64,000 nt of DNA, taken from Streptomyces niveus. GTDB taxonomy: Bacteria > Actinomycetota > Actinomycetes > Streptomycetales > Streptomycetaceae. The stretch is from NCBI RefSeq assembly GCF_002009175.1, contig NZ_CP018047.1, positions 5,766,001 through 5,830,000 of the forward strand. Reading direction: 5' to 3'. The notes beneath the pieces were generated by a model. That model was not told the origin of the DNA. It searched no databases and saw only the letters and a list, made by a program, of their open reading frames with translations. The stretch's first letter is position 1; each line of letters begins with the position of its first letter. The translations under genes were made by a program, and so were the position numbers. Positions 1 to 64,000 of this stretch are shown piece after piece.

Positions 1-9
1 GGAGGGCAA

Positions 10-1104
10 GTGACCTTGCCCGGTCGCGGCCCCGACCGCACCGAACACCTCGTCCTGCCCGGTGTCCTGACGGCCGATCAGGCCGACGAGACCGTCGCGG
101 GGATCCTCGCCGTCCAGCGCCCCGACGGCGCCATCCCCTGGTTCCGCGGCCACCACCTCGACCCGTGGGACCACACCGAGGCCGCCATGGCGCTCGACGC
201 GTCCGGTGAACACGAGGCCGCGGCCCGCGCGTACGCGTGGCTGGCCCGGCACCAGAACGAGGACGGGTCCTGGTACGCCGCCTACGACGACGGCGAGGCC
301 ACCCGGCCCACCGATCTCAGCCGCGAGACCAACTTCTGCGCCTATCCCGCGGTCGGCGTCTGGCACCACTACCTGGCCACCGGCGACGAGGTCTTCCTCG
401 ACCGGATGTGGCCCGTCGTGCGCTCCGCGATCGGGTTCGTCCTGGAACTCCAGCAGCCCGGCGGGCAGATCGGCTGGAAGCGCGAGGCCGACGGCACGCC
501 CGTCGACGACGCCCTGCTGACCGGCAGTTCGTCCGTGCACCAAGCGCTGCGCTGCGCGCTCGCGATCGCCGAGGAACGTGAGGAGCCGCAGCCCGACTGG
601 GAGTTGGCCGCCGGTTCACTCGCGCACGCGATCCGGGAGCACCCCGAGCGCTTCCTCGACAAGAGCCGCTACTCGATGGACTGGTACTACCCGGTCCTCG
701 GCGGGGCGATGACCGGAGCGCAGGCGAAAGCGCGGATCGAGGAGGGCTGGGACCGCTTCGTCGTCCCGGAACTCGGGGTGCGCTGTGTACTGCCCAACCC
801 GTGGGTGACGGGCGGCGAGAGCTGCGAACTCGCCCTGGCGCTCTGGGTGGTGGGCGAGTCGGACCGGGCGCTGGACGTACTCCAGTCCATCGGGCATCTG
901 CGCGCGGACGGCGGAATGTACTGGACGGGCTATGTCTTCGAGGGTGAGAAGGCCGTCTGGCCCGAGGAGTTGACGAGCTGGACGGCAGCCTCACTGCTGC
1001 TGGCCGTGGCCGCTCTCGGGGGGGACGAGGCGACCACGGCGGTCTTCAGCGGTGAGAGGCTGCCGTCCGGACTCGAGCCGGACTGCTGCGAACGGGTCGG
1101 CTGA
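10..1104 (+). CDS. Prenyltransferase/squalene-oxidase-repeat-like barrel protein
   Basis: 364 aa, GTG start directly behind a GGAGGG ribosome binding site at 1-6. The protein is rich in aromatic and acidic residues and has repeated helical segments (VQRPDGAIPWF near 32, HQNEDGSWYAAY near 80, LRADGGMYWTGYV near 300). These resemble the alpha/alpha barrel repeats of prenyltransferase/squalene-cyclase or glycoside-hydrolase-like folds (Q-x-x-D/G-G-x-W type). No signal peptide is visible, so it is probably cytosolic. The ribosome binding site sits at the window edge, so it may be the last gene of an operon that starts outside. The substrate cannot be told from sequence; the fold call is moderate, the coding call strong. 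Confidence 0.75.
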   Translation: MTLPGRGPDRTEHLVLPGVLTADQADETVAGILAVQRPDGAIPWFRGHHLDPWDHTEAAMALDASGEHEAAARAYAWLARHQNEDGSWYAAYDDGEATRPTDLSRETNFCAYPAVGVWHHYLATGDEVFLDRMWPVVRSAIGFVLELQQPGGQIGWKREADGTPVDDALLTGSSSVHQALRCALAIAEEREEPQPDWELAAGSLAHAIREHPERFLDKSRYSMDWYYPVLGGAMTGAQAKARIEEGWDRFVVPELGVRCVLPNPWVTGGESCELALALWVVGESDRALDVLQSIGHLRADGGMYWTGYVFEGEKAVWPEELTSWTAASLLLAVAALGGDEATTAVFSGERLPSGLEPDCCERVG

Positions 1105-1139
1105 GGGTCGGTCGGCTGAGGGCGGCCGCCGACCGGCCG

Positions 1140-1433
1140 TCAGACCCGACGGATCCGGCCGGCCAGCCCGTGGCCGATGAACAGGTACACCACGGCCGCG
1201 AGACCGTAGCCGCACACCACTCGCGCCCATGCCTCGTCGAAGGTGAACAGGTCGTAGGACCAGCCGGCGAGCCAGCGTGCCGCGTCCTGGACGAAGTTCA
1301 CCAGGTCGTTGGCGCGGTTGGCGTCCAGCAGGTACATCAAGATCCAGAGGCCCAAGATGAAGGCCATGACATCCGCGATCACTATGAGGATCGTGGCTGC
1401 TGCGCTACTTCCACTGCGTTGACGTGTGGCCAT
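1140..1433 (-). CDS. Small two-helix membrane protein
   Basis: 97 aa. A short basic/serine N-terminus is followed by a strongly hydrophobic helix (about residues 13-37, TILIVIADVMAFILG). An amphipathic stretch with many acidic and aromatic residues comes next, then a second hydrophobic helix (about 74-91, YGLAAVVYLFIGHG) and a basic tail GRIRR that probably stays in the cytoplasm. I recognise no enzymatic motif; it is of the type annotated as a conserved actinobacterial membrane protein. It converges with the preceding + strand gene and has the same direction as the next membrane protein. Confidence 0.65.
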   Translation of the reverse strand: MATRQRSGSSAAATILIVIADVMAFILGLWILMYLLDANRANDLVNFVQDAARWLAGWSYDLFTFDEAWARVVCGYGLAAVVYLFIGHGLAGRIRRV

Positions 1434-1502
1434 GACGTCCGTGTTGCCGCTCCGGGACGGCCGAAACCCCCCACCTGGCCGACACGTCGTGTCCGGTGAA
1501 CG

Positions 1503-1539
1503 CCGAAGGCCCCCGCCCGGGGAGGGCGGGGGCCTTCGG
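1503..1539. terminator. Perfect GC hairpin terminator
   Basis: Two 16-nt arms (1503-1518 and 1524-1539; CCGAAGGCCCCCGCCC and its complement) surround a 5-nt loop. It lies just past the stop of the 1558-2397 minus-strand gene and upstream of the small membrane protein, so it should end transcription of the former. Confidence 0.8.
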
Positions 1540-1557
1540 ATGTGTGGTGCTCGGCGC

Positions 1558-2397
1558 TCAGCCGCGCTGGATGCCGGTCGTGTCCTGGAGCAGACCGCGA
1601 CGGCCGTCCTGCGTCTGGGCGATCAGGCCGGGACCGCGCTGCTCGACGGCCAAGTACCAGGTACCCGGAGCGAGTTCGGCGATCGGGGACGGCGAGCCGT
1701 CCTCGCCGTACAGGGGACGGGCCACCGGCACGGCGAACCAGAACGGCTCGAAGTTGCCGCCGGACGAGCCGTCCTGCTTCGGACCCGGCGCCCCCGGCTG
1801 TCCGCCCTGCGAGGGCTGACCCGGACCCGGCTGGCCCGGCTGGGCACCGCCGTACGCCGGCTGGGGCTGACCCGGCTGGCCACCGTAGGGCTGCTGCTGG
1901 GCGCCCGGGTAGCCGTAACCCTGGCCGGGGTGGCCCGGCTGGCCGTACGGCGAGGCGACCTGCGGCTTCGGGGCGCCGACGAGCGGCGCCTTGAGGGCGG
2001 GAACGAGCGGGGTGGCGAGGGCGCCCGCGGCGAGCACGATGGTGGCGAGCAGGCCGAGGATCAGGCCGGCGCCCGCGTTGTTCGCGTCGATGATGGTCCA
2101 GAACGCCGTCCACAGCGCGAAGACGGTCAGGGCGACACCGAACTGACCGAGGTCGAGACCTGCCACCTTGCGCCCGGGCATGCCGCGACCGACGACGATG
2201 AGCGCGGCGCCGATGATGCCGCCGATGTAGATGCTCATCACGATACCGAGCGAGTCCCAGGCGTTCGAGCTGTAGCTCGAGCAGTCGACGCCCTGCGGGC
2301 AGTCGATGCCGACGAGGTCGAGGAACGAGGCGATGAACAGCACCACCGCTGCTCCGATCACCACGCCATCGCCTCGTGTGAGGGAGCGGATGTTCAC
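1558..2397 (-). CDS. DUF5336-like four-helix membrane protein with Pro/Gly/Gln-rich tail
   Basis: 279 aa. The N-terminal 120 residues contain about four hydrophobic helices (near 12-30, 48-68, 86-102, 108-128). Two cysteines in an extracytoplasmic loop (CPQGVDCSSY, near 33-39) could form a disulfide. Residues about 145-210 form a low-complexity linker with repeated GQPG/QPYGG/PGQP units, typical of actinobacterial cell-envelope proteins. A compact C-terminal domain of about 60 residues ends the protein (FWFAVPVARPLYGEDG ... GLLQDTTGIQRG). The layout fits the mycobacterial/streptomycete DUF5336 type; function unknown. Good codon bias and a terminator immediately downstream support the call. 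Confidence 0.75.
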   Translation of the reverse strand: MNIRSLTRGDGVVIGAAVVLFIASFLDLVGIDCPQGVDCSSYSSNAWDSLGIVMSIYIGGIIGAALIVVGRGMPGRKVAGLDLGQFGVALTVFALWTAFWTIIDANNAGAGLILGLLATIVLAAGALATPLVPALKAPLVGAPKPQVASPYGQPGHPGQGYGYPGAQQQPYGGQPGQPQPAYGGAQPGQPGPGQPSQGGQPGAPGPKQDGSSGGNFEPFWFAVPVARPLYGEDGSPSPIAELAPGTWYLAVEQRGPGLIAQTQDGRRGLLQDTTGIQRG

Positions 2398-2722
2398 GTT
2401 GAAAAGTCCTTCGTAGGTCGTCTCGTCGGGGCGGTCGCCACCGTCGCTGGGGCGACGGCGAGGGGTGCGAAGCTCGGGGGCGGCTCCCTATCGTACGGAT
2501 AAATCTATCGTCTGCCCGAGCGGGTCGTCTCCTCGGTTCCGGGCCACCTCGGAAGAGGACCACGGCAGGCCCTCCAACGGTTGCGGGAGTGCGCGAAGAA
2601 GAATGGATCGCGGTCTTTTCGTTGTGAATCCGTTGCCATTTGAAGGCTGTTCGGACGCGTTACCCCGCGTTTTCGCGTGCCGTTCCCCGCGTTCGGCTAT
2701 CGGCCGGGGGTAACGGGTGTGG
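2398..2722. promoter_or_regulatory. 325-bp gap: promoter region and possible amidase terminator
   Basis: No convincing gene. The part next to 2397 must hold the promoter of the DUF5336-like gene; on the minus strand two CGATAG hexamers occur 17 bp apart within an AT-richer patch (about 2490-2510). Near the other end an 8-bp inverted repeat, GTTACCCC (2659-2666) and GGGGTAAC (2707-2714), could form a long hairpin just past the amidase stop. Base composition here is clearly less GC-rich than in the genes. Confidence 0.4.
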
Positions 2723-3709
2723 CTATCGGTTCAGGAAACTACTGATCCCGTCCGCCATTCCCTGTGCCGCCTTCTGCCGCCAGTCGGCGCTCGTCAGCAG
2801 GGCGATGTCCTTCGTGTCACGCATGTTGCCGCACTCGATGAAGACCTTGGGCACGGTCGAGAGATTCAGCCCGCCGAGGTCGTCACGCACATCAAGTCCC
2901 GTACCCCCGCCGAGATAATTGGACGGAGCGCTTCCGGTCGTGCGTACGAAATTGCCCGCGATGCGTTCGCCGAGATCGCGCGAGGGAGCCACGATCTTCG
3001 AGGTGTCCGCCCCGCCCGACTTCACCAGCGCGGGAAGGATGACATGGAAGCCGCGGTTGCCCGCTGCCGAGCCGTCCGCGTGGATGGAGATGACCGCGTC
3101 CGCACCGGCCTTGTTGCCGATTTCCGCGCGCTCGTCGACGCACGGTCCCCACGCCCGGTCGTTCTCGTGTGTCAGTTTCACCGTGGCTCCCTCTTTACGG
3201 AGGAGAGTGCGGAGGCGCTGTGAAACATCGGCGGTGAATTCGGCTTCCGTGTAACCGGAGTTGCCCGAGGTGCCCGTGGTGTCGCATTCCTTGCGATTGG
3301 TTCCGATGTCCACGAGTTTGTTGATCTCGGCCGTGTGTTTGAAGTTGCCGGGGTTGTGTCCGGGGTCGATGACGACGGTCCGGCCCGCGAGCGGTCCGTC
3401 GCCGGGAGCGGGCCGCGCGTCCCCCGGAGCAGCGTCGTCGCCGGACGCCGGCTTCGACGGCGACTCAGGGCCGGACGGCCTCGGCTCCGGCCCGGACGAA
3501 CCCGGCCGCTGCGACGGATCGGCCGAGGCGGACGCGCTCGCGCCCTGCGCGGGGAGCCCGGCCGGGCCCCCGTCGTCGGACCCGCCGGTGGCCTGCCAGA
3601 TCAGCCAGCCGGCGAAGGCACCCGGCACGACGGCCGCGGCGGCGAGGGTGAGCGTGAGCCGCGAGAGGGGGCGGCGGCGGGCGGAGAGGTGGCTTTCGTC
3701 GTACGACAC
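2723..3709 (-). CDS. N-acetylmuramoyl-L-alanine amidase (Amidase_3)
   Basis: 328 aa. It hydrolyses the bond between N-acetylmuramate and L-alanine in peptidoglycan. The order is: a cytoplasmic basic start, one transmembrane or signal-anchor helix (about 20-42, TLTLAAAAVVPGAFAGWLIW), a Pro/Ser/Gly/Asp-rich linker to about 108, then the catalytic domain. The family's zinc and catalytic residues are visible: His in VVIDPGHNPG (near 116), Glu in YTEAEFT (near 154), His in ISIHADGS (near 210) and Glu in FIECGNM (near 292). Domain length is normal and complete. It acts outside the membrane. It shares direction with the methyltransferase 31 bp upstream. Confidence 0.93.
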   Translation of the reverse strand: MSYDESHLSARRRPLSRLTLTLAAAAVVPGAFAGWLIWQATGGSDDGGPAGLPAQGASASASADPSQRPGSSGPEPRPSGPESPSKPASGDDAAPGDARPAPGDGPLAGRTVVIDPGHNPGNFKHTAEINKLVDIGTNRKECDTTGTSGNSGYTEAEFTADVSQRLRTLLRKEGATVKLTHENDRAWGPCVDERAEIGNKAGADAVISIHADGSAAGNRGFHVILPALVKSGGADTSKIVAPSRDLGERIAGNFVRTTGSAPSNYLGGGTGLDVRDDLGGLNLSTVPKVFIECGNMRDTKDIALLTSADWRQKAAQGMADGISSFLNR

Positions 3710-3740
3710 CCGGCGATGCTAGTCCGTGAAGGACGGAGCG

Positions 3741-4424
3741 TCAGGTTCCCGCCCCGGTACGTCGCAGGACACGCAGGGACTCGTACTCCGAGACCTCCGC
3801 GAACGCGCCGGACGCCAGCGCGCGCCGCCACACCCGGTACGGGGCCTGGCCACCGTCCGCCGGGTCGGGGAACACGTCGTGCACCACCAGCAGCCCGCCC
3901 TCGGCGAGATGCGGTGCCCAGCCCTCGTAGTCACCGTTCGCGTGCTCGTCGGTGTGGCCGCCGTCGATGAACACCAGGCCGAGCGGGCCGCCCCAGACGG
4001 CGGCCACCTGCGGGGAGCGGCCGACGATCGCCACGACATGGTCCTCCAGACCGGCCGCGTGGAGCGCCCGGCGGAAGGACGGCAGCGTGTCCATACGGCC
4101 GACCTCGGGGTCGACGACCGACGGGTCGTGGTACTCCCAGCCGGGCTGCTGCTCCTCGCTGCCGCGGTGGTGGTCGACGGTGAGCGCCGTGACACCGGCG
4201 GCGCGGGCCGCGTCGGCGAGCAGGATGGTGGAACGGCCGCAGTACGTGCCGACTTCGAGCAACGGCAGCCCCAGGGCGGCGGCCTCGGTGGCGGCGGCGT
4301 ACAGGGCCAGGCCCTCACCGGTCGGCATGAAGCCCTTGGCGCCCTCGAAGGCTGCCAGCACCTCGGGGGAGGGGGTGGGGGCGGCGGCCGGGGTCGGTTC
4401 GTACGGGGCGGTCCCGGCGGTCAT
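3741..4424 (-). CDS. Class I SAM-dependent methyltransferase (Methyltransf_24 type)
   Basis: 227 aa; the ATG at 4424 was chosen because GAGGA lies just upstream. The SAM-binding glycine-rich loop is LLEVGTYCGRST (near 57-68). It is followed by an acidic motif (TVDHHRG, near 85), the LVFIDGGHTDEH motif (near 152) and LLVVHDVF (near 183). The IDGGH/HDVF pair marks the O-methyltransferase-like group Methyltransf_24, often acting on glycans, lipids or secondary metabolites. No substrate-specific feature is recognised. It lies between an exporter and a secreted cell-wall enzyme with no pathway context. Confidence 0.82.
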   Translation of the reverse strand: MTAGTAPYEPTPAAAPTPSPEVLAAFEGAKGFMPTGEGLALYAAATEAAALGLPLLEVGTYCGRSTILLADAARAAGVTALTVDHHRGSEEQQPGWEYHDPSVVDPEVGRMDTLPSFRRALHAAGLEDHVVAIVGRSPQVAAVWGGPLGLVFIDGGHTDEHANGDYEGWAPHLAEGGLLVVHDVFPDPADGGQAPYRVWRRALASGAFAEVSEYESLRVLRRTGAGT

Positions 4425-4489
4425 GTGTTCCTCCTGAGCGGGTGTGCGGTGCGGTCGCCCATGGTGCCGTACGACGCCCCGCGCACGGA

Positions 4490-4556
4490 CAGGCCCTACG
4501 ATCCGGACACGCCCTACGACCGGACGCGTTACGACCGGACACGCCTTACGACCGGA
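4490..4556. repeat. Degenerate 15-18 bp tandem repeat at the 3' end of the MFS gene
   Basis: About four imperfect copies of a unit whose core is CCCTACGACCGGACACG follow one another with 18-, 17- and 15-bp spacing. The array runs from the intergenic space into the last codons of the minus-strand MFS gene (stop at 4546-4548). It may act as a weak terminator or be a slippage product. Confidence 0.6.
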
Positions 4557-6309
4557 CCGCCGCCCGGGGCGCCAGCACCAGGTCGACGTCCACCGAGAGT
4601 GCCCCGCCGAGGTAGGTCGCCGGGTGGGCGTACGGTGCGTAACCCGTGGCCGAGCCGGCCAGGACGTACTCACCGGCGGTCGGTGCCGTGAGGGCGTACC
4701 GGCCCTCGTCGTCCGCCGTGGTGAGACCGGCCTGGCGGCCGCGAGGGTCGATGAGCGTGACGTTGGCCCGCGGGACGGGCGCGCCGTCGGCGTCCAGCAC
4801 CCGGCCGCGGAAGCCCCGGACGCCGGGCGGCGCGGGGGCGACGTCCTCGCTGCTCGCCAGCAACTCGGTCCGGGGCGAGGTCTTGTGGGAGGGCAGGAAC
4901 GCGGCCAGCGCCAGACCGCCGAGCACGGCGGCCGTGGCGATCACGAACGAGATGCGGAAGCCGTGCAGGCTGGGCACCGCCGTGGGGCCCGTACCGATCG
5001 CCGTACGCGCCAGCACCATGCCGATGACGGCGCTGGAGACCGACGTACCGATCGAACGGGCCAGGGTGTTCAGCCCGTTGGCGGCGCCGGTCTCCTTCGG
5101 GTCGACGGCCCCGACGATCAGGGCGGGCAGCGAGGAGTACGCCAGTCCGATGCCCGCGCCGAGGATCACGGAGATGACGACGGTCTGCCAGGCGGCGCTC
5201 ATCATGAACAGCCCGGCGCCGTAACCGGCCGCGATGACCGCCATGCCGATCATCAGCGAGACCTTGGGGCCGCGCCGCGCGGATATCCGGGCGTAGACCG
5301 GGGCCACGAACATCATCGTCAGACCGAGCGGGGCGACGCACAGACCCGCGACGACCATGGACCGACCGAGGCCGCCGGTCGACGTGGGGAGCTGAAGCAG
5401 CTGCGGGAGGATCAGCGACACCGCGTAGAACGCGACGCCGACCATCACCGAGACGAGGTTGGTCAGCAGCACCTCGCGGCGCGCGCTCGTACGGAGGTCG
5501 ACGAGCGGGGCCTTCAGGCGCAGCTCCATGGCACCCCACAGCCCGAGGATCACGACGGCCACGCCGAACAGCCCGAGTGTCGTGGACGACGTCCAGCCCC
5601 AGGCGCTGCCCTTGGTGATCGGCAGCAGCAGGGCGACGAGGCCCGCGGAGAGCCCGAGCGCGCCGAACCAGTCGAACCGGCCGCCCGCCCGTACCGAACT
5701 CTCCGGCACCACCAGGACCGTCAGCACCATCGACAGCACACCGAGCCCGGCGGCGCCGAAGAACAGGGTGTGCCAGTCGGCGTGCTGCGCGACCAGCGCG
5801 GCGCCGGGCAGGGCGAGTCCGCCGCCGACCCCGATCGACGAACTCATCAGGGCCATCGCCGAGCCGAGCTTCTCGCGGGGCAGCTCGTCGCGCATGATGC
5901 CGATGCCGAGGGGGATCGCGCCCATCGCGAAGCCCTGGAGGGCGCGGCCGGCGATCATCACCGTCAGATCGTCGGTGAACGCGCAGACCAGCGAGCCGAC
6001 GACCATGACCGCGAGGCTCGCGAGCAGCATCCGGCGCTTGCCGTAGAGGTCGCCGAGCCGCCCCATGATCGGGGTGGACACCGCGCCGGCGAGGAGCGTC
6101 GCCGTGATGACCCACGTCGCGTTGTCGGGCGAGGTGCGCAGCAGCGCCGGCAGGTCCTTGATGATCGGGACGAGCAGGGTCTGCATGACGGCGACGGTGA
6201 TGCCGGCGAACGCGAGTACCGGGACGACGCCGCCGTTGCCCCGCTTACGCGGAACGGCCCCGGGGACGGGGCCGGATCCGGCGTACTGGTCGGGCGTCGC
6301 TTGCGGCAT
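4546..6309 (-). CDS. MFS drug exporter with C-terminal carboxypeptidase-regulatory-like domain
   Basis: 587 aa; ATG at 6309 chosen because an in-frame extension lacks codon bias and GGAGG sits upstream. Residues about 25-495 form a 14-helix DHA2-type transporter: ITVAVMQTLLVPI in helix 1, GRLGDLYGKRRM (motif A, near 104), and a glycine/proline-rich helix 5 (ALPGAAL). After a linker, the last 75-80 residues (GFRGRVLDADGAPVPRANV ... AGEYVLAGSATGY) match a CarboxypepD_reg/Ig-like beta-sandwich, unusual on an MFS protein. Divergent from another DHA2 exporter across a short intergenic palindrome. Drug specificity unknown. Confidence 0.88.
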   Translation of the reverse strand: MPQATPDQYAGSGPVPGAVPRKRGNGGVVPVLAFAGITVAVMQTLLVPIIKDLPALLRTSPDNATWVITATLLAGAVSTPIMGRLGDLYGKRRMLLASLAVMVVGSLVCAFTDDLTVMIAGRALQGFAMGAIPLGIGIMRDELPREKLGSAMALMSSSIGVGGGLALPGAALVAQHADWHTLFFGAAGLGVLSMVLTVLVVPESSVRAGGRFDWFGALGLSAGLVALLLPITKGSAWGWTSSTTLGLFGVAVVILGLWGAMELRLKAPLVDLRTSARREVLLTNLVSVMVGVAFYAVSLILPQLLQLPTSTGGLGRSMVVAGLCVAPLGLTMMFVAPVYARISARRGPKVSLMIGMAVIAAGYGAGLFMMSAAWQTVVISVILGAGIGLAYSSLPALIVGAVDPKETGAANGLNTLARSIGTSVSSAVIGMVLARTAIGTGPTAVPSLHGFRISFVIATAAVLGGLALAAFLPSHKTSPRTELLASSEDVAPAPPGVRGFRGRVLDADGAPVPRANVTLIDPRGRQAGLTTADDEGRYALTAPTAGEYVLAGSATGYAPYAHPATYLGGALSVDVDLVLAPRAAVRS

Positions 6310-6432
6310 GGGTGGAGCCTCCGGGCAGGGGAAGGGTGGGCGGGGCGGTCGGGTGGACGGAGATTCAACGCATCCGGGTGGGCCCGGTATTCCGTGGTGC
6401 GCGATGGACTTAGGCCGCAGGCCCGGTGTCCA

Positions 6433-6454
6433 GTACATCGATATCCCCATGTAC
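6433..6454. promoter_or_regulatory. Palindromic operator candidate between divergent exporters
   Basis: Inverted repeat with 6-bp arms, GTACAT (6433-6438) and ATGTAC (6449-6454), separated by 10 bp, 32 bp upstream of the + strand exporter start and 124 bp from the minus-strand one. The size fits a TetR/MarR-type operator controlling one or both genes. No regulator gene is adjacent. Confidence 0.45.
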
Positions 6455-6485
6455 GGGCAAGGGAGGGGCTGCGACCATTACGGCC

Positions 6486-7985
6486 ATGGCCCACGTCCCG
6501 GCAGTCTCCGAAACCGAAAACGGCCGCGAGCCCGAATCCGAGAACGAGTCCGGGCCCGTTCTCGGATTCGGTCGTGAGTCCGGCTCCGCGAGCGCCGCCG
6601 CCGCGCGGTCGCCCCGCACCTGGGCCGTCATCGTCGCCGCGTGCGCCGGCCAGTTCCTCGTCGTCCTCGACGTCTCGGTGGTCAACGTCGCCCTGCCGTC
6701 GATGCGCGCCGACCTCGGCCTCAGCACCATCGGTCTCCAGTGGGTCCTCAACGCCTACTCGATCGCGTTCGCCGGTTTCATGCTCCTCGGCGGCCGGGCC
6801 GCCGACATCTTCGGCCGCAAGCGGATGTTCCTCGCCGGGCTCGGTGTCTTCACCGCCGCGTCCCTGGCCGGCGGTCTCGCGCAGGAGGGCTGGCAACTGC
6901 TCGCCGCCCGTGGCGTGCAGGGCCTCGGCGCCGCCGTACTGGCCCCCGCGACGCTCACCATCCTGACCGCCGCCGTCCCCGCCGGACCGGCGCGGACGCG
7001 GGCCATAGCCACCTGGGCGGCGGTCGGCGCGGGCGGTGGCGCGGCGGGCGGGCTCGTCGGCGGCGTACTGACCGACGCGCTGTCCTGGCGCTGGGTGCTG
7101 CTGATCAACGTGCCCGCCGGGGCGCTGGTCCTGCTCGCCGCCGCGCTGTGGCTGACGGAGAGCCGGGCGAAGGAGGCGCGGCGCCGGCTGGACCTGCCGG
7201 GCGCCGTCCTGGTCACCGGCGGTCTCGCCGTCGTCGCGTACGGCATCGTGCAGACCGAGGAGGCGGGCTGGACGGCCGCGGCGACACTCGTGCCGCTCCT
7301 CGGCGGACTGCTGCTGCTCGCGGCCTTTCTGCTGGTGGAGGCGCGCACGAAGCAGCCGCTGATGCCGCTGGGGCTCTTCCGCGTACGGGCGGTATCGGCG
7401 GCCAACGCCGGGATGATGATGACCGGTTCGGCGTCGTTCGCGATGTGGTTCTTCATGACCGTCTACGCCCAGAACGTCCTCGGCTACACGCCGCTCCAGG
7501 CGGGCCTCGCGCTGATACCGAGTTCGCTGAGCGTCGTACTCGGCTCCAAGCTGGCGCCCCTGCTGATGCGGCGCGTCGGTGCCCGCCATGTCGCGGTCCT
7601 CGGCGCGCTCGTGGGGTCCGCCGGATTCGGCTGGCAGTCGATGATGACCGCCGACGGCACCTTCCTGAGGACGATCCTGGGACCCGGCATCCTGATGATG
7701 GCCGGCGCCGGACTGGCCATGACACCGCTGGCCGCCCTCGCGACGGCGAGCGCGGCACCCGGCGAGGCCGGACTCGTCTCCGGCCTCGTGAACACCTCGC
7801 GGACCATGGGCGGGGCCATCGGCCTCGCGGTCCTCTCGACGGTCGCGGCGGCCCGTACGTCCCACGGGACGGGGCCGGGGGCGCTGACCGAGGGGTACGC
7901 GCTGGCGTTCAGGACCGGGGCGGGGCTGCTGCTCGCGGCGGCGGTGCTGATGGTCTTCTGGCTGCCGCGCCGGTCGGACACGTGA
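6486..7985 (+). CDS. MFS multidrug exporter, DHA2/EmrB-QacA family (14 TM)
   Basis: 499 aa from the ATG at 6486; a GTG 60 bp upstream (6426) is also in frame but would overlap the palindrome. The first 45 residues are hydrophilic. Fourteen hydrophobic helices follow. Family motifs are visible: FLVVLDVSVVNVALP in helix 1 (D1 motif of DHA2), GGRAADIFGRKRMF (motif A), RWVLLINVPAG (motif D2). Proton-driven export of a lipophilic or cationic compound is the expected role. It converges on the response regulator gene with a 20-bp gap. Confidence 0.9.
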   Translation: MAHVPAVSETENGREPESENESGPVLGFGRESGSASAAAARSPRTWAVIVAACAGQFLVVLDVSVVNVALPSMRADLGLSTIGLQWVLNAYSIAFAGFMLLGGRAADIFGRKRMFLAGLGVFTAASLAGGLAQEGWQLLAARGVQGLGAAVLAPATLTILTAAVPAGPARTRAIATWAAVGAGGGAAGGLVGGVLTDALSWRWVLLINVPAGALVLLAAALWLTESRAKEARRRLDLPGAVLVTGGLAVVAYGIVQTEEAGWTAAATLVPLLGGLLLLAAFLLVEARTKQPLMPLGLFRVRAVSAANAGMMMTGSASFAMWFFMTVYAQNVLGYTPLQAGLALIPSSLSVVLGSKLAPLLMRRVGARHVAVLGALVGSAGFGWQSMMTADGTFLRTILGPGILMMAGAGLAMTPLAALATASAAPGEAGLVSGLVNTSRTMGGAIGLAVLSTVAAARTSHGTGPGALTEGYALAFRTGAGLLLAAAVLMVFWLPRRSDT

Positions 7986-8005
7986 GCGCGGGCGCCACCT
8001 GTCCC

Positions 8006-8611
8006 TCAGAGCCAGCCCTGCTGCCGGGCTTCCCGCATGGCCTCCATGCGGTTACGGGTGCGGGTCTTGCCGATCGCCGACGAGAGATAGTTGCGCACCG
8101 TGGACTCCGACAGATGCAGCTTCGCCGCGATGTCCGCGACGGTCGCCCCGTCCACGGAGGCGTTCAGCGCGTCGCGCTCGCGGGCGGTCAGCGGGCTCGG
8201 ACCCGCGCTCAGCGCGGCCGCGGCCAGCACCGGATCCACCACGGTCTCCCCGCCGAGCACCCGCCGGATCGCCTCGGCCAGCTCCTCCACCGGCCCGTCC
8301 TTGACCAGGAAACCCGCGGCCCCCGCCTCCATGGCCCGGCGCAGATAGCCGGGCCTGCCGAAGGTGGTGAGGATCAGCACCCGGCAGTCGGGGACCTCGT
8401 CGCGCAGGTCGGCGGCGGCGTCGAGACCGCTGCGGCCGGGGAGTTCGATGTCGAGCAGGGCCACGTCGGGGCGGGCCGTGAGGGCGGTGGAGACGATGGT
8501 GTCCCCGGCGGACACCTGGGCGACCACCTCCATGTCCCTCTCCATACCGAGGAGCAGCGCGAGGGCGCCGCGCATCATGTTCTGGTCCTCGGCGAGAAGG
8601 ACTCTGATCAT
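8006..8611 (-). CDS. NarL/LuxR-type response regulator
   Basis: 201 aa. N-terminal receiver with the acidic pair (AED, residues 8-9), phosphoacceptor Asp in VALLDIELPG (near 54), Thr in ILTTFG and Lys in FLVKDG (near 104). The C-terminal LuxR HTH begins PLTARERDAL (near 140) with VADIAAKLHLSESTVRNYLS as recognition region. The start overlaps the kinase stop by 4 bp (ATGA), so the two are co-translated. With the upstream ABC-2 genes it forms a DesR-like drug or membrane-stress module, probably controlling the transporter. Confidence 0.93.
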   Translation of the reverse strand: MIRVLLAEDQNMMRGALALLLGMERDMEVVAQVSAGDTIVSTALTARPDVALLDIELPGRSGLDAAADLRDEVPDCRVLILTTFGRPGYLRRAMEAGAAGFLVKDGPVEELAEAIRRVLGGETVVDPVLAAAALSAGPSPLTARERDALNASVDGATVADIAAKLHLSESTVRNYLSSAIGKTRTRNRMEAMREARQQGWL

Positions 8612-9864
8612 GCCGGTCGCTCCGATTCCGTCGGTGAAGCCTTCCCCGTGGGCGGCGCGTCCGCCGCGGGATCGACCGGGAGTACGGCGGTCACCCGGAA
8701 GCCGCGTCCCGACGGACCGCCCGGACCCGCTTCGAGCGAACCGCCCGCCACGGCGAGGCGCTCGGTGAGACCCGTCAGGCCCGTACCCCGGTAACCCGTT
8801 CCCGTGCTCGCGTCCGCGCCCACGTCGTCGGCCGGTCCAGAGCGTACGCCGCGACCGTCGTCCGCGATCACCAGCCGGACCTGCTCCGGCGCGCCGTCCA
8901 CCGTGATGTCGCAGCGGGTCGCCCCGCTGTGCCGTACGGCGTTGGTGACCGCCTCCCGCACGACCCAGCCGAGCAGCGCCTCCGTACGCCGTCCCGGCGG
9001 CGGTCCCGACTGCCGTACGACCGGCTCGATCCCGGCGGCCGTCAGCGCGGAGCGCGCCCGGTCCAGTTCGGTCGTCAGGCTGGTGTCGCGGTAGCCGGTG
9101 ACGGCCTCACGGATCTCGGTCAGCGCCTGCCGGCCGACGGACTCGATGTCGGTGATCTGCGCCAGCGCCGCGTCCATGTCGCGCGGCGCGAGCCTGCGCG
9201 CGGCCTCGGACTTCACCACGATCACGGACAGGGTGTGCCCGAGCAGGTCGTGCAGATCGCGCGAGAAGCGCAGCCGCTCCTCCTCGACCGCCGAGCGCGC
9301 CAGCTCCTGCCGGGTCGAGCGCAGCTCCACGACCGTCTCGGAGAGGGCCAGGATGGCCGCGGTGACCAGCATCGAGATGACCGTGCCGTACGCGATGGTG
9401 ACCGCGCCCCACCCGTCGTGGACGGCCGAGACGACCGCGACGGCGACCACCAGCGGGGTGCCGGCCAGGACGAGGTGGCGGCCGCGCAGCACGGTGCCGC
9501 AGGCGAGTCCGAACAGCGGGAAGAACAGCAGCCAGCTGCCGCCGTAGGCACCGCCGAGGCCGAACGTCATCACGGCCATCCCGGCCAGCGCCCCCCAGGT
9601 GCCCCGGCTGTGCCGTGCCGACGGGTGGAAGGCGCGGAACACCACGTTGATGTAGAGGGAGTTGAAGACCAGCAGCCCGATGGCGCCGAACCAGGGGTTG
9701 GGGGTCTCGCCCTGGACGAGGTTGGAGAAGGAACCGAGGCCCAGCAGCAGCCACGGCAGCATGGCGAAGCCCGCGGTCGGCCCCGGCCGCAGCCGGCGCC
9801 CGGTCTTCGGCCCCCGCCGTTCCGCCCCCACCCGCTCGCGTGTCTTCGTCGCTCCGTCGCTCAT
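8608..9864 (-). CDS. Sensor histidine kinase (HisKA_3/DesK-like)
   Basis: 418 aa. The N-terminal half holds about five or six hydrophobic helices (residues 33-175) with short loops, a DesK-like membrane sensor. The dimerisation/H-box is EEERLRFSRDLHDLLGHTL (near 210), with phosphoacceptor His in DLHD. The HATPase_c domain shows VREAVTNAVRHSGAT (N box), IADDGRGV (G1) and GTGYRGTGLTGLTERL (G2). The start overlaps the permease stop by 4 bp. It senses an unknown membrane or drug signal and phosphorylates the regulator encoded next. Confidence 0.92.
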   Translation of the reverse strand: MSDGATKTRERVGAERRGPKTGRRLRPGPTAGFAMLPWLLLGLGSFSNLVQGETPNPWFGAIGLLVFNSLYINVVFRAFHPSARHSRGTWGALAGMAVMTFGLGGAYGGSWLLFFPLFGLACGTVLRGRHLVLAGTPLVVAVAVVSAVHDGWGAVTIAYGTVISMLVTAAILALSETVVELRSTRQELARSAVEEERLRFSRDLHDLLGHTLSVIVVKSEAARRLAPRDMDAALAQITDIESVGRQALTEIREAVTGYRDTSLTTELDRARSALTAAGIEPVVRQSGPPPGRRTEALLGWVVREAVTNAVRHSGATRCDITVDGAPEQVRLVIADDGRGVRSGPADDVGADASTGTGYRGTGLTGLTERLAVAGGSLEAGPGGPSGRGFRVTAVLPVDPAADAPPTGKASPTESERPA

Positions 9865-10583
9865 ACCGTCCTCGCAGACTTGCGGTAGGACGTCACAGCG
9901 TACGAACCGAAGACCGCCAGCCAGCCGAGGAGTACCGCGACCGCCGTGATCCCCGGGGCGTGGCCGGCGGTCGTGGCCCAGCCGAGCTCGGCGAAGCCGT
10001 GGGCGGGCGAGTACTCGGCGACGGTCCGCAGCCAGACCGGGAACGCCTCGATCGGGAACCAGAGCCCGCCGAGCACGGCCAGACCCATCAGGGCGCCCAC
10101 GTTGACCACTCCGGCGGTCTGCGCGGAGAGCCGGTAGCCGTTGCCGATCCCGAACAGCGTGAACGGCAGCGTGCCCACCCACAGCAGCAGGACCAGCACG
10201 GCCCACTGCCACGCGGCGAGCCGTACGCCGTTGGACACGGCGCCGGCCGTGAGGACCGCCAGGATCGCGGGCAGGACGGTCACCGAGCTGGTGACCGCGC
10301 GGCCGAGTACGACCTGGCGGGGCCGCATGGGGGTGATGCGCAACTGGCGCAGCCAGCCGAGCGAACGGTCTTCGGCGATGCCGGTACCGACGCTCATGGC
10401 GGCGCCGAGCGCGCCGTAGGCGGCCATGCCGACCATCGCGGTCGTCCGCCAGGCGCCGGCGCCGTCGTCGGGGCCGAGGTTGGTGAACAGCAGATACATC
10501 AGCACGGGCATCCCGGCGCCGAAGATCACGAATCCCGGGTCGCGCAGGGTGCGCCGTACTTCGAGCCTGACGTAGTCGGACAT
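9861..10583 (-). CDS. ABC-2 type transporter permease
   Basis: 240 aa with six hydrophobic helices (near 20-36, 50-66, 98-118, 130-150, 160-180, 210-228). N-terminus YVRLEVRRTLRDP is typical of ABC-2 permeases of the DrrB/daunorubicin type. It pairs with the ATPase encoded just before it (TGATG junction, 1-bp overlap) and is followed by the kinase with an ATGA overlap. Expected role: export of a drug or lipid across the membrane. Confidence 0.9.
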   Translation of the reverse strand: MSDYVRLEVRRTLRDPGFVIFGAGMPVLMYLLFTNLGPDDGAGAWRTTAMVGMAAYGALGAAMSVGTGIAEDRSLGWLRQLRITPMRPRQVVLGRAVTSSVTVLPAILAVLTAGAVSNGVRLAAWQWAVLVLLLWVGTLPFTLFGIGNGYRLSAQTAGVVNVGALMGLAVLGGLWFPIEAFPVWLRTVAEYSPAHGFAELGWATTAGHAPGITAVAVLLGWLAVFGSYAVTSYRKSARTV

Positions 10584-11542
10584 CACGGCGTCTCCTCCGT
10601 CTTCCCGGTGCCGGTGAGCGCGAGGAAGGCACCCTCCAGCGTGGCGTGGGCGACCTCCAGGCCCTTGATCCGGCCGAGGCCGGCCAGCGCCATGACGGTC
10701 GCGTCGGAGTCGTCCGTACGCAGCCGGGCCCGGTCGCCCCTCACCTCCACGGCGACGACACCCGGCAGTGTGCCGAGTCCTTCCGTGCCGCGCCCCGCGA
10801 GGTCGAAGGCGACGAGATGGCCGCCGACCGCGTGCTTGATGCTTTCGCCGCTGCCGTCGGCGACGATGCGGCCGTGGTCGATGATCACGATCCGGTCGGC
10901 GTTGTCGTCGGCCTCCTCCATGTAGTGCGTGGAGAACAGGACGGTGTTGCCCCGGCGGGCGTAGGCGCGCATCGACGTCCAGAACGCGCGTCTGGCCTCC
11001 ACGTCCAGGGCCGCGGTGGGCTCGTCGAGGACGATCAGTTCGGGGCTGCCTGCGAGGGCGATCGCGAAGCGGACGCGCTGCCACTGGCCGCCGGAGAGCT
11101 TGTCGACGCGGCGCCCGGCGAGTTCGGTGAGCCCGGCGAGGTCCAGGGCCTCGGCGAGGGGCAGCGGGCGCGGGTAGGTGCTCGCGACGAACGACACGAG
11201 TTCGCGCACCGTCGTACGGCGGACCGGCCCGCCCTCCTGGAGCATCGCGCCGACCCGCCCCGAGATCACCGCGTGCTCGGGGGCGTCGCCGAAGAGCCGG
11301 ACGCGGCCGGAGTCGGGCTCGTCGAGGCCGAGCAGCAGGCTGATGGTGGTGGACTTGCCCGCGCCGTTGCGTCCGAGGAGGGCGATGGTCTCGCCGCGTG
11401 CGATGTCCAGATCGACGCCGTCCACCGCGCGTACGGCGCCGAAGGACTTGACGGCTCCTTCGACGTGGACGGCGGGCGGGGTGGGTGGGGTGGCGCGGTG
11501 CGTGTCGGGTGCCGCCGTCGCCGCGGCCGTTGGTTGTCTCAT
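10583..11542 (-). CDS. ABC transporter ATP-binding protein (DrrA-like)
   Basis: 319 aa. Walker A is LLGRNGAGKST (near 55), Q-loop MLQEGG, ABC signature KLSGGQWQRVRFA (near 145), Walker B LIVLDEPTAALD (near 168) and the switch His in LFSTHYMEEADD. The C-terminal about 85 residues form the regulatory tail common in DrrA-type proteins. The ATG at 11542 lacks a strong ribosome binding site and an upstream in-frame start at 11587 is possible. First gene of the ATPase-permease-kinase-regulator operon. Confidence 0.92.
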   Translation of the reverse strand: MRQPTAAATAAPDTHRATPPTPPAVHVEGAVKSFGAVRAVDGVDLDIARGETIALLGRNGAGKSTTISLLLGLDEPDSGRVRLFGDAPEHAVISGRVGAMLQEGGPVRRTTVRELVSFVASTYPRPLPLAEALDLAGLTELAGRRVDKLSGGQWQRVRFAIALAGSPELIVLDEPTAALDVEARRAFWTSMRAYARRGNTVLFSTHYMEEADDNADRIVIIDHGRIVADGSGESIKHAVGGHLVAFDLAGRGTEGLGTLPGVVAVEVRGDRARLRTDDSDATVMALAGLGRIKGLEVAHATLEGAFLALTGTGKTEETP

Positions 11543-11775
11543 GCCGATGACGCTACGGAGAGTCGGCGGGTTCCGGCAGAGGCGCATGTACGGACTCGGC
11601 CGGGACAAATGTCCTGCCCTCGGGCGGTGTTCGCCCGCAGGTGTTCCCTTACGCGGTTTTCGTCCCGACGCGGTTTTCGTCCCGACCGGTGTTCGCCGCC
11701 GACGCGGGACGGACCCGGGCGGACCCGAAGTCCGTCCGGGTCCGCCCGAGTTCGCCCGGCGATGCTGGACGGCGC
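11543..11775. promoter_or_regulatory. Gap upstream of the ABC operon: 17-bp tandem duplication and terminator-like hairpin
   Basis: Two exact adjacent copies of a 17-bp unit (ACGCGGTTTTCGTCCCG) lie at 11651-11667 and 11668-11684. A perfect 12-bp stem (CGGGCGGACCCG at 11716-11727, complement at 11737-11748, 9-nt loop) sits just past the stop of the small gene at 11776-11946 and probably terminates it. The ABC operon promoter should be in the remainder; no clear -10/-35 pair is seen. Confidence 0.5.
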
Positions 11776-11946
11776 TCAGGCCGTCTCGGCGCTCTCCCCG
11801 GGACGGCGGTGGCGTCCGTGGGCCGACGACTGCGAGTCGTCGGTCGCGGCGGCCCCGCCCCGGTGTTTTCCGTGGCCGGTTTCGTCCCGGTCGCCGGCCG
11901 CCTGGTGCGGACGGTCCTGGGCCGTGTCTGTTCGGCTTTCAGACAT
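11776..11946 (-). CDS. Small hydrophilic protein, unknown
   Basis: 56 aa from the ATG at 11946 (an in-frame ATG at 11976 would give 66 aa). The protein is very hydrophilic, rich in His, Arg, Gln, Gly and acidic residues, with no hydrophobic core (HGKHRGGAAATDD, HGRHRRPGESAETA), so probably disordered. Support for coding: by my hand count about 80-85% of codons end in G or C, and a 12-bp perfect stem-loop lies just downstream. No family recognised. Confidence 0.5.
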   Translation of the reverse strand: MSESRTDTAQDRPHQAAGDRDETGHGKHRGGAAATDDSQSSAHGRHRRPGESAETA

Positions 11947-12055
11947 GTGGGAAGTCACCCCGTCAAATCGCTGCATCGCTGCTGTCCTGCTGGCACACGG
12001 GGGCCGGCCGTCCCCGTACCGACCGACCGGACCCGCGGCAAAATACTAACCAGCC

Positions 12056-13330
12056 CTATCCGGCGGCCCTACGCCCGGTGAGGGGTGCCTGCTGCAACGG
12101 AATCGGCTTGCACGCGAGGCGAGTTGGCCGGGCCGCCGACCCATTCCCACCTGCGGCTTCCGCTTGTGCGGGTTCTGTGGCCGATTCGGGCCGCGCCTCG
12201 GGCGCCGCGCCGTGCCAGGTGTCCATCGGTACGTCACGGGGGACATCGCGCGGCACCTCCAGCCGGGCCACGCCGCACGGCATCGTGCCCGTGGCGTACG
12301 GCAGTTGGAGCACCCCGTCCCGCGACCACAGCCCCGCCCCGGTCAACCAGCCCTCGGGGGCCGGTTGTTGGTGGAGCCGTCTGCCCGACGGCCGCCAGGT
12401 CCCCACCCACGTACCGGCCGGCCCGTCGATCCGCAGCGCGACCGCGCAGCTCTCCGGCATCAGCACCTGCCCCGGCTGGGCGGCGAACGGTGTGACGACG
12501 TGACCGGCCGGCCGCAGACACTCCGGGAAGCGCACCGGGCGCGCGCTGCCCAACACGCCCCAGCCGAGGAGGTCCTGGCCCGGCGCGTCCGAACGGATCA
12601 GCAGCAGACCGCTGTCGGCGTCGGCCAGCAGCAGCCGGTCGTTGCTGCCCTCCGCGATCTGGAGCAGCGGGCTGACCTCGCCGCCGCGTTCCAGATCGAC
12701 GGCCACCGCCTTGACCACACCGTCCAGTTCACGGTCGACGCAGAGCAGCCGCCCCGTACGGTCGAGCCAGACGCCGCCCGTGCAGCGTCCGCGCACGGTC
12801 GCGACCGGTTCCGGGCCGAAGGCGCCGCCCGCCACCAGCCAGACCGTCGTGCCGTGTTCGCCGGGCGCCAGCGCGTAGGCGCTCGTGCCGTCGGGCGACG
12901 GCGGCAGCAGGGTCAGCTCGGGGCACTCGACCGCGCCGAGCGGCAGCTCACCCGTCCCCGGCCCGGTCGGATAGAGCAGCGAGAACGCCTGCCGGTCCGC
13001 CACCCGCCGGTGGATCAGCACCCGCCCGTCGGCCAGCGGCAGTACATCGGCGTCGGGCTCCTCGGGCTGGTCGAGGGGGAGCGGCACGGCGTACGGCTCC
13101 GGCCCGCCGAGTGTCCACCGCTCGGGGAACCACGCCGCCCCGGCGCCGGGTCCTCCGTCCCCCGCACCTCCCTGTTCCCGGGCGTCCGGGGAAGGGGAGT
13201 CGCCGCCGCCGTCCGTACCGAGGGTCAGCCGCGCCGCGTACGAACCGTCCGCCGCGATCGCGAGTCCAGCGCGCCGGACGGCCCCGTCCGCCGCGACGCT
13301 CTCCACGCTCTCAATGACACAGGCTGTCAT
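12056..13330 (-). CDS. Large uncharacterised cytosolic protein (possibly beta-propeller-like)
   Basis: 424 aa; ATG at 13330 is preceded by GGAGGTGACGGTGCG, an excellent ribosome binding site. No signal peptide or membrane helix. Repeated strands of the type GRVLIHRR, GRLLCVDREL, SGLLLIRSD and TVWLVAGG, spaced about 50 residues, suggest a WD/YVTN-like beta-propeller. Near the C-terminus a tetrapeptide repeats (PRDV-PRDV-PMDT) before a disordered tail. No catalytic motif seen. Its start lies back-to-back with the iron-binding lipoprotein gene 181 bp away. Confidence 0.7.
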   Translation of the reverse strand: MTACVIESVESVAADGAVRRAGLAIAADGSYAARLTLGTDGGGDSPSPDAREQGGAGDGGPGAGAAWFPERWTLGGPEPYAVPLPLDQPEEPDADVLPLADGRVLIHRRVADRQAFSLLYPTGPGTGELPLGAVECPELTLLPPSPDGTSAYALAPGEHGTTVWLVAGGAFGPEPVATVRGRCTGGVWLDRTGRLLCVDRELDGVVKAVAVDLERGGEVSPLLQIAEGSNDRLLLADADSGLLLIRSDAPGQDLLGWGVLGSARPVRFPECLRPAGHVVTPFAAQPGQVLMPESCAVALRIDGPAGTWVGTWRPSGRRLHQQPAPEGWLTGAGLWSRDGVLQLPYATGTMPCGVARLEVPRDVPRDVPMDTWHGAAPEARPESATEPAQAEAAGGNGSAARPTRLACKPIPLQQAPLTGRRAAG

Positions 13331-13475
13331 CGCACCGTCACCTCCGGCGACGACGCTAGGTTCGCACTCGCTGCCGAACAACACCGGCCCACCCGCTTCA
13401 CACGTAAGGGTGGCCGGTCCAGGGTTCGGCTGAGAGGGAGGGGGCGGTTGTGCTGACCGGGGCGGGCGTGCATAA

Positions 13476-13494
13476 AGTAAGGCATCCCTAAGTA
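13476..13494. promoter_or_regulatory. Iron-box-like operator (DmdR/IdeR type)
   Basis: An imperfect palindrome with arms TAAGG (13478-13482) and CCTAA (13487-13491) lies about 20 bp upstream of the lipoprotein start. Actinobacterial iron boxes have the core TTAGG...CCTAA. Its place ahead of a siderophore-binding protein gene supports iron-dependent repression. Confidence 0.6.
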
Positions 13495-13511
13495 AGACTC
13501 TTGGAGCACTG

Positions 13512-14546
13512 ATGTCCGTTAGACGTCGCGGCACGGCCGCGCTGGTGGCCCTCGCCGCCGCCCTCTCCCTCGCGGCCTGTGGAAGCGACGGAGGCTCGGA
13601 CGAGAAGTCCTCCCCCGCCGCCGGAGCGGACAAGAAGGCCGTCGCGCAGGGCGGCGAGGACTTCGCGGAGGCGGCGGCGAAGACGGCGGGCTACGGCACC
13701 GACGCCAAGCCGGGCGAGTTCCCCCGTACCGTCACCCACGCCATGGGCGAGACCGTCCTGAAGGCGCGGCCGGAGCGCGTCATCGTGCTGGACGTCGGCG
13801 AGTTCGACAACGTCGTCTCGCTCGGTGTCGAACCGGTCGGCTACGCGCCCACCGAGGGCGACGAGGGCATACCCGAGTACCTGAAGAAGGGCGCGGGCAG
13901 CCCGAAAAACGTCGGCACCATCAACGGGCTCAACCTGGAGGCGATCGCGGCTCTCAAGCCCGATCTCATCCTCGGCAGCCAGCTGCGCGCCGCCGACAAG
14001 TACGACGAGCTGTCGAAGATCGCCCCCACCGTGTTCGCCATCCGCCCCGGCTTCACCTGGAAGGAGAACTTCCGGCTCAACGCGGCGGCGCTCGACCGCA
14101 GCGCGGCGGCCGAGAAGGCGCTCGGCGCGTACGACACGAAGGTCAAGGCCCTGTCCGCGGACATCGGCGCCGACAAGCCGACCGTCTCGATGGTGCGGTA
14201 CATGCCGGGCAAGATCCGCCTGTACGCCAAGGCGTCCTTCATCGGCACGATCCTCGACGACGCCGGTCTGCCGCGCCCCGCGAACCAGCAGATCAACGAT
14301 CTCGCCGTCGAGGTCAGCCCCGAGAAGATCGACGAGGCGGACGCCGACTGGATCTTCACCGGTGTGTACGGCGACCCCAAGGCCACCAAGCGGGACACCG
14401 CGCGCTCGAACCCGCTCTGGAAGAACCTCAAGGCCGTGGAGTCGGGACAGGCCGAGGACGTACCGGACGAGACCTGGTACCTGGGGCTCGGCGTCACGGC
14501 GGCCGAGCTGGTGCTGGACGATCTGCGCGGATACCTGGCGAAGTGA
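13512..14546 (+). CDS. Iron-siderophore ABC transporter substrate-binding lipoprotein
   Basis: 344 aa. Signal peptide with basic start (SVRRRG), hydrophobic core and lipobox LAAC, giving lipidated Cys23; a charged Ser/Gly/Lys linker follows. The periplasmic-binding fold (Peripla_BP_2/FecB type) is recognised by ERVIVLDVGEFDNVVSLGV (near 95), GTINGLNLEAIAALKPDLILG (two-part motif near 135) and a C-terminal lobe with WIFTGVYGD. It captures a ferric siderophore outside the membrane. No permease or ATPase gene is adjacent, so it must work with components encoded elsewhere. An iron-box-like palindrome precedes it. Confidence 0.92.
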   Translation: MSVRRRGTAALVALAAALSLAACGSDGGSDEKSSPAAGADKKAVAQGGEDFAEAAAKTAGYGTDAKPGEFPRTVTHAMGETVLKARPERVIVLDVGEFDNVVSLGVEPVGYAPTEGDEGIPEYLKKGAGSPKNVGTINGLNLEAIAALKPDLILGSQLRAADKYDELSKIAPTVFAIRPGFTWKENFRLNAAALDRSAAAEKALGAYDTKVKALSADIGADKPTVSMVRYMPGKIRLYAKASFIGTILDDAGLPRPANQQINDLAVEVSPEKIDEADADWIFTGVYGDPKATKRDTARSNPLWKNLKAVESGQAEDVPDETWYLGLGVTAAELVLDDLRGYLAK

Positions 14547-14553
14547 CGCGGGC

Positions 14554-14580
14554 GGTCCACCGGGCGCCGCCCGGTGGACC
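14554..14580 (+). terminator. Stem-loop terminator after the lipoprotein gene
   Basis: Perfect 12-bp stem (14554-14565 with 14569-14580, GGTCCACCGGGC and complement) and 3-nt loop, 8 bp past the stop codon. No U-tract, as usual in this genus. Confidence 0.75.
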
Positions 14581-14693
14581 CGCTCGTCCCCGATCGCCGG
14601 ACGGGCCCGAAGTCCCCGGGCGAGCGGGCACCGGGCACCGGGAGCCCGCCGCCCATGGTCGGAGCACCAGGGGTGGCAGGTAGCCTTTGACCC

Positions 14694-15530
14694 GTGCCCC
14701 GCCTGTCCGAAGTCCTCGCCCAGTTCGACGCCCTCTGGCCGCCCGAGCGGGCCGAACAGTGGGACGCCGTCGGCACCGTCTGCGGCGATCCCGACGCCCC
14801 GGTGACCCGCGTCCTGATCGCCGTCGACCCCGTCCAGGACGTCGTGGACGAGGCCCTGCGGCTCGGCGCCGATCTGGTCCTCACCCACCACCCGCTCTAT
14901 CTGCGCGGGACGACGACGGTCGCCGCCGGCACCTTCAAGGGCCGCGTCGTGCACACGCTCATCAAGCACGACATCGCGCTGCACGTCGCGCACACCAACG
15001 CCGACAGCGCCGATCCGGGAGTCTCCGACGCCCTCGCCGGCGCGCTCGACCTGCGCGTCGTACGGCCCCTCGTAACCGACCCGACCGACCCGGCCGGCCG
15101 CCGGGGTCTCGGCCGGGTCTGCGAACTCGACCGCCCGGCGACCCTCCGCGACTTCGCCGCGCGCGCCGCGCACCGGCTGCCCGCCACCGCGCAGGGCATC
15201 CGCGTGGCCGGCGACCCCGACTCCGTCGTCCGTACCGTCGCCGTGAGCGGCGGATCCGGCGACAGCCTCTTCGACCACGTACGGGCGGCGGGTGTGGACG
15301 TCTTCCTCACCGCCGACCTGCGCCACCACCCGGTCTCGGAGGCCACGCAGCACTCACCGCTGGCGCTGGTCGACGCGGCGCACTGGGCCACCGAGTGGCC
15401 CTGGTGCGAACTCGCGGCCACCCAGCTCGACGAGATCTCCGACCGCCACGGCTGGGACCTGCGGGTCCACGTCTCGAAGACGGTCACCGACCCCTGGTCC
15501 TCCCACCATTCCTCAGGAGCCCCCAACTGA
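14694..15530 (+). CDS. Nif3-like dinuclear metal centre hexameric protein
   Basis: 278 aa, GTG start. Nif3/YbgI family metal-binding motifs are present: VLTHHPLYLRG (near 64), AHTNADSA (near 102), DVFLTADLRHHPVSEA (near 205) and LVDAAHWATEWP (near 225). Sometimes labelled GTP cyclohydrolase 1 type 2 homologue, but the true reaction is unsettled. Length near the usual 250-280 aa of the actinobacterial form. The stop overlaps the start of the zinc-ribbon gene, forming a conserved pair in actinomycetes. Confidence 0.9.
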   Translation: MPRLSEVLAQFDALWPPERAEQWDAVGTVCGDPDAPVTRVLIAVDPVQDVVDEALRLGADLVLTHHPLYLRGTTTVAAGTFKGRVVHTLIKHDIALHVAHTNADSADPGVSDALAGALDLRVVRPLVTDPTDPAGRRGLGRVCELDRPATLRDFAARAAHRLPATAQGIRVAGDPDSVVRTVAVSGGSGDSLFDHVRAAGVDVFLTADLRHHPVSEATQHSPLALVDAAHWATEWPWCELAATQLDEISDRHGWDLRVHVSKTVTDPWSSHHSSGAPN

Positions 15531-16270
15531 ACGCCGACCCCGCCGACCAGATCCGACTCCTCGACGTCCAGGCCCTCGATCTGCGACTCCAGCAGATCGC
15601 GCACCGTCGCGACTCGCTGCCCGAGCACGCCGAGATCGAGTCGCTGACCAAGGACCTCACCCAGCTGCGCGACCTGCTGGTCGCCTCGCAGACCGAGGAG
15701 AGCGACACCGCTCGCGAGCAGACCAAGGCGGAGCAGGACGTCGACCAGGTGCGCCAGCGCGCCGTACGCGACCAGCAGCGCCTCGACTCGGGCGCCGTCA
15801 CCTCGCCGAAGGACCTCGAAAGCCTCCAGCGTGAGATCGTCTCGCTCGCCAAGCGCCAGGGTGATCTGGAGGATGTCGTCCTCGAAGTCATGGAGCGCCG
15901 TGAGGCCGCGCAGGAGCGTGCCACGGAGCTGACCGGACGCGTCTCCTCCGTCCAGGCCAAGACCGACGACGCGGTCGCGCGCCGCGACGCAGCCACCGAG
16001 AAGCTCGGCGGCGAGGAGTCGACGGCGACGAAGGAGCGCGAGACCGTCTCGGGGACGATCCCCGCCGACCTCCTCAAGCTGTACGAGAAGCTGCGTGTGC
16101 AGCAGGGCGGCGTCGGCGCGGCCCGCCTCTACCAGCGCCGCTGCGAGGGCTGCCGGCTGGAGCTCAACATCACCGAGGTCAACGAGGTCAAGGCGGCGAG
16201 CCCCAGCACCGTCCTGCGGTGCGAGAACTGCCGCCGCATCCTCGTCCGTACCGCCGAATCGGGTCTGTAG
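15527..16270 (+). CDS. Coiled-coil C4-type zinc ribbon protein
   Basis: 247 aa from a CTG start at 15527, chosen because AGGAG lies 7 nt upstream and the N-terminus NADPADQIRLLDVQ is typical of the family. Residues about 20-170 form a long charged coiled coil, broken near 75 by the SGAVTSPKDLESLQ turn. The C-terminal zinc ribbon uses CEGC (near 205) and CENC (near 232). Role unproven: probably nucleic-acid binding or scaffolding. Overlaps the Nif3-like gene by 4 bp and abuts the RNase H gene. Confidence 0.9.
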   Translation: MNADPADQIRLLDVQALDLRLQQIAHRRDSLPEHAEIESLTKDLTQLRDLLVASQTEESDTAREQTKAEQDVDQVRQRAVRDQQRLDSGAVTSPKDLESLQREIVSLAKRQGDLEDVVLEVMERREAAQERATELTGRVSSVQAKTDDAVARRDAATEKLGGEESTATKERETVSGTIPADLLKLYEKLRVQQGGVGAARLYQRRCEGCRLELNITEVNEVKAASPSTVLRCENCRRILVRTAESGL

Positions 16271-17521
16271 ATGCCGAAATTCGTCGTCGAGGCGGACGGC
16301 GGGTCCAGGGGCAACCCGGGCCCGGCGGGTTACGGCGCCGTCGTCATCGACGGGGTCACCGGTGAGACGCTAGCCGAGGCCGCCGAGTACATCGGCGTCG
16401 CCACGAACAACGTCGCCGAGTACAAGGGCCTGATCGCCGGGCTGAAGGCCGCGAAGGCGCTCGACCCGGCCGCCGACATCCACGTCCGGATGGACTCCAA
16501 GCTTGTCGTGGAGCAGATGTCGGGCCGCTGGAAGATCAAGCACCCGGACATGAAGCCGCTGGCCGCCGAGGCCGGGCGGATCCTTCCCACGGGGCAGGTC
16601 CGCTACGAGTGGATCCCGCGCGAGAAGAACAAGCACGCCGACCGGCTCGCCAACGAGGCGATGGACGCGGGCAAGAAGGGCAAGCAGTGGGAGCCCTCGG
16701 GCTCCACGGCGGAGCTGGGCGCGAAGGCGGGACGCAAGGCGACGCGTTCGGCCGCCGCTCCCGCCGCCCTGGGGCCGCCAGGTGACGCGGCGGCCGGCGC
16801 GGCGAAGGCACGCGCGGCGCTGGCCGCCTCGTTCGAGCTGTCCGCCGCCGTGCCCGAACAGGCCACGCCGTCCGTCGGCTGGGGCGCCGCCGACCTCGGC
16901 ACACCCGCCACCTTCGTCCTGCTGCGGCACGGCGAGACCGCGCTCACCCCCGAGAAGCGCTTCTCGGGCAGCGGCGGCGGCGACCCGGAGCTGTCGGCCG
17001 TCGGCCGCCGGCAGGCCGACGCCGTCGCGACCGCCCTGGCGGCGCGCGGCACGATCCAGGCCGTCGTCTCCTCCCCGCTGCTGCGCTGCCGCGAGACGGC
17101 GGGCGCCGTCGCCAACCGGCTCGGACTGGACGTCGATGTCGAGGACGGGCTGCGCGAGACGGACTTCGGGGCCTGGGAAGGGATGACGTTCGCCGAGGTC
17201 AGGGAGCGGTACGCGGACGATCTGAGCGCCTGGCTGGCCTCACCCGGCGTGGCACCGACGGGCGGCGGCGAGAGCTTCAGCGCGGTCGCGACGCGGGTCG
17301 CCGCCACGCGTGACGCCCTGCTGGCGCGGTACGCGGGCCGTACGGTGCTGGTCGTCACCCATGTGACACCGGTCAAGACCCTGGTCAGACTGGCGCTCGG
17401 CGCGCCGCCGGAGTCCCTGTTCCGGATGGAGCTGTCGGCCGCGTCGCTGTCGGCGGTCGCCTACTACGCGGACGGCAACGCGTCGTTGCGGCTGCTGAAC
17501 GACACGTCGCATCTGCGCTGA
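16271..17521 (+). CDS. Bifunctional RNase H / phosphoglycerate-mutase-like acid phosphatase
   Basis: 416 aa. N-terminal type I RNase H domain (1-135): catalytic acids in VEADGGSRGNPGPAG (Asp9), NNVAEYKGL (Glu near 50) and VRMDSKLV (Asp near 75). A variable Ala/Gly-rich linker (135-210) follows. The C-terminal histidine phosphatase domain has LLRHGETAL (catalytic His near 220), SSPLLRCRETA, REtdFGAWEG and the second His in VVTHVTPVK (near 362). This fusion is characteristic of actinobacteria (like mycobacterial Rv2228c), acting on RNA-DNA hybrids and on a phosphate ester such as alpha-ribazole phosphate. It starts 1 bp after the zinc-ribbon stop. Confidence 0.94.
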   Translation: MPKFVVEADGGSRGNPGPAGYGAVVIDGVTGETLAEAAEYIGVATNNVAEYKGLIAGLKAAKALDPAADIHVRMDSKLVVEQMSGRWKIKHPDMKPLAAEAGRILPTGQVRYEWIPREKNKHADRLANEAMDAGKKGKQWEPSGSTAELGAKAGRKATRSAAAPAALGPPGDAAAGAAKARAALAASFELSAAVPEQATPSVGWGAADLGTPATFVLLRHGETALTPEKRFSGSGGGDPELSAVGRRQADAVATALAARGTIQAVVSSPLLRCRETAGAVANRLGLDVDVEDGLRETDFGAWEGMTFAEVRERYADDLSAWLASPGVAPTGGGESFSAVATRVAATRDALLARYAGRTVLVVTHVTPVKTLVRLALGAPPESLFRMELSAASLSAVAYYADGNASLRLLNDTSHLR

Positions 17522-17539
17522 GCGGCTTATGGGAGTGGC

Positions 17540-18376
17540 GTGGGCTGGCAACTGACCGAGGACGTCGGGGAGTTCCGTACGGCGGCCGATCCGTGCCTGG
17601 CACGGGAGCCCGCCCGCTCGACGCTGCTGCTGACGATCAGTGAGTCGTTTCGCGTCAACGGGGCGGCCACGCCCGTACGGTTCGGCTACTGGCGCGAGAG
17701 CGACGACGCCCCGGTGACCGCGGGCTTCGTCCAGACACCGCCGCTGCGCCCGCTGCTCGGTCCGATGCCGGACCGGGCGGCGCGCGAACTCGTCCCCGTA
17801 CTGCGCGCCCTCGACCCGTCGTTGGACTCCGTGCAGGGGGAGAACGCGTGCGCGGAGGCGTTCGCCGCCGAGTGGACCGGGCGCCGGGGCGGCTGGCGGG
17901 TCTCGCACCAGGTGCGGCTGTTCCGGCTGGGCGAACTGACTCCGCCGGACCCCGCCCCCGCCGGGCGGGCCCGGATCGCCGCCGCCGACGACCTGCCGCT
18001 GCTCGCCGGGTGGATGAGCGCCTTCGCCGCGGACACCGGCCAGCCGGACGAGGACTACAGGCGAGCCACGGCGGAGCGCATCGTGGCGAGCCGGCTGTGG
18101 CTGTGGGACGTCGCGGGCGCCCCGGTGTCGATGGCCTCCGTCTCCCCGGTCGTCGCGGGCCAGGCGCGGGTGGCGCCCGTCTACACACCGCCACGGCTGC
18201 GCGGACGCGGCTACGGGGGCGCGGTCACGGCGGCGGTCAGCCGGGCGACGCGGGACGCCGGGGCCGAACAGGTGCTCCTCTTCACGGACTTGGCGAACCG
18301 GACGAGCAACGCGCTCTACCAGCGGCTGGGTTACCGGCCGCTGACGGACAGTCAGGCGCTGACCTTCGAAGGGTGA
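17540..18376 (+). CDS. GNAT-family N-acetyltransferase
   Basis: 278 aa, GTG start 18 bp after the previous stop. The N-terminal half (1-135) lacks an obvious acetyl-CoA site. The C-terminal half is a typical GNAT domain: VYTPPRLRGRGYGGAVTAAV (motif A, pyrophosphate loop R-G-R-G-Y-G, near 215) and LFTDLANRTSNALYQRLGYRP (motif B, near 250), the pattern seen in predicted acetyltransferases acting on small amines. Substrate unknown. Convergent with the aldolase gene. Confidence 0.88.
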   Translation: MGWQLTEDVGEFRTAADPCLAREPARSTLLLTISESFRVNGAATPVRFGYWRESDDAPVTAGFVQTPPLRPLLGPMPDRAARELVPVLRALDPSLDSVQGENACAEAFAAEWTGRRGGWRVSHQVRLFRLGELTPPDPAPAGRARIAAADDLPLLAGWMSAFAADTGQPDEDYRRATAERIVASRLWLWDVAGAPVSMASVSPVVAGQARVAPVYTPPRLRGRGYGGAVTAAVSRATRDAGAEQVLLFTDLANRTSNALYQRLGYRPLTDSQALTFEG

Positions 18377-18424
18377 TGTCCGTCAAGCGCCGACCTTCGG
18401 CCGGTGAGCGGGCAGTTCCGGACG

Positions 18425-18446
18425 GGGCCCGTGGAAGCCCGGGCCC
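18425..18446. terminator. Possible bidirectional hairpin between convergent genes
   Basis: Seven-bp perfect stem GGGCCCG (18425-18431) with CGGGCCC (18440-18446), in the 99-bp gap between the GNAT gene and the aldolase gene, both ending here. Confidence 0.4.
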
Positions 18447-18475
18447 GGCGGCCCGGAGATACGGGAGGTCGCGCG

Positions 18476-19090
18476 TCAGCGCAGGGACGCCGCCTCGCGG
18501 GCCAGCTTCTCCACCCGGTCCCAGTCCTTCGCCGCGATCGCGTCGGCCGGCAGCATCCAGGAGCCGCCCACGCAGCCCACGTTGCCCAGCGCCAGATACG
18601 TTCCGGCCGACGCCAGGGAGATCCCGCCCGTCGGACAGAACCGCGCCTGCGGCAACGGCCCCGACAGTGCCTTGAGGTACGCCGTACCGCCGGCCGCCTC
18701 CGCCGGGAAGAACTTCATCTCGGTCACGCCGCGCTCCAGCAGCGCCACGACCTCCGACGTCGTCGAGACGCCCGGCAGGAACGGCACCCCGGACGTCCGC
18801 ATCGCGTCCAGCAGCGTGTCCGTCCATCCGGGGCTGACCAGGAAGCGCGCCCCGGCGGTCACGGAGTCCGTCACCGACCGCGCCGAGATGACCGTCCCGG
18901 CGCCGACCACCGCGTCCGGCACCTCCGCGGCGATCGCCCGGATCGCCTCCAGCGCGACCGGGGTCCGCAGCGTCACCTCGATCGCGGGCAGCCCGCCGGC
19001 CACCAGGGCGCGGGCCAGCGGTACGGCGTCGGCGACATCGTCCACGACGACGACAGGGACAACGGGGGCGAGGTCCAGCACGGAGGTCAT
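18476..19090 (-). CDS. eda: KDPG/KHG aldolase (2-keto-3-deoxy-6-phosphogluconate aldolase family)
   Basis: 204 aa; the internal ATG at 19090 was chosen because the protein then begins at the normal barrel start and GCAGGATGG lies upstream. Class I aldolase motifs: Glu in AIEVTLRTP (near 35), GAGTV (near 68), the Schiff-base Lys in TEMKFFPAE (near 125) and FCPTGGI (near 152). It cleaves 2-keto-3-deoxy sugar acid phosphates to pyruvate and an aldehyde. No Entner-Doudoroff dehydratase is adjacent, so it probably serves sugar-acid catabolism broadly. Confidence 0.9.
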   Translation of the reverse strand: MTSVLDLAPVVPVVVVDDVADAVPLARALVAGGLPAIEVTLRTPVALEAIRAIAAEVPDAVVGAGTVISARSVTDSVTAGARFLVSPGWTDTLLDAMRTSGVPFLPGVSTTSEVVALLERGVTEMKFFPAEAAGGTAYLKALSGPLPQARFCPTGGISLASAGTYLALGNVGCVGGSWMLPADAIAAKDWDRVEKLAREAASLR

Positions 19091-19166
19091 GCCGCCATCC
19101 TGCCGCCCCGCCCACGCTCCTCGCAACGGGCGTTGCGTCCTGCGCAACGAAAGTGCGCGGGGCGCC

Positions 19167-19967
19167 TCAGTGGATCTGCGACACCACCACGTCCAGCGAC
19201 CACGCCCGCCCGGCCCCGCCGGGCGCCGCCACCTCCACCACGTATCCCAACTCGCGCAAGGTGTTCACCAGTTGCTCGGGCCCGCGCGGCTTCGCACCGG
19301 CCAGGAGCAGGTCCCGGACCAGCCGCCCCTTCGTGGCCTTGTTGAAGTGACTGACCACCGACCGCTTCTCGACACCGTCCACCACCTGCGCGTGCAGAAC
19401 GCGCACTGTCGCCGTACGGGCCGCGACATCACCGGTCGGCCGCCAGGCCGGTGTGTAGGACGACGAACGCAGATCCAGTACGAGCCCGTCACCGGCCACC
19501 TCGGGCAGCACCGGGGCCATCGCCCTGCGCCAGTGCGCGCCCAGCGCGCCGACGCCCGGCAGCTTCACGCCCATCGAGCAGCGGTACGACGGAATCCGGT
19601 CGCCGATCCGCACCGCGCCCCACAGCCCCGAGAAGACCAGCAGCGACTTCCCGGCCCGCCGCCGCGCGGCGGTGTCCAGCGTGGCGAGGCCGAGCGCGTC
19701 GTACAGCACACCGGTGTAGATGTCCCCGGCCGGCCGGGTCCCCGCGGTCCGCAGCTCCACGTTCTTCGCGATCTCGCCGCGCAGGCCCTCGCTCAGACCG
19801 AGGACCTCCGCGGCCTTCTCCTCGTCGGCCGCGCACAGCTCCACCAGCTCGTCCAGCACGGCGGCCCGCGCCCCGGCCAGTCCGGCCAGTGACAGTGACT
19901 CCGGCTTCAGCGGAGCCCCGCGGCCGGAAGCGGCCTTGCCCTCCGACGGCGGCAACAGCACGAGCAC
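19167..19967 (-). CDS. yaaA: YaaA-family peroxide stress protein (UPF0246/DUF328)
   Basis: 266 aa; GTG at 19967 chosen because GAGGAG lies about 8 nt upstream and the family N-terminus VLVLLPPSEGK begins there. Family motifs: LLPPSEGK, FSGLWGAVR-GDRIPSYR-MGVKLPG (near 128-150) and SVVSHFNKATKGRLVRDLL (near 215), including the HFNK signature. In E. coli YaaA limits intracellular iron and DNA damage under peroxide stress. Full length. Confidence 0.92.
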   Translation of the reverse strand: MLVLLPPSEGKAASGRGAPLKPESLSLAGLAGARAAVLDELVELCAADEEKAAEVLGLSEGLRGEIAKNVELRTAGTRPAGDIYTGVLYDALGLATLDTAARRRAGKSLLVFSGLWGAVRIGDRIPSYRCSMGVKLPGVGALGAHWRRAMAPVLPEVAGDGLVLDLRSSSYTPAWRPTGDVAARTATVRVLHAQVVDGVEKRSVVSHFNKATKGRLVRDLLLAGAKPRGPEQLVNTLRELGYVVEVAAPGGAGRAWSLDVVVSQIH

Positions 19968-20022
19968 GGTGGTTCTCCTCAAGGACGTACGGAACGGGGG
20001 GTGCGGCCCCCGGCCGCCCAGG

Positions 20023-20898
20023 TTAAGCGACGCCGCTCGCGATCCCGTCCCCGCCGGCGGCCACGGCCGGTGCCTCGGCGAGCGCCTTCCTGGCCTGTGT
20101 GAGCCGGGCCACGAGCGCCGCCGGATCGTCCGCGTGGAAGCGGACCGCCGTCGCCGTGCCGCGTCCGCCCATCGGCCGTACGAACTCCACCGGCTCCGTA
20201 AGGTCAACCCGTACGGTCGTCTGGCCGCCCACGATCAGGTCGAGCGTCCCGCCGGGCTCGTCGATCCTGATCAACGAGCCGTCCGGGTAACGGCGTTCGA
20301 CACGTGCCGAGGTGATCCGACCGCTCTCGATCGGCATGTCGAACAGCGCGCCCCAGCGCACCCGGAGCGACCCGTCGGCCCCCACGACATGCGGCCGGGT
20401 CACGCAGGCCGCGTGCAGGGCGAGCACCATCAGCACGCCGTACACGTCCAGCACGAGCAGGATCATGTGCACCAGCGGCCAGGGGATGAGCATCGCCAGC
20501 GCCACGGTCTCGACGACGGACACGAAGAGCAGCCCGTACATCATGGCCGTCTGCGGTCCGGTGTACGCGGCGGCGAGATCGCCCTCGCGTACACCGTGCC
20601 GGCGCCGGGCGACCCACCGTACGAGGCTGGTCACGCCCCGTGCCTCGTTGACGAGCAGCCGGCGCGCGGTGGCCGGTACGGCGGCCTCCACGGCCCGCGC
20701 GAGGGCGGCCCGCCGCCCGGCCCCGGTCAGGCGTGCCGCCCGGTAGTGCCGCCGCACGAGCACGGCCTCGATCGCCACGACCGTGAGTACGACGGCCTCG
20801 GCGGTCCAGATGACCGGCGCCGGGACGTCCACACCCGCCAGCAGACACACGACCAGCGTGATCTCGGCCGGCACCATCACCCACAGGACCTTGTTCAT
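20023..20898 (-). CDS. Four-helix integral membrane protein, unknown
   Basis: 291 aa. Two N-terminal hydrophobic helices (about 5-24 and 29-48), a basic cytoplasmic segment with RHYRAARLTGAGRRAAL, two further helices (about 125-145 and 148-168), then a soluble C-terminal domain of about 110 residues rich in beta-strand signals (VRVDLTEPVEFVRPM). No catalytic motif recognised. The start overlaps the stop of the MerR gene (ATGA at 20895-20898), so it is co-transcribed with, and probably a target of, that regulator. Confidence 0.8.
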   Translation of the reverse strand: MNKVLWVMVPAEITLVVCLLAGVDVPAPVIWTAEAVVLTVVAIEAVLVRRHYRAARLTGAGRRAALARAVEAAVPATARRLLVNEARGVTSLVRWVARRRHGVREGDLAAAYTGPQTAMMYGLLFVSVVETVALAMLIPWPLVHMILLVLDVYGVLMVLALHAACVTRPHVVGADGSLRVRWGALFDMPIESGRITSARVERRYPDGSLIRIDEPGGTLDLIVGGQTTVRVDLTEPVEFVRPMGGRGTATAVRFHADDPAALVARLTQARKALAEAPAVAAGGDGIASGVA

Positions 20899-21641
20899 CC
20901 CTGCCCCTCCCCGTCCATCCTCTTCGCGAGTGCTTCCATCACGTGTTGTGCCACCTCGGCCTGGGCGGGGGCGAAATCGGCGAGGAACGCGTCGCCGAAC
21001 CCCTCCAGCGCGGGGCCGTCCGCCCTCGCCAGTTTCGCCAGCACCTCCGCCGGGATGACGGCCGCCAGCGCCTCGGCGAGCGGTCCTACGCGGGGGTCGC
21101 CGACCGCCGCGTCGGCGAGGTCGTCGAGACGTTCGTAGAGCGCGAGGACGTCCGGGTCGCGCGTCAGGGGGAGCAGGGCGTCGTAGACGATCTCGTCGCC
21201 GCCGACCGTGTCGAGCAGCGTGAGGAGTTCGCGGTCCTTGGCCGCCATCGCCGAGGTGGTCTCCGGCATGGCCCCGAGCAGCCGCGCCAGCGCGGGCGAC
21301 ACCGGCCCCTCGGGAGGCAGCGTCCCCGCCGTCAGCTCGGCGAGCCTGCGCCGTCTGGTCCGGATCTCCTCCTCCTGCCGCGCCAGATCGGCGTCCAGCT
21401 CGCCGAGCACCTCGGCCAGCTCCCGCCCCGCGTCGTCGGCGAGCACGTCCCGTACCTCGTCCAGGCTGAGCCCCAGCTCCGAGAGCCGCCTGATCCGGGC
21501 GAGGAGGACGGCGTCCCGCACGGTGTAGACGCGGTAGCCGTTGGCCCTCCGCTCGGGCTCCGGCAGCAGCCCCAGGTGGTGGTAGTGCCGCACCGCCCGC
21601 GAGGTGACCCCCACGAGCGCGGCGATCTCTCCGATTCGCAT
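20895..21641 (-). CDS. MerR-family transcriptional regulator
   Basis: 248 aa. Winged helix at the N-terminus: IGEIAALVGVTSRAVRHYHHLGLLPEPER (HTH, wing 1) and NGYRVY (wing 2), then RLSELGLSLDEVRDVL. A dimerisation coiled coil runs about 85-110. The C-terminal about 140 residues form a helical effector domain lacking the cysteines of metal sensors, suggesting a TipA/BltR-like organic ligand or stress signal. The gene begins at a leaderless promoter carrying its own operator and is translationally coupled to a membrane protein. Confidence 0.92.
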   Translation of the reverse strand: MRIGEIAALVGVTSRAVRHYHHLGLLPEPERRANGYRVYTVRDAVLLARIRRLSELGLSLDEVRDVLADDAGRELAEVLGELDADLARQEEEIRTRRRRLAELTAGTLPPEGPVSPALARLLGAMPETTSAMAAKDRELLTLLDTVGGDEIVYDALLPLTRDPDVLALYERLDDLADAAVGDPRVGPLAEALAAVIPAEVLAKLARADGPALEGFGDAFLADFAPAQAEVAQHVMEALAKRMDGEGQG

Positions 21642-21647
21642 GAGCCC

Positions 21648-21678
21648 AGTAGAAACCCTGACGCTGCGACAAGGTCAA
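21648..21678 (-). promoter_or_regulatory. MerR-type promoter with 19-bp spacer and perfect dyad operator
   Basis: On the minus strand the -35 is TTGACC (21673-21678) and the -10 is TCTACT (21648-21653), with a 19-bp spacer as in MerR-regulated promoters. The spacer region contains a 21-bp dyad (21655-21675) of pattern ACCnTGnCGCnGCGnCAnGGT, symmetric at every defined position. Transcription would begin at or next to the ATG at 21641, giving a leaderless mRNA. Strong case for autoregulation. Confidence 0.85.
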
Positions 21679-21733
21679 GGCGGACCGGCCGGGCGCCCGG
21701 GTGACCCGCCGGGGCGGGTACCATGACGATCAC

Positions 21734-22143
21734 GGCAGACGAGCCGGGCGGACGGCCGCGTGAAGATCCTGGATCTTCCCGAGGAACGTCCGGGCTCCAC
21801 AGGGCAAGGTGGTGGGTAACGCCCACCCGGGGTGACCCGCGGGACAGTGCCACAGAAAACAGACCGCCCGGCGCCCAGGTGCCGGGTAAGGGTGAAACGG
21901 TGGTGTAAGAGACCACCAGCGCCTGGGGTGACTCAGGCGGCTAGGTAAACCCCACTTGGAGCAAGGTCAAGAGGGGCCGTCGCGAGACGGCCCTGCGCGG
22001 ACGTCCGAGGGCTGCCCGCCCGAGTCCGCGGGTAGACCGCAAGAGGCCGACGGCAACGCCGGCCCTAGATGGATGGCCGTCTCCCCGGCCGCCGCGAGGC
22101 GACCGGGCGACAGAACCCGGCGTACAGCCCGACTCGTCTGCCG
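21734..22143 (+). ncRNA. rnpB: RNase P RNA (class A)
   Basis: The catalytic RNA that cleaves 5' leaders from tRNA precursors. The ends form helix P1: CGGCAGACGAG at 21733-21743 pairs perfectly with CTCGTCTGCCG at 22133-22143. Conserved blocks in order: GAGGAACGTCCGGGCTCCA (about 21780), ACAGGGCAAGGTGGTGGGTAAC, ACAGTGCCACAGAAAACA (about 21845), GGGTAAGGGTGAAACGGTG and GTAAGAGACCACCAGC (about 21890), and near the 3' end TAGATGGATGGCCGT (about 22065) and ACAGAACCCGGCGTACAGCC (about 22110). Length about 410 nt, as usual for streptomycetes. Exact ends uncertain by a few bases. Confidence 0.95.
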
Positions 22144-22165
22144 CCCCGGCTTCTGACCGGCGGAC

Positions 22166-22459
22166 CTACCGGCCGGCTTTCCTCACGTCGATGCCCAGTC
22201 CCGCCCACAGCTCCTGCTCGACCCGGCTCGGAGGGGTCGGGCAGTGTCGTTCCGGGTGGCCGGTCGGGGGTCCCTGGAGCCGGGCACCGTTCCCGCCACC
22301 GTGGGTGGCTTCCGGCGGCCGGGCCTCTCGCTGAGTGTCGTCGGGGTCGGGGTCGTCGAAGTGGACACCGGACAGCGGTCCGACGGTGAGGGTGCCGTAC
22401 TCGACGAGCATGTTCCACACGCCGGTGACCGCCTTGCCGAGCCAGGACCTCAGCCCCAT
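22166..22459 (-). CDS. Small DUF6059-like protein
   Basis: 97 aa from the ATG at 22459 (a GTG at 22477 would add six residues). The N-terminal helix GLRSWLGKAVTGVWNMLVEYGTL is amphipathic. The middle is acidic and disordered (DDPDPDDTQRE), and the C-terminus carries GHPERHCPTPPSRVEQELWAGL. From memory, short Streptomyces proteins with a GHPERL-x-P...E-x-x-L tail (DUF6059) often sit next to SARP regulators of secondary-metabolite clusters, as here. Function unknown. Convergent with rnpB, 22 bp away. It probably marks the left edge of the cluster. Confidence 0.6.
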   Translation of the reverse strand: MGLRSWLGKAVTGVWNMLVEYGTLTVGPLSGVHFDDPDPDDTQREARPPEATHGGGNGARLQGPPTGHPERHCPTPPSRVEQELWAGLGIDVRKAGR

Positions 22460-22542
22460 GCCGCCCCACTTCTTCACGCACTGGTACCGAGGCGGTCCTG
22501 CGGAGACCTCCGATGGCGCCTATGCTCACCGCTTGGCCTGAA

Positions 22543-22563
22543 GCGTCGCTTAAAGCGCGTCGG
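22543..22563. promoter_or_regulatory. Cluster motif copy 1, upstream of the small SARP gene
   Basis: A 21-bp element beginning GCGTC, with CTT at positions 7-9 and ending GCGCGTCGG; the two GCGTCG heptamer-like halves are 14 bp apart. 17 of 21 bases are identical to a site at 24918-24938 ahead of the P450 gene. Located 125 bp before the SARP start; candidate SARP binding site. Confidence 0.45.
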
Positions 22564-22688
22564 GGGAGGTCGTGACCATGAAAATTTCATACTCCGGGGC
22601 AGACGGATTCCCGCCAAAATAATGATCGGCTAAGTGTCGCTGCGGGCGACAACGTGTCAGTGTTCCAGCAGGCGGAAGGAGCATTTCC

Positions 22689-23489
22689 ATGGAGATCGGG
22701 GTTCTCGGGCCGCTCATAGTGAGCATCGACGGCACATCCGTGGTGCCGAGTGCGGCCAAACCGCGCCAGATGCTCGCACTGCTGGCGGTCAACGCGGGCT
22801 GCGACGTGAACGTGACGACGCTGACCGAGGAGTTGTGGGACTCAAGTCCCCCCAGCGGGCCCGCGGGAGTTGTGCAGACCTACGTCAAGCAGCTGCGCCG
22901 GGCCATCGCCGACGCCTTGGGACCGGAGCACAAGTGTGCCCCGAAAGAGGTGCTGAGCCGCAGCTATGCCGGATACGCGCTGAACCTGCCCGGACCCGTC
23001 CTGGAGGCCAACCTCTTCCAGCAGCTCACCGGTCGCGGGTTGCGTGCCCTGGCAGGCGGCGACGACGAGACCGCGTCGGAGCTGCTGGGCGAGGCGCTCG
23101 CCATGTGGCGTGGGCAGCTCCTCGCCGACGTACGCATCGGACCCGCGCTCCGCGTCGAGCTGCTACGGCTGGAGGAGTCACGGCGCTCCGCGCTGGAGGG
23201 GCGGATCACCGCGGACCTCCGGCTCGGAAGGCACGCCGAGGTGATCGGCGAACTCCTCGCGCTCACCGAGCGCTTCCCGCTCCAGGAGCGTCTGCACGGG
23301 CTGCTGATGCTGGCGCTCTACAGATGTGGACGCTCGTGGCAAGCGCTTGAAATTTTTCGAAAGCTACGCGCGTCGACCTCCCAGGAGCTGGGCATTGAGC
23401 CTTCACTGCGCGTTCAGAAACTGCATCGGGCGATCCTGGCCGCCGACCCTCAGCTCGACCTCGCCGCACCGAGTTTGGCCGCGTTTTAG
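22689..23489 (+). CDS. Small SARP-family pathway regulator
   Basis: 266 aa, ATG preceded by AGGAG. N-terminal winged-helix (Trans_reg_C/OmpR-like) DNA-binding domain: MEIGVLGPLIVSIDG, AAKPRQMLALLAVN, TLTEELWDSSPP and TYVKQLRRAI (residues 1-90), followed by the bacterial transcriptional activation domain (BTAD, about 95-250) with EALAMWRGQLLADV, RLEESRRSALEGRI and ELLALTERFPLQERLHGLLMLALYRCGR. The length matches ActII-ORF4/RedD-type activators, which bind direct heptamer repeats near the -35 of biosynthetic promoters. First regulator of the cluster and probably its direct activator. Confidence 0.93.
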   Translation: MEIGVLGPLIVSIDGTSVVPSAAKPRQMLALLAVNAGCDVNVTTLTEELWDSSPPSGPAGVVQTYVKQLRRAIADALGPEHKCAPKEVLSRSYAGYALNLPGPVLEANLFQQLTGRGLRALAGGDDETASELLGEALAMWRGQLLADVRIGPALRVELLRLEESRRSALEGRITADLRLGRHAEVIGELLALTERFPLQERLHGLLMLALYRCGRSWQALEIFRKLRASTSQELGIEPSLRVQKLHRAILAADPQLDLAAPSLAAF

Positions 23490-23602
23490 CGGTCCCCGGC
23501 AGCGTGGGCAACGCGTGAGCCGGGAACCGCACGACCGGTTGACGCATCCCGCACCCGGACGGCCCGCTCACACCCTGGACTGAACCGAGACGGAGCGACA
23601 CG

Positions 23603-24373
23603 ATGCGATACCTGTCCCGGAAGCGACCGGGCTTCGAACCGGAGCCCGCGACACGGCTGTTCTGCTTTCCGTACGCGGGCGGCGGCGCCTCGGCGTACCG
23701 GCGATGGCAGCGCGGCCTCGACGCCCATGACGCCGGAGTACAGGTGATGCCGGTGCAACTGCCCGGCCGCGAGGAACGGTACGACGAACCCAGGTTCACC
23801 GATCTGGACGCCCTCATCGACGACTTGGACGCACAGCTCGACGAGGAGCTGGCAGAGCCCCACATCTTCTACGGCCACAGCATGGGGGCGCTCATCGCGT
23901 ACTCGCTCGCCCGGCGGCGGCAGTCGCGCGGGGCGGCCCTGCCCCGGGCACTCGTGCTCAGCTCCTACCGTGCCCCGCACCTGCCGTCCCCGGCGCTCGC
24001 GGACCCGGACGCCGGGGACGAGGGACTCCTCGCCGGCCTGGCCGCGCTCGGCGGCATCCCGGAGACGCTGCTCGACCATCCCGAATTCCTCTCCGCGCTC
24101 CTTCCGGTGGTCCGTGACGACCTCCGGCTGTGCATGGGCAGCGTCGCCCCGCACATCGAGCCGCTGCGGGTACCGCTGCACCTGTTCGCCGGACAATCGG
24201 ACCGCCTCGTCACCGTGGACGAGATGCTTCCCTGGCGGAGGCACGCGGGGAGCGGCTTCGACGTGCGAACGATGCCCGGCGGACACTTCTTCGTCAGATC
24301 GGACGAGGGCGCCTTTCTGCGTGAACTCGCCTCCCTGACACGCCGGTACGCCTCGGAGCGGGTCACGGTGTAG
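23603..24373 (+). CDS. Type II (editing) thioesterase
   Basis: 256 aa. Alpha/beta hydrolase of the GrsT/RifR type: N-terminal FCFPYAGGGASAYRRW (oxyanion region, near 20-35), PVQLPGREERYDEP (near 50), nucleophile Ser in FYGHSMGALIAY (near 93), Asp in GQSDRLVTVDEM (near 200) and His in MPGGHFFVRSDEGAF (near 228). It removes stalled or mis-primed acyl groups from carrier proteins. Here the clients would be the FAAL-loaded ACP, the PKS module and glyceryl-ACP. Downstream of the small SARP gene, same direction. Confidence 0.93.
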   Translation: MRYLSRKRPGFEPEPATRLFCFPYAGGGASAYRRWQRGLDAHDAGVQVMPVQLPGREERYDEPRFTDLDALIDDLDAQLDEELAEPHIFYGHSMGALIAYSLARRRQSRGAALPRALVLSSYRAPHLPSPALADPDAGDEGLLAGLAALGGIPETLLDHPEFLSALLPVVRDDLRLCMGSVAPHIEPLRVPLHLFAGQSDRLVTVDEMLPWRRHAGSGFDVRTMPGGHFFVRSDEGAFLRELASLTRRYASERVTV

Positions 24374-24437
24374 CAGGCCGGCACCGCGACCGCGGCCGGT
24401 CGCTCGTACAGATCCATCGTGAAAGGAAGTAAGTCCC

Positions 24438-24854
24438 GTGACTCACGACGCCACGGAAGGCGCCACCAGGAGTTCGGCCTCACGGCCGGTCCGCACGGTA
24501 TGGGTGGTCGCGTTCGTCCTCCTCCTGGTCTTCGCCGTGTTCGAGGCGACGAAGTACGGCGGATGGGTGCTCGTCGCGGCACTCGCCGGTGCCGTCGCAC
24601 CCGACCTGTCGTTCCTCGCCGGCATCTCCGGCGGCCCGCACCGGCACGGCCAACTGCCCCGCAGAGCCGTGCCCCTCTACAACCTTCTGCACCGGCCCGT
24701 CGTGCCCGTGGTCGTCATGCTCGGCTGTCTGATCCCCGAATCCCCGTCCGTCGCCGTCCCCGTGTTCAACTTCGGTCTGGCCTGGCTGGTGCACATCGCC
24801 GCCGACCGGGCCCTCGGATACGGCCTGCGCACCCCCGACGGCTGGCAGCGCTGA
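24438..24854 (+). CDS. DUF4260 small membrane protein
   Basis: 138 aa, GTG start with GAAAGGAAG upstream. Three to four hydrophobic helices (about 22-38, 42-62, 88-106, 112-130). DUF4260 hallmarks: APDLSFL, PLYNLLHRPVVPVV, AWLVHIAADRALGYGLRTPDGWQR (the YGL-x-x-PDG ending). Family function unknown. Such proteins occur singly in many bacteria; its presence between the thioesterase and P450 genes could be incidental. Confidence 0.88.
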   Translation: MTHDATEGATRSSASRPVRTVWVVAFVLLLVFAVFEATKYGGWVLVAALAGAVAPDLSFLAGISGGPHRHGQLPRRAVPLYNLLHRPVVPVVVMLGCLIPESPSVAVPVFNFGLAWLVHIAADRALGYGLRTPDGWQR

Positions 24855-24872
24855 CACAACCGCGGCGCTTTG

Positions 24873-24899
24873 GCCTCGCACAAGGCGTCGCTGCGAGGC
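24873..24899. terminator. 8-bp stem-loop between DUF4260 and P450 genes
   Basis: Perfect arms GCCTCGCA (24873-24880) and TGCGAGGC (24892-24899) with an 11-nt loop, 19 bp past the DUF4260 stop. Could be a terminator or an operator; the shared 21-bp cluster motif begins 18 bp further on. Confidence 0.45.
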
Positions 24900-24917
24900 T
24901 CGTCCAGGTCCCCGACC

Positions 24918-24938
24918 GCGTCTCTTGCCGCGCGTCGG
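24918..24938. promoter_or_regulatory. Cluster motif copy 2, upstream of the P450 gene
   Basis: 21-bp site matching the one at 22543-22563 in 17 of 21 positions (GCGTC start, CTT core, GCGCGTCGG end). It ends 54 bp before the P450 ATG, a usual activator position. Confidence 0.45.
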
Positions 24939-24992
24939 TCACCCGAACCACCGCACAAGTAACCGCTGAGCACCTGTTGCCGGAGGAAACGT

Positions 24993-26228
24993 ATGGACAC
25001 GACGGACACGACGCATGGCGGGTCGGAGACCGACCGACCTGTACTGGAATACCCGTTCCACCGCCCTTCGGCCGTCGAAGTGCCCACCGTCTACGAGGAG
25101 TTGCGGGGCAAGTGCCCCGTCGCCCATGTCCGGCTGCCCACCGGCGACGAGGGCTACGTGGTGACCCGCTACGACGACGTGCGCACCGTGCTCGCCGACG
25201 CCAGGTTCAGCCGTGCCGCCACCATCTCCCCCGAGGCGCCGCAGCTCACCCCCACGCCTCCCGTGCCGGGCAGCCTGTTCACCACGGACGCGCCCGAGCA
25301 CACCCGGCTGCGCAGGCTTGTCTCACGGGAGTTCACCGCCCGCCGTGTGCAGAACATGCGTCCCCGTATCCAGGAGCTGACGGACGGGCTCCTGGACGAG
25401 ATGGAGAAGCTCGACGGGCCGGTCGACCTCAACACGGCACTGGCCTTCCCGCTGCCGGTGATGGTGATCTGCGAACTGCTCGGTGTGCCCTTCGAGGACC
25501 GTGACCGCTTCCGCGAGTGGTCGGACGCGTTCGTCTCCATCACCGCGCACACGCCGGAGGAGATGGCCGCCCAGCGCCAGCAGATGATCGGATACCTCGG
25601 CGAACTCGTCAAGCGCAAGCGGGAGGAGCCGACGGACGATCTGATGGGGGCGCTCGTCGTCGCCAGCGACGAGGAGGGCAGCCTCAACGAGTACGAGCTG
25701 ATCGTCATGGCGGCGACCATCCTCGTCGCCGGTCACGAGACCACCGTCAGCATGATCGGCAAGATCGTCCTGACCCTGCTGCGCCACCCCGAGCAGATGG
25801 ACATGCTGCGCGAGCACCCCGAGAAGCTCGACCACGCCATCGAGGAGCTGCTGCGCGTCAACCCGATCGGTGACGGGGGCCCGCTGCGGATCACCCTGGA
25901 GGACGTCGAGGTCGGCGGCACGCTCATCCCCAAGGGCAGCGCGGTCCTGGCGGCGGTCTGCTCCGCCAACCAGGACCCCGACCGCTTCCCCGGCGCGCAG
26001 GCGAACGAGTTCGACCCCGAGCGGCCCGAGGCCGTCCACCACGTCGCGTTCGGCCACGGACCGCACTTCTGCGTGGGTGCCGCTCTGGCCAGGGCGGAGC
26101 TGCAGATCGTCATCTCCTCGCTGCTGAACCGCTTCCCGGGCCTGCGGCTCGCGGAGGAGGTCGGCTCCCTGGAGCTGACGACCGGGATGATGGTGCACGG
26201 TCTGAAAACGCTGCCTGTCACCTGGTGA
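24993..26228 (+). CDS. Cytochrome P450 (CYP105/107-like)
   Basis: 411 aa, soluble bacterial class I P450. I-helix oxygen-binding motif LVAGHETTV (near 245), ExxR-type EELLRVNP (near 290) and the haem-binding loop FGHGPHFCVG with thiolate Cys360. The HFCVG signature and N-terminus (EYPFHRPSAVEVPTVYEEL) are typical of streptomycete tailoring P450s. All catalytic residues are present, so it is an active oxygenase, not a P450-like glycosyltransferase helper. Likely hydroxylates or epoxidises the acyl chain; needs a ferredoxin. It ends at a MITE-like repeat and terminator. Confidence 0.93.
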   Translation: MDTTDTTHGGSETDRPVLEYPFHRPSAVEVPTVYEELRGKCPVAHVRLPTGDEGYVVTRYDDVRTVLADARFSRAATISPEAPQLTPTPPVPGSLFTTDAPEHTRLRRLVSREFTARRVQNMRPRIQELTDGLLDEMEKLDGPVDLNTALAFPLPVMVICELLGVPFEDRDRFREWSDAFVSITAHTPEEMAAQRQQMIGYLGELVKRKREEPTDDLMGALVVASDEEGSLNEYELIVMAATILVAGHETTVSMIGKIVLTLLRHPEQMDMLREHPEKLDHAIEELLRVNPIGDGGPLRITLEDVEVGGTLIPKGSAVLAAVCSANQDPDRFPGAQANEFDPERPEAVHHVAFGHGPHFCVGAALARAELQIVISSLLNRFPGLRLAEEVGSLELTTGMMVHGLKTLPVTW

Positions 26229-26232
26229 TGAA

Positions 26233-26413
26233 CCAGGCCGTGTCCGCAAAGTCCCGTCTGGCTCACGACGCCTGGCACGCGCGCTCGCTGCGTTGTCGGA
26301 GTCGCCCAAGTACGTCCAGTATGAGGGCGATCCTCCGCCTTGCGATCGCACGCACCAGACGCCGTGAGCCCCGCCCTTAGGGCGGACGACGCTACTTTGC
26401 GGACACGCCCTGG
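26233..26413. mobile_element. MITE-like repeat, copy 1
   Basis: 181 bp with near-perfect 20-bp terminal inverted repeats (CCAGGCCGTGTCCGCAAAGT against the complement of the right end, one mismatch). The interior contains GCGTTGTCGGAGTCG, GATCCTCCGCCTTGCGA and CTACTTTGCGGACACGCC blocks that recur in the same order and orientation in a second copy at 41827-42047. No coding capacity. It lies between the P450 stop and a terminator in a convergent intergenic space. Confidence 0.85.
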
Positions 26414-26453
26414 GGCCGGCCCTGATCCCCCCGTCCGTGGCCGGCCCACAGGG

Positions 26454-26496
26454 CAAGGGCCCGGCCCGCACGTTCTCGTGCGGGCCGGGCCCCTTG
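26454..26496. terminator. Strong bidirectional terminator hairpin
   Basis: A roughly 19-bp GC-rich stem (26454-26472 with 26477-26496, one bulged base) and 4-nt loop TTCT, flanked by CAAGG/CCTTG. It separates the convergent P450 and flavoprotein genes. Confidence 0.85.
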
Positions 26497-26533
26497 TCCT
26501 GCGTCCGCCGGTTCCGGCCGGCGGACGGCACCG

Positions 26534-27793
26534 TCACACCCGGGTGGCGGGCGACTGCGCCTCCACGACGTGCGGCCCCGGCTTCTGGAGCTGGAAGTAC
26601 GCGCCCGCCAGCACCCGTTGCTTCAGCTTCTGGCTCCGGTCCATCACCCGGTACAGCGACCGGCGGCCGATACCTCCGACGCCGTGCAGGGCGAACAGCC
26701 GCTCCTGCCGCAGCTGCAGACCGCGCGACTTGGCGACCGACTCCTCCCGCGCCCGCTGGAACTCGGCGCCCGCACGCCCCAGCGCCGCCTCGTCCCCACC
26801 CGCGTCGATGGCGTCCCGCACGAGCGGGGCCAGCGTCACCGCGTCGATGATCGCGTGATTGACACCCTGGCCGAGGATCGGCGTCAGTGTGTGTGCCGCG
26901 TCGCCGATCAGGACCAGGCCGGGCATGGACCAGCTCGGCACCGTCGTGGTGAAGATGTCCAGCATCGAGGTGTCGGACCAGGAGCGGATCTCACTCCGTA
27001 CCGACCCGGCCAGCTCGGGAGCGAGCCCGTCGAGCCGCTCGTACAGCGCGGGCAGACCCTGGGCGCGCAGTTCCTTCAGTCCGCCCTTGGGGATGTTGAA
27101 ACCGACGCGCACACTGTCCGGGTGCGTCGGGATGAACAGCCCGTGCTGGTCGCCGCGGATCCGGATGCGGTAGGTACGGTCGTCCCACTCGGACGGGAAC
27201 GGCAGCTTCAGCCACACCACGTCACGTTCCAGCGGCACCTTCGTGTACGGCAGGCCCGACATCTCACGGACCTTGCTGAACCGGCCGTCCGCCGCCACCG
27301 TGAGCGCCGCGTGCACGGTCAGCTCGCCCTCCGGGGTGCGGGCCACCACCCCCGTGACCGGACCGCCCTCGCCGCCCGCACGCAGCAGGCGGGTGGCGGT
27401 CGCCCGGCGCACCAGGGTGAAGTGCTCCGGGTGCTCCTCCTGCCCGAGGGCCGCCAGCGCCGAGAGCAGCGCCGGCTGGGGCATCTCCACGGGGTAGGGG
27501 TGCGGATACGGGAAGCGGCGGAAGTCGGCGCGCATCACCGTGCTGCCGGAGTCGACGATCTCCATCCTGTGCATCTGCTGGTAGGCGCCGTCGAGCCGGC
27601 CGAGGACGCCCAGCTTGTCGAGCAGCCACACGGAGTCGGGAGAGACGGACTCGCCCCGGAACGACCGGTCGAAGTGACCGCTCTGTTCCACCACCACGAC
27701 CGAGACCGAACGCTTGGCGAGCTCAACGGCCAGCGTGAGTCCCGCCGGACCTCCTCCGACCACACACACGTCCGCGGTCAGCTCAGTTGTCAT
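26534..27793 (-). CDS. FAD-dependent monooxygenase/oxidoreductase (PHBH-like, class A)
   Basis: 419 aa; ATG at 27793 chosen so that the dinucleotide fold starts at the N-terminus (an upstream GTG at 27829 lacks support). Motifs: CVVGGGPAGLTLAVELAKR (GxGxxG, near 10-28), RGESVSPDSVWLL, LTVAADGRFSKVR (DG motif, near 170) and LVLIGDAAHTLTPILGQGVNHAIID (GD motif, near 292). A helical C-terminal tail replaces the thioredoxin-like domain of aromatic hydroxylases. Flavoproteins of this broad fold hydroxylate or epoxidise polyketides and in spirotetronate pathways include the cyclase PyrE3. Role here open: oxidation or cyclisation of the acyl chain. Divergent from the core operon. Confidence 0.85.
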   Translation of the reverse strand: MTTELTADVCVVGGGPAGLTLAVELAKRSVSVVVVEQSGHFDRSFRGESVSPDSVWLLDKLGVLGRLDGAYQQMHRMEIVDSGSTVMRADFRRFPYPHPYPVEMPQPALLSALAALGQEEHPEHFTLVRRATATRLLRAGGEGGPVTGVVARTPEGELTVHAALTVAADGRFSKVREMSGLPYTKVPLERDVVWLKLPFPSEWDDRTYRIRIRGDQHGLFIPTHPDSVRVGFNIPKGGLKELRAQGLPALYERLDGLAPELAGSVRSEIRSWSDTSMLDIFTTTVPSWSMPGLVLIGDAAHTLTPILGQGVNHAIIDAVTLAPLVRDAIDAGGDEAALGRAGAEFQRAREESVAKSRGLQLRQERLFALHGVGGIGRRSLYRVMDRSQKLKQRVLAGAYFQLQKPGPHVVEAQSPATRV

Positions 27794-27965
27794 CGTCGCT
27801 GCTGCCTTTCCGAAGGAGTCATCATCCACGGATGGTCCGCAGCCCGCCTAAAGCAGCTCTTGCGGGGCCGCCCGCGCGGCGCCCGGGGCCCCCGCGCGCA
27901 AGCCCGTCTTTAGGGTCCGGGCACAGGCTCCAGGACGCCCGCCCCCGCAGAGAGGCGAACCGACC
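27794..27965. promoter_or_regulatory. Divergent promoter region with mirrored AGCCCG/CTTTAGG elements
   Basis: The blocks AGCCCGCCTAAAGC (27841) and AGCCCGTCTTTAGG (27901) start 60 bp apart. Read outward they present CTTTAGG toward both genes: minus strand at 27847-27853, 54 bp before the flavoprotein start, and plus strand at 27908-27914, 52 bp before the FkbH-like start. These positions suit -10 regions or an activator core. Confidence 0.5.
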
Positions 27966-29900
27966 GTGAGGACAGCAGTGACGACGTCCGACCTGGACCG
28001 CACCGGCCCCGTCAGCCCCCTCGTCCGGCTCCGCGCGTTGCACGGCGAGCAACGGCTCGCCGCCGAGTACCCGGTGGTGCCAGGACTGCTGGCCGAACTC
28101 GCCCAGCAGGACGACGGGTTCGCCCAGTTGTCCCGCGCGGGCAGGCTGCTCGCCAAGCTCGCCGCCGAGGACATCGCGGAGCGTCACACCGGCGTCGTAC
28201 CCGCGACCGTCGCTGTCACGGGACACGGCACCGTCGACGGGCTGACCGCACCGCTCACCGCGGAACTCGCCCGCCACGGCATCCCGCTGCGCGTCCGCGT
28301 CGGCGACCACGACCTGTGGCTGCGCGACCTCCAGGACACCACCAGTGACCTGTACGCCCCCGGGACCGAACTCGCGCTGTGCCTTCTCGACGCCCAGATC
28401 GTTTTCGACGAACTGCCGCTGCCCTGGGGGACGGAGGACGTCGCCAAAAGTGTCGCCGGGAAACTCGAACTCCTCGACCGGCTCGCCTCCCGCTACGACG
28501 AACACGGCACCGGGACGCTCGTGCTCAACACCCTGCCGCTGCTGCCCCAGCACACGCAGCAGCTGGTCGATCACCGGTCCCGCACCGAACTCTCCATCAT
28601 CTGGCGGGAGTTCAACATCGGTCTGCTGCGGCTCGCCGCCGCGCACCCGCGGCTGCACGTCGTCGACCTGGAGCCGTTGATCGCCGAGAGCGGACCGGTC
28701 CGTGACCCCCGGCTCGCCGCCTACGCCAAGGTGTACCTGGGGGAGGAGGTGCTGGCCCGGTACGCGCGTCAGGCGGGCCATCTGCTCCGGACGCTGCGCG
28801 GCAGGGCCAAGAAGGTCCTCGTCCTGGACCTCGACAACACCCTCTGGGACGGCATCCTCGGTGACGACGGACCCGACGGCATCGCCGCCGCCACCACCTA
28901 CCGCGGTGAGGTCTTCGGCCGGCTCCAGCGGGTGGCCAAGCAGATAGGCGGCCAGGGCGTACTGCTCGCGGTCTGCAGCAAGAACGACCGGGAGCCGGTG
29001 CTGGCCGTGCTCCGCGACCACCCCGACATGACCCTGCGCGAGGCCGACTTCGTCCGGATCGCCGCCAACTGGGAACCCAAGGACGGAAACATCCGGCACA
29101 TCGCCGAGCAGCTCAATCTCGGCACCGACAGCTTCGTCTTCGCCGACGACTCGCCCTTCGAACGCGGCCTCGTCGCCTCCTCGCTCCCCGAGATCGCCGT
29201 GATCGGCCTCGACGAGGAACCGGCGCTGCACATCGACCGGCTGCTCGCCGACGGCTGGTTCGACGTACGGGAACTGACCACCGAGGACCGGGGCCGCGCC
29301 GTGCAGTACCGCCAGGAGGCGGAACGGCAGGACCTGCGGCGGACCACCGGCTCGATGGAGGAGTACCTGCGCGACCTCGGTGTGTCCGTCGAGGTCGCCC
29401 CGGTACGCGACCACGAGGTGGCCCGGGTCTCCCAGATCACCCTGCGCACCAACCAGTTCAACCTCACCACCCGCAGACTCCAGGTCCCCGACGTCCGCGA
29501 ACGGCTCGGCTCGGCGGACGACCTGGTGCTCGCCGTGCGCTCCCGCGACCGCTTCGGTGACAACGGGGTCGTCGGCGCCGTCTTCGCGCGCCGGGAGGAC
29601 GAGGCCCTGCGTATCGACAACATGCTGCTCAGCTGCCGGGTCTTCGCCCGCGGTATCGAGCAGGCCGCCATCGCCGCGCTGCTGGAGCACGCCGTGGACT
29701 CGGGCGCCGCCGAGGTACGCGCGAGCTACCGGCCCACCGCCAAGAACCACAAGATGCGCGCCTTCTACCCGTCGCTCGGCTTCGAGCAGGCCGCCGAATC
29801 GGCGGACGGCACGGTCGAGTTCAGGCACCCGCTCACCCGGCTGCCCGAGGTGCCCGGACATGTGACCCTCGACGCGACCATCCGCAGTGGCACCGGATGA
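27966..29900 (+). CDS. FkbH-like glyceryl-ACP synthase (HAD-GNAT)
   Basis: 644 aa, GTG start. Residues about 60-250 form an N-terminal SGNH-like region; 280-430 a HAD phosphatase domain with LVLDLDNTLWDGILGDDG (D288, D290) and FADDSPFERGLV; 460-630 a GNAT-like C-terminal domain (LRTNQFNLTTRRL, MRAFYPSLGFE). FkbH proteins take 1,3-bisphosphoglycerate, dephosphorylate it and load D-glycerate on an ACP (FkbH, OzmB, RkE, Tmn16). No methyltransferase or dehydrogenases for methoxymalonyl-ACP are nearby, so the glyceryl unit should enter the tetronate ring, probably on the ACP at 39948. First gene of the core operon. Confidence 0.92.
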   Translation: MRTAVTTSDLDRTGPVSPLVRLRALHGEQRLAAEYPVVPGLLAELAQQDDGFAQLSRAGRLLAKLAAEDIAERHTGVVPATVAVTGHGTVDGLTAPLTAELARHGIPLRVRVGDHDLWLRDLQDTTSDLYAPGTELALCLLDAQIVFDELPLPWGTEDVAKSVAGKLELLDRLASRYDEHGTGTLVLNTLPLLPQHTQQLVDHRSRTELSIIWREFNIGLLRLAAAHPRLHVVDLEPLIAESGPVRDPRLAAYAKVYLGEEVLARYARQAGHLLRTLRGRAKKVLVLDLDNTLWDGILGDDGPDGIAAATTYRGEVFGRLQRVAKQIGGQGVLLAVCSKNDREPVLAVLRDHPDMTLREADFVRIAANWEPKDGNIRHIAEQLNLGTDSFVFADDSPFERGLVASSLPEIAVIGLDEEPALHIDRLLADGWFDVRELTTEDRGRAVQYRQEAERQDLRRTTGSMEEYLRDLGVSVEVAPVRDHEVARVSQITLRTNQFNLTTRRLQVPDVRERLGSADDLVLAVRSRDRFGDNGVVGAVFARREDEALRIDNMLLSCRVFARGIEQAAIAALLEHAVDSGAAEVRASYRPTAKNHKMRAFYPSLGFEQAAESADGTVEFRHPLTRLPEVPGHVTLDATIRSGTG

Positions 29901-30027
29901 CGTGCTCCGCGCCACCGGGTGCCGGGAACGCACAAGCGTCTCCTTAGTGCCCCCGACGACGATCGTGATGTCAGAGCAATTCGCGCCGGCGCATGCCAGC
30001 GGAACTCGGAGAGGTCGGGGAAAGACG

Positions 30028-31851
30028 TTGACGAACTTCCGAACCTTCACGGAACTGGTTCTTGAGCGCAGCGAGGCCCGCAAGGACGCGGATGCCTTCG
30101 TCTTCCTGCCCGACGATGCCCGCGGCTCGGTGCCGCAGCACCTCACCTCCACGGCGCTCGACCAGGAGGCGCGCCGGATCGCGTCCTGGCTCCAGGACCG
30201 CAACGCCGCGAAGCGCCAGGTGCTCCTGCTCTACCCGGCGGGCCTGGACTTCATCAAGGCGTTCACCGCCTGCATGTACGCCGGTGCCGTGGCCGTGCCC
30301 GGACCACTGCCCGCCGAGCAGGGCCAGCACTTCGCCCGGATCTCCGGCATTCTGCGCGACGCCGAGGCGTGCGCCGTACTCACCGACTCGGCCAACGCCC
30401 CCGCGATCTCCGCCTGGCTGGCCGCCGAGGGCTTCACCGACGTGGCGTGCCTGGCCACCGACGATCCCGCCCAGGGCGACGCGGGCGCCTGGCACGCGCC
30501 CTCCCTCACTCCGGAGAGCCTGGCCTTCCTCCAGTACACCTCCGGCTCGACCAGCGACCCCAAGGGAGTCGTGGTCTCGCACGGCAATCTGCTCGCCAAC
30601 GAGGCGGCGATCCAGCGGTCGATCGGCACCAGCTCGGAGAGCGTGTGCGGCGGCTGGCTGCCCTTCTACCACGACATGGGCCTGATCGGGCATATCCTCC
30701 ACCCGCTCTACCTCGGTGCCCAGGGCGTCCTCATGGCACCCTTCACCTTCCTCAAGCGCCCCTACCGCTGGCTGAAGATGATCAGCGACTACGGGATGAC
30801 CACCGGCGGCGGCCCCAACTTCGCGTACGACCTGTGCGTGCGCCGGGTCACCGACGCGCAGCTGGAGACGCTCGACCTGTCCACCTGGACCACCGCCTGC
30901 AACGGCGCGGAGCCGGTCAGGGCCGAGACGATCCGTGCCTTCACCGAGCGCTTCGCGCCCGTGGGCTTCCGCCCCGAAGCCATGTTCCCCTGCTACGGCA
31001 TGGCCGAGACGACCCTGCTCGTCACCGGCATCCCGCGCGGCGCCGCCGCCCGCGTGCTCGATGTCGACGCCGAGGCGCTGGAGCGCGGCGAACTGGCCGA
31101 CCCGCGTGGGGACTTCTCCACCCGCTCCCTCGTCAGCAGCGGAATCGCGCGGGACTTCGAGATCCGCGTCGTCGACCCGGAGACCCTCGTAGAGAAGCCC
31201 GCGGGACACGTCGGCGAGATCTGGCTCAAGGGCGACAGCGTCGCCTCCGGCTACTGGAAGCGGCCCGCGACCAACAAGGAGATATTCGAGGCGGTGATCT
31301 CCGGCGGCACGGGCGAGCAGGACACCGGCTGGCTGCGCACCGGCGACCTGGGCGCACTCCAGGACGGAGAGCTGTACGTCACCGGCCGGCTCAAGGAGCT
31401 GGTCATCCTCGCGGGCCGCAACCTCTATCCGCAGGACGTCGAACGCGCCGTCCAGTCCACGGACAAGGCCCTGGGCGCCGGCGCGGGCGCCGTCTTCGCC
31501 GTCGAGAGCGACCGCGAGCACCTGGTGGCCATCCAGGAGGTCCGCCCCGCCGCCGTCGCCACCGACCTGCACACCGTCGCCTCCGGGATCCAGAGCTTCA
31601 TCAGCAAGGAGTTCAGCGTTCCCGCGGGCAACGTCCTGCTGGTACGCCCCGGAACCATCCGCAAGACCACCAGCGGCAAGATCCAGCGGACCCTGATGCG
31701 CAAGCTGTTCCTGGAGGGCGGGATCACCCCGCTGTACGAGGTCCTGGAGCCGGCCGTCCGTGAACTGATCGTCTCCGCCGAGGCCGAGGCCGACGACGCG
31801 GCCACCGATGCCGACGCCGACGCCGCCAATTCCCTGGTACCGGTGGTCTGA
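30028..31851 (+). CDS. Fatty acyl-AMP ligase (FAAL)
   Basis: 607 aa; TTG at 30028 chosen because GGAGAGGTCGGGG lies before it and the family start TNFRTFTELVLERSE follows; an ATG at 29968 is possible but lacks a ribosome binding site. Adenylating-enzyme motifs: YTSGSTSDPKGVVVSH (near 170), PFYHDMGLIG (near 215), CYGMAETTLL (near 325), WLRTGDLG (near 440), GRNLYPQDVE (near 465) and KTTSGKIQR (catalytic Lys, near 555). HDMGLIG and GRNLYPQD are typical of FAALs, which pass fatty acids to an ACP rather than CoA. Partner is likely the ACP at 35580. Confidence 0.92.
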   Translation: MTNFRTFTELVLERSEARKDADAFVFLPDDARGSVPQHLTSTALDQEARRIASWLQDRNAAKRQVLLLYPAGLDFIKAFTACMYAGAVAVPGPLPAEQGQHFARISGILRDAEACAVLTDSANAPAISAWLAAEGFTDVACLATDDPAQGDAGAWHAPSLTPESLAFLQYTSGSTSDPKGVVVSHGNLLANEAAIQRSIGTSSESVCGGWLPFYHDMGLIGHILHPLYLGAQGVLMAPFTFLKRPYRWLKMISDYGMTTGGGPNFAYDLCVRRVTDAQLETLDLSTWTTACNGAEPVRAETIRAFTERFAPVGFRPEAMFPCYGMAETTLLVTGIPRGAAARVLDVDAEALERGELADPRGDFSTRSLVSSGIARDFEIRVVDPETLVEKPAGHVGEIWLKGDSVASGYWKRPATNKEIFEAVISGGTGEQDTGWLRTGDLGALQDGELYVTGRLKELVILAGRNLYPQDVERAVQSTDKALGAGAGAVFAVESDREHLVAIQEVRPAAVATDLHTVASGIQSFISKEFSVPAGNVLLVRPGTIRKTTSGKIQRTLMRKLFLEGGITPLYEVLEPAVRELIVSAEAEADDAATDADADAANSLVPVV

Positions 31852-31852
31852 C

Positions 31853-33688
31853 GTGGAACACCCGCCCTACCGGCTCGCGGAGGAGTTCGACCGCTTCCTC
31901 GGCGACCCCGGTGACCCCGACGAGGTCTTCTCCTACGCGCGTTGCGCGGAACTCGACGAGAAGGAGGAGTTCCCCGCCGACATCTGCGACCGCTTCCAGG
32001 AGTGGGGCCTGCCCGGCGAGTACGTACCGGTCGAGTACGGCGGCAGGCTGCACGACTACGAGCAGGTGCTCCAACTCGTCCGCACCGTCGCCCGCCGCGA
32101 TCTGACCTGCGCCATCGGGCACGGCAAGACCTACCTGGGCGGGGTCTGCGTCTGGGTGGCGGGCTCCGCGGAGCAGGGCGCCCGGCTCGCCGCCGACATC
32201 ATGGCCGGGGTCCCCGTCGCCCTCGGGCTCACCGAACGGGCCCACGGCAGCGACCTGCTGGCCAACGACGTGCGTACCGATAACAAGGCGGATAAGGCAG
32301 ACAACGCGGACAAGGCGGCGAACCCCGACGGCACGGCGGACCACTGGATGGTCAGCGGCGAGAAGTGGCTGATCAACAACGCCACGCGGGGGTCGGTGCT
32401 CTCACTGCTGACCCGCACCCATCCGGACGGGGGCCCGCGCGGGTTCAGCGTCCTCCTCGTGGACAAGCGCGAACTCGGCGAGGACACCTACCGCCACCTC
32501 CCGAAGATTCCCACCCTCGGCATCCGCGGCGCCGACATCTCCGGCATCGCCTTCGACGGCGCCCGGGTGCCGCGAAGCGCCCTCGTCGGTGCCGAGGGCG
32601 CCGGCCTGGAGATCGTGCTGAAGGCGCTCCAGCTCACCCGCACCATGTGCGCGGCACTGTCGCTCGGCGCCGGTGACCACGGACTGCGGCTCGGCCTGGA
32701 CTTCGCCGAGGAGCGCGAGCTGTACGGACGGCGGCTGATCGACCTTCCCCAGGCGAGGCACCTGCTGGTCGGCGCCGCCGCCGACGTACTGCTGCACGAG
32801 GCGGTGGCCCTGGTCGCCGCCCGCGCCGTACAGAGCCAGACCGCGGAACTCAGCGTCACCTCGGCCGTCATCAAGTATCTGCTGCCCACCGGCACCGACC
32901 AGGTCCTCGCCGACCTGACCGGGCTGCTCGGCGCCCGCGCCTTCCTCAAGGACGTCCACGCGGACGGCCGGTTCCAGAAGGTCGCGCGCGACCACCGCAT
33001 CGTCGGACTCTTCGACGGCAACACCCTGGTCAACCTCAACTCCCTGGTCAACCAGTTCCGTCCACTGGTCCGCGGCTTCAAGCGCGGCACCGGCGACACG
33101 GCCGGCGCCGCCGCGGCCTGCGACCTCGCCACACCGCTGCCGCCCCTGGACCCCTCGAAGCTGTCGCTGGTCGCCCGGCACGGCAGCGGAGTCATGGCGG
33201 GCCTCGCCGCCTCCGTCGAGGAGATCACCCGGAGGGCGGGACTCGACCCCGCGCTCGAACCGGTGGCCGACGCCGCGCGACGGCTCCTCGCCGTCACCCA
33301 CGCGGTGCACACCGAGATGGAGGAGTACCAGGGCGTGCTCGCCGAGGTCCCGGCCGCCGCCTTCGAGGTCGCGCGCCGCTACACCCTCTGCTGGGCGGGA
33401 GCGGCCTGTATCGGTCTGTGGACGCAGAGCGCCGACAGCCTCCGCGACGACGCCGCCACGGGAGCGCTGTGGCGCGACGGCCTGTGGCTGCGCGCCGCCC
33501 TCGACCGGTTGCTGGTCCGCCTCGGCGAACCGGCGGCGGACGGGGAGACGTACGACGAACTGCTCGGCGCCCTGCGGGCGGCCCGATCCTCGGGCCGGCT
33601 GTTCTCGCTGCTGCCGCAGCGGGGCCCCGAGCGGCAGCCCGCGATGCCCGCCGCGGCCGTCGGCGGGACCGAGAGGACGTCATGCTGA
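31853..33688 (+). CDS. Acyl-CoA dehydrogenase-like desaturase 1
   Basis: 611 aa from a GTG one base after the FAAL stop. Motifs of the ACAD fold: LGLTERAHGSDL (flavin loop, near 125), VSGEKWLINNAT (near 165), an RGADISGIAFDGARVP strand region and a C-terminal helical bundle with EERELYGRRL and KDVHADGRFQKVARDHRI. It is longer than CoA-type ACADs (about 380 aa), as in the ACADs paired with FAALs in enduracidin and ramoplanin clusters, which desaturate ACP-bound fatty acids. A Lys/Ala/Asp repeat (NKADKADNADKAANPD, about 143-158) interrupts the flavin-side domain. Overlaps the next gene. Confidence 0.88.
   Translation: MEHPPYRLAEEFDRFLGDPGDPDEVFSYARCAELDEKEEFPADICDRFQEWGLPGEYVPVEYGGRLHDYEQVLQLVRTVARRDLTCAIGHGKTYLGGVCVWVAGSAEQGARLAADIMAGVPVALGLTERAHGSDLLANDVRTDNKADKADNADKAANPDGTADHWMVSGEKWLINNATRGSVLSLLTRTHPDGGPRGFSVLLVDKRELGEDTYRHLPKIPTLGIRGADISGIAFDGARVPRSALVGAEGAGLEIVLKALQLTRTMCAALSLGAGDHGLRLGLDFAEERELYGRRLIDLPQARHLLVGAAADVLLHEAVALVAARAVQSQTAELSVTSAVIKYLLPTGTDQVLADLTGLLGARAFLKDVHADGRFQKVARDHRIVGLFDGNTLVNLNSLVNQFRPLVRGFKRGTGDTAGAAAACDLATPLPPLDPSKLSLVARHGSGVMAGLAASVEEITRRAGLDPALEPVADAARRLLAVTHAVHTEMEEYQGVLAEVPAAAFEVARRYTLCWAGAACIGLWTQSADSLRDDAATGALWRDGLWLRAALDRLLVRLGEPAADGETYDELLGALRAARSSGRLFSLLPQRGPERQPAMPAAAVGGTERTSC
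32280..32325 (+). repeat. In-frame short repeat coding KAD/NAD units
   Basis: Imperfect 9-bp-type units (AACAAGGCGGATAAGGCAGAC...) expand a surface loop of ACAD 1 by roughly 12-16 residues of K-A-D-K-A-D-N-A-D-K-A-A. Base composition is clearly lower in GC than the flanks, suggesting a recent slippage expansion. Confidence 0.7.
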
Positions 33689-35472
33689 TCGGCACAGAGC
33701 CCCAGAACGCGCACCCGCCGGCCGGGGCCGTACGCGACGGCGACGGGGCACCGGGACAGGAGGCGCGGGCCGTGGCCCGCGTCGCCGAACTGGACCGGCG
33801 GATGGGCGACCCCACCGACGAGAACAACGAACTGTCCTACAGCCGGCTGCTCCAGGCGGACGAGGCGGGTGAACTCTCCAAGGCCGGCGAGCGCGCCCTC
33901 GACGAACTGAGGCTCGGCGCCGACTTCGTGCCACGCGCCGAGGGTGGCCGCCTGGAGCGGCTCGACACCCTCGTACGGGTCATGCGACAGGTGTTCCGCC
34001 GCGACGTCGCCCTCGGCCTCGGCTACGGCGTGACCTCCTTCATGGCCGCCGTGAACGTCTGGGCCTCCGGGGACGCCGCGCAGCGCGAACGCCTCGCCCG
34101 GATCCTCACCGGCGGCGGCAAGATCTCGGTCGCCTACCACGAACTCGCGCACGGCAACGACTTCGTCCGCAACGAGTTCGAGGCCCGCCCCGCCGAGGGA
34201 GGCGGGTATCTGCTGAACGGATCCAAGCAGGTCATCAACAACGCCGACCGGGCGGACGCCTGGGTCCTGTTCGGCCGCACCAGCCCCGCACCGGGCAGCC
34301 GCAGCCACTCCGTGCTCTTCGTCGAGCGCGAAGGGCTCGACACGGACACCTGGCAGGTACTGCCCCGCTACGACGCCGTCGGCGTGCGCGGCTGCCATCT
34401 GTCCGGACTGCGGTTCGACAACACACCCGTGTCCGCCTCGGCCCTTGTCGGCGAGAGCGGAAAGGGAGTCGAAACCGCCCTGCGCGCCTTCCAGATCACC
34501 AGGTCCGCGCTCCCCGGCATGGCGGTCGGCACCACCGACACGGCCCTGCGGACCGTCGTACGCTTCGCGCTGGGCCGACGCCTCTACCGGAAATCCGTCA
34601 TGGAGATCCCGCACGCCAGGGCCACGCTGTCCGGGGCCTTCACCGATCTTCTGACCTGCGACAGCCTCTCCCTGGCCGCGACCCGGTCGGTGCACCTGCT
34701 CCCCGAACAGACCAGCGTCTTCGCCGCCGCCACCAAGTACCTGGTCCCGAAGCTGCTCACCGACGCCATGCACGAGCTCTCCGTCGTGCTCGGGGCCCGC
34801 TTCTACGTCCGTGACGGTGAGCACGGGATCTTCCAGAAGCACATCCGCGACCTGCCGGTGCTCAGCCTCGGCCACGCCGGCTCCGTGGCCTGCCAGGCCA
34901 CGATCATTCCCCAGCTGTCCCGGCTCGCCCGGCGTTCCTGGTTCAGCGACGAACCGGCGCCCGCGGAACTCTTCCGGCCGCGCGCCGACCTGCCGGAGAT
35001 CTCCTACGACCGGCTCACCCTGGCCGGCGGACGGGACGGGCTCAGCGCCACGCTGGTCGCGGCTTTGGACACGCTGCCGGGCGGGACACCCGAGGAGCAG
35101 GCCGTCCACGGGCTCGCGCGGCAACTCGTGGACGAGCTGCGGCAGGTCCAGGAGGCGAGCCGCGCGCTCGCACCCGAGGACCGTACGGCGCTCGCCGCCC
35201 CCGGCACCTTCGCTCTCGCCGACCGGTACGCCGTCCTGCTCGCGGCGGCCTCGGCGATCGGTGTCTGGCAGCAGGCGTCCCGCGACGGCGGCGACCCGTT
35301 TCTCGCCGACCCCGCCTGGCTCGCCGCCGCACTGCACCGTCTCGCCCGGCGGCTCGGCCGGCGGCCCGCCGAACTCCCGGCGTCCGTGGACGCCCGGATG
35401 CACGAAGAGGTACTGCGCAGGTTCCACGCGCGCAGCAGCTACGACCTGTACGACACCACGCTCGCCGGCTGA
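33682..35472 (+). CDS. Acyl-CoA dehydrogenase-like desaturase 2
   Basis: 596 aa, ATG at 33682 overlapping the ACAD 1 stop by 7 bp. Paralogue of its neighbour with the same layout: YHELAHGNDFVRNEF (near 155), LNGSKQVINNADRADAWVLFG (near 178), VGVRGCHLSGLRFDNTPV (near 235), ALGRRLYRKSVMEIPHAR (near 300) and YVRDGEHGIFQKHIRDLPVLSL (near 375). The general base Glu of CoA-type ACADs is not obvious in either protein. Two ACADs beside a FAAL suggest two desaturations, or a heterodimer, on an ACP-bound fatty acid, as proposed for the dienoyl chains of ramoplanin and enduracidin. Confidence 0.88.
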   Translation: MLIGTEPQNAHPPAGAVRDGDGAPGQEARAVARVAELDRRMGDPTDENNELSYSRLLQADEAGELSKAGERALDELRLGADFVPRAEGGRLERLDTLVRVMRQVFRRDVALGLGYGVTSFMAAVNVWASGDAAQRERLARILTGGGKISVAYHELAHGNDFVRNEFEARPAEGGGYLLNGSKQVINNADRADAWVLFGRTSPAPGSRSHSVLFVEREGLDTDTWQVLPRYDAVGVRGCHLSGLRFDNTPVSASALVGESGKGVETALRAFQITRSALPGMAVGTTDTALRTVVRFALGRRLYRKSVMEIPHARATLSGAFTDLLTCDSLSLAATRSVHLLPEQTSVFAAATKYLVPKLLTDAMHELSVVLGARFYVRDGEHGIFQKHIRDLPVLSLGHAGSVACQATIIPQLSRLARRSWFSDEPAPAELFRPRADLPEISYDRLTLAGGRDGLSATLVAALDTLPGGTPEEQAVHGLARQLVDELRQVQEASRALAPEDRTALAAPGTFALADRYAVLLAAASAIGVWQQASRDGGDPFLADPAWLAAALHRLARRLGRRPAELPASVDARMHEEVLRRFHARSSYDLYDTTLAG

Positions 35473-35579
35473 CGGGAACCCGCCCGGCCGCCCACCGGAC
35501 TCCGGCCCGTTCCCCGACGGCCGCCGGACGACATCACGACAGCAAGCGAGAACCGCTCATCCCCGCCGAGGAGTCCACC

Positions 35580-35867
35580 ATGCCCGTTCCGACCACCGGA
35601 CATACCACCGAGTCTCTGACCACGTGGTTGGCCGAGCGCATCGCCCTCTACCTCAAGCGGCGGCCCGACGAGATCGCCTCGGACGTGCCCCTCGCCGAGT
35701 ACGGCCTCGACTCCGTCGCCGCCCTCAGCCTCTGCGGAGACATCGAGGACGACTTCGACCTCGTGGTGGAGCCGACGGTCGCCTGGGACTACCCGACCGT
35801 CGACGCGCTCGCCGTCCATCTCATGGAGGAGATCGCCGCGGATACCGCGAAGAGCGGCGGCGCTTGA
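35580..35867 (+). CDS. Stand-alone acyl carrier protein 1
   Basis: 95 aa, ATG with GAGGAG upstream. Four-helix ACP fold with phosphopantetheine Ser45 in AEYGLDSVAALSL. The AEYGLDS form, with YGLDS rather than LGxDS, is common in carrier proteins that accept FAAL-activated fatty acids and sit before a PKS. The stop shares one base with the PKS start (TGATG). Expected role: receives the acyl chain from the FAAL, presents it to the two desaturases, then to the KS. Confidence 0.93.
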   Translation: MPVPTTGHTTESLTTWLAERIALYLKRRPDEIASDVPLAEYGLDSVAALSLCGDIEDDFDLVVEPTVAWDYPTVDALAVHLMEEIAADTAKSGGA

Positions 35868-38800
35868 TGGAGCCCGTAGCCATCGTCGGCATCGACTGCA
35901 GATTTCCGGGGGCGCCCGACACCGGCGCCTACTGGGACCTGCTGATGCGCGGCGCAGACGGGGTCAGGGAGGTGCCCCGGCAGCGCTGGGACGCCAAGGA
36001 GTTCCACTCCGAAGCCGGAGAGGAAGGACACACCAACACCACCCAGGGCGGCTTCATCGCCGACCCGGACGCCTTCGACGACGAGTTCTTCACCATCTCG
36101 CCGCGCGAGGCCGCCGCCATGGACCCCCAGCAGCGGCTGCTGCTCCAGTCCGCGTGGCGGGCGGTCGAGGACGCGGGGATCGCACCGCGGAACCTCGCCG
36201 GTACCCCGACCGGGGTCTTCGTCGGCGTCATGGGCAACGAGTGGGCGCAACTGCATCTCACCGACTACCCGAACGTCACCGCCCAGGTCGGCTCCGGCAA
36301 CGGCTACTGCATGACCGCCAACCGGATCTCCTACCATCTCGACCTGAAGGGCCCCAGCCTCGCCGTCGACACCGCCTGCTCGTCCTCACTGGTCGCAGCG
36401 CATCTCGCGGTGAACGCGCTGCTGTCCGAGGAGTGCGACCAGGCGCTCGTCGGCGGCGTCAACCTGGCCCTCACCCCGGCTCTGTCGATCTTCTACACCC
36501 AGGCCGGGCTCTCGGCCCCCGACGGGCGCTGCAAGCCCTTCAGCGCCGAGGCGAACGGCATCGGCCGCGGCGAGGGCGTCGGCGTGATCGTGCTGCGCAG
36601 GCTGCGGGACGCGATCGCCGACGGACAGCGCGTGTACGCCGTCATCCGTGGCATCGCCGTCAACCAGGACGGCCGCAGCAACGGGCTGACCGCTCCCAAC
36701 CGCTGGGCCCAGCAGGAAGTGCTTGCCGCCGCCTACCGCAGGGCCGGGGTCGAGCCCTCCGACGTGGTCTTCACCGAGGCCCACGGGACCGGCACCGGAC
36801 TCGGCGACATGATGGAGGTCAAGGCACTAGGCCACCACCACGCCGACCGCACGGGCAAGCCCATGGCACTCGGCTCGGTCAAGGGCAACCTCGGCCACAC
36901 CGAAGGCGCCGCCGGCATCGCGGGGCTCATCAAGGTCGCCCTCTCCCTGCACCACCGGGTGGTCCCCGCCAGCCGCTCCGCGGCCAAGGAGAACAAGCAG
37001 CTCAAGCTGCGCGACCACGGGCTCCGGCTGCTCAAGGCACCGCTGCGGCTGCCCGCCGGCCCCACCGTCGCCGGACTCAGCAGCTTCGGCATGGGCGGCA
37101 CCAACGCCCACGCGGTCCTGGAGTCCGCGCCCGGCCACGCCGCCCGCCCAGAGGCGGCGAACGGCGCCGCGCCGGGCGGTATCGGCGCCGCCGTCTTCAC
37201 CCTCACCGCGCCGAACGCCGACGCGCTGCGCCGCAACCTGCTGACCCAGGCGGACGCGGCGGCGGCCCGCCGCGTACCGCTGGGCCCGCTGGCCAGGGCC
37301 GGCAACCGGGTCAAGGCCGGCCATCGCCACCGCTTCGCGATCACCGCCACCGACACCGCCGAACTCGTCGCCGGACTGCGCGAGTCGGCCGCCGACCCCG
37401 AGCTGCTGGCCCGGCTCTCCGGCCGGCCCACCGCGCGCCCCCGCACCGCGTTCCTGTTCACCGGGCAGGGCTCGCAGTACCCCCGTATGACCGCAGCCCT
37501 GTACGAACAGTCGCCGCTGTACCGGCACTTCCTCGACGAGGCCGACGCCGCACTGCTGCCGCACACCGGGCGTTCCGTGCGCGACCTGATCCTCGCCGGT
37601 GACGTGGCGGTCCACAGCACCCGGTGGACGCAGCCCGCGCTGTTCGCCGTCGGCTACGCCCTAGGCCGGACCCTGATGGCGCTCGGCGTCCGGCCCGGTC
37701 TGCTCCTGGGCCACAGCGTCGGCGAGTTCGCCGCCGCCGTCCTGGCCCGAGCCCTTCCGCTGGACGGCGCCGCCCAGCTGATCGCCGCGCGCGGCGCCCT
37801 GATGCAGGAACTCCCCGCGGGCGGCGGCATGCTGTCCGTCCGGGCGGCCGGTGAGGACCTTCAGGGGTGGATCGAGCGCGAGCCCCTGGTCGGCCTGGCC
37901 GCGGTCAACGGCCCCACCTCCACGGTGCTCTCCGGTGATCTGGAGACCCTGGACCGGATCGGTGCCGAGATCGAGGCCAAGGGATTCACCACCCGGAGAC
38001 TCCAGGTCTCGCACGCCTTTCACTCACCGCTGATGCGGCCCGTACTGGACCGCTTCGCCAAGATCGCCGCCGAGGTCGGCGGGGGAGTGCCGGAGATCCC
38101 CCTGTACTCGACCGTGCGCGGCCGGGTGCTCGACGACGAGGCGATGGACGCCTCGTACTGGGTCGAACACATCAGCGCCACCGTGCAGTTCGGTGACGCC
38201 GCCGCCGCGCTGCTCGCCGAGGGCCCGACCCACCTCGTGGAGATCGGTCCCCAGCCGGTGCTCTCCGGGATGGTGCGCCGTCTCGACCGGCCCGCCGAGG
38301 GCGCGGGCCCGGCGCATGTGCTGCCGGTGCACGGGCCCGAGTCCACCGGCCGGGCGCTCGCCGAGGCCCTCGCCGAGCTGTACCGGGGCGGCGTCGAGCC
38401 CGACTGGGACGCCGTGTACGCACCCGAGGAGAGGGTCGCGCACCCGCTGCCGCCGTACACCTTCTCGAAGGAACACCGTTACTGGGCGAGGAACCCGGTA
38501 CGGGGGCCGGGCACGGCCGCCGTGGCGGCGGCCGTGCGGACGGACCCGGCGCTCGTACCGCGTTCCGAGCCGGAGACCGCCCCCGCGTCCGTCCTCCCCC
38601 TGGACCGGACCGGCGGCCCGGCCGATCCGGTCGCGGACGCCGTCCTCGGGGCCGTCCGGCTGGTCGGCGGCTGGAGCGACGTCAGCCCCCACGACCGGCT
38701 CTACGAGGATCTCGGTTTCGACTCCGTCATGATCATGGAACTCAAGAACCGGCTGGAGGCCCGGCTCGCGGGCATCGGCTCCCTGACGGTCCAGGACCTG

Positions 38801-38932
38801 CTGCCCCGCCTCTCCTCGGTCGGCGACCTCGTCGCCTTCCTGCGCGAATTCGGCGCGTCGGTGCCCGGTCCCGTGAGCTTCGGCGACACCGGGGAGAACC
38901 GGGCGCTCATGGAAGAAGAGAGGACAGCATGA
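35867..38932 (+). CDS. Single-module type I PKS (KS-AT-ACP)
   Basis: 1021 aa. KS (about 1-425): Cys171 in DTACSSSL, His in EAHGTGTGLGD (near 306) and KGNLGHTEGAAG (near 344). AT (about 525-840): GQGSQYPRM, Ser617 in LLGHSVGEF and HAFHSPLM, the HAFH form selecting malonyl-CoA. ACP at the C-terminus: LYEDLGFDSVMIMEL with Ser953. No KR, DH, ER or thioesterase, so it adds one malonate and leaves a beta-keto group, exactly the substrate a tetronate-forming KAS III would need. No N-terminal docking domain: KS starts at residue 3, consistent with loading from the free ACP encoded before it. Confidence 0.95.
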   Translation: MEPVAIVGIDCRFPGAPDTGAYWDLLMRGADGVREVPRQRWDAKEFHSEAGEEGHTNTTQGGFIADPDAFDDEFFTISPREAAAMDPQQRLLLQSAWRAVEDAGIAPRNLAGTPTGVFVGVMGNEWAQLHLTDYPNVTAQVGSGNGYCMTANRISYHLDLKGPSLAVDTACSSSLVAAHLAVNALLSEECDQALVGGVNLALTPALSIFYTQAGLSAPDGRCKPFSAEANGIGRGEGVGVIVLRRLRDAIADGQRVYAVIRGIAVNQDGRSNGLTAPNRWAQQEVLAAAYRRAGVEPSDVVFTEAHGTGTGLGDMMEVKALGHHHADRTGKPMALGSVKGNLGHTEGAAGIAGLIKVALSLHHRVVPASRSAAKENKQLKLRDHGLRLLKAPLRLPAGPTVAGLSSFGMGGTNAHAVLESAPGHAARPEAANGAAPGGIGAAVFTLTAPNADALRRNLLTQADAAAARRVPLGPLARAGNRVKAGHRHRFAITATDTAELVAGLRESAADPELLARLSGRPTARPRTAFLFTGQGSQYPRMTAALYEQSPLYRHFLDEADAALLPHTGRSVRDLILAGDVAVHSTRWTQPALFAVGYALGRTLMALGVRPGLLLGHSVGEFAAAVLARALPLDGAAQLIAARGALMQELPAGGGMLSVRAAGEDLQGWIEREPLVGLAAVNGPTSTVLSGDLETLDRIGAEIEAKGFTTRRLQVSHAFHSPLMRPVLDRFAKIAAEVGGGVPEIPLYSTVRGRVLDDEAMDASYWVEHISATVQFGDAAAALLAEGPTHLVEIGPQPVLSGMVRRLDRPAEGAGPAHVLPVHGPESTGRALAEALAELYRGGVEPDWDAVYAPEERVAHPLPPYTFSKEHRYWARNPVRGPGTAAVAAAVRTDPALVPRSEPETAPASVLPLDRTGGPADPVADAVLGAVRLVGGWSDVSPHDRLYEDLGFDSVMIMELKNRLEARLAGIGSLTVQDLLPRLSSVGDLVAFLREFGASVPGPVSFGDTGENRALMEEERTA

Positions 38933-39951
38933 CCACTCCGACGAGCTATATCGCCTCCATCGGCACCGCACTGCCCGGTGACCCGGTGGACAACGCCACC
39001 CTGTCCAAGGTGCTCGGCATCAATGAGGAGTGGATCGAGGTCTTCATCGGTACCAGGACGCGGTACTTCGCCCGCGACCTCGGCACCGGCGTGGTGCGCT
39101 GGTCGCTCGCCGACCTGTGTGCGCAGGCCGCCGAGCGGGCACTGGCCGCCCCCGGTGTCGATCCGTCCGAGATCGAGTTCATCGTCCTCGGCACGGCCAC
39201 CCCGGACACCCTGATGCCCGCCACCGTCAACCATGTCGCCGACCAGCTCGGCCTGGACCAGGTCCCCACCCTCCAGCTCCAGTCCGGTTGCGCCGGCGCC
39301 GTACAGGCCCTCGGCGTCGCCCAGTCGATGATCGCCTCGGGGCAGTACCGCACCGGTCTCGTCATCGGCGGCGACGTGTGCAGCAAACACCTCGATCTCC
39401 AGCGCGACGTGTCCGGCGCCGCCTCCGGAGACCTCGTCAACTACGTCCTGTTCGGCGACGGAGCCGGCGCTGCCGTCCTCACCGACGAGCCGCGCGGACA
39501 GGGCGTCGCCCTGCGCCAGGTCCTCAACCGCTTCACCGGGCTGGGCCGCAAGCCCGGTCAGGTCATCGAGTGGTTCGGGCTCGCCGACCGGTACGACGAC
39601 CGGCAGGCCCTCACCGAGGACTACAAGGCCATCGAGGAGTTCGTGCCCGTCATGGCGGTCGAGATCCTCTGGGAGATGCTCGGCGAGCTCGACTGGGAGG
39701 CCGATCAACTCGACTATCTGCTGCCGCCCCAGCTGTCCGGCCGGATGACCCGCCGCATCACCGAGGAACTCGACGTGCCGACCGCGAAGGAAATCTCGTG
39801 CGTCGCGGACACCGGCAACAACGGAAACGCCCTGCCCTTCCTGCAGATGGAAAAGTTGCTGGAGGGGATGTCGGGCGGCGAGCGGGCCCTCGCGGTCGCC
39901 GTCGAGTCCAGCAAGTGGATCAAGGCCGGCTTCGCCCTGGAGAAGATATGA
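38929..39951 (+). CDS. FabH-like KAS III, tetronate-forming type
   Basis: 340 aa, ATGA overlap with the PKS stop. Thiolase fold with Cys121 in LQSGCAGAVQAL and Asn297 in ADTGNNGNA. The usual catalytic His position (30 residues before Asn, as 244/274 in E. coli FabH) is Pro267 in LLPPQLSGRM, so the His is missing. Close relatives in tetronate clusters (RkD, ChlM, Tmn15, Agg3/QmnD2 group) join a beta-ketoacyl thioester with glyceryl-ACP through C-C and C-O bond formation to make the tetronate ring. Position between the PKS and second ACP supports this. Confidence 0.88.
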   Translation: MTTPTSYIASIGTALPGDPVDNATLSKVLGINEEWIEVFIGTRTRYFARDLGTGVVRWSLADLCAQAAERALAAPGVDPSEIEFIVLGTATPDTLMPATVNHVADQLGLDQVPTLQLQSGCAGAVQALGVAQSMIASGQYRTGLVIGGDVCSKHLDLQRDVSGAASGDLVNYVLFGDGAGAAVLTDEPRGQGVALRQVLNRFTGLGRKPGQVIEWFGLADRYDDRQALTEDYKAIEEFVPVMAVEILWEMLGELDWEADQLDYLLPPQLSGRMTRRITEELDVPTAKEISCVADTGNNGNALPFLQMEKLLEGMSGGERALAVAVESSKWIKAGFALEKI

Positions 39952-40220
39952 GCATCGACAGCACCACCCCCGCGTCCGTTCCCGAAACGGGCGGCTTCAC
40001 CCTTGACGACTACGTCGTGCTCATCAACGACGAGATCGGTATGCCGCTCGCACCCGAGCAGGTGGCCGCCGACTTCGACGAACTCCCCGACTGGGACTCG
40101 CTGCACCTCCTCAAGCTCATCACGGCCCTGGAATCCGCCATCGGCCACAAGGTCCCGGTCGCCGAGATCCTCCAGACCCGCAGCCTCAAGGAGATCTACG
40201 AGCTGGCGGTGTCGGGGTGA
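39948..40220 (+). CDS. Stand-alone acyl carrier protein 2 (glyceryl carrier)
   Basis: 90 aa, ATGA overlap with the KAS III stop and GTGA overlap with the next start. Phosphopantetheine Ser51 in DELPDWDSLHLLKLI. The DWDSL motif and acidic N-terminal helix (TLDDYVVLINDEIG) resemble the discrete ACPs that receive glycerate from FkbH-like enzymes in tetronate and methoxymalonyl pathways. Predicted to carry D-glyceryl and deliver it to the KAS III. Confidence 0.92.
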   Translation: MSIDSTTPASVPETGGFTLDDYVVLINDEIGMPLAPEQVAADFDELPDWDSLHLLKLITALESAIGHKVPVAEILQTRSLKEIYELAVSG

Positions 40221-41065
40221 GCACCGCCGCCGTACGCCGCCGCCGCCACACCCTGTACTTCCTGGAGTGGGCGGCGGCCCAGCGGCCCGTACACCTGGAC
40301 ACCGACGTCGACATGACCCGCATTCAGGCGCACCGTGCCGCCGCCCGCGACAACGGCCGGCGCTACTCGGTCGTCGGGTATCTGCTGTACGCCGCCGGGC
40401 GGGTCCTCGACCGTCACCCCGAGGCCAACGCCGTCATGGCTCCCGGCTGGCCGCGACTGCTGCGCCGCCCGAGGATCGTCCGCTTCGACGGCGTCACCGC
40501 CAAACTCGCCCTGGACCGGCCCGTCGAGGGCGAGCGCATCGTACTCTCGGCGCTCGTTCCCGGCCTGGAGACCGCGAATCTGCGGGAGATCCAGGAACGA
40601 ATCGACCGCTACCAGGGCGAACAGGCCGCCGAACTGCCCGAGTTCAAGGGCGTACGGATGCTCGGCCGGCTTCCGGTCCCGCTCGGCAGAGCCGCCTTTG
40701 CCGCGGCGCTGCGCGATCCGAAGAGGCGCGCCGGCGTGTTCGGAACCGTCTCGGTCAGCTCGCTCGGCCACCGCAACGTCGACGGCTTCCACTCGGCCGG
40801 CGGCACCGCCGTGACCCTCTGCGCGGGCCGCATCGTGGAACGTGCGGTCGTCCGCGACGGCGTCGTGGTGCCCGCGCCGATGATGCGACTGGGCCTCACC
40901 TTCGACCACCGGGTGATCGACGGCGCGACCGCGGCCGACGTGCTGTCCGATCTCCACCACACGATGGAGACCTTCGATGACGGCACCTGGGCGCCGGACC
41001 CCGGCCCTCGGGGAGCCGATCGTGATCCCCGGCCCCTCGGCGGACTGGAGCAGAGTACGCGCTGA
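40217..41065 (+). CDS. E2-like (2-oxoacid dehydrogenase-type) acyltransferase
   Basis: 282 aa, GTG start. Only the catalytic acyltransferase domain of E2 enzymes: no lipoyl or peripheral-subunit-binding domain. Active-site motif FDHRVIDGATAADVL with His231 and Asp235; VFGTVSVSSLGH (near 176) is the substrate-channel region. Free-standing E2 domains in tetronate clusters (Agg4, QmnD3, AbyA4) O-acetylate the ring hydroxymethyl so that acetate can be eliminated to an exocyclic methylene. The last 89 bp overlap the phosphopantetheinyl transferase start. Confidence 0.88.
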   Translation: MSTAAVRRRRHTLYFLEWAAAQRPVHLDTDVDMTRIQAHRAAARDNGRRYSVVGYLLYAAGRVLDRHPEANAVMAPGWPRLLRRPRIVRFDGVTAKLALDRPVEGERIVLSALVPGLETANLREIQERIDRYQGEQAAELPEFKGVRMLGRLPVPLGRAAFAAALRDPKRRAGVFGTVSVSSLGHRNVDGFHSAGGTAVTLCAGRIVERAVVRDGVVVPAPMMRLGLTFDHRVIDGATAADVLSDLHHTMETFDDGTWAPDPGPRGADRDPRPLGGLEQSTR

Positions 41066-41828
41066 CCTGGACCGGCACGGGGTCGCGCTGCTCTGCGCCC
41101 GCCAGGACGACTGGCGACCGGAAGGGGCGGGCGAGCGGCTGCGCGCGCTCCTGGGCCACGACTGGGAGCGCTATCTGGAGCTGACGCACCGTCAGGTCCG
41201 GACCCGGTTCGCCGCCTCCCGCGTCCTGCTGAAGTTCGGGGCCGCCGCGGCGCTCGGCGTACGGCCCGAGTCCGTCGAACTCGGCTACGGCCTGGGCGGC
41301 CGTCCCTGTCTGCGCGGCTACGACGGGGTGCACATCAGCCTCAGTCACACCGACGACCTGCTGCTGGTCGGCCTGGCCACCGACGGCGCGATCGGCGTCG
41401 ACGCCGAACGGAGCGACCGTGTCCTCTACGGCTCCGGTCTCGTCCGGCACATGTGCACCCCGTACGAGGCGGAGCGCATCGAGGCCATGCCCGTCGCCGG
41501 GCGCAACCCCGCGATGGTCCGGCTGTGGACCCTGAAGGAGGCCTACAGCAAAGCCGTTGGCCTCGGCATGAAGCTCGGCTTCACCGACTTCGGCTTCAGC
41601 CCGGACCGGGCCCCCACCGATGTGCTGCGCCCCGACGGCACCCCCGGAACGGTCGGCGCGTGGGCCTTCCACACCATGTCGTACGCCGGCCGCTACACCC
41701 TCGGCGTCGCCGTCGGTGACGCCGGCTTCGGCCGCACGACGGACCCGTCGGCGGCCACGGCCCTGGACCCGCTCACCGTCGACGCCCTGCTGGCGGCAAT
41801 CGCCGAGGAGGAGCGGGACACGCCTTAG
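40977..41828 (+). CDS. Sfp-type 4'-phosphopantetheinyl transferase
   Basis: 283 aa. Sfp-family motifs: ISLSHTDDLLLVGL (near 122), AIGVDAERSD (Mg-binding Asp, near 140) and LWTLKEAYSKAVGLG (near 183, the WxxKEA signature). It converts apo-ACPs to holo form and has three in-cluster clients: two free ACPs and the PKS ACP. The ATG at 40977 overlaps the acyltransferase gene by 89 bp; an internal start near GTG codons after 41065 would remove the overlap but leave the core motifs intact. Last gene of the core operon. Confidence 0.9.
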   Translation: MTAPGRRTPALGEPIVIPGPSADWSRVRADLDRHGVALLCARQDDWRPEGAGERLRALLGHDWERYLELTHRQVRTRFAASRVLLKFGAAAALGVRPESVELGYGLGGRPCLRGYDGVHISLSHTDDLLLVGLATDGAIGVDAERSDRVLYGSGLVRHMCTPYEAERIEAMPVAGRNPAMVRLWTLKEAYSKAVGLGMKLGFTDFGFSPDRAPTDVLRPDGTPGTVGAWAFHTMSYAGRYTLGVAVGDAGFGRTTDPSAATALDPLTVDALLAAIAEEERDTP

Positions 41829-42047
41829 GGCGGGTCCGCAAAGTCCCGCCTGGCCGCGACGCCTGGCACGGCACCTCTCCCCCGTAGGCCCCGAGGGGGC
41901 ACGGGGGTGCCCCCCCCCCGCGTTGTCGGAGTCGGCCGAGTACGGCTGGTCCATCCACAACACCGATCCTCCGCCTTGCGACGCACCGCACCGGACGCCG
42001 CGGGCCCCGCCCTGCGGGCCGACGGCGCTACTTTGCGGACACGCCCT
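41827..42047. mobile_element. MITE-like repeat, copy 2
   Basis: 221 bp; terminal inverted repeats AGGGCG-n-GTCCGCAAAGT at the left, complement at the right (one mismatch). Same orientation and block order as copy 1 (26233-26413). It has about 40 bp extra after GCCTGGCAC, including a run of ten C (about 41911-41920) and a CCCCGAGGGGGCACGGGGGTG palindromic patch. The left end reaches into the stop codon of the phosphopantetheinyl transferase gene. Confidence 0.85.
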
Positions 42048-42050
42048 GGC

Positions 42051-42088
42051 GTCTGTGCCGAGTCTCCCCGTGGAGACTCGGCACAGAC
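42051..42088. terminator. Perfect 17-bp bidirectional terminator
   Basis: Arms 42051-42067 (GTCTGTGCCGAGTCTCC) and 42072-42088 with loop CCGT. Ends both the core operon (+) and the large SARP gene (-); only 4 bp separate it from the MITE-like repeat. Confidence 0.9.
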
Positions 42089-42091
42089 CCC

Positions 42092-44875
42092 TCAGCACAT
42101 GGCGGGCAGACCCCACTCGGCCTGCTGGGCCGATGGCGACGGGTGGAAGAGCCAGACACCCGGCCGGACTTCGAGGGGGAGCGAGGACGCCCCGGCCGAC
42201 TGGCCCGACGCGAGTGCGATGCGCAGGGCGGACGCCGTGCGCGACGCGTACTCGGTCCAGCGGTGGTCGCCCGCGGTCCGTGAGGCGCTCTCGCACTCCT
42301 CCATGCGGGCGAGCGCGTCCTCCTGGCGGCCCTCGCGCTGCGCCACCAGCGCCAGTCCGCGCAGCGACTCCGCCGAGCCACGCGCGTCGTCGACCAGCCG
42401 GCTCACCGACAGGGCGCCCGCGTAGGCGTGTCCGGCCCGCGTGACCTGCCCCATGGCGAGGAGCGCGTCCGCCTCGGCGGACTGACAGCGGCCCGCCGCC
42501 ACCCGGTCGGTGTGGCGGGTGAACAACTGCCGGGCGAGGCGGTACCGGTCGAGCGCCAGCGAGGTCTGGTGGCGTTGCCAGGCCAGGTCGCCGAGTGAGC
42601 GCTGGATCACGGCCTCCGCGTGGGTGTCACCGGACCGGCGAGCCGCGTCCAGCGCGAGGTCGTGCGTCGTCTCCCACTCGTCCCACAGGGCGCCCGCCTC
42701 GTAGTAGCCGGCCGTGGCCGAGGCCAAGGAGCAGCACAGACTCCACAACCCGGCCTCATGCGCCTGCCGCACAGCTCCGAGCAGAGCTGCGGACTCTTCC
42801 TGGAACCAGCGCAGCGGCGCCTTGCCGACCACGTCCTCGGGGGAGATCGCGGGCAGTGGTTCGGCCTCGTACATGAGCCGTTCCCTTCCGGGCGCCAGTT
42901 GCGCGTCCGCGTGCCTGGCCAGGGTCAGAAAGGCACGGCACAGCCGCTCCACGGCCGCCGGGCCCTCCTGCGGGGACTCCTGGGCGAGCACCTCGAGGGC
43001 CAGCGAGCGCAGCAGCGAGTGGAAGCTGTAGCGCACGGGGGCCTGCCGCCCCGGCTGCCGACGTGCCTCCAGCAGATGCGCCTGGACCAGCTCTTCGGTG
43101 ATCCGCTCGGCCTCCACCGGGTCCGTGGCGAGCAGCGCGGTCCCGGTCCAGGGGGCGAAGTCGGGCAGCGCGGCCAGCCCGAGGACACGGAAGGCGTGCC
43201 TGGCCCTCTCGTCCACGTCGTGGTAGGCGGTCAGCAGGGTGCTGCGTACGTCGAGATCGCCCAGCGCGAGCGCTGGCAGCCGGGTCCGCTCGTCGCGCAG
43301 CCGCTTGGCGAGTCCGGCGGCGGTCCAGTGCGGGCGGGCCGCGAGTCCGGCGGCTGCCACCCGTAGGGCCAGCGGCAGTCGGCCGCAGAGCTGGGCGATC
43401 TCTCTCGCCGACTCCGGATCGTCCCGCATCCGCGGGCCGCCGCACGCGGTGAGCAGTGCCTCGGCCTCACGCGCCGAGAGCACGTCGAGGGTCAGGTGCC
43501 GCACGCTCTCCAGCGCACCGAGTACTTGACGGCTCGTCAGGATGACAGTGGCTTCGGGCACGGCGGACAGCACCGGCCGGACCTGTGCCTCCGAGACGGC
43601 GTCGTCCAGGACGATGAGCACTCTGCGGCCCTCGGTGCGTCCGTGCAGGAGCTCCGCGAGTTCCGTCTCGGACGACGGCAGCGGTTCCGTACCCGAGCCG
43701 GCCCCCGCCGCCGGCCCGCGCAGTCGTCGCAGGAGGGTCGCCATGACGGTCCTCGGTTCGACGGCTCGCCCGTTGGCGTCCCGCAACGACACCAGGACCC
43801 GTCCGTCGGGGAACCGGTCGGTGGCGCTGTGGGCCAGTCGCACGGCCAGCGCCGTCTTTCCGGCGCCCGCCCGGCCCGACAGCACGAGCACTCTGTTCCT
43901 ACCGGGCTCTCCGTCCGCCAACAGCTTCTTGCCGAAGGCCAGTTGGTCCTTGCGTCCGGTGAAGTTCGCCACGGTCGGCGGCAGCCACACCGTGGGCCTC
44001 GCGTCCTGGCCGTACGCCGTGGACCCGTTGATCTGCCCGCCGGCCGGCGCGGCGGCCGGACGGTCGTCGGATCCGCCGGCGGGAACGACGCCGCGCTGGG
44101 GCTCACCGTGCCAGGCCAGCGAGGGGTCGGAGGAGAGGATGCGCTCCTGAAGTCTGCTCAGCACCGGTCCGGGCTCCACCCCCAGTTCGTCGACGAGTGA
44201 ACGCCGCGCCTGGTGAAAGGCCTGAAGGGCGTCGGACTGCCGGCCGGACCGGTAGAGCGCCACCATCAGATGGGAGTGCAGTGTCTCGCGCAGCGGATGT
44301 TCGTGTGCCAGGGCCATCAGCTCACCGACCAGCTCATGGTGCAGTCCGAGCCGCAGGTCGGCCGAGATCCGCTGTTCCAGGACCTCCGCCCGAAGTTCGT
44401 TCAGCCGGATCGCGGAGGTCTCCAGCGAGGGCCCGTGCGGTATGCCCGAGAGCGCGGGCCCCGTCCACAGGCCGAGCGCACGGCTCAGCGCCCGCGAGGC
44501 GGACTCGTACTCGCGCCGCCCGTACGCGGCCCGGCCCTCGGCCCGCAGCGACTCGAAGACGGCCAAGTCCAGTTCCTCCGGGGCGATCTGCATCAGATAG
44601 CCGGGGGGCCGGGTCAGCAGGGGTTGCACCGTGCCGGTCTGCGCGGCGGCCTCGCCGGTGTCCTCCAGCAGGGCCTTGCGCAGCTGGGACACGTACACCT
44701 GGAGGGTGGTGGTGGCTGTGCGCGGTGGTCCCTCTGCCCACAGTTCGTCGATGAGGGTATGGGTCGACACCACTGTGTTGCTTCGGACCAACAGGGTGGC
44801 GAGGACCGCGCGCGGCTTGGCCGCGGACGGTGTACGAGGCGTCATACGCACGGGACCGAGTACTCGGTATCTCAT
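42092..44875 (-). CDS. Large SARP regulator with NB-ARC ATPase and TPR domains (AfsR-like)
   Basis: 927 aa. DNA-binding winged helix (1-95: MRYRVLGPV, AAKPRAVLATLLV, TLIDELWAEGPP, YVSQLRKALL), BTAD (100-255: ALSRALGLWTGPAL, RLNELRAEVLEQRISADL), linker, NB-ARC ATPase with Walker A LSGRAGAGKTALAV (near 330), Walker B RRVLIVLDDAV (near 418) and ILTSRQVL, then a winged-helix region and about four TPRs (720-880: GYYEAGALWDEWETTHDLAL, VIQRSLGDLAWQRHQ). It integrates a signal through ATP/GTP and protein contacts. Starts 8 bp after the AfsA-like gene, hence one operon. Confidence 0.92.
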   Translation of the reverse strand: MRYRVLGPVRMTPRTPSAAKPRAVLATLLVRSNTVVSTHTLIDELWAEGPPRTATTTLQVYVSQLRKALLEDTGEAAAQTGTVQPLLTRPPGYLMQIAPEELDLAVFESLRAEGRAAYGRREYESASRALSRALGLWTGPALSGIPHGPSLETSAIRLNELRAEVLEQRISADLRLGLHHELVGELMALAHEHPLRETLHSHLMVALYRSGRQSDALQAFHQARRSLVDELGVEPGPVLSRLQERILSSDPSLAWHGEPQRGVVPAGGSDDRPAAAPAGGQINGSTAYGQDARPTVWLPPTVANFTGRKDQLAFGKKLLADGEPGRNRVLVLSGRAGAGKTALAVRLAHSATDRFPDGRVLVSLRDANGRAVEPRTVMATLLRRLRGPAAGAGSGTEPLPSSETELAELLHGRTEGRRVLIVLDDAVSEAQVRPVLSAVPEATVILTSRQVLGALESVRHLTLDVLSAREAEALLTACGGPRMRDDPESAREIAQLCGRLPLALRVAAAGLAARPHWTAAGLAKRLRDERTRLPALALGDLDVRSTLLTAYHDVDERARHAFRVLGLAALPDFAPWTGTALLATDPVEAERITEELVQAHLLEARRQPGRQAPVRYSFHSLLRSLALEVLAQESPQEGPAAVERLCRAFLTLARHADAQLAPGRERLMYEAEPLPAISPEDVVGKAPLRWFQEESAALLGAVRQAHEAGLWSLCCSLASATAGYYEAGALWDEWETTHDLALDAARRSGDTHAEAVIQRSLGDLAWQRHQTSLALDRYRLARQLFTRHTDRVAAGRCQSAEADALLAMGQVTRAGHAYAGALSVSRLVDDARGSAESLRGLALVAQREGRQEDALARMEECESASRTAGDHRWTEYASRTASALRIALASGQSAGASSLPLEVRPGVWLFHPSPSAQQAEWGLPAMC

Positions 44876-44883
44876 CGCGCGGC

Positions 44884-45894
44884 TCAGCAGTCCTGCAGCA
44901 CGGACGCGGAGACCCGCGCGACGACCCGGCTGCCCTGGAGGAACGACAGCCGCAGCTCCACCACGGGTCGGCCCGCCGCGTCCCGGCACACCTTCCCGTC
45001 CTTCCTTCGCACCCCCTCTCGCACCGAACAGTGCAGCGGCAGTCCGGGCTCGGTGAAGCCGCGGAACGAGGCCTGCCATCGGGACAGCACGGCGTACGAG
45101 GGGACGAAGCCGCGCAGCTCGGCGGCGGCGAGCAGTCCCACCTGGCGCGACATCTCCACGAACAGCATCGGCGGCATGTCGTCCGGCGCGCCGGCCTCGA
45201 AACGCAGCTCGGCAGCCGCCTTGGCGTCGATGGGGAAGAGCAGTTCGTCATCGCCCTCCGCGCCGGTGCGCTCGGGCAGACCGACCACGACGTTACGGCT
45301 GTCCCGGTGACCCACCTGTTCGGGCAGCGGCATGCCCGGGGACACCGGATCGCCGAGCCAGGCGGCGGACTCCTCGCTCTGCCGCCGCCCGAGTGCGCGA
45401 TGGCTGTCGTAAACACTCTGGGCGAGGAAGGCCAGCCGGACCGAGGCGATGCCACAGCGCTCGCCGTCGATGGAGACGGCGGCCTCGCACTCCAGACCGT
45501 GCGGCACGCCGCCCACGATGTCGAGGGGTGTCATCCCGAGTTCCAGAGAGATCCCGGCCCGTCTGCCGCCGCGGCGCCAGGCGTCCAGATGGGTGATCTC
45601 GGCGCTGCCGGAAGACACCACCGGATGTCTGCTCGCGGGCACTCTGAAGTACCGGCGTGCCGCGAACAGCATGGTCCGGCGCAGTGACTCCATGGGGAAC
45701 AGCAGATCGTGGTAGCGCGACACGGAGTCGCCGAACAAGCGGTGTTCTTCGGGTAGTTCTGCGGAGAAGGCGAAGTTCTGCCGTATTGGCGCGGTGGCCT
45801 TCAGTAGAAAAGCCTCGGGACTGGCCGGTCTGTGGACCAGATGGTGCGCGCCGAGGAAGGAAGGGGTGGGGGAGGGTGCGGTAAAGGTGTCCAT
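44884..45894 (-). CDS. AfsA-family gamma-butyrolactone/butenolide synthase homologue
   Basis: 336 aa, ATG preceded by AAAGGA. Two hot-dog (AfsA) repeats: the first with LVHRPASPEAFLLK (about 18-31) and HDLLFPMESLRRTMLFAARRYF (about 62-83); the second with NVVVGLPERTGAEG and the MPPMLFVEMSRQVGLLAAAELRGF stretch (about 230-253). AfsA joins an 8-methyl-3-oxononanoyl thioester to dihydroxyacetone phosphate, the first committed step of A-factor-type signals. No butyrolactone receptor or reductase gene is visible here. Expected to make a hormone that times the cluster. Confidence 0.9.
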   Translation of the reverse strand: MDTFTAPSPTPSFLGAHHLVHRPASPEAFLLKATAPIRQNFAFSAELPEEHRLFGDSVSRYHDLLFPMESLRRTMLFAARRYFRVPASRHPVVSSGSAEITHLDAWRRGGRRAGISLELGMTPLDIVGGVPHGLECEAAVSIDGERCGIASVRLAFLAQSVYDSHRALGRRQSEESAAWLGDPVSPGMPLPEQVGHRDSRNVVVGLPERTGAEGDDELLFPIDAKAAAELRFEAGAPDDMPPMLFVEMSRQVGLLAAAELRGFVPSYAVLSRWQASFRGFTEPGLPLHCSVREGVRRKDGKVCRDAAGRPVVELRLSFLQGSRVVARVSASVLQDC

Positions 45895-45933
45895 GGGTTT
45901 GGGAATCCTTTGCTGCGGTGTCCGGCGGCTCCG

Positions 45934-45957
45934 CGGAAACGCTTGCGGGGTATGTGC
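45934..45957. promoter_or_regulatory. Weak ARE-like site upstream of the AfsA-like gene
   Basis: GGAAACG...GGTATGTGC, on the other strand GCACATACC...CGTTTCC, resembles one half (ACATACC) of autoregulatory elements bound by butyrolactone receptors; the other half is poor. 40 bp before the start. Confidence 0.25.
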
Positions 45958-46050
45958 GTCTGACTGGATGCACGTTGCCGGACTCCGCTGAAGGACCAGG
46001 GAAGCCACACTGAAGTGCGAATGTCGAGCTTCCCCGCACCTCTGGACGCT

Positions 46051-46371
46051 TTAGCCCGCTTTCACCGGTTCTCCCTCGACGATCGGGTGGTCCTGGGCCA
46101 TTGAGCCCGCCCCGCTCGCACCGCCGGACGCTCCGGTTGTGACGAAGACCTCGCGCTCGGCGCTGAGATAGCCGGTCCACTCGTCGGGCAGATCGTCCTC
46201 GTAGAAGATCGCCTCGACCGGACAAATGGGCTCGCAGGCACCGCAGTCGACACATTCGTCGGGGTTGATGTACATCTTGCGCGGACCTTCGTAGATGCAG
46301 TCGACGGGACACACGTCGACGCATGCCTTGTCCTTGAGATCCACGCAGGGCTGGGAGATGACGTACGTCAT
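46051..46371 (-). CDS. fdxA: 7Fe ferredoxin ([3Fe-4S][4Fe-4S])
   Basis: 106 aa. N-terminal MTYVISQPCVDLKDKACVDVCPVDCIYEG, second cluster CVDCGACEPICPVEAI: the FdxA-type Cys arrangement C-x7-C-x3-CP and C-x2-C-x2-C-x3-CP. A C-terminal Gly/Ser/Ala tail follows EWTGYL. ATGA overlap with korB, so it is the third gene of the oxidoreductase operon and should take electrons directly from it. Potential acceptors in the cluster are the P450 and the sugar 3-dehydrase. Confidence 0.93.
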   Translation of the reverse strand: MTYVISQPCVDLKDKACVDVCPVDCIYEGPRKMYINPDECVDCGACEPICPVEAIFYEDDLPDEWTGYLSAEREVFVTTGASGGASGAGSMAQDHPIVEGEPVKAG

Positions 46372-47421
46372 GCGGTCTGCACCGTCCAGGTGTCGTTGCC
46401 GGCGAGGAGTTGGGTCAGGTCGCCCTTGCCGTTGCGTTCGACGGCGGTGTCGAGCTGTTCGTTCATGAGGGTGTCGTAGACGGGGCGTTGGATGCTGCGG
46501 AGGACGCCGATGGGGGTGTGGTGGAGGGTGTCGGGGTCGGCGAGGCGTGAGAGTGCGAAGGCGGTGGTGGGGCTGGTGGTGTGGGCGTCGTGGATGAGGA
46601 TCTGGTGTTCGTTGTCGGCGGTCACGGGTACGACGGTGAGGTCGCCGGTGGCGGGGTCGCGTACGACGCCTTTGGAGTTGTCGATTCCGAACCGGATGGG
46701 CTCACCGTGCTCCAGGCGGATGACGGCTTCCTGGGCGCGTTCTTTGTCTTTGAGTGCTTCGAAGGCGCCGTCGTTGAAGATGTTGCAGTTCTGGTAGATC
46801 TCGACGAGTGCTGTGCCGGGGTGGTCGGCCGCCTGGCGGAGGACGCTGGTGAGGTGTTTGCGGTCGGAGTCGACGGTGCGGGCGACGAAGGACGCCTCGG
46901 CGCCGATGGCGAGGGACACGGGGTTGAAGGGCGCGTCCAGTGAGCCCATCGGCGTCGACTTTGTGATCTTGCCGACTTCGGAGGTGGGGGAGTACTGGCC
47001 TTTGGTGAGGCCGTAGATGCGGTTGTTGAAGAGGAGGATTTTGAGGTTGACGTTGCGGCGTAGTGCGTGGATGAGGTGGTTGCCGCCGATGGAGAGGGCG
47101 TCGCCGTCGCCGGTGACGACCCAGACGGAGAGGTCGCGGCGGGAGGTGGCGAGTCCGGTGGCGATGGCGGGGGCGCGTCCGTGGATGGAGTGCATGCCGT
47201 AGGTGTTCATGTAGTAGGGGAAGCGGCTGGAGCAGCCGATCCCGGACACGAACACGATGTTCTCCTTGGCGAGGCCGAGGTCGGGCATGAAGCCCTGGAC
47301 GGCGGCGAGGACGGCGTAGTCGCCGCAGCCGGGGCACCAGCGGACTTCCTGGTCGGACTTGAAGTCCTTCATGGTCTGCTTGGCCTCGGCCTTGGGGACG
47401 AGGGAGAGCAGTTCGTTGACC

Positions 47422-47429
<8 letters not shown>
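46368..47429 (-). CDS. korB: 2-oxoacid:ferredoxin oxidoreductase, beta subunit
   Basis: 353 aa. Iron-sulfur ligands in RWCPGCGDYAVL (near 31), ThDP-binding VTGDGDALSIGGNHLIHALRR ending in LLFNNRIYGLTKGQYSPTS (GDG...NN motif, near 105-140) and GCSSRFPYYMNTYG (near 66). With KorA it converts a 2-oxoacid plus CoA to acyl-CoA and CO2, reducing ferredoxin. Overlaps korA by 8 bp and fdxA by 4 bp. Synonymous codon choice here uses more G-ending triplets than in neighbours. Confidence 0.93.
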
Positions 47430-49344
<1,915 letters not shown>

Positions 49345-49447
49345 CGGCCGCTCCTTCCCGTCGACGCAGCAGGCTGCCTGCGACCGCACGGTATTGAGCG
49401 ACCCTAGTGATCTGGCAAAGCCGCCTGATCGCGACCGGTGGACGCTG

Positions 49448-50056
49448 TCACTGCAACCAGTCCGCGGCCCTGGCGATACGGATCGCGTCGATACGGTTAC
49501 GCGCGTTGAGTTTGGTGACGATGGTGGTCAGATAATTGCGCACCGTCCCCGCCGACAACCGCAGCACGGAGGCGATCTCCCGTGTCTCGGCGCCTTCCGC
49601 CGTGAGCCGCAGAACCTGGGCCTCCCGGTCGGTGAGGGGGTTCTCGAACTCTCCCCAGGCGGCCAGCGCCAGTTCCGGGTCGAAGGCCCGGTGCCCCGCG
49701 GCCACCCGCCTTACGGCGGTGGCGAGTTCGGCCGATGGGGCGTCCTTGAGGAGATAGCCCGACACCCGGGCCTCGAGCGCCCGGCGCAGGGTGCCCGGCC
49801 GGCCGAGACTGGTGAGGATGAGGGCGCCGCACTGCGGGAGCCGTTCGCGCAGCTGGGTCGCGGCCGACAGACCGTCACAACCGGGTAGATCGATGTCGAT
49901 GATGGCAACGTCGGGACGGTGCTTGAGCGCCATCTCGACGACCTCGTCCCCGCGCCCGACCTCACACACCACTTCGAGATCGGCTTGGAGATTCAGCAGA
50001 GCGACCAGGGCGCCGCGGACCATGTTCATGTCCTCGGCGATCAGTATGCGTATCAC
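49448..50056 (-). CDS. NarL/LuxR-type response regulator in the cluster
   Basis: 202 aa from a GTG at 50056 with GGGAG upstream; an ATG at 50137 overlapping the kinase stop (ATGA) would add 27 residues. Receiver: IRILIAEDMNMVRG, VAIIDIDLPGCDG (phosphoacceptor Asp near 54), ILTSLG, YLLKDAPSAEL (Lys near 104). LuxR HTH: NPLTDREAQVLRL and EIASVLRLSAGTVRNYLTT. Partner of the kinase encoded upstream; expected to control genes in this region. Confidence 0.93.
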   Translation of the reverse strand: MIRILIAEDMNMVRGALVALLNLQADLEVVCEVGRGDEVVEMALKHRPDVAIIDIDLPGCDGLSAATQLRERLPQCGALILTSLGRPGTLRRALEARVSGYLLKDAPSAELATAVRRVAAGHRAFDPELALAAWGEFENPLTDREAQVLRLTAEGAETREIASVLRLSAGTVRNYLTTIVTKLNARNRIDAIRIARAADWLQ

Positions 50057-50133
50057 TGAGCTCCCGCCTGCGGTCCGTGGACCGGATAGTGACGAGGTGT
50101 CGTGGTCCGTACCAGTGTTGCCGGGGTGCGCGG

Positions 50134-51384
50134 TCATGCTGCTGATCCGGTGGGCGGGAAGACGTTCTCCCTCGGTTCCGGGGACGCCTCCGGTGGTCTT
50201 CGCACGGGCGCTTCGGCGAGGAGGCGGAAAGTCCCGTCTTCGCCGCGGCCCGATTCGAGGTGTCCGCCTATCGCGTTCATACGTGCCTGAAGGTTGCGGA
50301 GTCCGGTGCCGCTGTGAGGTGCCGGGTTGTGGTGGGCGGGGTCGGCGCCGTCGTTCTCGACCACGAGGCGTACCAGGCCGTCCTGTTGGACGGCCTGGAT
50401 GCCGCAGTGCGCGGCCTTGCTGTGCCGGAGGAGGTTGGTGACGGCTTCGCGCAGCGTGGTGGCGAGTTCGGTCTCGACATGGGGGGAGAGTGTGCCGAGT
50501 TCGACTTCCACCCGTAGGTCGATGCCGGCGGCGTCGAGCATCGACTGCGCGGCTCTGATCTCCTGCCGGAGCGACATGGCGCGGTAACCGCTCGCGGCTT
50601 TGCGGACGTCGGCGAGGGACTGGCCGGCGATGGTCAGGACCTCGTTGATCTCCTTCATGGCGCGGTTGGGGTGGGTGGGGATGAGGTGCTGGGCGAGTTC
50701 GCTCTTGAGGGTGATGGCGGAGAGGCTGAAGCCGAGGAGATCGTGGAGGTCGCGGGCGAAGCGGAGTCGTTCTCCGGTGACGGCCTGGCGGGCGAGTTGA
50801 CCGCGGGTGGTGTGGAGATGCGTGGTCAGTTCCGTCAGCCGGGTGAGCCCGTAGAGGACGAGCCCCGACAGGAGCGTGGTGTGGGCGAAGAAGACGCTCT
50901 CGACGAGCGGTCGGCCGTCGGCGAGCGGTGGTACGAGCATGCTCAGGCCCACGGTGGCGTACAGCGGCCAGGCCACGCGGGCCGGCAGAAGGAGCAGGAG
51001 TGAGCCGGCCAGGTAGCCCGCCATGGCTTCCCAGTAGGTCTGGAAGACGAGGACGGGAAGGTAGGTCAGGACTGCCTGGAGGGTGAGGGTCAGGCATCTC
51101 CGGGGCAGGGGGGCCTGATTCATGCGCGGTGCGCAGTGCATGAGTTGCAGGGCGAGGATCGGCAGGAGGAGGAGCAGACCGGTCGCCTCGGCGGCCGGCG
51201 ATATTCCGGCGCTCAGGATGCCCAGGGTGGTGAGGAGCGCGTAGCCCAGCAGCGTGGGGATGAGTATGGTGCGTGCCGACCGGGAAACGGGAAAGCCGAT
51301 CCCGGGACTTGGCGGGACAACCGCCTCGGGTCTGTGACCCCTCGACTCGTCCCCGGTCTTGGAACGTTCGTCGCTGCCCATCAT
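50134..51384 (-). CDS. Sensor histidine kinase (HisKA_3) in the cluster
   Basis: 416 aa from the ATG at 51384, chosen for GGGGGACAG upstream (several in-frame ATGs exist up to 51414). About five membrane helices span residues 40-205. H-box: TGERLRFARDLHDLLGFSLSAI with His in DLHD (near 225). HATPase: TTLREAVTNLLRHSKAAHCG, VVENDGADP (G1 with Asn-Asp), SGTGLRNLQARMNAIGG. It is divergent from the sugar operon, sharing a 440-bp regulatory gap with it. Confidence 0.92.
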   Translation of the reverse strand: MMGSDERSKTGDESRGHRPEAVVPPSPGIGFPVSRSARTILIPTLLGYALLTTLGILSAGISPAAEATGLLLLLPILALQLMHCAPRMNQAPLPRRCLTLTLQAVLTYLPVLVFQTYWEAMAGYLAGSLLLLLPARVAWPLYATVGLSMLVPPLADGRPLVESVFFAHTTLLSGLVLYGLTRLTELTTHLHTTRGQLARQAVTGERLRFARDLHDLLGFSLSAITLKSELAQHLIPTHPNRAMKEINEVLTIAGQSLADVRKAASGYRAMSLRQEIRAAQSMLDAAGIDLRVEVELGTLSPHVETELATTLREAVTNLLRHSKAAHCGIQAVQQDGLVRLVVENDGADPAHHNPAPHSGTGLRNLQARMNAIGGHLESGRGEDGTFRLLAEAPVRRPPEASPEPRENVFPPTGSAA

Positions 51385-51824
51385 CTGCACTGTCCCCCGC
51401 AACATGTGCGCCATCCTGCGGGGATGATAAGTCAACGCAGTTAAGAGCGGGGGTGGGATCGGGGTTCCGTGGGCACAAATTTGCGGAACCGATCGATCCG
51501 GGTACTCCAGTGGCACATAGCTGTTCCTGCTGGTCAGACGCCTGTTGCCGACGGTAACGGGCGTTCCGGCGGCACCTGATGAGTTGATTGATCGTCAAAA
51601 GGGTGGATTGTGCGGGTCAGGCCCCGGTTTGGGCAGATCCTGACGTGAACGCAGAGCCTTGAACCGGGCTGTGGCCAGGGGCGCTTGAAGGGCTTCCCGC
51701 CGACCGCCCCCCGAAGGCCGCTTCCCTGCCCGCTCTGCACAAGCGGCTCTTTAGAGGCCCCTCGCAGGATTCGAGTGAACAGCACGCCGTCGGCGTCGGG
51801 CCGGCAGTCTCGGAGAGGTCAGCG
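51385..51824. promoter_or_regulatory. 440-bp divergent regulatory region between kinase and sugar operon
   Basis: No credible gene. It holds GGTTCCG (51463-51469) and CGGAACC (51484-51490) as an inverted repeat around an AT-rich centre, TTGATTGATCGTCAA (51584-51598), and the decamer palindrome CTCTTTAGAG (51747-51756), 69 bp before the glycosyltransferase start. That last site shares the CTTTAG core of the FkbH and flavoprotein promoters. On the minus strand TATCAT (51424-51429) with an upstream CTCTTAAC element could drive the kinase. Confidence 0.5.
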
Positions 51825-53111
51825 ATGCGCGTTCTTTTCACCATCTTTCCGACATCAGCACATCTCTATCCAGCCATCCCGCTGGCATGGGCGCTGCAGA
51901 GTGCCGGGCACGAGGTCGTGGTGGCGAGCCCCGAGGGGGTGGTCGACCCGAACGTGATCGCCAACATCACCTCGGCCGGTCTCACCGCGGTGTCCCTGGG
52001 CGGCAAGGAGGAACTCACCGCCTCCCTGGCGCCCCTGATGGCCGGCGCGGGCCCCAACCGGCCCACCCTGGCGCTCGACCCCGCCGACGAGAACGCCTGG
52101 CGCACGGCCAGAGCCGTCCTCGCGGGAATGTTCAACGCGTACTACCCGCCGGAGACGTCGAGCGGCGGCCCTCGGCCGATCCTCGACAAGCTGGTGGAAT
52201 TCGCTCAGGACTGGCGCCCCGACCTGGTGTTGTGGGACCCGCTGGCCCCGACCGGAGCGGTGGCCGCGCGTGCCTGCGGCGCCGCCCACGCGCGTCTTCT
52301 GTTCGGCATGGACAACATCGGTCTGATCCGTTCCAAGACGCGGCAGGAACTGGCCGATCCGTCCTCGGGCGTGACCGAGGACCCGTGGATGTCGTGGCTC
52401 GGCCCGGTGCTCGAGCGCTACGGCCTCGACTTCACCGAGGAGACGCTGGTCGGCCAGTGGACCCTGGACCTGACCCAGTCCCGGATGCGCGACCCGCTCG
52501 ACCTTACGTACGTCCCGGTCCGCCGGGTCCCGTACAACGGGGCCGCCACGCTTCCCCAGTGGCTGCACGCCCGCCCCGAGCGGCCTCGCGCGGTGTTCAC
52601 CCTGGGTGTGAGCCGCCGACTGCTCGCCGGCCGGCACAGCGGCTTCCCGATGCGGGAGTTCTTCGACTCCGTGTCCGGCCTGGACCTGGAACTGGTCGCG
52701 ACGCTGAACAGCGAGCAGCTCAGCGCCGTGGGCACGCTTCCGGACAACGTCCGCGCCATCGAGTACGTACCGCTCAACCAGGTGCTGCCCACCAGCTCGG
52801 CGATCATCCACCACGGTGGCGGCGGGACGTTCGCCGCCGCCGTCGCGTTCAAGGTGCCGCAACTCGTCGTGCCGCTCCCGATGTGGGACGAGATGGTCAC
52901 GGCGCGGTACGTCGCCCGCCGGGGTGCCGGACTGATCGCCGACCCGGCGGCGATCGACGTCGACAGCCTCGGCAAGGACCTCGTCCGGCTGGTCGAGGAG
53001 CCGTCCTTCGAGCTCGGGGCCCGTGGTCTGTACGAGGACATGCTGGCCGCGCCGGCGCCGAAGGACGTGGTCCCGGTCCTGGAGAGGCTGACCGCGGAGC
53101 ACCGCGGCTGA
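51825..53111 (+). CDS. Glycosyltransferase 1 (EryCIII/SpnP-like, GT-1)
   Basis: 428 aa, GT-B fold. N-terminal acceptor domain begins MRVLFTIFPTSAHLYPAIPLAWAL; the donor domain shows VFTLGVSRRLL (near 265), AIEYVPLNQVLPTSSAIIHHGGGGTFAAAV (near 315) and PLPMWDEMVTARYV. The HHGGGGT and W-D-E-M motifs are those of the deoxysugar transferases EryCIII, DesVII and SpnP, several of which need a P450-like helper. No helper gene is seen in the window. It would attach the trideoxyhexose made by the following genes to the aglycone. First gene of the sugar operon. Confidence 0.92.
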   Translation: MRVLFTIFPTSAHLYPAIPLAWALQSAGHEVVVASPEGVVDPNVIANITSAGLTAVSLGGKEELTASLAPLMAGAGPNRPTLALDPADENAWRTARAVLAGMFNAYYPPETSSGGPRPILDKLVEFAQDWRPDLVLWDPLAPTGAVAARACGAAHARLLFGMDNIGLIRSKTRQELADPSSGVTEDPWMSWLGPVLERYGLDFTEETLVGQWTLDLTQSRMRDPLDLTYVPVRRVPYNGAATLPQWLHARPERPRAVFTLGVSRRLLAGRHSGFPMREFFDSVSGLDLELVATLNSEQLSAVGTLPDNVRAIEYVPLNQVLPTSSAIIHHGGGGTFAAAVAFKVPQLVVPLPMWDEMVTARYVARRGAGLIADPAAIDVDSLGKDLVRLVEEPSFELGARGLYEDMLAAPAPKDVVPVLERLTAEHRG

Positions 53112-53178
53112 GCGGCCGGCCTACGGCCACTCAGCACGAGCCGGGTTCAGGACGGAAGGACGAAAGGGCGAACGAGCC

Positions 53179-53751
53179 GTGCGCATCGAGGAAACCACCA
53201 TCCCCGGCGCGTTCCTGATCGAGCCGGACCACATATCCGACGACCGGGGCGTGTTCTACGAGTCGATGCGGTCCGACGAACTGGAGCGGGCCGGGGGGAT
53301 CACCTTCCAGCCCCTGCAGATCAACTACTCGGTCTCCAGGCGTCACACCCTGCGTGGCATCCACAGCGTGAGCAGTCCTCCGGGGCAGGCCAAGTACGTC
53401 ACCTGCGTCCGGGGCGTACTGCGCGACATCCTCGTCGACCTGCGGGTCGGTTCGCCCACGTTCGGCAGGCACCAGGTGAACGAACTGGACGCCGCATCCG
53501 GCCGGTCCGTGTACGTCCCGGAGGGCGTCGGCCACGGATTCCTGGCGCTCACCGACGACAGCTGCATCTGTTACGTCGTCTCCAGCACCTACGTCCCCGG
53601 AACACAGATCGACATCAACCCCCTCGACCCCGACCTGGACCTGCCCTGGGACTGCGCCGGGACACCCCTGATCTCGGACAAGGACGCGAAGGCGCCCACG
53701 CTGGCCGAGGCCCTGGCAGCAGGCACGCTGTCCGATTTCGACGCCGCCTGA
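53179..53751 (+). CDS. NDP-4-keto-sugar 3,5- or 5-epimerase (RmlC family)
   Basis: 190 aa, GTG start. Cupin fold: FLIEPDHISDDRGVFYE, NYSVSRRHTLRGIH (catalytic His of LRGIH, near 60), PPGQAKYVTCVRGVLRDILVDLRVGSPTFG, YVPEGVGHGFLAL (near 115) and ICYVVSSTYVPG. The LRGIHSVSSPPGQAKY form resembles epimerases of antibiotic deoxysugars more than housekeeping RmlC. Inverts C-5 (and perhaps C-3) of the 4-keto sugar, giving an L-sugar. Confidence 0.93.
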   Translation: MRIEETTIPGAFLIEPDHISDDRGVFYESMRSDELERAGGITFQPLQINYSVSRRHTLRGIHSVSSPPGQAKYVTCVRGVLRDILVDLRVGSPTFGRHQVNELDAASGRSVYVPEGVGHGFLALTDDSCICYVVSSTYVPGTQIDINPLDPDLDLPWDCAGTPLISDKDAKAPTLAEALAAGTLSDFDAA

Positions 53752-53871
53752 CGCGGTGAAACCCCTGTCCTGCCGCCCGCCCGCGCACCGGAACGCCGGT
53801 GCCCGGCCGAGTGGCTGTGCACCACGCACCAGACCGAAGAGGCATCACCACATGAATCGAGAGGACCTGCC

Positions 53872-54939
53872 ATGAAGGCTCTGGTGTTGGCCGGCGGATC
53901 GGGCACCCGCCTACGGCCATTCAGCTACTCGATGCCCAAACAGCTCATCCCCATCGCGAACACACCGGTCCTGGAATACGTCCTGAGGAACATCGCCGAC
54001 CTGGGCGTGACCGAGATCGGGATCATCGTCGGCGACCGCGTCGCCGAGATCCGCCAGGCGCTCGGGGACGGATCGCGGTTCGGGGTACGGCTGACCTACA
54101 TCCAGCAGGAGGCCCCCCTCGGCCTCGCCCACACCGTCGTCATCGCACGGGACTTCCTCGGTGACGACGACTTCGTGATGTACCTCGGCGACAACATGCT
54201 GCCCGAGGGCATCGCCGGCATCGCCGAGGACTTCGCCGCGCACCGCCCGGCCGCCCATGTCGTGGTGTACAAGGTCCCGAACCCGCGGAGCTTCGGCGTG
54301 GCCGAACTGGGCCCGGCCGGCGAGGTGCTGCGCCTGGTGGAGAAGCCCGAGCAGCCGCGCAGCGACCTGGCCCTGATCGGCGTGTACTTCTTCACCGCCG
54401 CCATCCACGAGGCGGTGAAGGCCATCGAGCCCAGCGCCCGCGGCGAACTGGAGATCACCGACGCGATCCAGTGGCTGGTGACGTCGGGAGCGGATGTGCG
54501 CGCCGGCCAGTACGAGGGCTACTGGAAGGACACCGGGAACGTCGAGGACCTTCTGGAGTGCAACCAGCGCATGCTGGACGGCCTGCGGCCCTCCGTGACC
54601 GGTGAGGTCGACGACGCCAGCGTGCTGGTGGGACCGGTCGTCGTGGAGGAGGGGGCGCGCGTCGTGCGCTCCCGTATCGAGGGCCCCGTGATCATCGGCG
54701 CCGGCACGGTCGTGGAGGACAGCCACATCGGCCCGCACACGTCCATCGGACGCGGCTGCGCGGTCACCGGAAGCGGGCTGGAGTACTCCATCGCCCTGGA
54801 CGGAGCGTCGGTCACCGGCGTCCAGGGCCTGCGCAGTTCCGTCATCGGCCGCTCAGCCTCTGTCGGCACCACCGAGGAGAGCACGGGCCGTTACCGCCTG
54901 GTCGTCGGAGACCACACCCGAGTGGAGGTCGCGGCATGA
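53872..54939 (+). CDS. rmlA: Glucose-1-phosphate thymidylyltransferase (long form)
   Basis: 355 aa. Nucleotidyltransferase motif LAGGSGTRLRPFSYSMPKQL (residues 5-24), EYVLRNIADLGV, LGDNMLPEGIAGI (Mg-binding Asp near 105), VEKPEQPRSDLALIGVYFF, GYWKDTGNVEDLLECN. The extra C-terminal left-handed beta-helix repeats (VVEEGARVVRSRIEGPVIIGAG..., about 245-330) define the long StrD/RmlA-like type of antibiotic clusters. Makes dTDP-glucose. ATGA overlap with rmlB. Confidence 0.95.
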   Translation: MKALVLAGGSGTRLRPFSYSMPKQLIPIANTPVLEYVLRNIADLGVTEIGIIVGDRVAEIRQALGDGSRFGVRLTYIQQEAPLGLAHTVVIARDFLGDDDFVMYLGDNMLPEGIAGIAEDFAAHRPAAHVVVYKVPNPRSFGVAELGPAGEVLRLVEKPEQPRSDLALIGVYFFTAAIHEAVKAIEPSARGELEITDAIQWLVTSGADVRAGQYEGYWKDTGNVEDLLECNQRMLDGLRPSVTGEVDDASVLVGPVVVEEGARVVRSRIEGPVIIGAGTVVEDSHIGPHTSIGRGCAVTGSGLEYSIALDGASVTGVQGLRSSVIGRSASVGTTEESTGRYRLVVGDHTRVEVAA

Positions 54940-55922
54940 GGATCCTCGTCACAGGAGCGGCCGGTTTCATCGGCTCCAACTTCGTCCGTAACCTCCTCGC
55001 GGACAACTACGCGGGGTGGCAGGGCGCCCGCGTCACCGTCCTGGACAAGCTGACCTACGCGGGCAACCGCGACAACCTGCCGGCCACGCACCCGCGCCTG
55101 GAGTTCGTCCAGGGCGACATCTGCGACGCGGGCCTGCTGCGCGAACTGCTGCCCGGACACGACGCCGTGGTGCACTTCGCCGCGGAGTCCCATGTGGACC
55201 GCTCACTGGAGGGCGCGGGTGAGTTCTTCCGCACCAACGTCCTGGGCACCCAGACGCTGCTCGACGCCGTGCTGCACACCGGTGTCGAGCGCGTCGTGCA
55301 CGTCTCCACCGACGAGGTGTACGGCTCGATCGGGGAGGGCTCCTGGACCGAGGACTGGCCGCTGCTGCCCAACACCCCCTACGCGGCATCCAAGGCCTGT
55401 TCCGACCTGGTCGCCCGCACCTACTGGCGCACCCACGGAGTGGACCTCTCCATCACGCGCTGCTCCAACAACTACGGGCCGTACCAGCACCCCGAGAAGC
55501 TCATCCCCCTGTTCGTCACCAACCTGCTGGAAGCCCGGCAGGTGCCGCTGTACGGCGACGGAGGCAACATCCGCGAGTGGCTGCACGTGGACGACCACTG
55601 CCGTGGCATCCACCTCGTGCTCCAGGACGGCCGCGCCGGTGAGATCTACAACATCGGCGGCGGCAACGAGCGGACCAATCGCGCCATCACCGAGCGGCTG
55701 CTCGAAGAGACCGGCTCGGGACCGGAGATGATCCGCCACGTCGCCGACCGCAAGGCGCACGACCTGCGGTACTCCATCGACGACTCCAAGATCCGCGACG
55801 AGCTGGGGTACGCGCCGCTGACCGGATTCGAGGAGGGCCTGGCCGCCACGGTGGACTGGTACCGCGACAACGTCGACTGGTGGAAGTCCGTCAAGTACGG
55901 GGCCGAACGTGCCGAAGGCTGA
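54936..55922 (+). CDS. rmlB: dTDP-glucose 4,6-dehydratase
   Basis: 328 aa. SDR extended fold: VTGAAGFIGSNFVR (residues 5-18), FAAESHVDRSLEG, VSTDEVYGSIGEG (catalytic Thr-Asp-Glu, near 125), YAASKACSDLVAR (YxxxK, near 149), RCSNNYGPYQHPEKLIPLF and GDGGNIREWLHVDDHCRGI. Converts dTDP-glucose to dTDP-4-keto-6-deoxyglucose, the branch point of the pathway. Overlaps its neighbours at both ends. Confidence 0.96.
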   Translation: MRILVTGAAGFIGSNFVRNLLADNYAGWQGARVTVLDKLTYAGNRDNLPATHPRLEFVQGDICDAGLLRELLPGHDAVVHFAAESHVDRSLEGAGEFFRTNVLGTQTLLDAVLHTGVERVVHVSTDEVYGSIGEGSWTEDWPLLPNTPYAASKACSDLVARTYWRTHGVDLSITRCSNNYGPYQHPEKLIPLFVTNLLEARQVPLYGDGGNIREWLHVDDHCRGIHLVLQDGRAGEIYNIGGGNERTNRAITERLLEETGSGPEMIRHVADRKAHDLRYSIDDSKIRDELGYAPLTGFEEGLAATVDWYRDNVDWWKSVKYGAERAEG

Positions 55923-56910
55923 CAACGGTGGGGCCGCCGGGCCCCGCGTCGTGGTGCTCGGGGGCACCGGCTACCTGGGCCGCCGCATCGGCGAGGCGTT
56001 CACCGCCGACGGCGCCCAGGTGCACCTGGTGTCCCGGAGCCCGGCGGAGAACGGCGCGGCGGACCCGCGTTCCGTCCGCATGGACCTGCTGAACGCCGGC
56101 CCGCGTGAACTCACCGAGTTCTTCGGTTCGGTGCGGCCCGACGTGGTCGTCAACGCCGCCGGCCGGGCCTGGCGGGCCGACGAGGCCGAGATGACCGCGG
56201 GCAACGCGGACCTGGTGGCCCGCGTGACTCAGTCACTGGCCGACCTGCCGCACAGGCCGCGGCTGATCCAGCTCGGCACCGTCCACGAGTACGGCGCCGG
56301 CACGCCCGGCGCCGGCACCTCCGAGGAGCAGGAGCCCGCTCCCGTCACACCGTACGGGCGCACCAAACTCCTCGGCACCCGGATCGTGCTGCGGGCGGCG
56401 GAGGAACACGGCCTGGACGGTGTGGTGCTGCGCCTCTCCAACGTGATCGGCGCCGGGGCACCGGTCGGCAGCCTCTTCGGCATGGTCGCCGCGCACCTCG
56501 CCGACGCCGCCCGAGCCCAGTCGCTGGGCGAGAAACCGGACGAGCTGAGGCTTCCCCCGCTGCGCGCCCACCGCGACGTCCTGGACGCGCAGGACGCCAC
56601 CGACGCCGTACGGGCCGCCGCCACCGCGCCGGGGGACCTCGGCGGCCAGGTGATCAACATCGGCCGCGGCGAGGCTGTCCCGATGGACGCGTTGATCCAC
56701 CGCATGGTCGAACTCAGCGGCGTGGATCTCCCGGTCGTCGAGTCCGTCGCCGACCAGCCCGCACGCACCGACGCGCAGTGGCTGCAACTGGACGTCTCAC
56801 GCGCGCTGCGGCTCCTGGGATGGCAGCCGCGGCGTTCCCTCGACACCTCGCTGCGCGACCTGCTCACGGCCGCGGTGCCGACGCCTGTCAACGATAGGAA
56901 ACGACGATGA
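55909..56910 (+). CDS. NDP-hexose 4-ketoreductase (SDR)
   Basis: 333 aa, GTG start within the rmlB 3' end. Rossmann motif [18 protein letters not shown] (near 12-29), [27 protein letters not shown] (near 120), [13 protein letters not shown] (YxxxK, near 147), [14 protein letters not shown] and [15 protein letters not shown]. Typical of 4-ketoreductases such as EryBIV/UrdZ3/SpnH-neighbours in deoxysugar clusters. It would set the C-4 hydroxyl of the trideoxy sugar. Overlaps the 3-dehydrase start by 4 bp. Confidence 0.88.
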
Positions 56911-58220
56911 GCGATACCGCCGACAACAAAGAACTGGTGCTGGACGAGGTCCGCAGGTACCACCGGGAGACCGCGCCCGACCGGGAGTTCGTGCCCGGTG
57001 TGACCGAGATCTGGCCGTCCGGCGCCGTCCTCGACGAAGAGGACCGGGTCGCCCTCGTCGAGGCCGCGCTGACCATGCGCATCGCCGCCGGGCCCAGCTC
57101 CAAGAAGTTCGAGTCCGCCTTCGCCAAGCGACTGAAGCGGCGCAAGGCACATCTGACCAACTCCGGTTCGTCGGCGAACCTTCTCGCCGTCTCGGCCCTC
57201 ATGTCGCACCAGCTCGGTGACCGGCGGCTGAAGCCCGGCGACGAGGTCATCACCGTCGCGGCGGGATTCCCCACCACCGTCAACCCGATCCTGCAGAACG
57301 GGCTCCTGCCGGTCTTCGTGGACGTGAACCTGGCCACGTACAACACCACGGCCGACCGGGTGGCGGCGGCCATCGGCCCCAAGACCCGCGCGATCATCAT
57401 CGCGCACGCGCTCGGCAACCCCTTCGAGGTCGCCGAGGTGGCCCAACTCGCCAAGGACCACGACCTCTTCCTCATCGAGGACAACTGCGACGCGGTCGGC
57501 TCCACCTACGACGGCCAGATCACCGGCACCTTCGGCGACCTGACCACGGTCAGCTTCTACCCCGCGCACCACCTCACCATGGGCGAGGGCGGCTGCGTCC
57601 TCACGTCCGACCTGGGCATCGCCCGCATCGTGGAGTCACTGCGCGACTGGGGGCGGGACTGCTGGTGCGAACCCGGCAAGAACAACACCTGCTTCAAGCG
57701 GTTCGAGTACCAGATGGGCAATCTGCCCGCCGGATACGACCACAAGTACATCTTCTCCCACGTCGGTTACAACCTGAAGGGAACCGACATCCAGGCCGCG
57801 CTGGGCCTCACGCAGCTCACCAAGCTCGACGGCTTCATCGAGGCGCGCCGGCGCAACTGGCGCCGGCTGCGCGAGGGACTGGACGGTGTGCCGGGCCTGC
57901 TGCTCCCCGAGCCGACCCCGCGGTCCGATCCGAGCTGGTTCGGTTTCATCATCACCGTCGACCCCGAGGCCCGCTTCACACGCGCCGAACTGGTCGAGCG
58001 TCTGGAGGAGCGGAAGATCGGCACCCGGCGGCTGTTCGCCGGCAACCTCACCCGCCAGCCGGCCTACATCGGCCAGCCCCACCGCATCGTCGGCGACCTC
58101 ACCAACAGCGACATCATCACCGAGCACACCTTCTGGGTCGGCGTCTACCCGGGTCTCACCGACGAAATGCTCGACTACGTGACCGCCACGATCAAGGAGT
58201 TCGTGGCCCAGCGCGGCTGA
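56907..58220 (+). CDS. NDP-4-keto-6-deoxyhexose 3-dehydrase (SpnQ/E1-type, PMP and [2Fe-2S])
   Basis: 437 aa, DegT/aspartate aminotransferase fold. The PLP-Lys is replaced: [14 protein letters not shown] has His where aminotransferases have Lys, the hallmark of PMP-dependent 3-dehydrases. The [2Fe-2S] ligands are complete: Cys in EDNCDAVGS (near 193), then CWC and C in [15 protein letters not shown] (pattern C-x-C-x7-C). It removes the C-3 hydroxyl using electrons from a ferredoxin or flavodoxin and reductase. Its presence makes the sugar 3-deoxy. Confidence 0.95.
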
Positions 58221-58257
58221 GCCCGACGGACCGCCTCCCACCCCAGAGATCAGGAAG

Positions 58258-59007
58258 ATGACGATGGACATAGTGGGAACCGGATTCCTGGCGCGGTGTC
58301 TGCGTCCGCTGGCCGGCCGGCATCCCGGCACCGTGGCCCTCGCCGCCGGGGAGTCCAGAACGAGCGGCGCCACCGACGCGGACTTCGCGCGGGAGGCGGC
58401 GCTGCTGCGTGACGTCGCCAAGCGGTGCGCGGCCGACGGGCAGCGGCTCCTGTTCTTCTCCACCGCCGCGATCGGAATGTACGGGCTCTCCGAGGGACCG
58501 GGCAGCGAGGACACCCCGGTGACCCCGTACACCCCCTACGGCGCGCACAAACTCGCGCTGGAGGATCAGCTGCGCGACTCCGGGGTCGACCACGTCATCC
58601 TGCGGCTGGCGCACCTGGTGGGACCGCACGGGCGGTATCACCAGCTCATCCCCACGCTGGTGCGGCAGGTGCGCGAAGGGGTGGTCACCATCCATCGGGG
58701 CGCCACCCGTGACCTGATCCGGGTCAGCGACGTGATAACGATCATCGACCGGCTGCTCGCCGCGGATCCGCGGGCCGACACCGTCAACGTGGCCTCGGGA
58801 TTCGCCGCCCCGGTGGAGGACATCGTCGACCATCTCGCCGACGCGTGGGGGCTCGAACCGCGCAAGGAGTACGTGGACACGGGTGTCCCGTACACCATCT
58901 CCACCCGGAAGCTGCGCGCCCTGGTCCCTCAGGTCGCGGACATGGGCTTCGGCCCCCACTACTACCGCCTGGTCCTCAACGACTTCCTCGCGGCCGAACA
59001 TGCCTGA
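58258..59007 (+). CDS. Shortened NAD(P)-dependent SDR, second ketoreductase candidate
   Basis: 249 aa, ATG at 58258 or 58264. Only MDIVGTGFLARCLRP stands in for the Rossmann glycine loop, and the usual second strand with an acidic residue is absent, so the N-terminal half is about 60 residues shorter than in extended SDRs. The active-site part is intact: LFFSTAAIGMYG (Ser/Thr), TPYGAHKLALED (YxxxK, near 98), LRLAHLVGPHGRYHQLIP, RVSDVITIIDRLL. Possible roles: 4-ketoreduction, epimerisation, or oxidation of a late sugar. Between the 3-dehydrase and 2,3-dehydratase genes. Confidence 0.82.
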   Translation: MTMDIVGTGFLARCLRPLAGRHPGTVALAAGESRTSGATDADFAREAALLRDVAKRCAADGQRLLFFSTAAIGMYGLSEGPGSEDTPVTPYTPYGAHKLALEDQLRDSGVDHVILRLAHLVGPHGRYHQLIPTLVRQVREGVVTIHRGATRDLIRVSDVITIIDRLLAADPRADTVNVASGFAAPVEDIVDHLADAWGLEPRKEYVDTGVPYTISTRKLRALVPQVADMGFGPHYYRLVLNDFLAAEHA

Positions 59008-59050
59008 CCCTGCCGCGTACGCATCACGAGAAAGGCGGGGAGTCTCTCCG

Positions 59051-60448
59051 ATGCCGTCCCCCATCATCCAGACGCCCGACGACAAGAGCCTGTCCGCCCG
59101 CATCGCTCTGTCGGCCGCCGCCGCCCAGGGCGCGCACCTGCGTACCGAAGACTTCGGCGACTGGCTGGCCGGACGGGGCAGGGCCAACGCCTTCCGGGTG
59201 GAGCGGATACCGTTCGCGGAGCTGGACGGCTGGTCGTTCCAGGAGTCCACCGGGAACCTGGTGCACCGCAGCGGCCGGTTCTTCACCGTCGAGGGCCTGC
59301 ACGTCACGGAGGAGGCGGAACCGCACGGTGACGGTCCTTACGCCGACTGGTACCAGCCCATCATCAAACAGCCCGAGGTGGGCATCCTCGGCATCCTCGT
59401 CAAGGAGTTCGACGGGGTCCTGCACTTCCTGATGCAGGCGAAGATGGAGCCGGGCAACCCGAACCTGCTCCAGCTCTCGCCCACCGTCCAGGCGACCCGC
59501 AGCAACTACACCAAGGCCCACAAGGGCGGGGACGTCAAGTACGTCGAGTACTTCGTCGGACCCGACCGCGGCCGGATCGTCGCCGACGTGCTCCAGTCCG
59601 AGCACGGCTCGTGGTTCTACCGCAAGTCCAACCGCAACATGGTGGTGGAGGCGGTGGGAGACGTACCGCTGCTGGACGATTTCTGCTGGCTCACCCTGGG
59701 GCAGATACACGAACTGCTGCGCCGGGACAACGTGGTCAACATGGACTCCCGTACGGTGCTGTCCTGCCTGCCCTTCGAGGACTCCTCGGACGGCGCGCTG
59801 CTCTCCGACATCGAACTGCTCTCATGGTTCACGGGCGAGCGCACCCGGCACTCGGTGCGCACCGAGCGCGTCCCGCTGGACTCCATTCCCGGCTGGAAGC
59901 GCGGCGAGAGCACCATCGAGCACGAGGCGGGCCGCTACTTCAACGTCGTGGCCGTCTCCGTACGGGCGGGAAACCGCGAGGTGACGGGCTGGACCCAGCC
60001 CCTGTTCGAGCCGGTCGGCCTGGGCGTCACCGCCTTCCTCACCCGCGAGTTCGACGGGGTCCAGCATGTGCTCGTACAGGCCCGTGTCGAGGCCGGCTTC
60101 CTCGACACCGTCGAGCTGGGACCGACCGTGCAGTGCACCCCGGACAACTACGCCCACCTGCCCGAGGAGCGACGTCCCCGGTTCCTGGACACGGTGCTGC
60201 GCGCCGGTGCGGACCGTATCCGCTACGAGGTCGTCCACTCCGAGGAAGGCGGACGCTTCCTCAACGCCGAGAGCCGCTTCCTCATCGTCGACGCGGACGA
60301 GGCCGACGCACCCCTCGACCCGCCGCCCGGCTACGCCTGGGTCACCCCCGCGCAGCTCACCTCCCTGGTCCGGCACGGCCACTACCTCAACGTCCAGGCC
60401 CGCACCATGCTCGCCTGTCTCAACGCGACGGCGGTGAGCACCCGGTGA
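59051..60448 (+). CDS. NDP-4-keto-6-deoxyglucose 2,3-dehydratase (SpnO/EryBVI-like)
   Basis: 465 aa, ATG at 59051 with GGCGGGGAG upstream. The two-repeat structure of this family is clear: repeat 1 has RVERIPFAELDGW, HRSGRFFTVEGL, QPEVGILGILVKEFDGVLHFLMQAKMEPGN and LSPTVQATRSNYTK; repeat 2 has ERVPLDSIPGW, HEAGRYFNVVAV, LTREFDGVQHVLVQARVEAG and LGPTVQCTPDNYA. It eliminates the C-2 hydroxyl to give a 3,4-diketo intermediate, reduced by the next gene product. GTGA overlap downstream. Confidence 0.95.
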   Translation: MPSPIIQTPDDKSLSARIALSAAAAQGAHLRTEDFGDWLAGRGRANAFRVERIPFAELDGWSFQESTGNLVHRSGRFFTVEGLHVTEEAEPHGDGPYADWYQPIIKQPEVGILGILVKEFDGVLHFLMQAKMEPGNPNLLQLSPTVQATRSNYTKAHKGGDVKYVEYFVGPDRGRIVADVLQSEHGSWFYRKSNRNMVVEAVGDVPLLDDFCWLTLGQIHELLRRDNVVNMDSRTVLSCLPFEDSSDGALLSDIELLSWFTGERTRHSVRTERVPLDSIPGWKRGESTIEHEAGRYFNVVAVSVRAGNREVTGWTQPLFEPVGLGVTAFLTREFDGVQHVLVQARVEAGFLDTVELGPTVQCTPDNYAHLPEERRPRFLDTVLRAGADRIRYEVVHSEEGGRFLNAESRFLIVDADEADAPLDPPPGYAWVTPAQLTSLVRHGHYLNVQARTMLACLNATAVSTR

Positions 60449-61431
60449 GCGGACCCCTGCGGCTGGGGGTGATCGGATGCGCGGGCATCGCGGTGCGCCG
60501 CATGCTTCCCGCCTTCGCCGCCTGCCCCGACATCGAGATAGCGGCCGTGGCCAGCCGGGACCCGGCCAAGGCCCGGCAGGTCGCGGAACGCTTCGGCTGC
60601 CGCCCCGTGCACGGATACGGCGAACTCCTCGAACTCGACGACATCCAGGCCGTCTACATACCGCTGCCGGCGGTGTTGCACGCGCAGTGGACCGAGGCGG
60701 CACTGAACACGGGCCGGCACGTCCTCGCCGAGAAGCCCCTGACCACCGACCGCCGGCGCACCGGAGAACTGCTCGAACTCGCCGACACCCGCGATCTGGT
60801 GCTCATGGAGAACGTCATGTTCGTCCATCACCATCTGCACAGGGCCGTGCGGAGCCTGGTCGCCGACGGCGCGACAGGCGAACTGCGGTCGTTCCAGGCG
60901 GCGTTCACCATCCCACCGCTGCCGGACGGTGACATCAGATACGACCCCGAACTCGGCGGCGGGGCACTGGCGGACGTCGGGGTCTACCCCCTCCGGGCCG
61001 CACTGCACTTCCTCGGCCCCGAACTCGACGTCGTCGGCGCCCGCCTCACACGGGGCGCGGGACGGCGGGTCGAGACCTCCGGCGCCGCGCTGCTGGGCAC
61101 TCCCGGCGGCGTCACGGCCCAGATCACCTTCGGCATGGAGCACGCCTACCGCTCGTCGTACGAACTGTGGGGCAGCGAGGGCAGCATCACCGTCGACCGG
61201 GCGTTCACCCCGCCCGCCGACCACGTCCCCGTGATCGGCCTGCACCGCGGCGGGAAGACCCAGGAGATCCGGCTCGAACCGTACGACCAGGTGGCGGCCA
61301 CCGTCGAGGCCTTCGCCGCCGCGGTGCGCGCCGGAACCCTCCCGGACACCCGCGCCACCCTGCGGCAGGCGGAACTCCTGGACGACATACGCCGGTCCGC
61401 CTCGCGCGCAGAACCCGTCAGAACTGGATGA
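60445..61431 (+). CDS. NDP-hexose 3-ketoreductase (Gfo/Idh/MocA; SpnN-like)
   Basis: 328 aa, GTG start. Rossmann motif LGVIGCAGIAVRRMLPAF (near 7-24), VASRDPAKARQVAERFG, YIPLPAVLHAQWTEAALNTGRHVLAEKPLT (EKP motif, Lys near 97), VMFVHHHLHRAVR, GGGALADVGVYPLRAALHFLG (near 172-192). These match KijD10/SpnN/UrdT-type reductases that complete 2-deoxygenation after the 2,3-dehydratase. Directly coupled to that gene by overlap. Confidence 0.93.
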   Translation: MSGPLRLGVIGCAGIAVRRMLPAFAACPDIEIAAVASRDPAKARQVAERFGCRPVHGYGELLELDDIQAVYIPLPAVLHAQWTEAALNTGRHVLAEKPLTTDRRRTGELLELADTRDLVLMENVMFVHHHLHRAVRSLVADGATGELRSFQAAFTIPPLPDGDIRYDPELGGGALADVGVYPLRAALHFLGPELDVVGARLTRGAGRRVETSGAALLGTPGGVTAQITFGMEHAYRSSYELWGSEGSITVDRAFTPPADHVPVIGLHRGGKTQEIRLEPYDQVAATVEAFAAAVRAGTLPDTRATLRQAELLDDIRRSASRAEPVRTG

Positions 61432-61444
61432 GAGGGAGACACCC

Positions 61445-62626
61445 GTGCAACGTCACATCGCTTTCTTCAACTTTCCGGCCGTAGGCCATGTCAATCCCAC
61501 GGTCGGTGTGGTCGAGGAACTGGTGAAACGAGGTCACCGCGTCACCTGCACCGTGACGGACCATTTCGCCCCCATCGTGAAGGCCGCCGGCGCCGAACCG
61601 GTCAGGTACGACTCGGTCTTCGGCGACTTCTACCAGGCCCCCCTGACCGCCGAGGAGAACGCCGGCGAGGGGCTGCGGTGCCTCGACGAAAGCACGTCAC
61701 TCGTGGAACAGGTCGCACCGTTCTACGAGGAGAACCGGCCGGATGTGATCGTCCATGACTTCATGGCGTGGGGAGCGCGGTTCCTCGCCGCCAAGAACGA
61801 CATTCCGCTGATCCGTACCTATCCGGTGTTCGGTGCCAACGAACACTTCTCGCTCCGGGAGGAGTTCCCGGTGGCGGAGCTGAGCGACCCGCAGATCATG
61901 CAGGCGGTGCAGAAGCTCGCGGGCGTGCTGCCCCGGTTCGGCCTGGCGCCCGACCCGATGGGCTTCCTCTCGCACATCGAGAAACTCGGTGTCATCTTCC
62001 TCCCGCGCGAATTCCAGTACGCGGGCGAGACCTTCGACGAACGGTTCGTCTTCACCGGGCCCTGCATCGCCGAACGCCCCTACCAGGGCACCTGGCAGCC
62101 GGCGTCGGCGGACCGGCCGGTGCTGCTGATCTCGCTCGGCACCTCGGCCAGGGGCTGGTCGGAGTTCTTCACGATGGCCATCGAGGCCTTCGGCGACTCC
62201 GAGTGGGACGTCCTCATCACCGTCGGTGAGCACACCGACCCCGCCGGCCTCGGGCCGCTGCCCGCGAACGTCGACGTACGGCGGTACGCGCCGCAGCTCG
62301 ACGTGCTGCGCCACGCCCGGCTGTTCATCACCCACGGCGGCATGAACAGCACCATGGAGTCGCTGAACAACGGTGTGCCCATGGTGGTCGTGCCGCAGAC
62401 GAGCGAGCAGCGGGCCAACGCCCAGCGCGTGGAGGAGCTGGGCCTCGGCCGCCGGCTGGCCAAGGAGGACGTCACGGTGCGGAGCCTGCGCGAGGCCGCG
62501 GACCAGGTCACGGGCGACGCGTCGGTGGCCGACAGGGTGCGGGCCATGCGGGAGCGCATGCGCTCCGTCGACGGTCCGGCCATCGCGGCCGACGCCGTCG
62601 AGGCGTACCTGGCCCAGCAGAGCTGA
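61445..62626 (+). CDS. Glycosyltransferase 2 (macroside/MGT, OleD-like)
   Basis: 393 aa, GTG with GAGAGGGAGA upstream. GT-B fold of the MGT subfamily: IAFFNFPAVGHVNPTVGVVEELVKRGH at the N-terminus (catalytic His in VGHVNP), VLLISLGTSARGWSEFF, DVRRYAPQLDVLRHARLFITHGGMNSTMESL and GVPMVVVPQTSEQRANAQRVEELGLG. MGT enzymes such as OleD and MgtA glucosylate macrolides for self-protection; others attach deoxysugars. With glycosyltransferase 1 it allows a disaccharide, two attachment points, or a resistance role. Confidence 0.92.
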   Translation: MQRHIAFFNFPAVGHVNPTVGVVEELVKRGHRVTCTVTDHFAPIVKAAGAEPVRYDSVFGDFYQAPLTAEENAGEGLRCLDESTSLVEQVAPFYEENRPDVIVHDFMAWGARFLAAKNDIPLIRTYPVFGANEHFSLREEFPVAELSDPQIMQAVQKLAGVLPRFGLAPDPMGFLSHIEKLGVIFLPREFQYAGETFDERFVFTGPCIAERPYQGTWQPASADRPVLLISLGTSARGWSEFFTMAIEAFGDSEWDVLITVGEHTDPAGLGPLPANVDVRRYAPQLDVLRHARLFITHGGMNSTMESLNNGVPMVVVPQTSEQRANAQRVEELGLGRRLAKEDVTVRSLREAADQVTGDASVADRVRAMRERMRSVDGPAIAADAVEAYLAQQS

Positions 62627-62850
62627 GTACCGTCCCCGTGACGCGGAACCGTGTCACGGGCGGGCCGGCACCGGCGTTCGTACGGCCCTGGACTGTTTCC
62701 GCGGCATCCTTCGGCATCGGTCGCCCCGGACATGTCCGGGGCCGTACGAACGACATCGCACATCGCGCATCGCACTCGACCGGGCCTCCGGCCTCGCTCC
62801 GCGCCGTTCCGACGGCGCCTCCCACCGAACGGGACGGTGACCCGCCAACC
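62627..62850. other. 224-bp gap before the hydrolase gene
   Basis: No gene with usual codon bias, although the frame stays open from 62638. A direct GTACGGCCC/GTACGAACG patch and a CGGACATGTCCGG palindrome (about 62727-62739) lie here. Likely the promoter of the next gene. Confidence 0.4.
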
Positions 62851-63897
62851 ATGGACCACCTGGCAGAACTCAAGGAATTCGCCCGCCTGCACGCACAGGG
62901 GCAGGGCATGACGGCCGAGCACGCCACTCGTGTCCTCGCCCGTGTCACCAACGACACCACGGGGGACCCGGACTCCTGGGCCCAGGTGTGGACCGCCGAG
63001 GGCCGGGCCGCCGCCGCCCGCGACGACCTGCTCGACGCGTGCCGGCACTACGCGCTCGCCCGGTTCCCCTACCACGGTGACGCCGATCGCGAGCGTGCCC
63101 AGCGGCTCTGCGTCGACACCTTCGACCAGTGGCGCCGTGACCAGGACGGTATCGAGCGCCTGGAGTTCAAGGACACCGACGGTACGGGCGGCACCATCGC
63201 CTGCTGGGCCGCCGGGCTCGACAGATCCCGCCCGCTGCTGATCGTCATGGGCGGCATCGTCAGCGTCAAGGAGCAGTGGGCGCCGTTGCTGCCCCTGCTG
63301 CGCAAGCTCGGCTTCGCCGCCGTCGTCGCCGAGCTGCCGGGTGTCGGCGAGAACACCGTCACCTACGGCCCGGACTCCTGGCGCACCCTCAGCTTCCTGC
63401 TCGACCGGCTCGCCGACCGTGCCCGGGTCTCCGACACCTCGATGCTCGCCCTCAGCTTCAGCGGTCACCTCGCCCTGCGCGCCGCCGCCGACGACCCGCG
63501 CATCCGCCGCGTCCTCACCGTCGGCGCACCCGTCGCCGACTTCTTCACCGACGAGGCCTGGTGGCCCCGGGTGCCCGGCATCACGACCGACACCCTGCGC
63601 CGCCTCACCGGCAGCGAGGACCTCACCGAACTCCGTCACCGACTGGCGGGGTTCGCGCTCACCCCGGAGCAGCTGAGGCAGGTGCGGATACCCGTCCGGT
63701 ATGTCGCCAGCAGCCGCGACGAGATCATCCCGGACACGGATCAGGCGCTGCTGCGCCGCACGCTCGGCGATGTCCGGTTCAAGACGTTCGACGACGTGCA
63801 CGGTTCGCCCGCCCACCTCGCCGCGATGCGCCGCTGGCTCTTCTCCCAGCTGCTGTGGCTGCGCTTCGTACGCCGCGGCACCCGGTCGGCGTCCTGA
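62851..63897 (+). CDS. Alpha/beta hydrolase (FrsA/EstA-like; candidate acetate-eliminating AbyA5/QmnD4 type)
   Basis: 348 aa; ATG at 62851 chosen because sequence before it lacks codon bias. An N-terminal helical cap (about 1-115) precedes the core: PLLIVMGGIVSVKEQWAPLLPLLRKLGF (near 128), nucleophile Ser in LALSFSGHLALRAA (elbow A-L-S-F-S, near 205), Asp in VASSRDEIIPD (near 290) and His in FDDVHGSPAHL (near 318). The size and cap fit FrsA-like hydrolases; the tetronate enzymes Agg5, QmnD4 and AbyA5 that expel acetate are also alpha/beta hydrolases of similar size. Homology is from memory. Alternative: a simple esterase. Confidence 0.75.
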   Translation: MDHLAELKEFARLHAQGQGMTAEHATRVLARVTNDTTGDPDSWAQVWTAEGRAAAARDDLLDACRHYALARFPYHGDADRERAQRLCVDTFDQWRRDQDGIERLEFKDTDGTGGTIACWAAGLDRSRPLLIVMGGIVSVKEQWAPLLPLLRKLGFAAVVAELPGVGENTVTYGPDSWRTLSFLLDRLADRARVSDTSMLALSFSGHLALRAAADDPRIRRVLTVGAPVADFFTDEAWWPRVPGITTDTLRRLTGSEDLTELRHRLAGFALTPEQLRQVRIPVRYVASSRDEIIPDTDQALLRRTLGDVRFKTFDDVHGSPAHLAAMRRWLFSQLLWLRFVRRGTRSAS

Positions 63898-63946
63898 TCC
63901 GACGGCCGTCGAGGACGGGTGTCGGTGAGGGCCCGGAGGCCGGCGG

Positions 63947-64000
63947 TCACAGCTCCTCGGCGCGCAGTGCCAGGTCCTGGAGGATGTCCGCCGACGAGAC
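63947..64000 (-). CDS. Partial C-terminus of a minus-strand gene at the window edge
   Basis: Reading from the right edge, the minus strand encodes VSSADILQDLALRAEEL followed by TGA (63947-63949). GC-ending codons and a helical acidic tail fit a real gene whose body lies outside the window. Convergent with the hydrolase gene. Product not identifiable. Confidence 0.45.
   Translation of the reverse strand, partial: VSSADILQDLALRAEEL

Follow-up and report, generated by a model that had tools for sequence, protein, structure and literature searches.

Our analysis suggests that the window, a stretch of 64,000 nucleotides from Streptomyces niveus, contains a gene cluster whose probable product is a glycosylated 3-acyl-5-methylidene tetronate built on a free fatty acid. 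From its sequence the cluster is predicted to be of the tetronate type, the structure of the product being itself a prediction. Its core operon (27978-41828, plus strand) encodes, in this order, FkbH, FAAL, ACAD1, ACAD2, ACP1, KS-AT-ACP, KAS III, ACP2, E2 and PPTase (Table 1), and profile matches and motifs bore out the gene list, order and strand given in an earlier note on this DNA. Neighbouring core genes overlap by 1-44 bases or are separated by 1-127 bases, with starts as chosen in our analysis, a pattern as in one operon; their GC3 of about 0.9, together with the identical order of their homologues in many species, rules out chance. The span proposed in that note (27966..41828) had the right coordinates but proved too narrow, the cluster covering about 22.7-63.9 kb, with a SARP gene at one end and at the other an AbyA5-type gene whose last base is 63897. 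Its tetronate set of FkbH, ACP, KAS III and E2 is likewise real but overlooked the fifth ring gene, this AbyA5-type hydrolase; overall, the observation is confirmed and its interpretation supported in part.

Table 1. Predicted features of the cluster, with positions counted from the first letter of the window.
Feature	Position	Strand	Basis and remarks
SARP-type regulator (BTAD)	22689..23489	+	Pfam BTAD 139 bits; position shared with close relatives L105-L110
Type II thioesterase, probably editing	23603..24373	+	Pfam Thioesterase 144 bits; GHSMG; L105-L110
DUF4260 protein	24504..24854	+	PF14079; recurs in related clusters
Cytochrome P450, tailoring	24993..26228	+	Pfam p450; heme Cys motif intact on visual inspection
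FAD monooxygenase, aromatic-hydroxylase type; marker of the window's cluster type	26534..27793	-	
FkbH-like glyceryl-S-ACP synthase (AbyA2/RkE role)	27978..29900	+	TIGR01686 317 bits, cut-off 146.65; DLDNTLW
FAAL (fatty acyl-AMP ligase)	30028..31851	+	NCBIfam FAAL models, PDB matches; start uncertain, 29887 or 30028
ACAD1, acyl-CoA/ACP dehydrogenase 1	31853..33688	+	Pfam ACAD domains
ACAD2, acyl-CoA/ACP dehydrogenase 2	33682..35472	+	Pfam ACAD domains
ACP1, carrier for FAAL-loaded acyl chain	35580..35867	+	PP-binding 51.9 bits; GLDSV
Lone KS-AT-ACP module, one malonyl extension	35867..38932	+	Pfam; active-site motifs
KAS III, tetronate-forming (AbyA1/RkD role)	38929..39951	+	Structure match, phylogeny
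ACP2, glyceryl carrier (AbyA3/RkF role)	39948..40220	+	PP-binding 24.3 bits, cut-off 20.8; DWDSL
E2-like acyltransferase (AbyA4/Agg4 role)	40217..41065	+	PF00198 65 bits; HRVIDG
4'-Phosphopantetheinyl transferase (PPTase)	41022..41828	+	PF01648 54 bits
AfsR/SARP-type large regulator	42092..45079	-	BTAD, NB-ARC, TPR
AfsA-like butyrolactone synthase	44884..46008	-	PF03756 64 bits
Ferredoxin, cluster-linked in several relatives	46051..46371	-	4Fe-4S domains
2-Oxoacid:ferredoxin oxidoreductase pair korB, korA, second genome copy	46368..49389	-	Pfam TPP_enzyme_C, POR/POR_N
LuxR-type response regulator	49448..50056	-	Pfam; near AfsA in L019, L031, L143, L144
Histidine kinase	50134..51405	-	HisKA_3; counterpart behind AbyA5 gene in L141, L142
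Glycosyltransferase 1 (GT1), activator-dependent family	51825..53111	+	TIGR04516 444 bits, cut-off 440
RmlC-like sugar epimerase	53179..53751	+	TIGR01221 136.5 bits, under cut-off 155.75
Glucose-1-phosphate thymidylyltransferase	53872..54939	+	TIGR01208 422 bits
dTDP-glucose 4,6-dehydratase	54936..55922	+	TIGR01181 416 bits
NAD-dependent sugar reductase or epimerase, probably 4-ketoreductase	55909..56910	+	PF01370
RfbH-like sugar 3-dehydrase	56907..58220	+	NF011936 675 bits, cut-off 423
Short epimerase-family protein	58258..59007	+	PF01370; no match in L142
NDP-hexose 2,3-dehydratase	59051..60448	+	PF03559 549 bits
NDP-sugar 3-ketoreductase, GFO/IDH family	60445..61431	+	PF01408
Glycosyltransferase 2 (GT2), macrolide family	61445..62626	+	TIGR01426 404 bits
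AbyA5/Agg5-type hydrolase-fold eliminase, fifth tetronate gene	62851..63897	+	PDB AbyA5 5no5 315 bits

The whole five-gene set for glycerate utilisation is present: a tetronate-type KAS III, FkbH with a discrete ACP, and E2 with an AbyA5/Agg5-type hydrolase. Structure and phylogeny both identify the KAS III as an AbyA1-type tetronic acid condensing enzyme, in line with the tetronate role given to it in the earlier note, and the His of FabH is lost throughout its group. One KAS III alignment held 27 hand-picked sequences, and five of the eight outgroup rows were taken out before the final tree, namely L004 and L005, bad extractions on end branches of length 10, and L006-L008, a distant group; an earlier tree with these rows still in gave the main split a support of 96 and misplaced L004 among the tetronate rows. 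Rows L011 and L027 are identical, apparently from the same strain, and a PF08541 match in the window's own genome (C1:336741) was left out. The tree has 16 label changes; in this figure, which cut contigs inflate, rows that are unnamed or belong to the outgroup count as labels. The E2 motif H[RH]xxDG occurs in all 51 homologues counted, and the AbyA5-type protein was aligned with 49 homologues from other loci. Its gene sits behind the trideoxysugar block, and the idea of an E2 without a partner was rejected on its account. The presence of this hydrolase alongside E2 and the other ring genes leads us to predict a 5-methylidene (exomethylene) acyl tetronate. Not every member of the family keeps the acetylation-elimination pair whole: of eight ACAD-free loci, seven have an AbyA5 homologue but no E2 match.

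The NCBIfam FAAL models were among the best matches of the putative loading enzyme, every one of them under its own cut-off. PDB chains named FadD32, FadD23, FadD28 or Fatty Acyl-Adenylate Ligase scored 288-237 bits, against 89 bits for 4-coumarate-CoA ligase, and higher scores went to chains named Polyketide synthase (496 bits), Saframycin Mx1 synthetase B (382) and Acyl-CoA synthase (317), which we take to be FAALs as well. The protein is closer in sequence to solved FAALs than to acyl-CoA ligases and is predicted to be a FAAL. Both ACADs have intact ACAD domains and lack the canonical catalytic Glu: the column that we take to be the MCAD-type catalytic position holds Asp (Asp388 of ACAD1) in all 35 ACAD1 sequences aligned and His in all 54 ACAD2 sequences, and the IVD-type position holds Thr in ACAD1 and Thr or Ser in the listed ACAD2 forms. 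This His is less than universal in the wider ACAD2 family, where 16 genomes hand-picked from 101 with ACAD2 matches gave 12 His, 2 Arg, 1 Ser and 1 gap; the 101 of 295 genomes with matches at E <= 1e-100 mix tetronate with other clusters and are not a prevalence figure. With Glu missing from both enzymes, the number and place of the double bonds are a guess. The KS-AT-ACP protein has the KS Cys-His-His residues and the AT motifs GHSVG and HAFH, the latter presumably the usual one for malonyl, and Pfam reported no KR, DH or ER domain in it.

In the pathway that we propose, the FAAL would adenylate a fatty acid and load it on ACP1, as its family suggests, and the chain on the ACP would be oxidised by ACAD1 and ACAD2, a conjugated dienoyl thioester being the likeliest outcome. 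The KS-AT-ACP module would add one malonyl unit and, because it has no reductive domains, leave a beta-ketoacyl thioester. FkbH would load glycerate on ACP2, the function of its family, and the KAS III would join the two thioesters and close the tetronate ring. The 5-hydroxymethyl group would then be acetylated by the E2-like enzyme, and elimination of acetate by the AbyA5-type enzyme would give the exomethylene, as described for Agg4/Agg5 and QmnD3/QmnD4. The FAD monooxygenase and the P450, whose genes adjoin in 17 of the 18 regions fetched, may act oxidatively on the product, which may also receive a neutral 2,3,6-trideoxyhexose.

The Asp and His in the Glu column suggest altered chemistry, and it is conceivable, if rather unlikely, that no dienoyl chain is made; one ACAD would then form a lone 2,3-double bond, its partner catalysing an isomerisation or distal oxidation, leaving a chain that is mono-unsaturated or otherwise oxidised. 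Sixteen FAAL-bearing loci with ACAD2 and without ACAD1 fit this idea, but the domains are intact, the same Asp/His pair is seen again in other ACAD1-ACAD2-ACP units, and a FAAL accompanied by two ACADs is known from dienoyl lipopeptides, ramoplanin among them. If a diene is made, it could react with the exomethylene in a [4+2] addition, intra- or intermolecular and either spontaneous or assisted by the FAD enzyme, to give a small spirotetronate or a dimer, such a cycloaddition having been described for spirotetronates (PMC4979870). This outcome, which we regard as distinctly improbable, would suit the presence of E2 in 33 of 34 two-ACAD loci and the distribution of the FAD enzyme, which tracks the same set: among 35 genomes of the window's type an orthologue was found in 34, versus none of ten others (45 of 80 KAS III loci were taken in, and the surroundings of the FAD gene were fetched for 18 of those genomes). 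The FAD enzyme, aligned with 16 of the 21 listed enzymes, is related to PyrE3 only distantly (a weak match of 47 bits) and is nearer to Bacillus niacini FMO; PyrE3 was not among the best 50 matches listed for it, which does not prove the absence of a cyclase. An AbyU-type [4+2] cyclase was set aside after a search with PF18678, presumably the family linked to AbyU, gave no match at E <= 1, again no proof of absence. Taken jointly, the data might describe an uncharacterised, widespread family of FAAL-primed, twice-desaturated 3-acyl-5-methylidene tetronates, in which the ACADs use Asp/His for Glu, the diene-exomethylene tetronate is the substrate of a dedicated FAD monooxygenase, for oxidation or [4+2] closure, and the decoration is exchangeable (a trideoxysugar here and, in S. 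scabiei, perhaps an acyl-ligase/PLP-decarboxylase-ACP/KAS III module); we offer this picture tentatively, as plausible but doubtful in its entirety.

That the core operon and the sugar block are independent clusters that only happen to be neighbours might be argued from the korAB copy and the two-component pair between them in the window, and from the stretches fetched for S. scabiei and S. griseosporeus, which gave no match to the sugar genes. This is highly improbable, since the sugar block of two named species follows directly behind the core, with its start 1-2 kb after AfsA and, as its last gene, the AbyA5-type gene that the core otherwise lacks; the notion that the sugar genes are unrelated to the core was rejected on the same contiguity. 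A product already isolated and described, and not tied to this cluster in the texts searched, is unlikely too: the family is widespread in much-screened Streptomyces, but no matching compound appeared in the literature searched, and S. scabiei BGC 23a-d, taken to be the counterpart of the window's cluster, is listed as cryptic. The favoured reading, a single cluster for a glycosylated tetronate, has a design that is not unique: a FAAL is present in 58 of the best 80 named KAS III loci, in forms with 0, 1 or 2 ACADs, and the core set recurs in dozens of related species. No product is named for the cluster in the literature searched (subscription papers lay mostly outside it), where FAAL combined with tetronate gave no match. 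For some tetronates the pathway hijacks fatty-acid intermediates (PMC4979870), so the contrast drawn with larger-PKS systems was overstated.

The korAB copy of the window is 98.9% identical in DNA to the one near C1 3.12 Mb, and the KorA proteins are 100% identical. The 33 differences in 2889 bases fall mostly in third codon positions (korA 2/2, korB 26/30), 30 of them in the last 640 bases, a pattern that looks like gene conversion; a role as resistant target copy was rejected on these grounds. Cluster-linked korAB copies also occur in relatives, and the ferredoxin gene adjoins AfsA in L019, L039, L041 and L144 and is absent in L031. The family name of GT1 implies a need for an activator protein.

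The cluster would provide a short and complete way of making a bioactive ring system, in which one elongation module and a free fatty acid starter could let chain length and unsaturation vary without rebuilding a large PKS. Our comparison splits tetronate biosynthesis into a loading cassette (0, 1 or 2 ACADs), a one-step extension, a ring former, an exomethylene pair and decoration, separable units that yield testable predictions for dozens of Streptomyces clusters. It also raises two concrete mechanistic questions, the fixed loss of the FabH His in the KAS III group and the fixed Asp/His of the ACADs.

Among known systems, RK-682 is a 3-acyl tetronate that keeps its hydroxymethyl group and has no sugar. 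Its rk genes are of the same kinds as those of the window for the KAS III RkD, the FkbH RkE and the ACPs RkC and RkF (for the ACPs, PMC4979870), whereas the window adds two ACADs, E2, an AbyA5 homologue, the FAD enzyme, the P450 and sugar genes, and FkbH leads its operon. The order FAAL-ACP-KS-AT-ACP-KAS III-FkbH-ACP of loci with 0 or 1 ACAD would fit the letters rkA-rkF; when homologues were sought with an ACAD-free locus as the query, no rk name was among the 120 matches listed. We know of no glycosylation of agglomerin A. That compound is likewise an acyl tetronate with an exomethylene, formed through acetylation by Agg4 and elimination by Agg5 (PMC4979870). Spirotetronates of the abyssomicin/quartromicin type share all five AbyA1-A5 counterparts with the window, which has a FAAL and one KS-AT-ACP module in place of a large PKS, and no PF18678 match. 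In the FAAL-ACAD lipoinitiation of lipopeptides, a FAAL and a free ACP similarly feed an assembly line (PMC9113097); the receiver there is an NRPS, whereas in the window it would be one PKS module and a tetronate former.

Our analysis places the window cluster in FAAL-primed acyl-tetronate biosynthesis, as a variant with two ACADs and with genes for glycosylation and an exomethylene group; at gene level this reading is strong, and the structure of the product is predicted. The genome is a single contig of 7.99 Mb, of which the window covers bases 5766001-5830000, and a homologue search found up to 96% identity between the window KAS III and proteins named S. niveus, which points to a Streptomyces genome. 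Pfam/NCBIfam matches, motifs and ORF starts bore out the operon proposed in the earlier note, with slightly changed start points. Its lone KS-AT-ACP module without reductive domains also stands: a domain search of this protein gave no reductive match, the KS residues are intact, and the AT domain carries a GHSVG motif and a HAFH motif, which we take to be usual for malonyl. Both ACP1 and ACP2 have Ser at the expected motif position.

Coordinates of cluster features and regulators in the window
Feature	Position	Strand
Response-regulator-like gene and neighbour, outside cluster	8006-9864	
P450	24993-26228	
FAD monooxygenase gene	26534-27793	-
Core operon (FkbH to PPTase)	27978-41828	+
KS-AT-ACP protein	35867-38932	+
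AfsR	42092-45079	-
AfsA	44884-46008	-
korAB, part with a second copy	46381-49269	-
Regulator	49448-50056	
Sugar block	51825-62626	+
AbyA5 homologue	62851-63897	

The ligase had been called a FAAL, and to judge from its sequence rightly so: among PDB chains it scores 288-237 bits with FadD32, FadD23 and FadD28 versus 89 with 4-coumarate-CoA ligase, and NCBIfam FAAL models match it with scores under their cut-offs. The MCAD-type Glu is absent from both ACADs, its place being taken by Asp in ACAD1 (35/35 sequences) and His in ACAD2 (54/54); in the wider ACAD2 family His occurs in 12 of 16 sampled rows and is thus not universal. FAAL with two ACADs is a combination known from dienoyl lipopeptides. 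Other Streptomyces regions have the FAAL-ACAD1-ACAD2-ACP unit too (L131, L132, L134, L139, and L136 without a FAAL match), all with the Asp and His of the window and none with a KAS III or FkbH match within the stretch. Because of its presence there, the cassette is a lipid-loading unit of more general use, put in the window before one PKS module.

The ORF behind the sugar block is homologous to AbyA5 (PDB 5no5, 315 bits) and to ORFs behind E2 in loci without FAAL, so that the abyA1-A5 type set (FkbH, ACP2, KAS III, E2 and this homologue) is complete. Passages of PMC5819245, PMC7489565 and PMC4979870 describe the roles of these genes: E2 acetylates the hydroxymethyl group and a hydrolase-fold enzyme then eliminates acetate. 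With the set complete, the predicted ring product is therefore a 5-methylidene tetronate.

A KAS III scan of genome contigs gave 143 stretches encoding relatives, of which the best 80 were kept and typed by matches inside available flanks of at most 10 kb per side. FAAL with two ACADs, the window's type, was found in 34 of these 80 loci, ACAD2 only in 19, no ACAD in 8 and, as a separate class, no FAAL in 19. Among the two-ACAD loci, E2 is present in 33/34 (the exception is L071) and the AbyA5 homologue in 25/34 within flanks; L019 and L031 carry it behind the sugar block, five other stretches (L018, L020, L022, L023, L027) end at contig ends, and L049 and L071 have none in about 21 kb. In the genome of L071, S. 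coacervatus, the FAD monooxygenase match (G092:C54:394149-395357) contains an in-frame TGA. None of the 16 FAAL-bearing ACAD2-only loci has any E2 or AbyA5 match, and from this they look like 5-hydroxymethyl, RK-682-like systems; the ACAD2-only loci without FAAL (L026, L043, L050) are cut contigs placed among two-ACAD rows in the KAS III tree. In seven of the eight ACAD-less loci the AbyA5 homologue was found without an E2 match; L032, the remaining one, has both and groups with the window's type in that tree. This ACAD-less relative (genome of Streptomyces sp. SID9727, L113) retains the FAD enzyme, and RfbH-like, 2,3-dehydratase and 3-ketoreductase genes lie on the core's upstream side. Of the 19 loci without FAAL, at least two are short contigs (L045, L070), and some resemble large PKSs in having several KS-AT matches. 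A divergent variant, L127, has ACAD2 and PPTase, with KAS III at 45%, FkbH 37%, E2 35%, AbyA5-like 33%, FAD enzyme 38% and KS-AT 44%, and its stretch gave no match to FAAL. Locus types group together in the KAS III tree without forming single clades; since the 16 changes over all labels come partly from cut contigs and unnamed rows counted as a label, they suggest that loading units may have been lost or exchanged repeatedly.

The extent of the cluster was compared with related loci. Behind the core, S. brasiliensis (L019, L106, L141, L143) has AfsR, AfsA, ferredoxin and response regulator, then GT1, RmlC, RmlA, RmlB, reductase, RfbH-like, epimerase, 2,3-dehydratase, 3-ketoreductase and GT2, followed by the AbyA5 homologue and a histidine kinase; S. 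macrolidinus (L031, L142) has the same order minus ferredoxin and epimerase matches. In L105-L110, FkbH is preceded by genes for SARP, thioesterase, DUF4260 and P450 and by the divergent FAD gene. By eye, no obvious cluster gene lies downstream of the AbyA5 homologue in the window. The window sugar set (2,3-dehydratase, 3-ketoreductase, RfbH-like 3-dehydrase, RmlA, RmlB) would fit a neutral 2,3,6-trideoxyhexose such as rhodinose or amicetose. Outside the cluster, the first residues of a response-regulator-like gene resemble, by eye, those of the regulator beside korAB.

The window korAB shares 98.9% identity with another copy near 3.12 Mb on the same contig; of the 2889 bases compared, the final 640 hold most of the differences, a pattern that looks like gene conversion. 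Cluster-linked korA copies near AfsA also occur in S. scabiei, S. stelliscabiei and S. griseosporeus, and korAB at the cluster possibly supplies electrons to the P450. Draft contigs L018, L020 and L027 break off no more than about 1 kb beyond AfsA, at the point where repeated korAB would start; this is likely an assembly break, which may hide the rest of the cluster in drafts.

Among known systems, S. fildesensis clusters with over 50% similarity include RK-682 (PMC6522549), and S. scabiei BGC 23a-d, all cryptic, are given as type 1 PKS, butyrolactone, LAP and PKS-like (PMC8914351). We take the latter to be L041, L117 and L116 by gene type, since proteins of these types (KS-AT, AfsA, YcaO and KAS III-like) are found there. 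L116 (4717-10053) and L117 also encode an AMP-ligase, a PLP decarboxylase-ACP fusion, an MMPL transporter, YcaO/ThcOx proteins and a further two KAS III-like proteins, which may together form a different decoration module. The literature texts searched gave no product or description of this FAAL-primed glycosylated tetronate branch, the literature search found no papers joining FAAL and tetronate, and a term search of a 2025 FAAL review (PMC11837247) found no word starting with 'tetron'. The earlier note knew of no described tetronate pathway that joins this logic to trideoxyhexose glycosylation, and the branch does appear uncharacterised within those texts. FAAL-primed acyl-tetronate biosynthesis as a kind is already known: FAAL was detected in 58 of the best 80 loci, and FAAL priming may already be in use in the RK-682 pathway.
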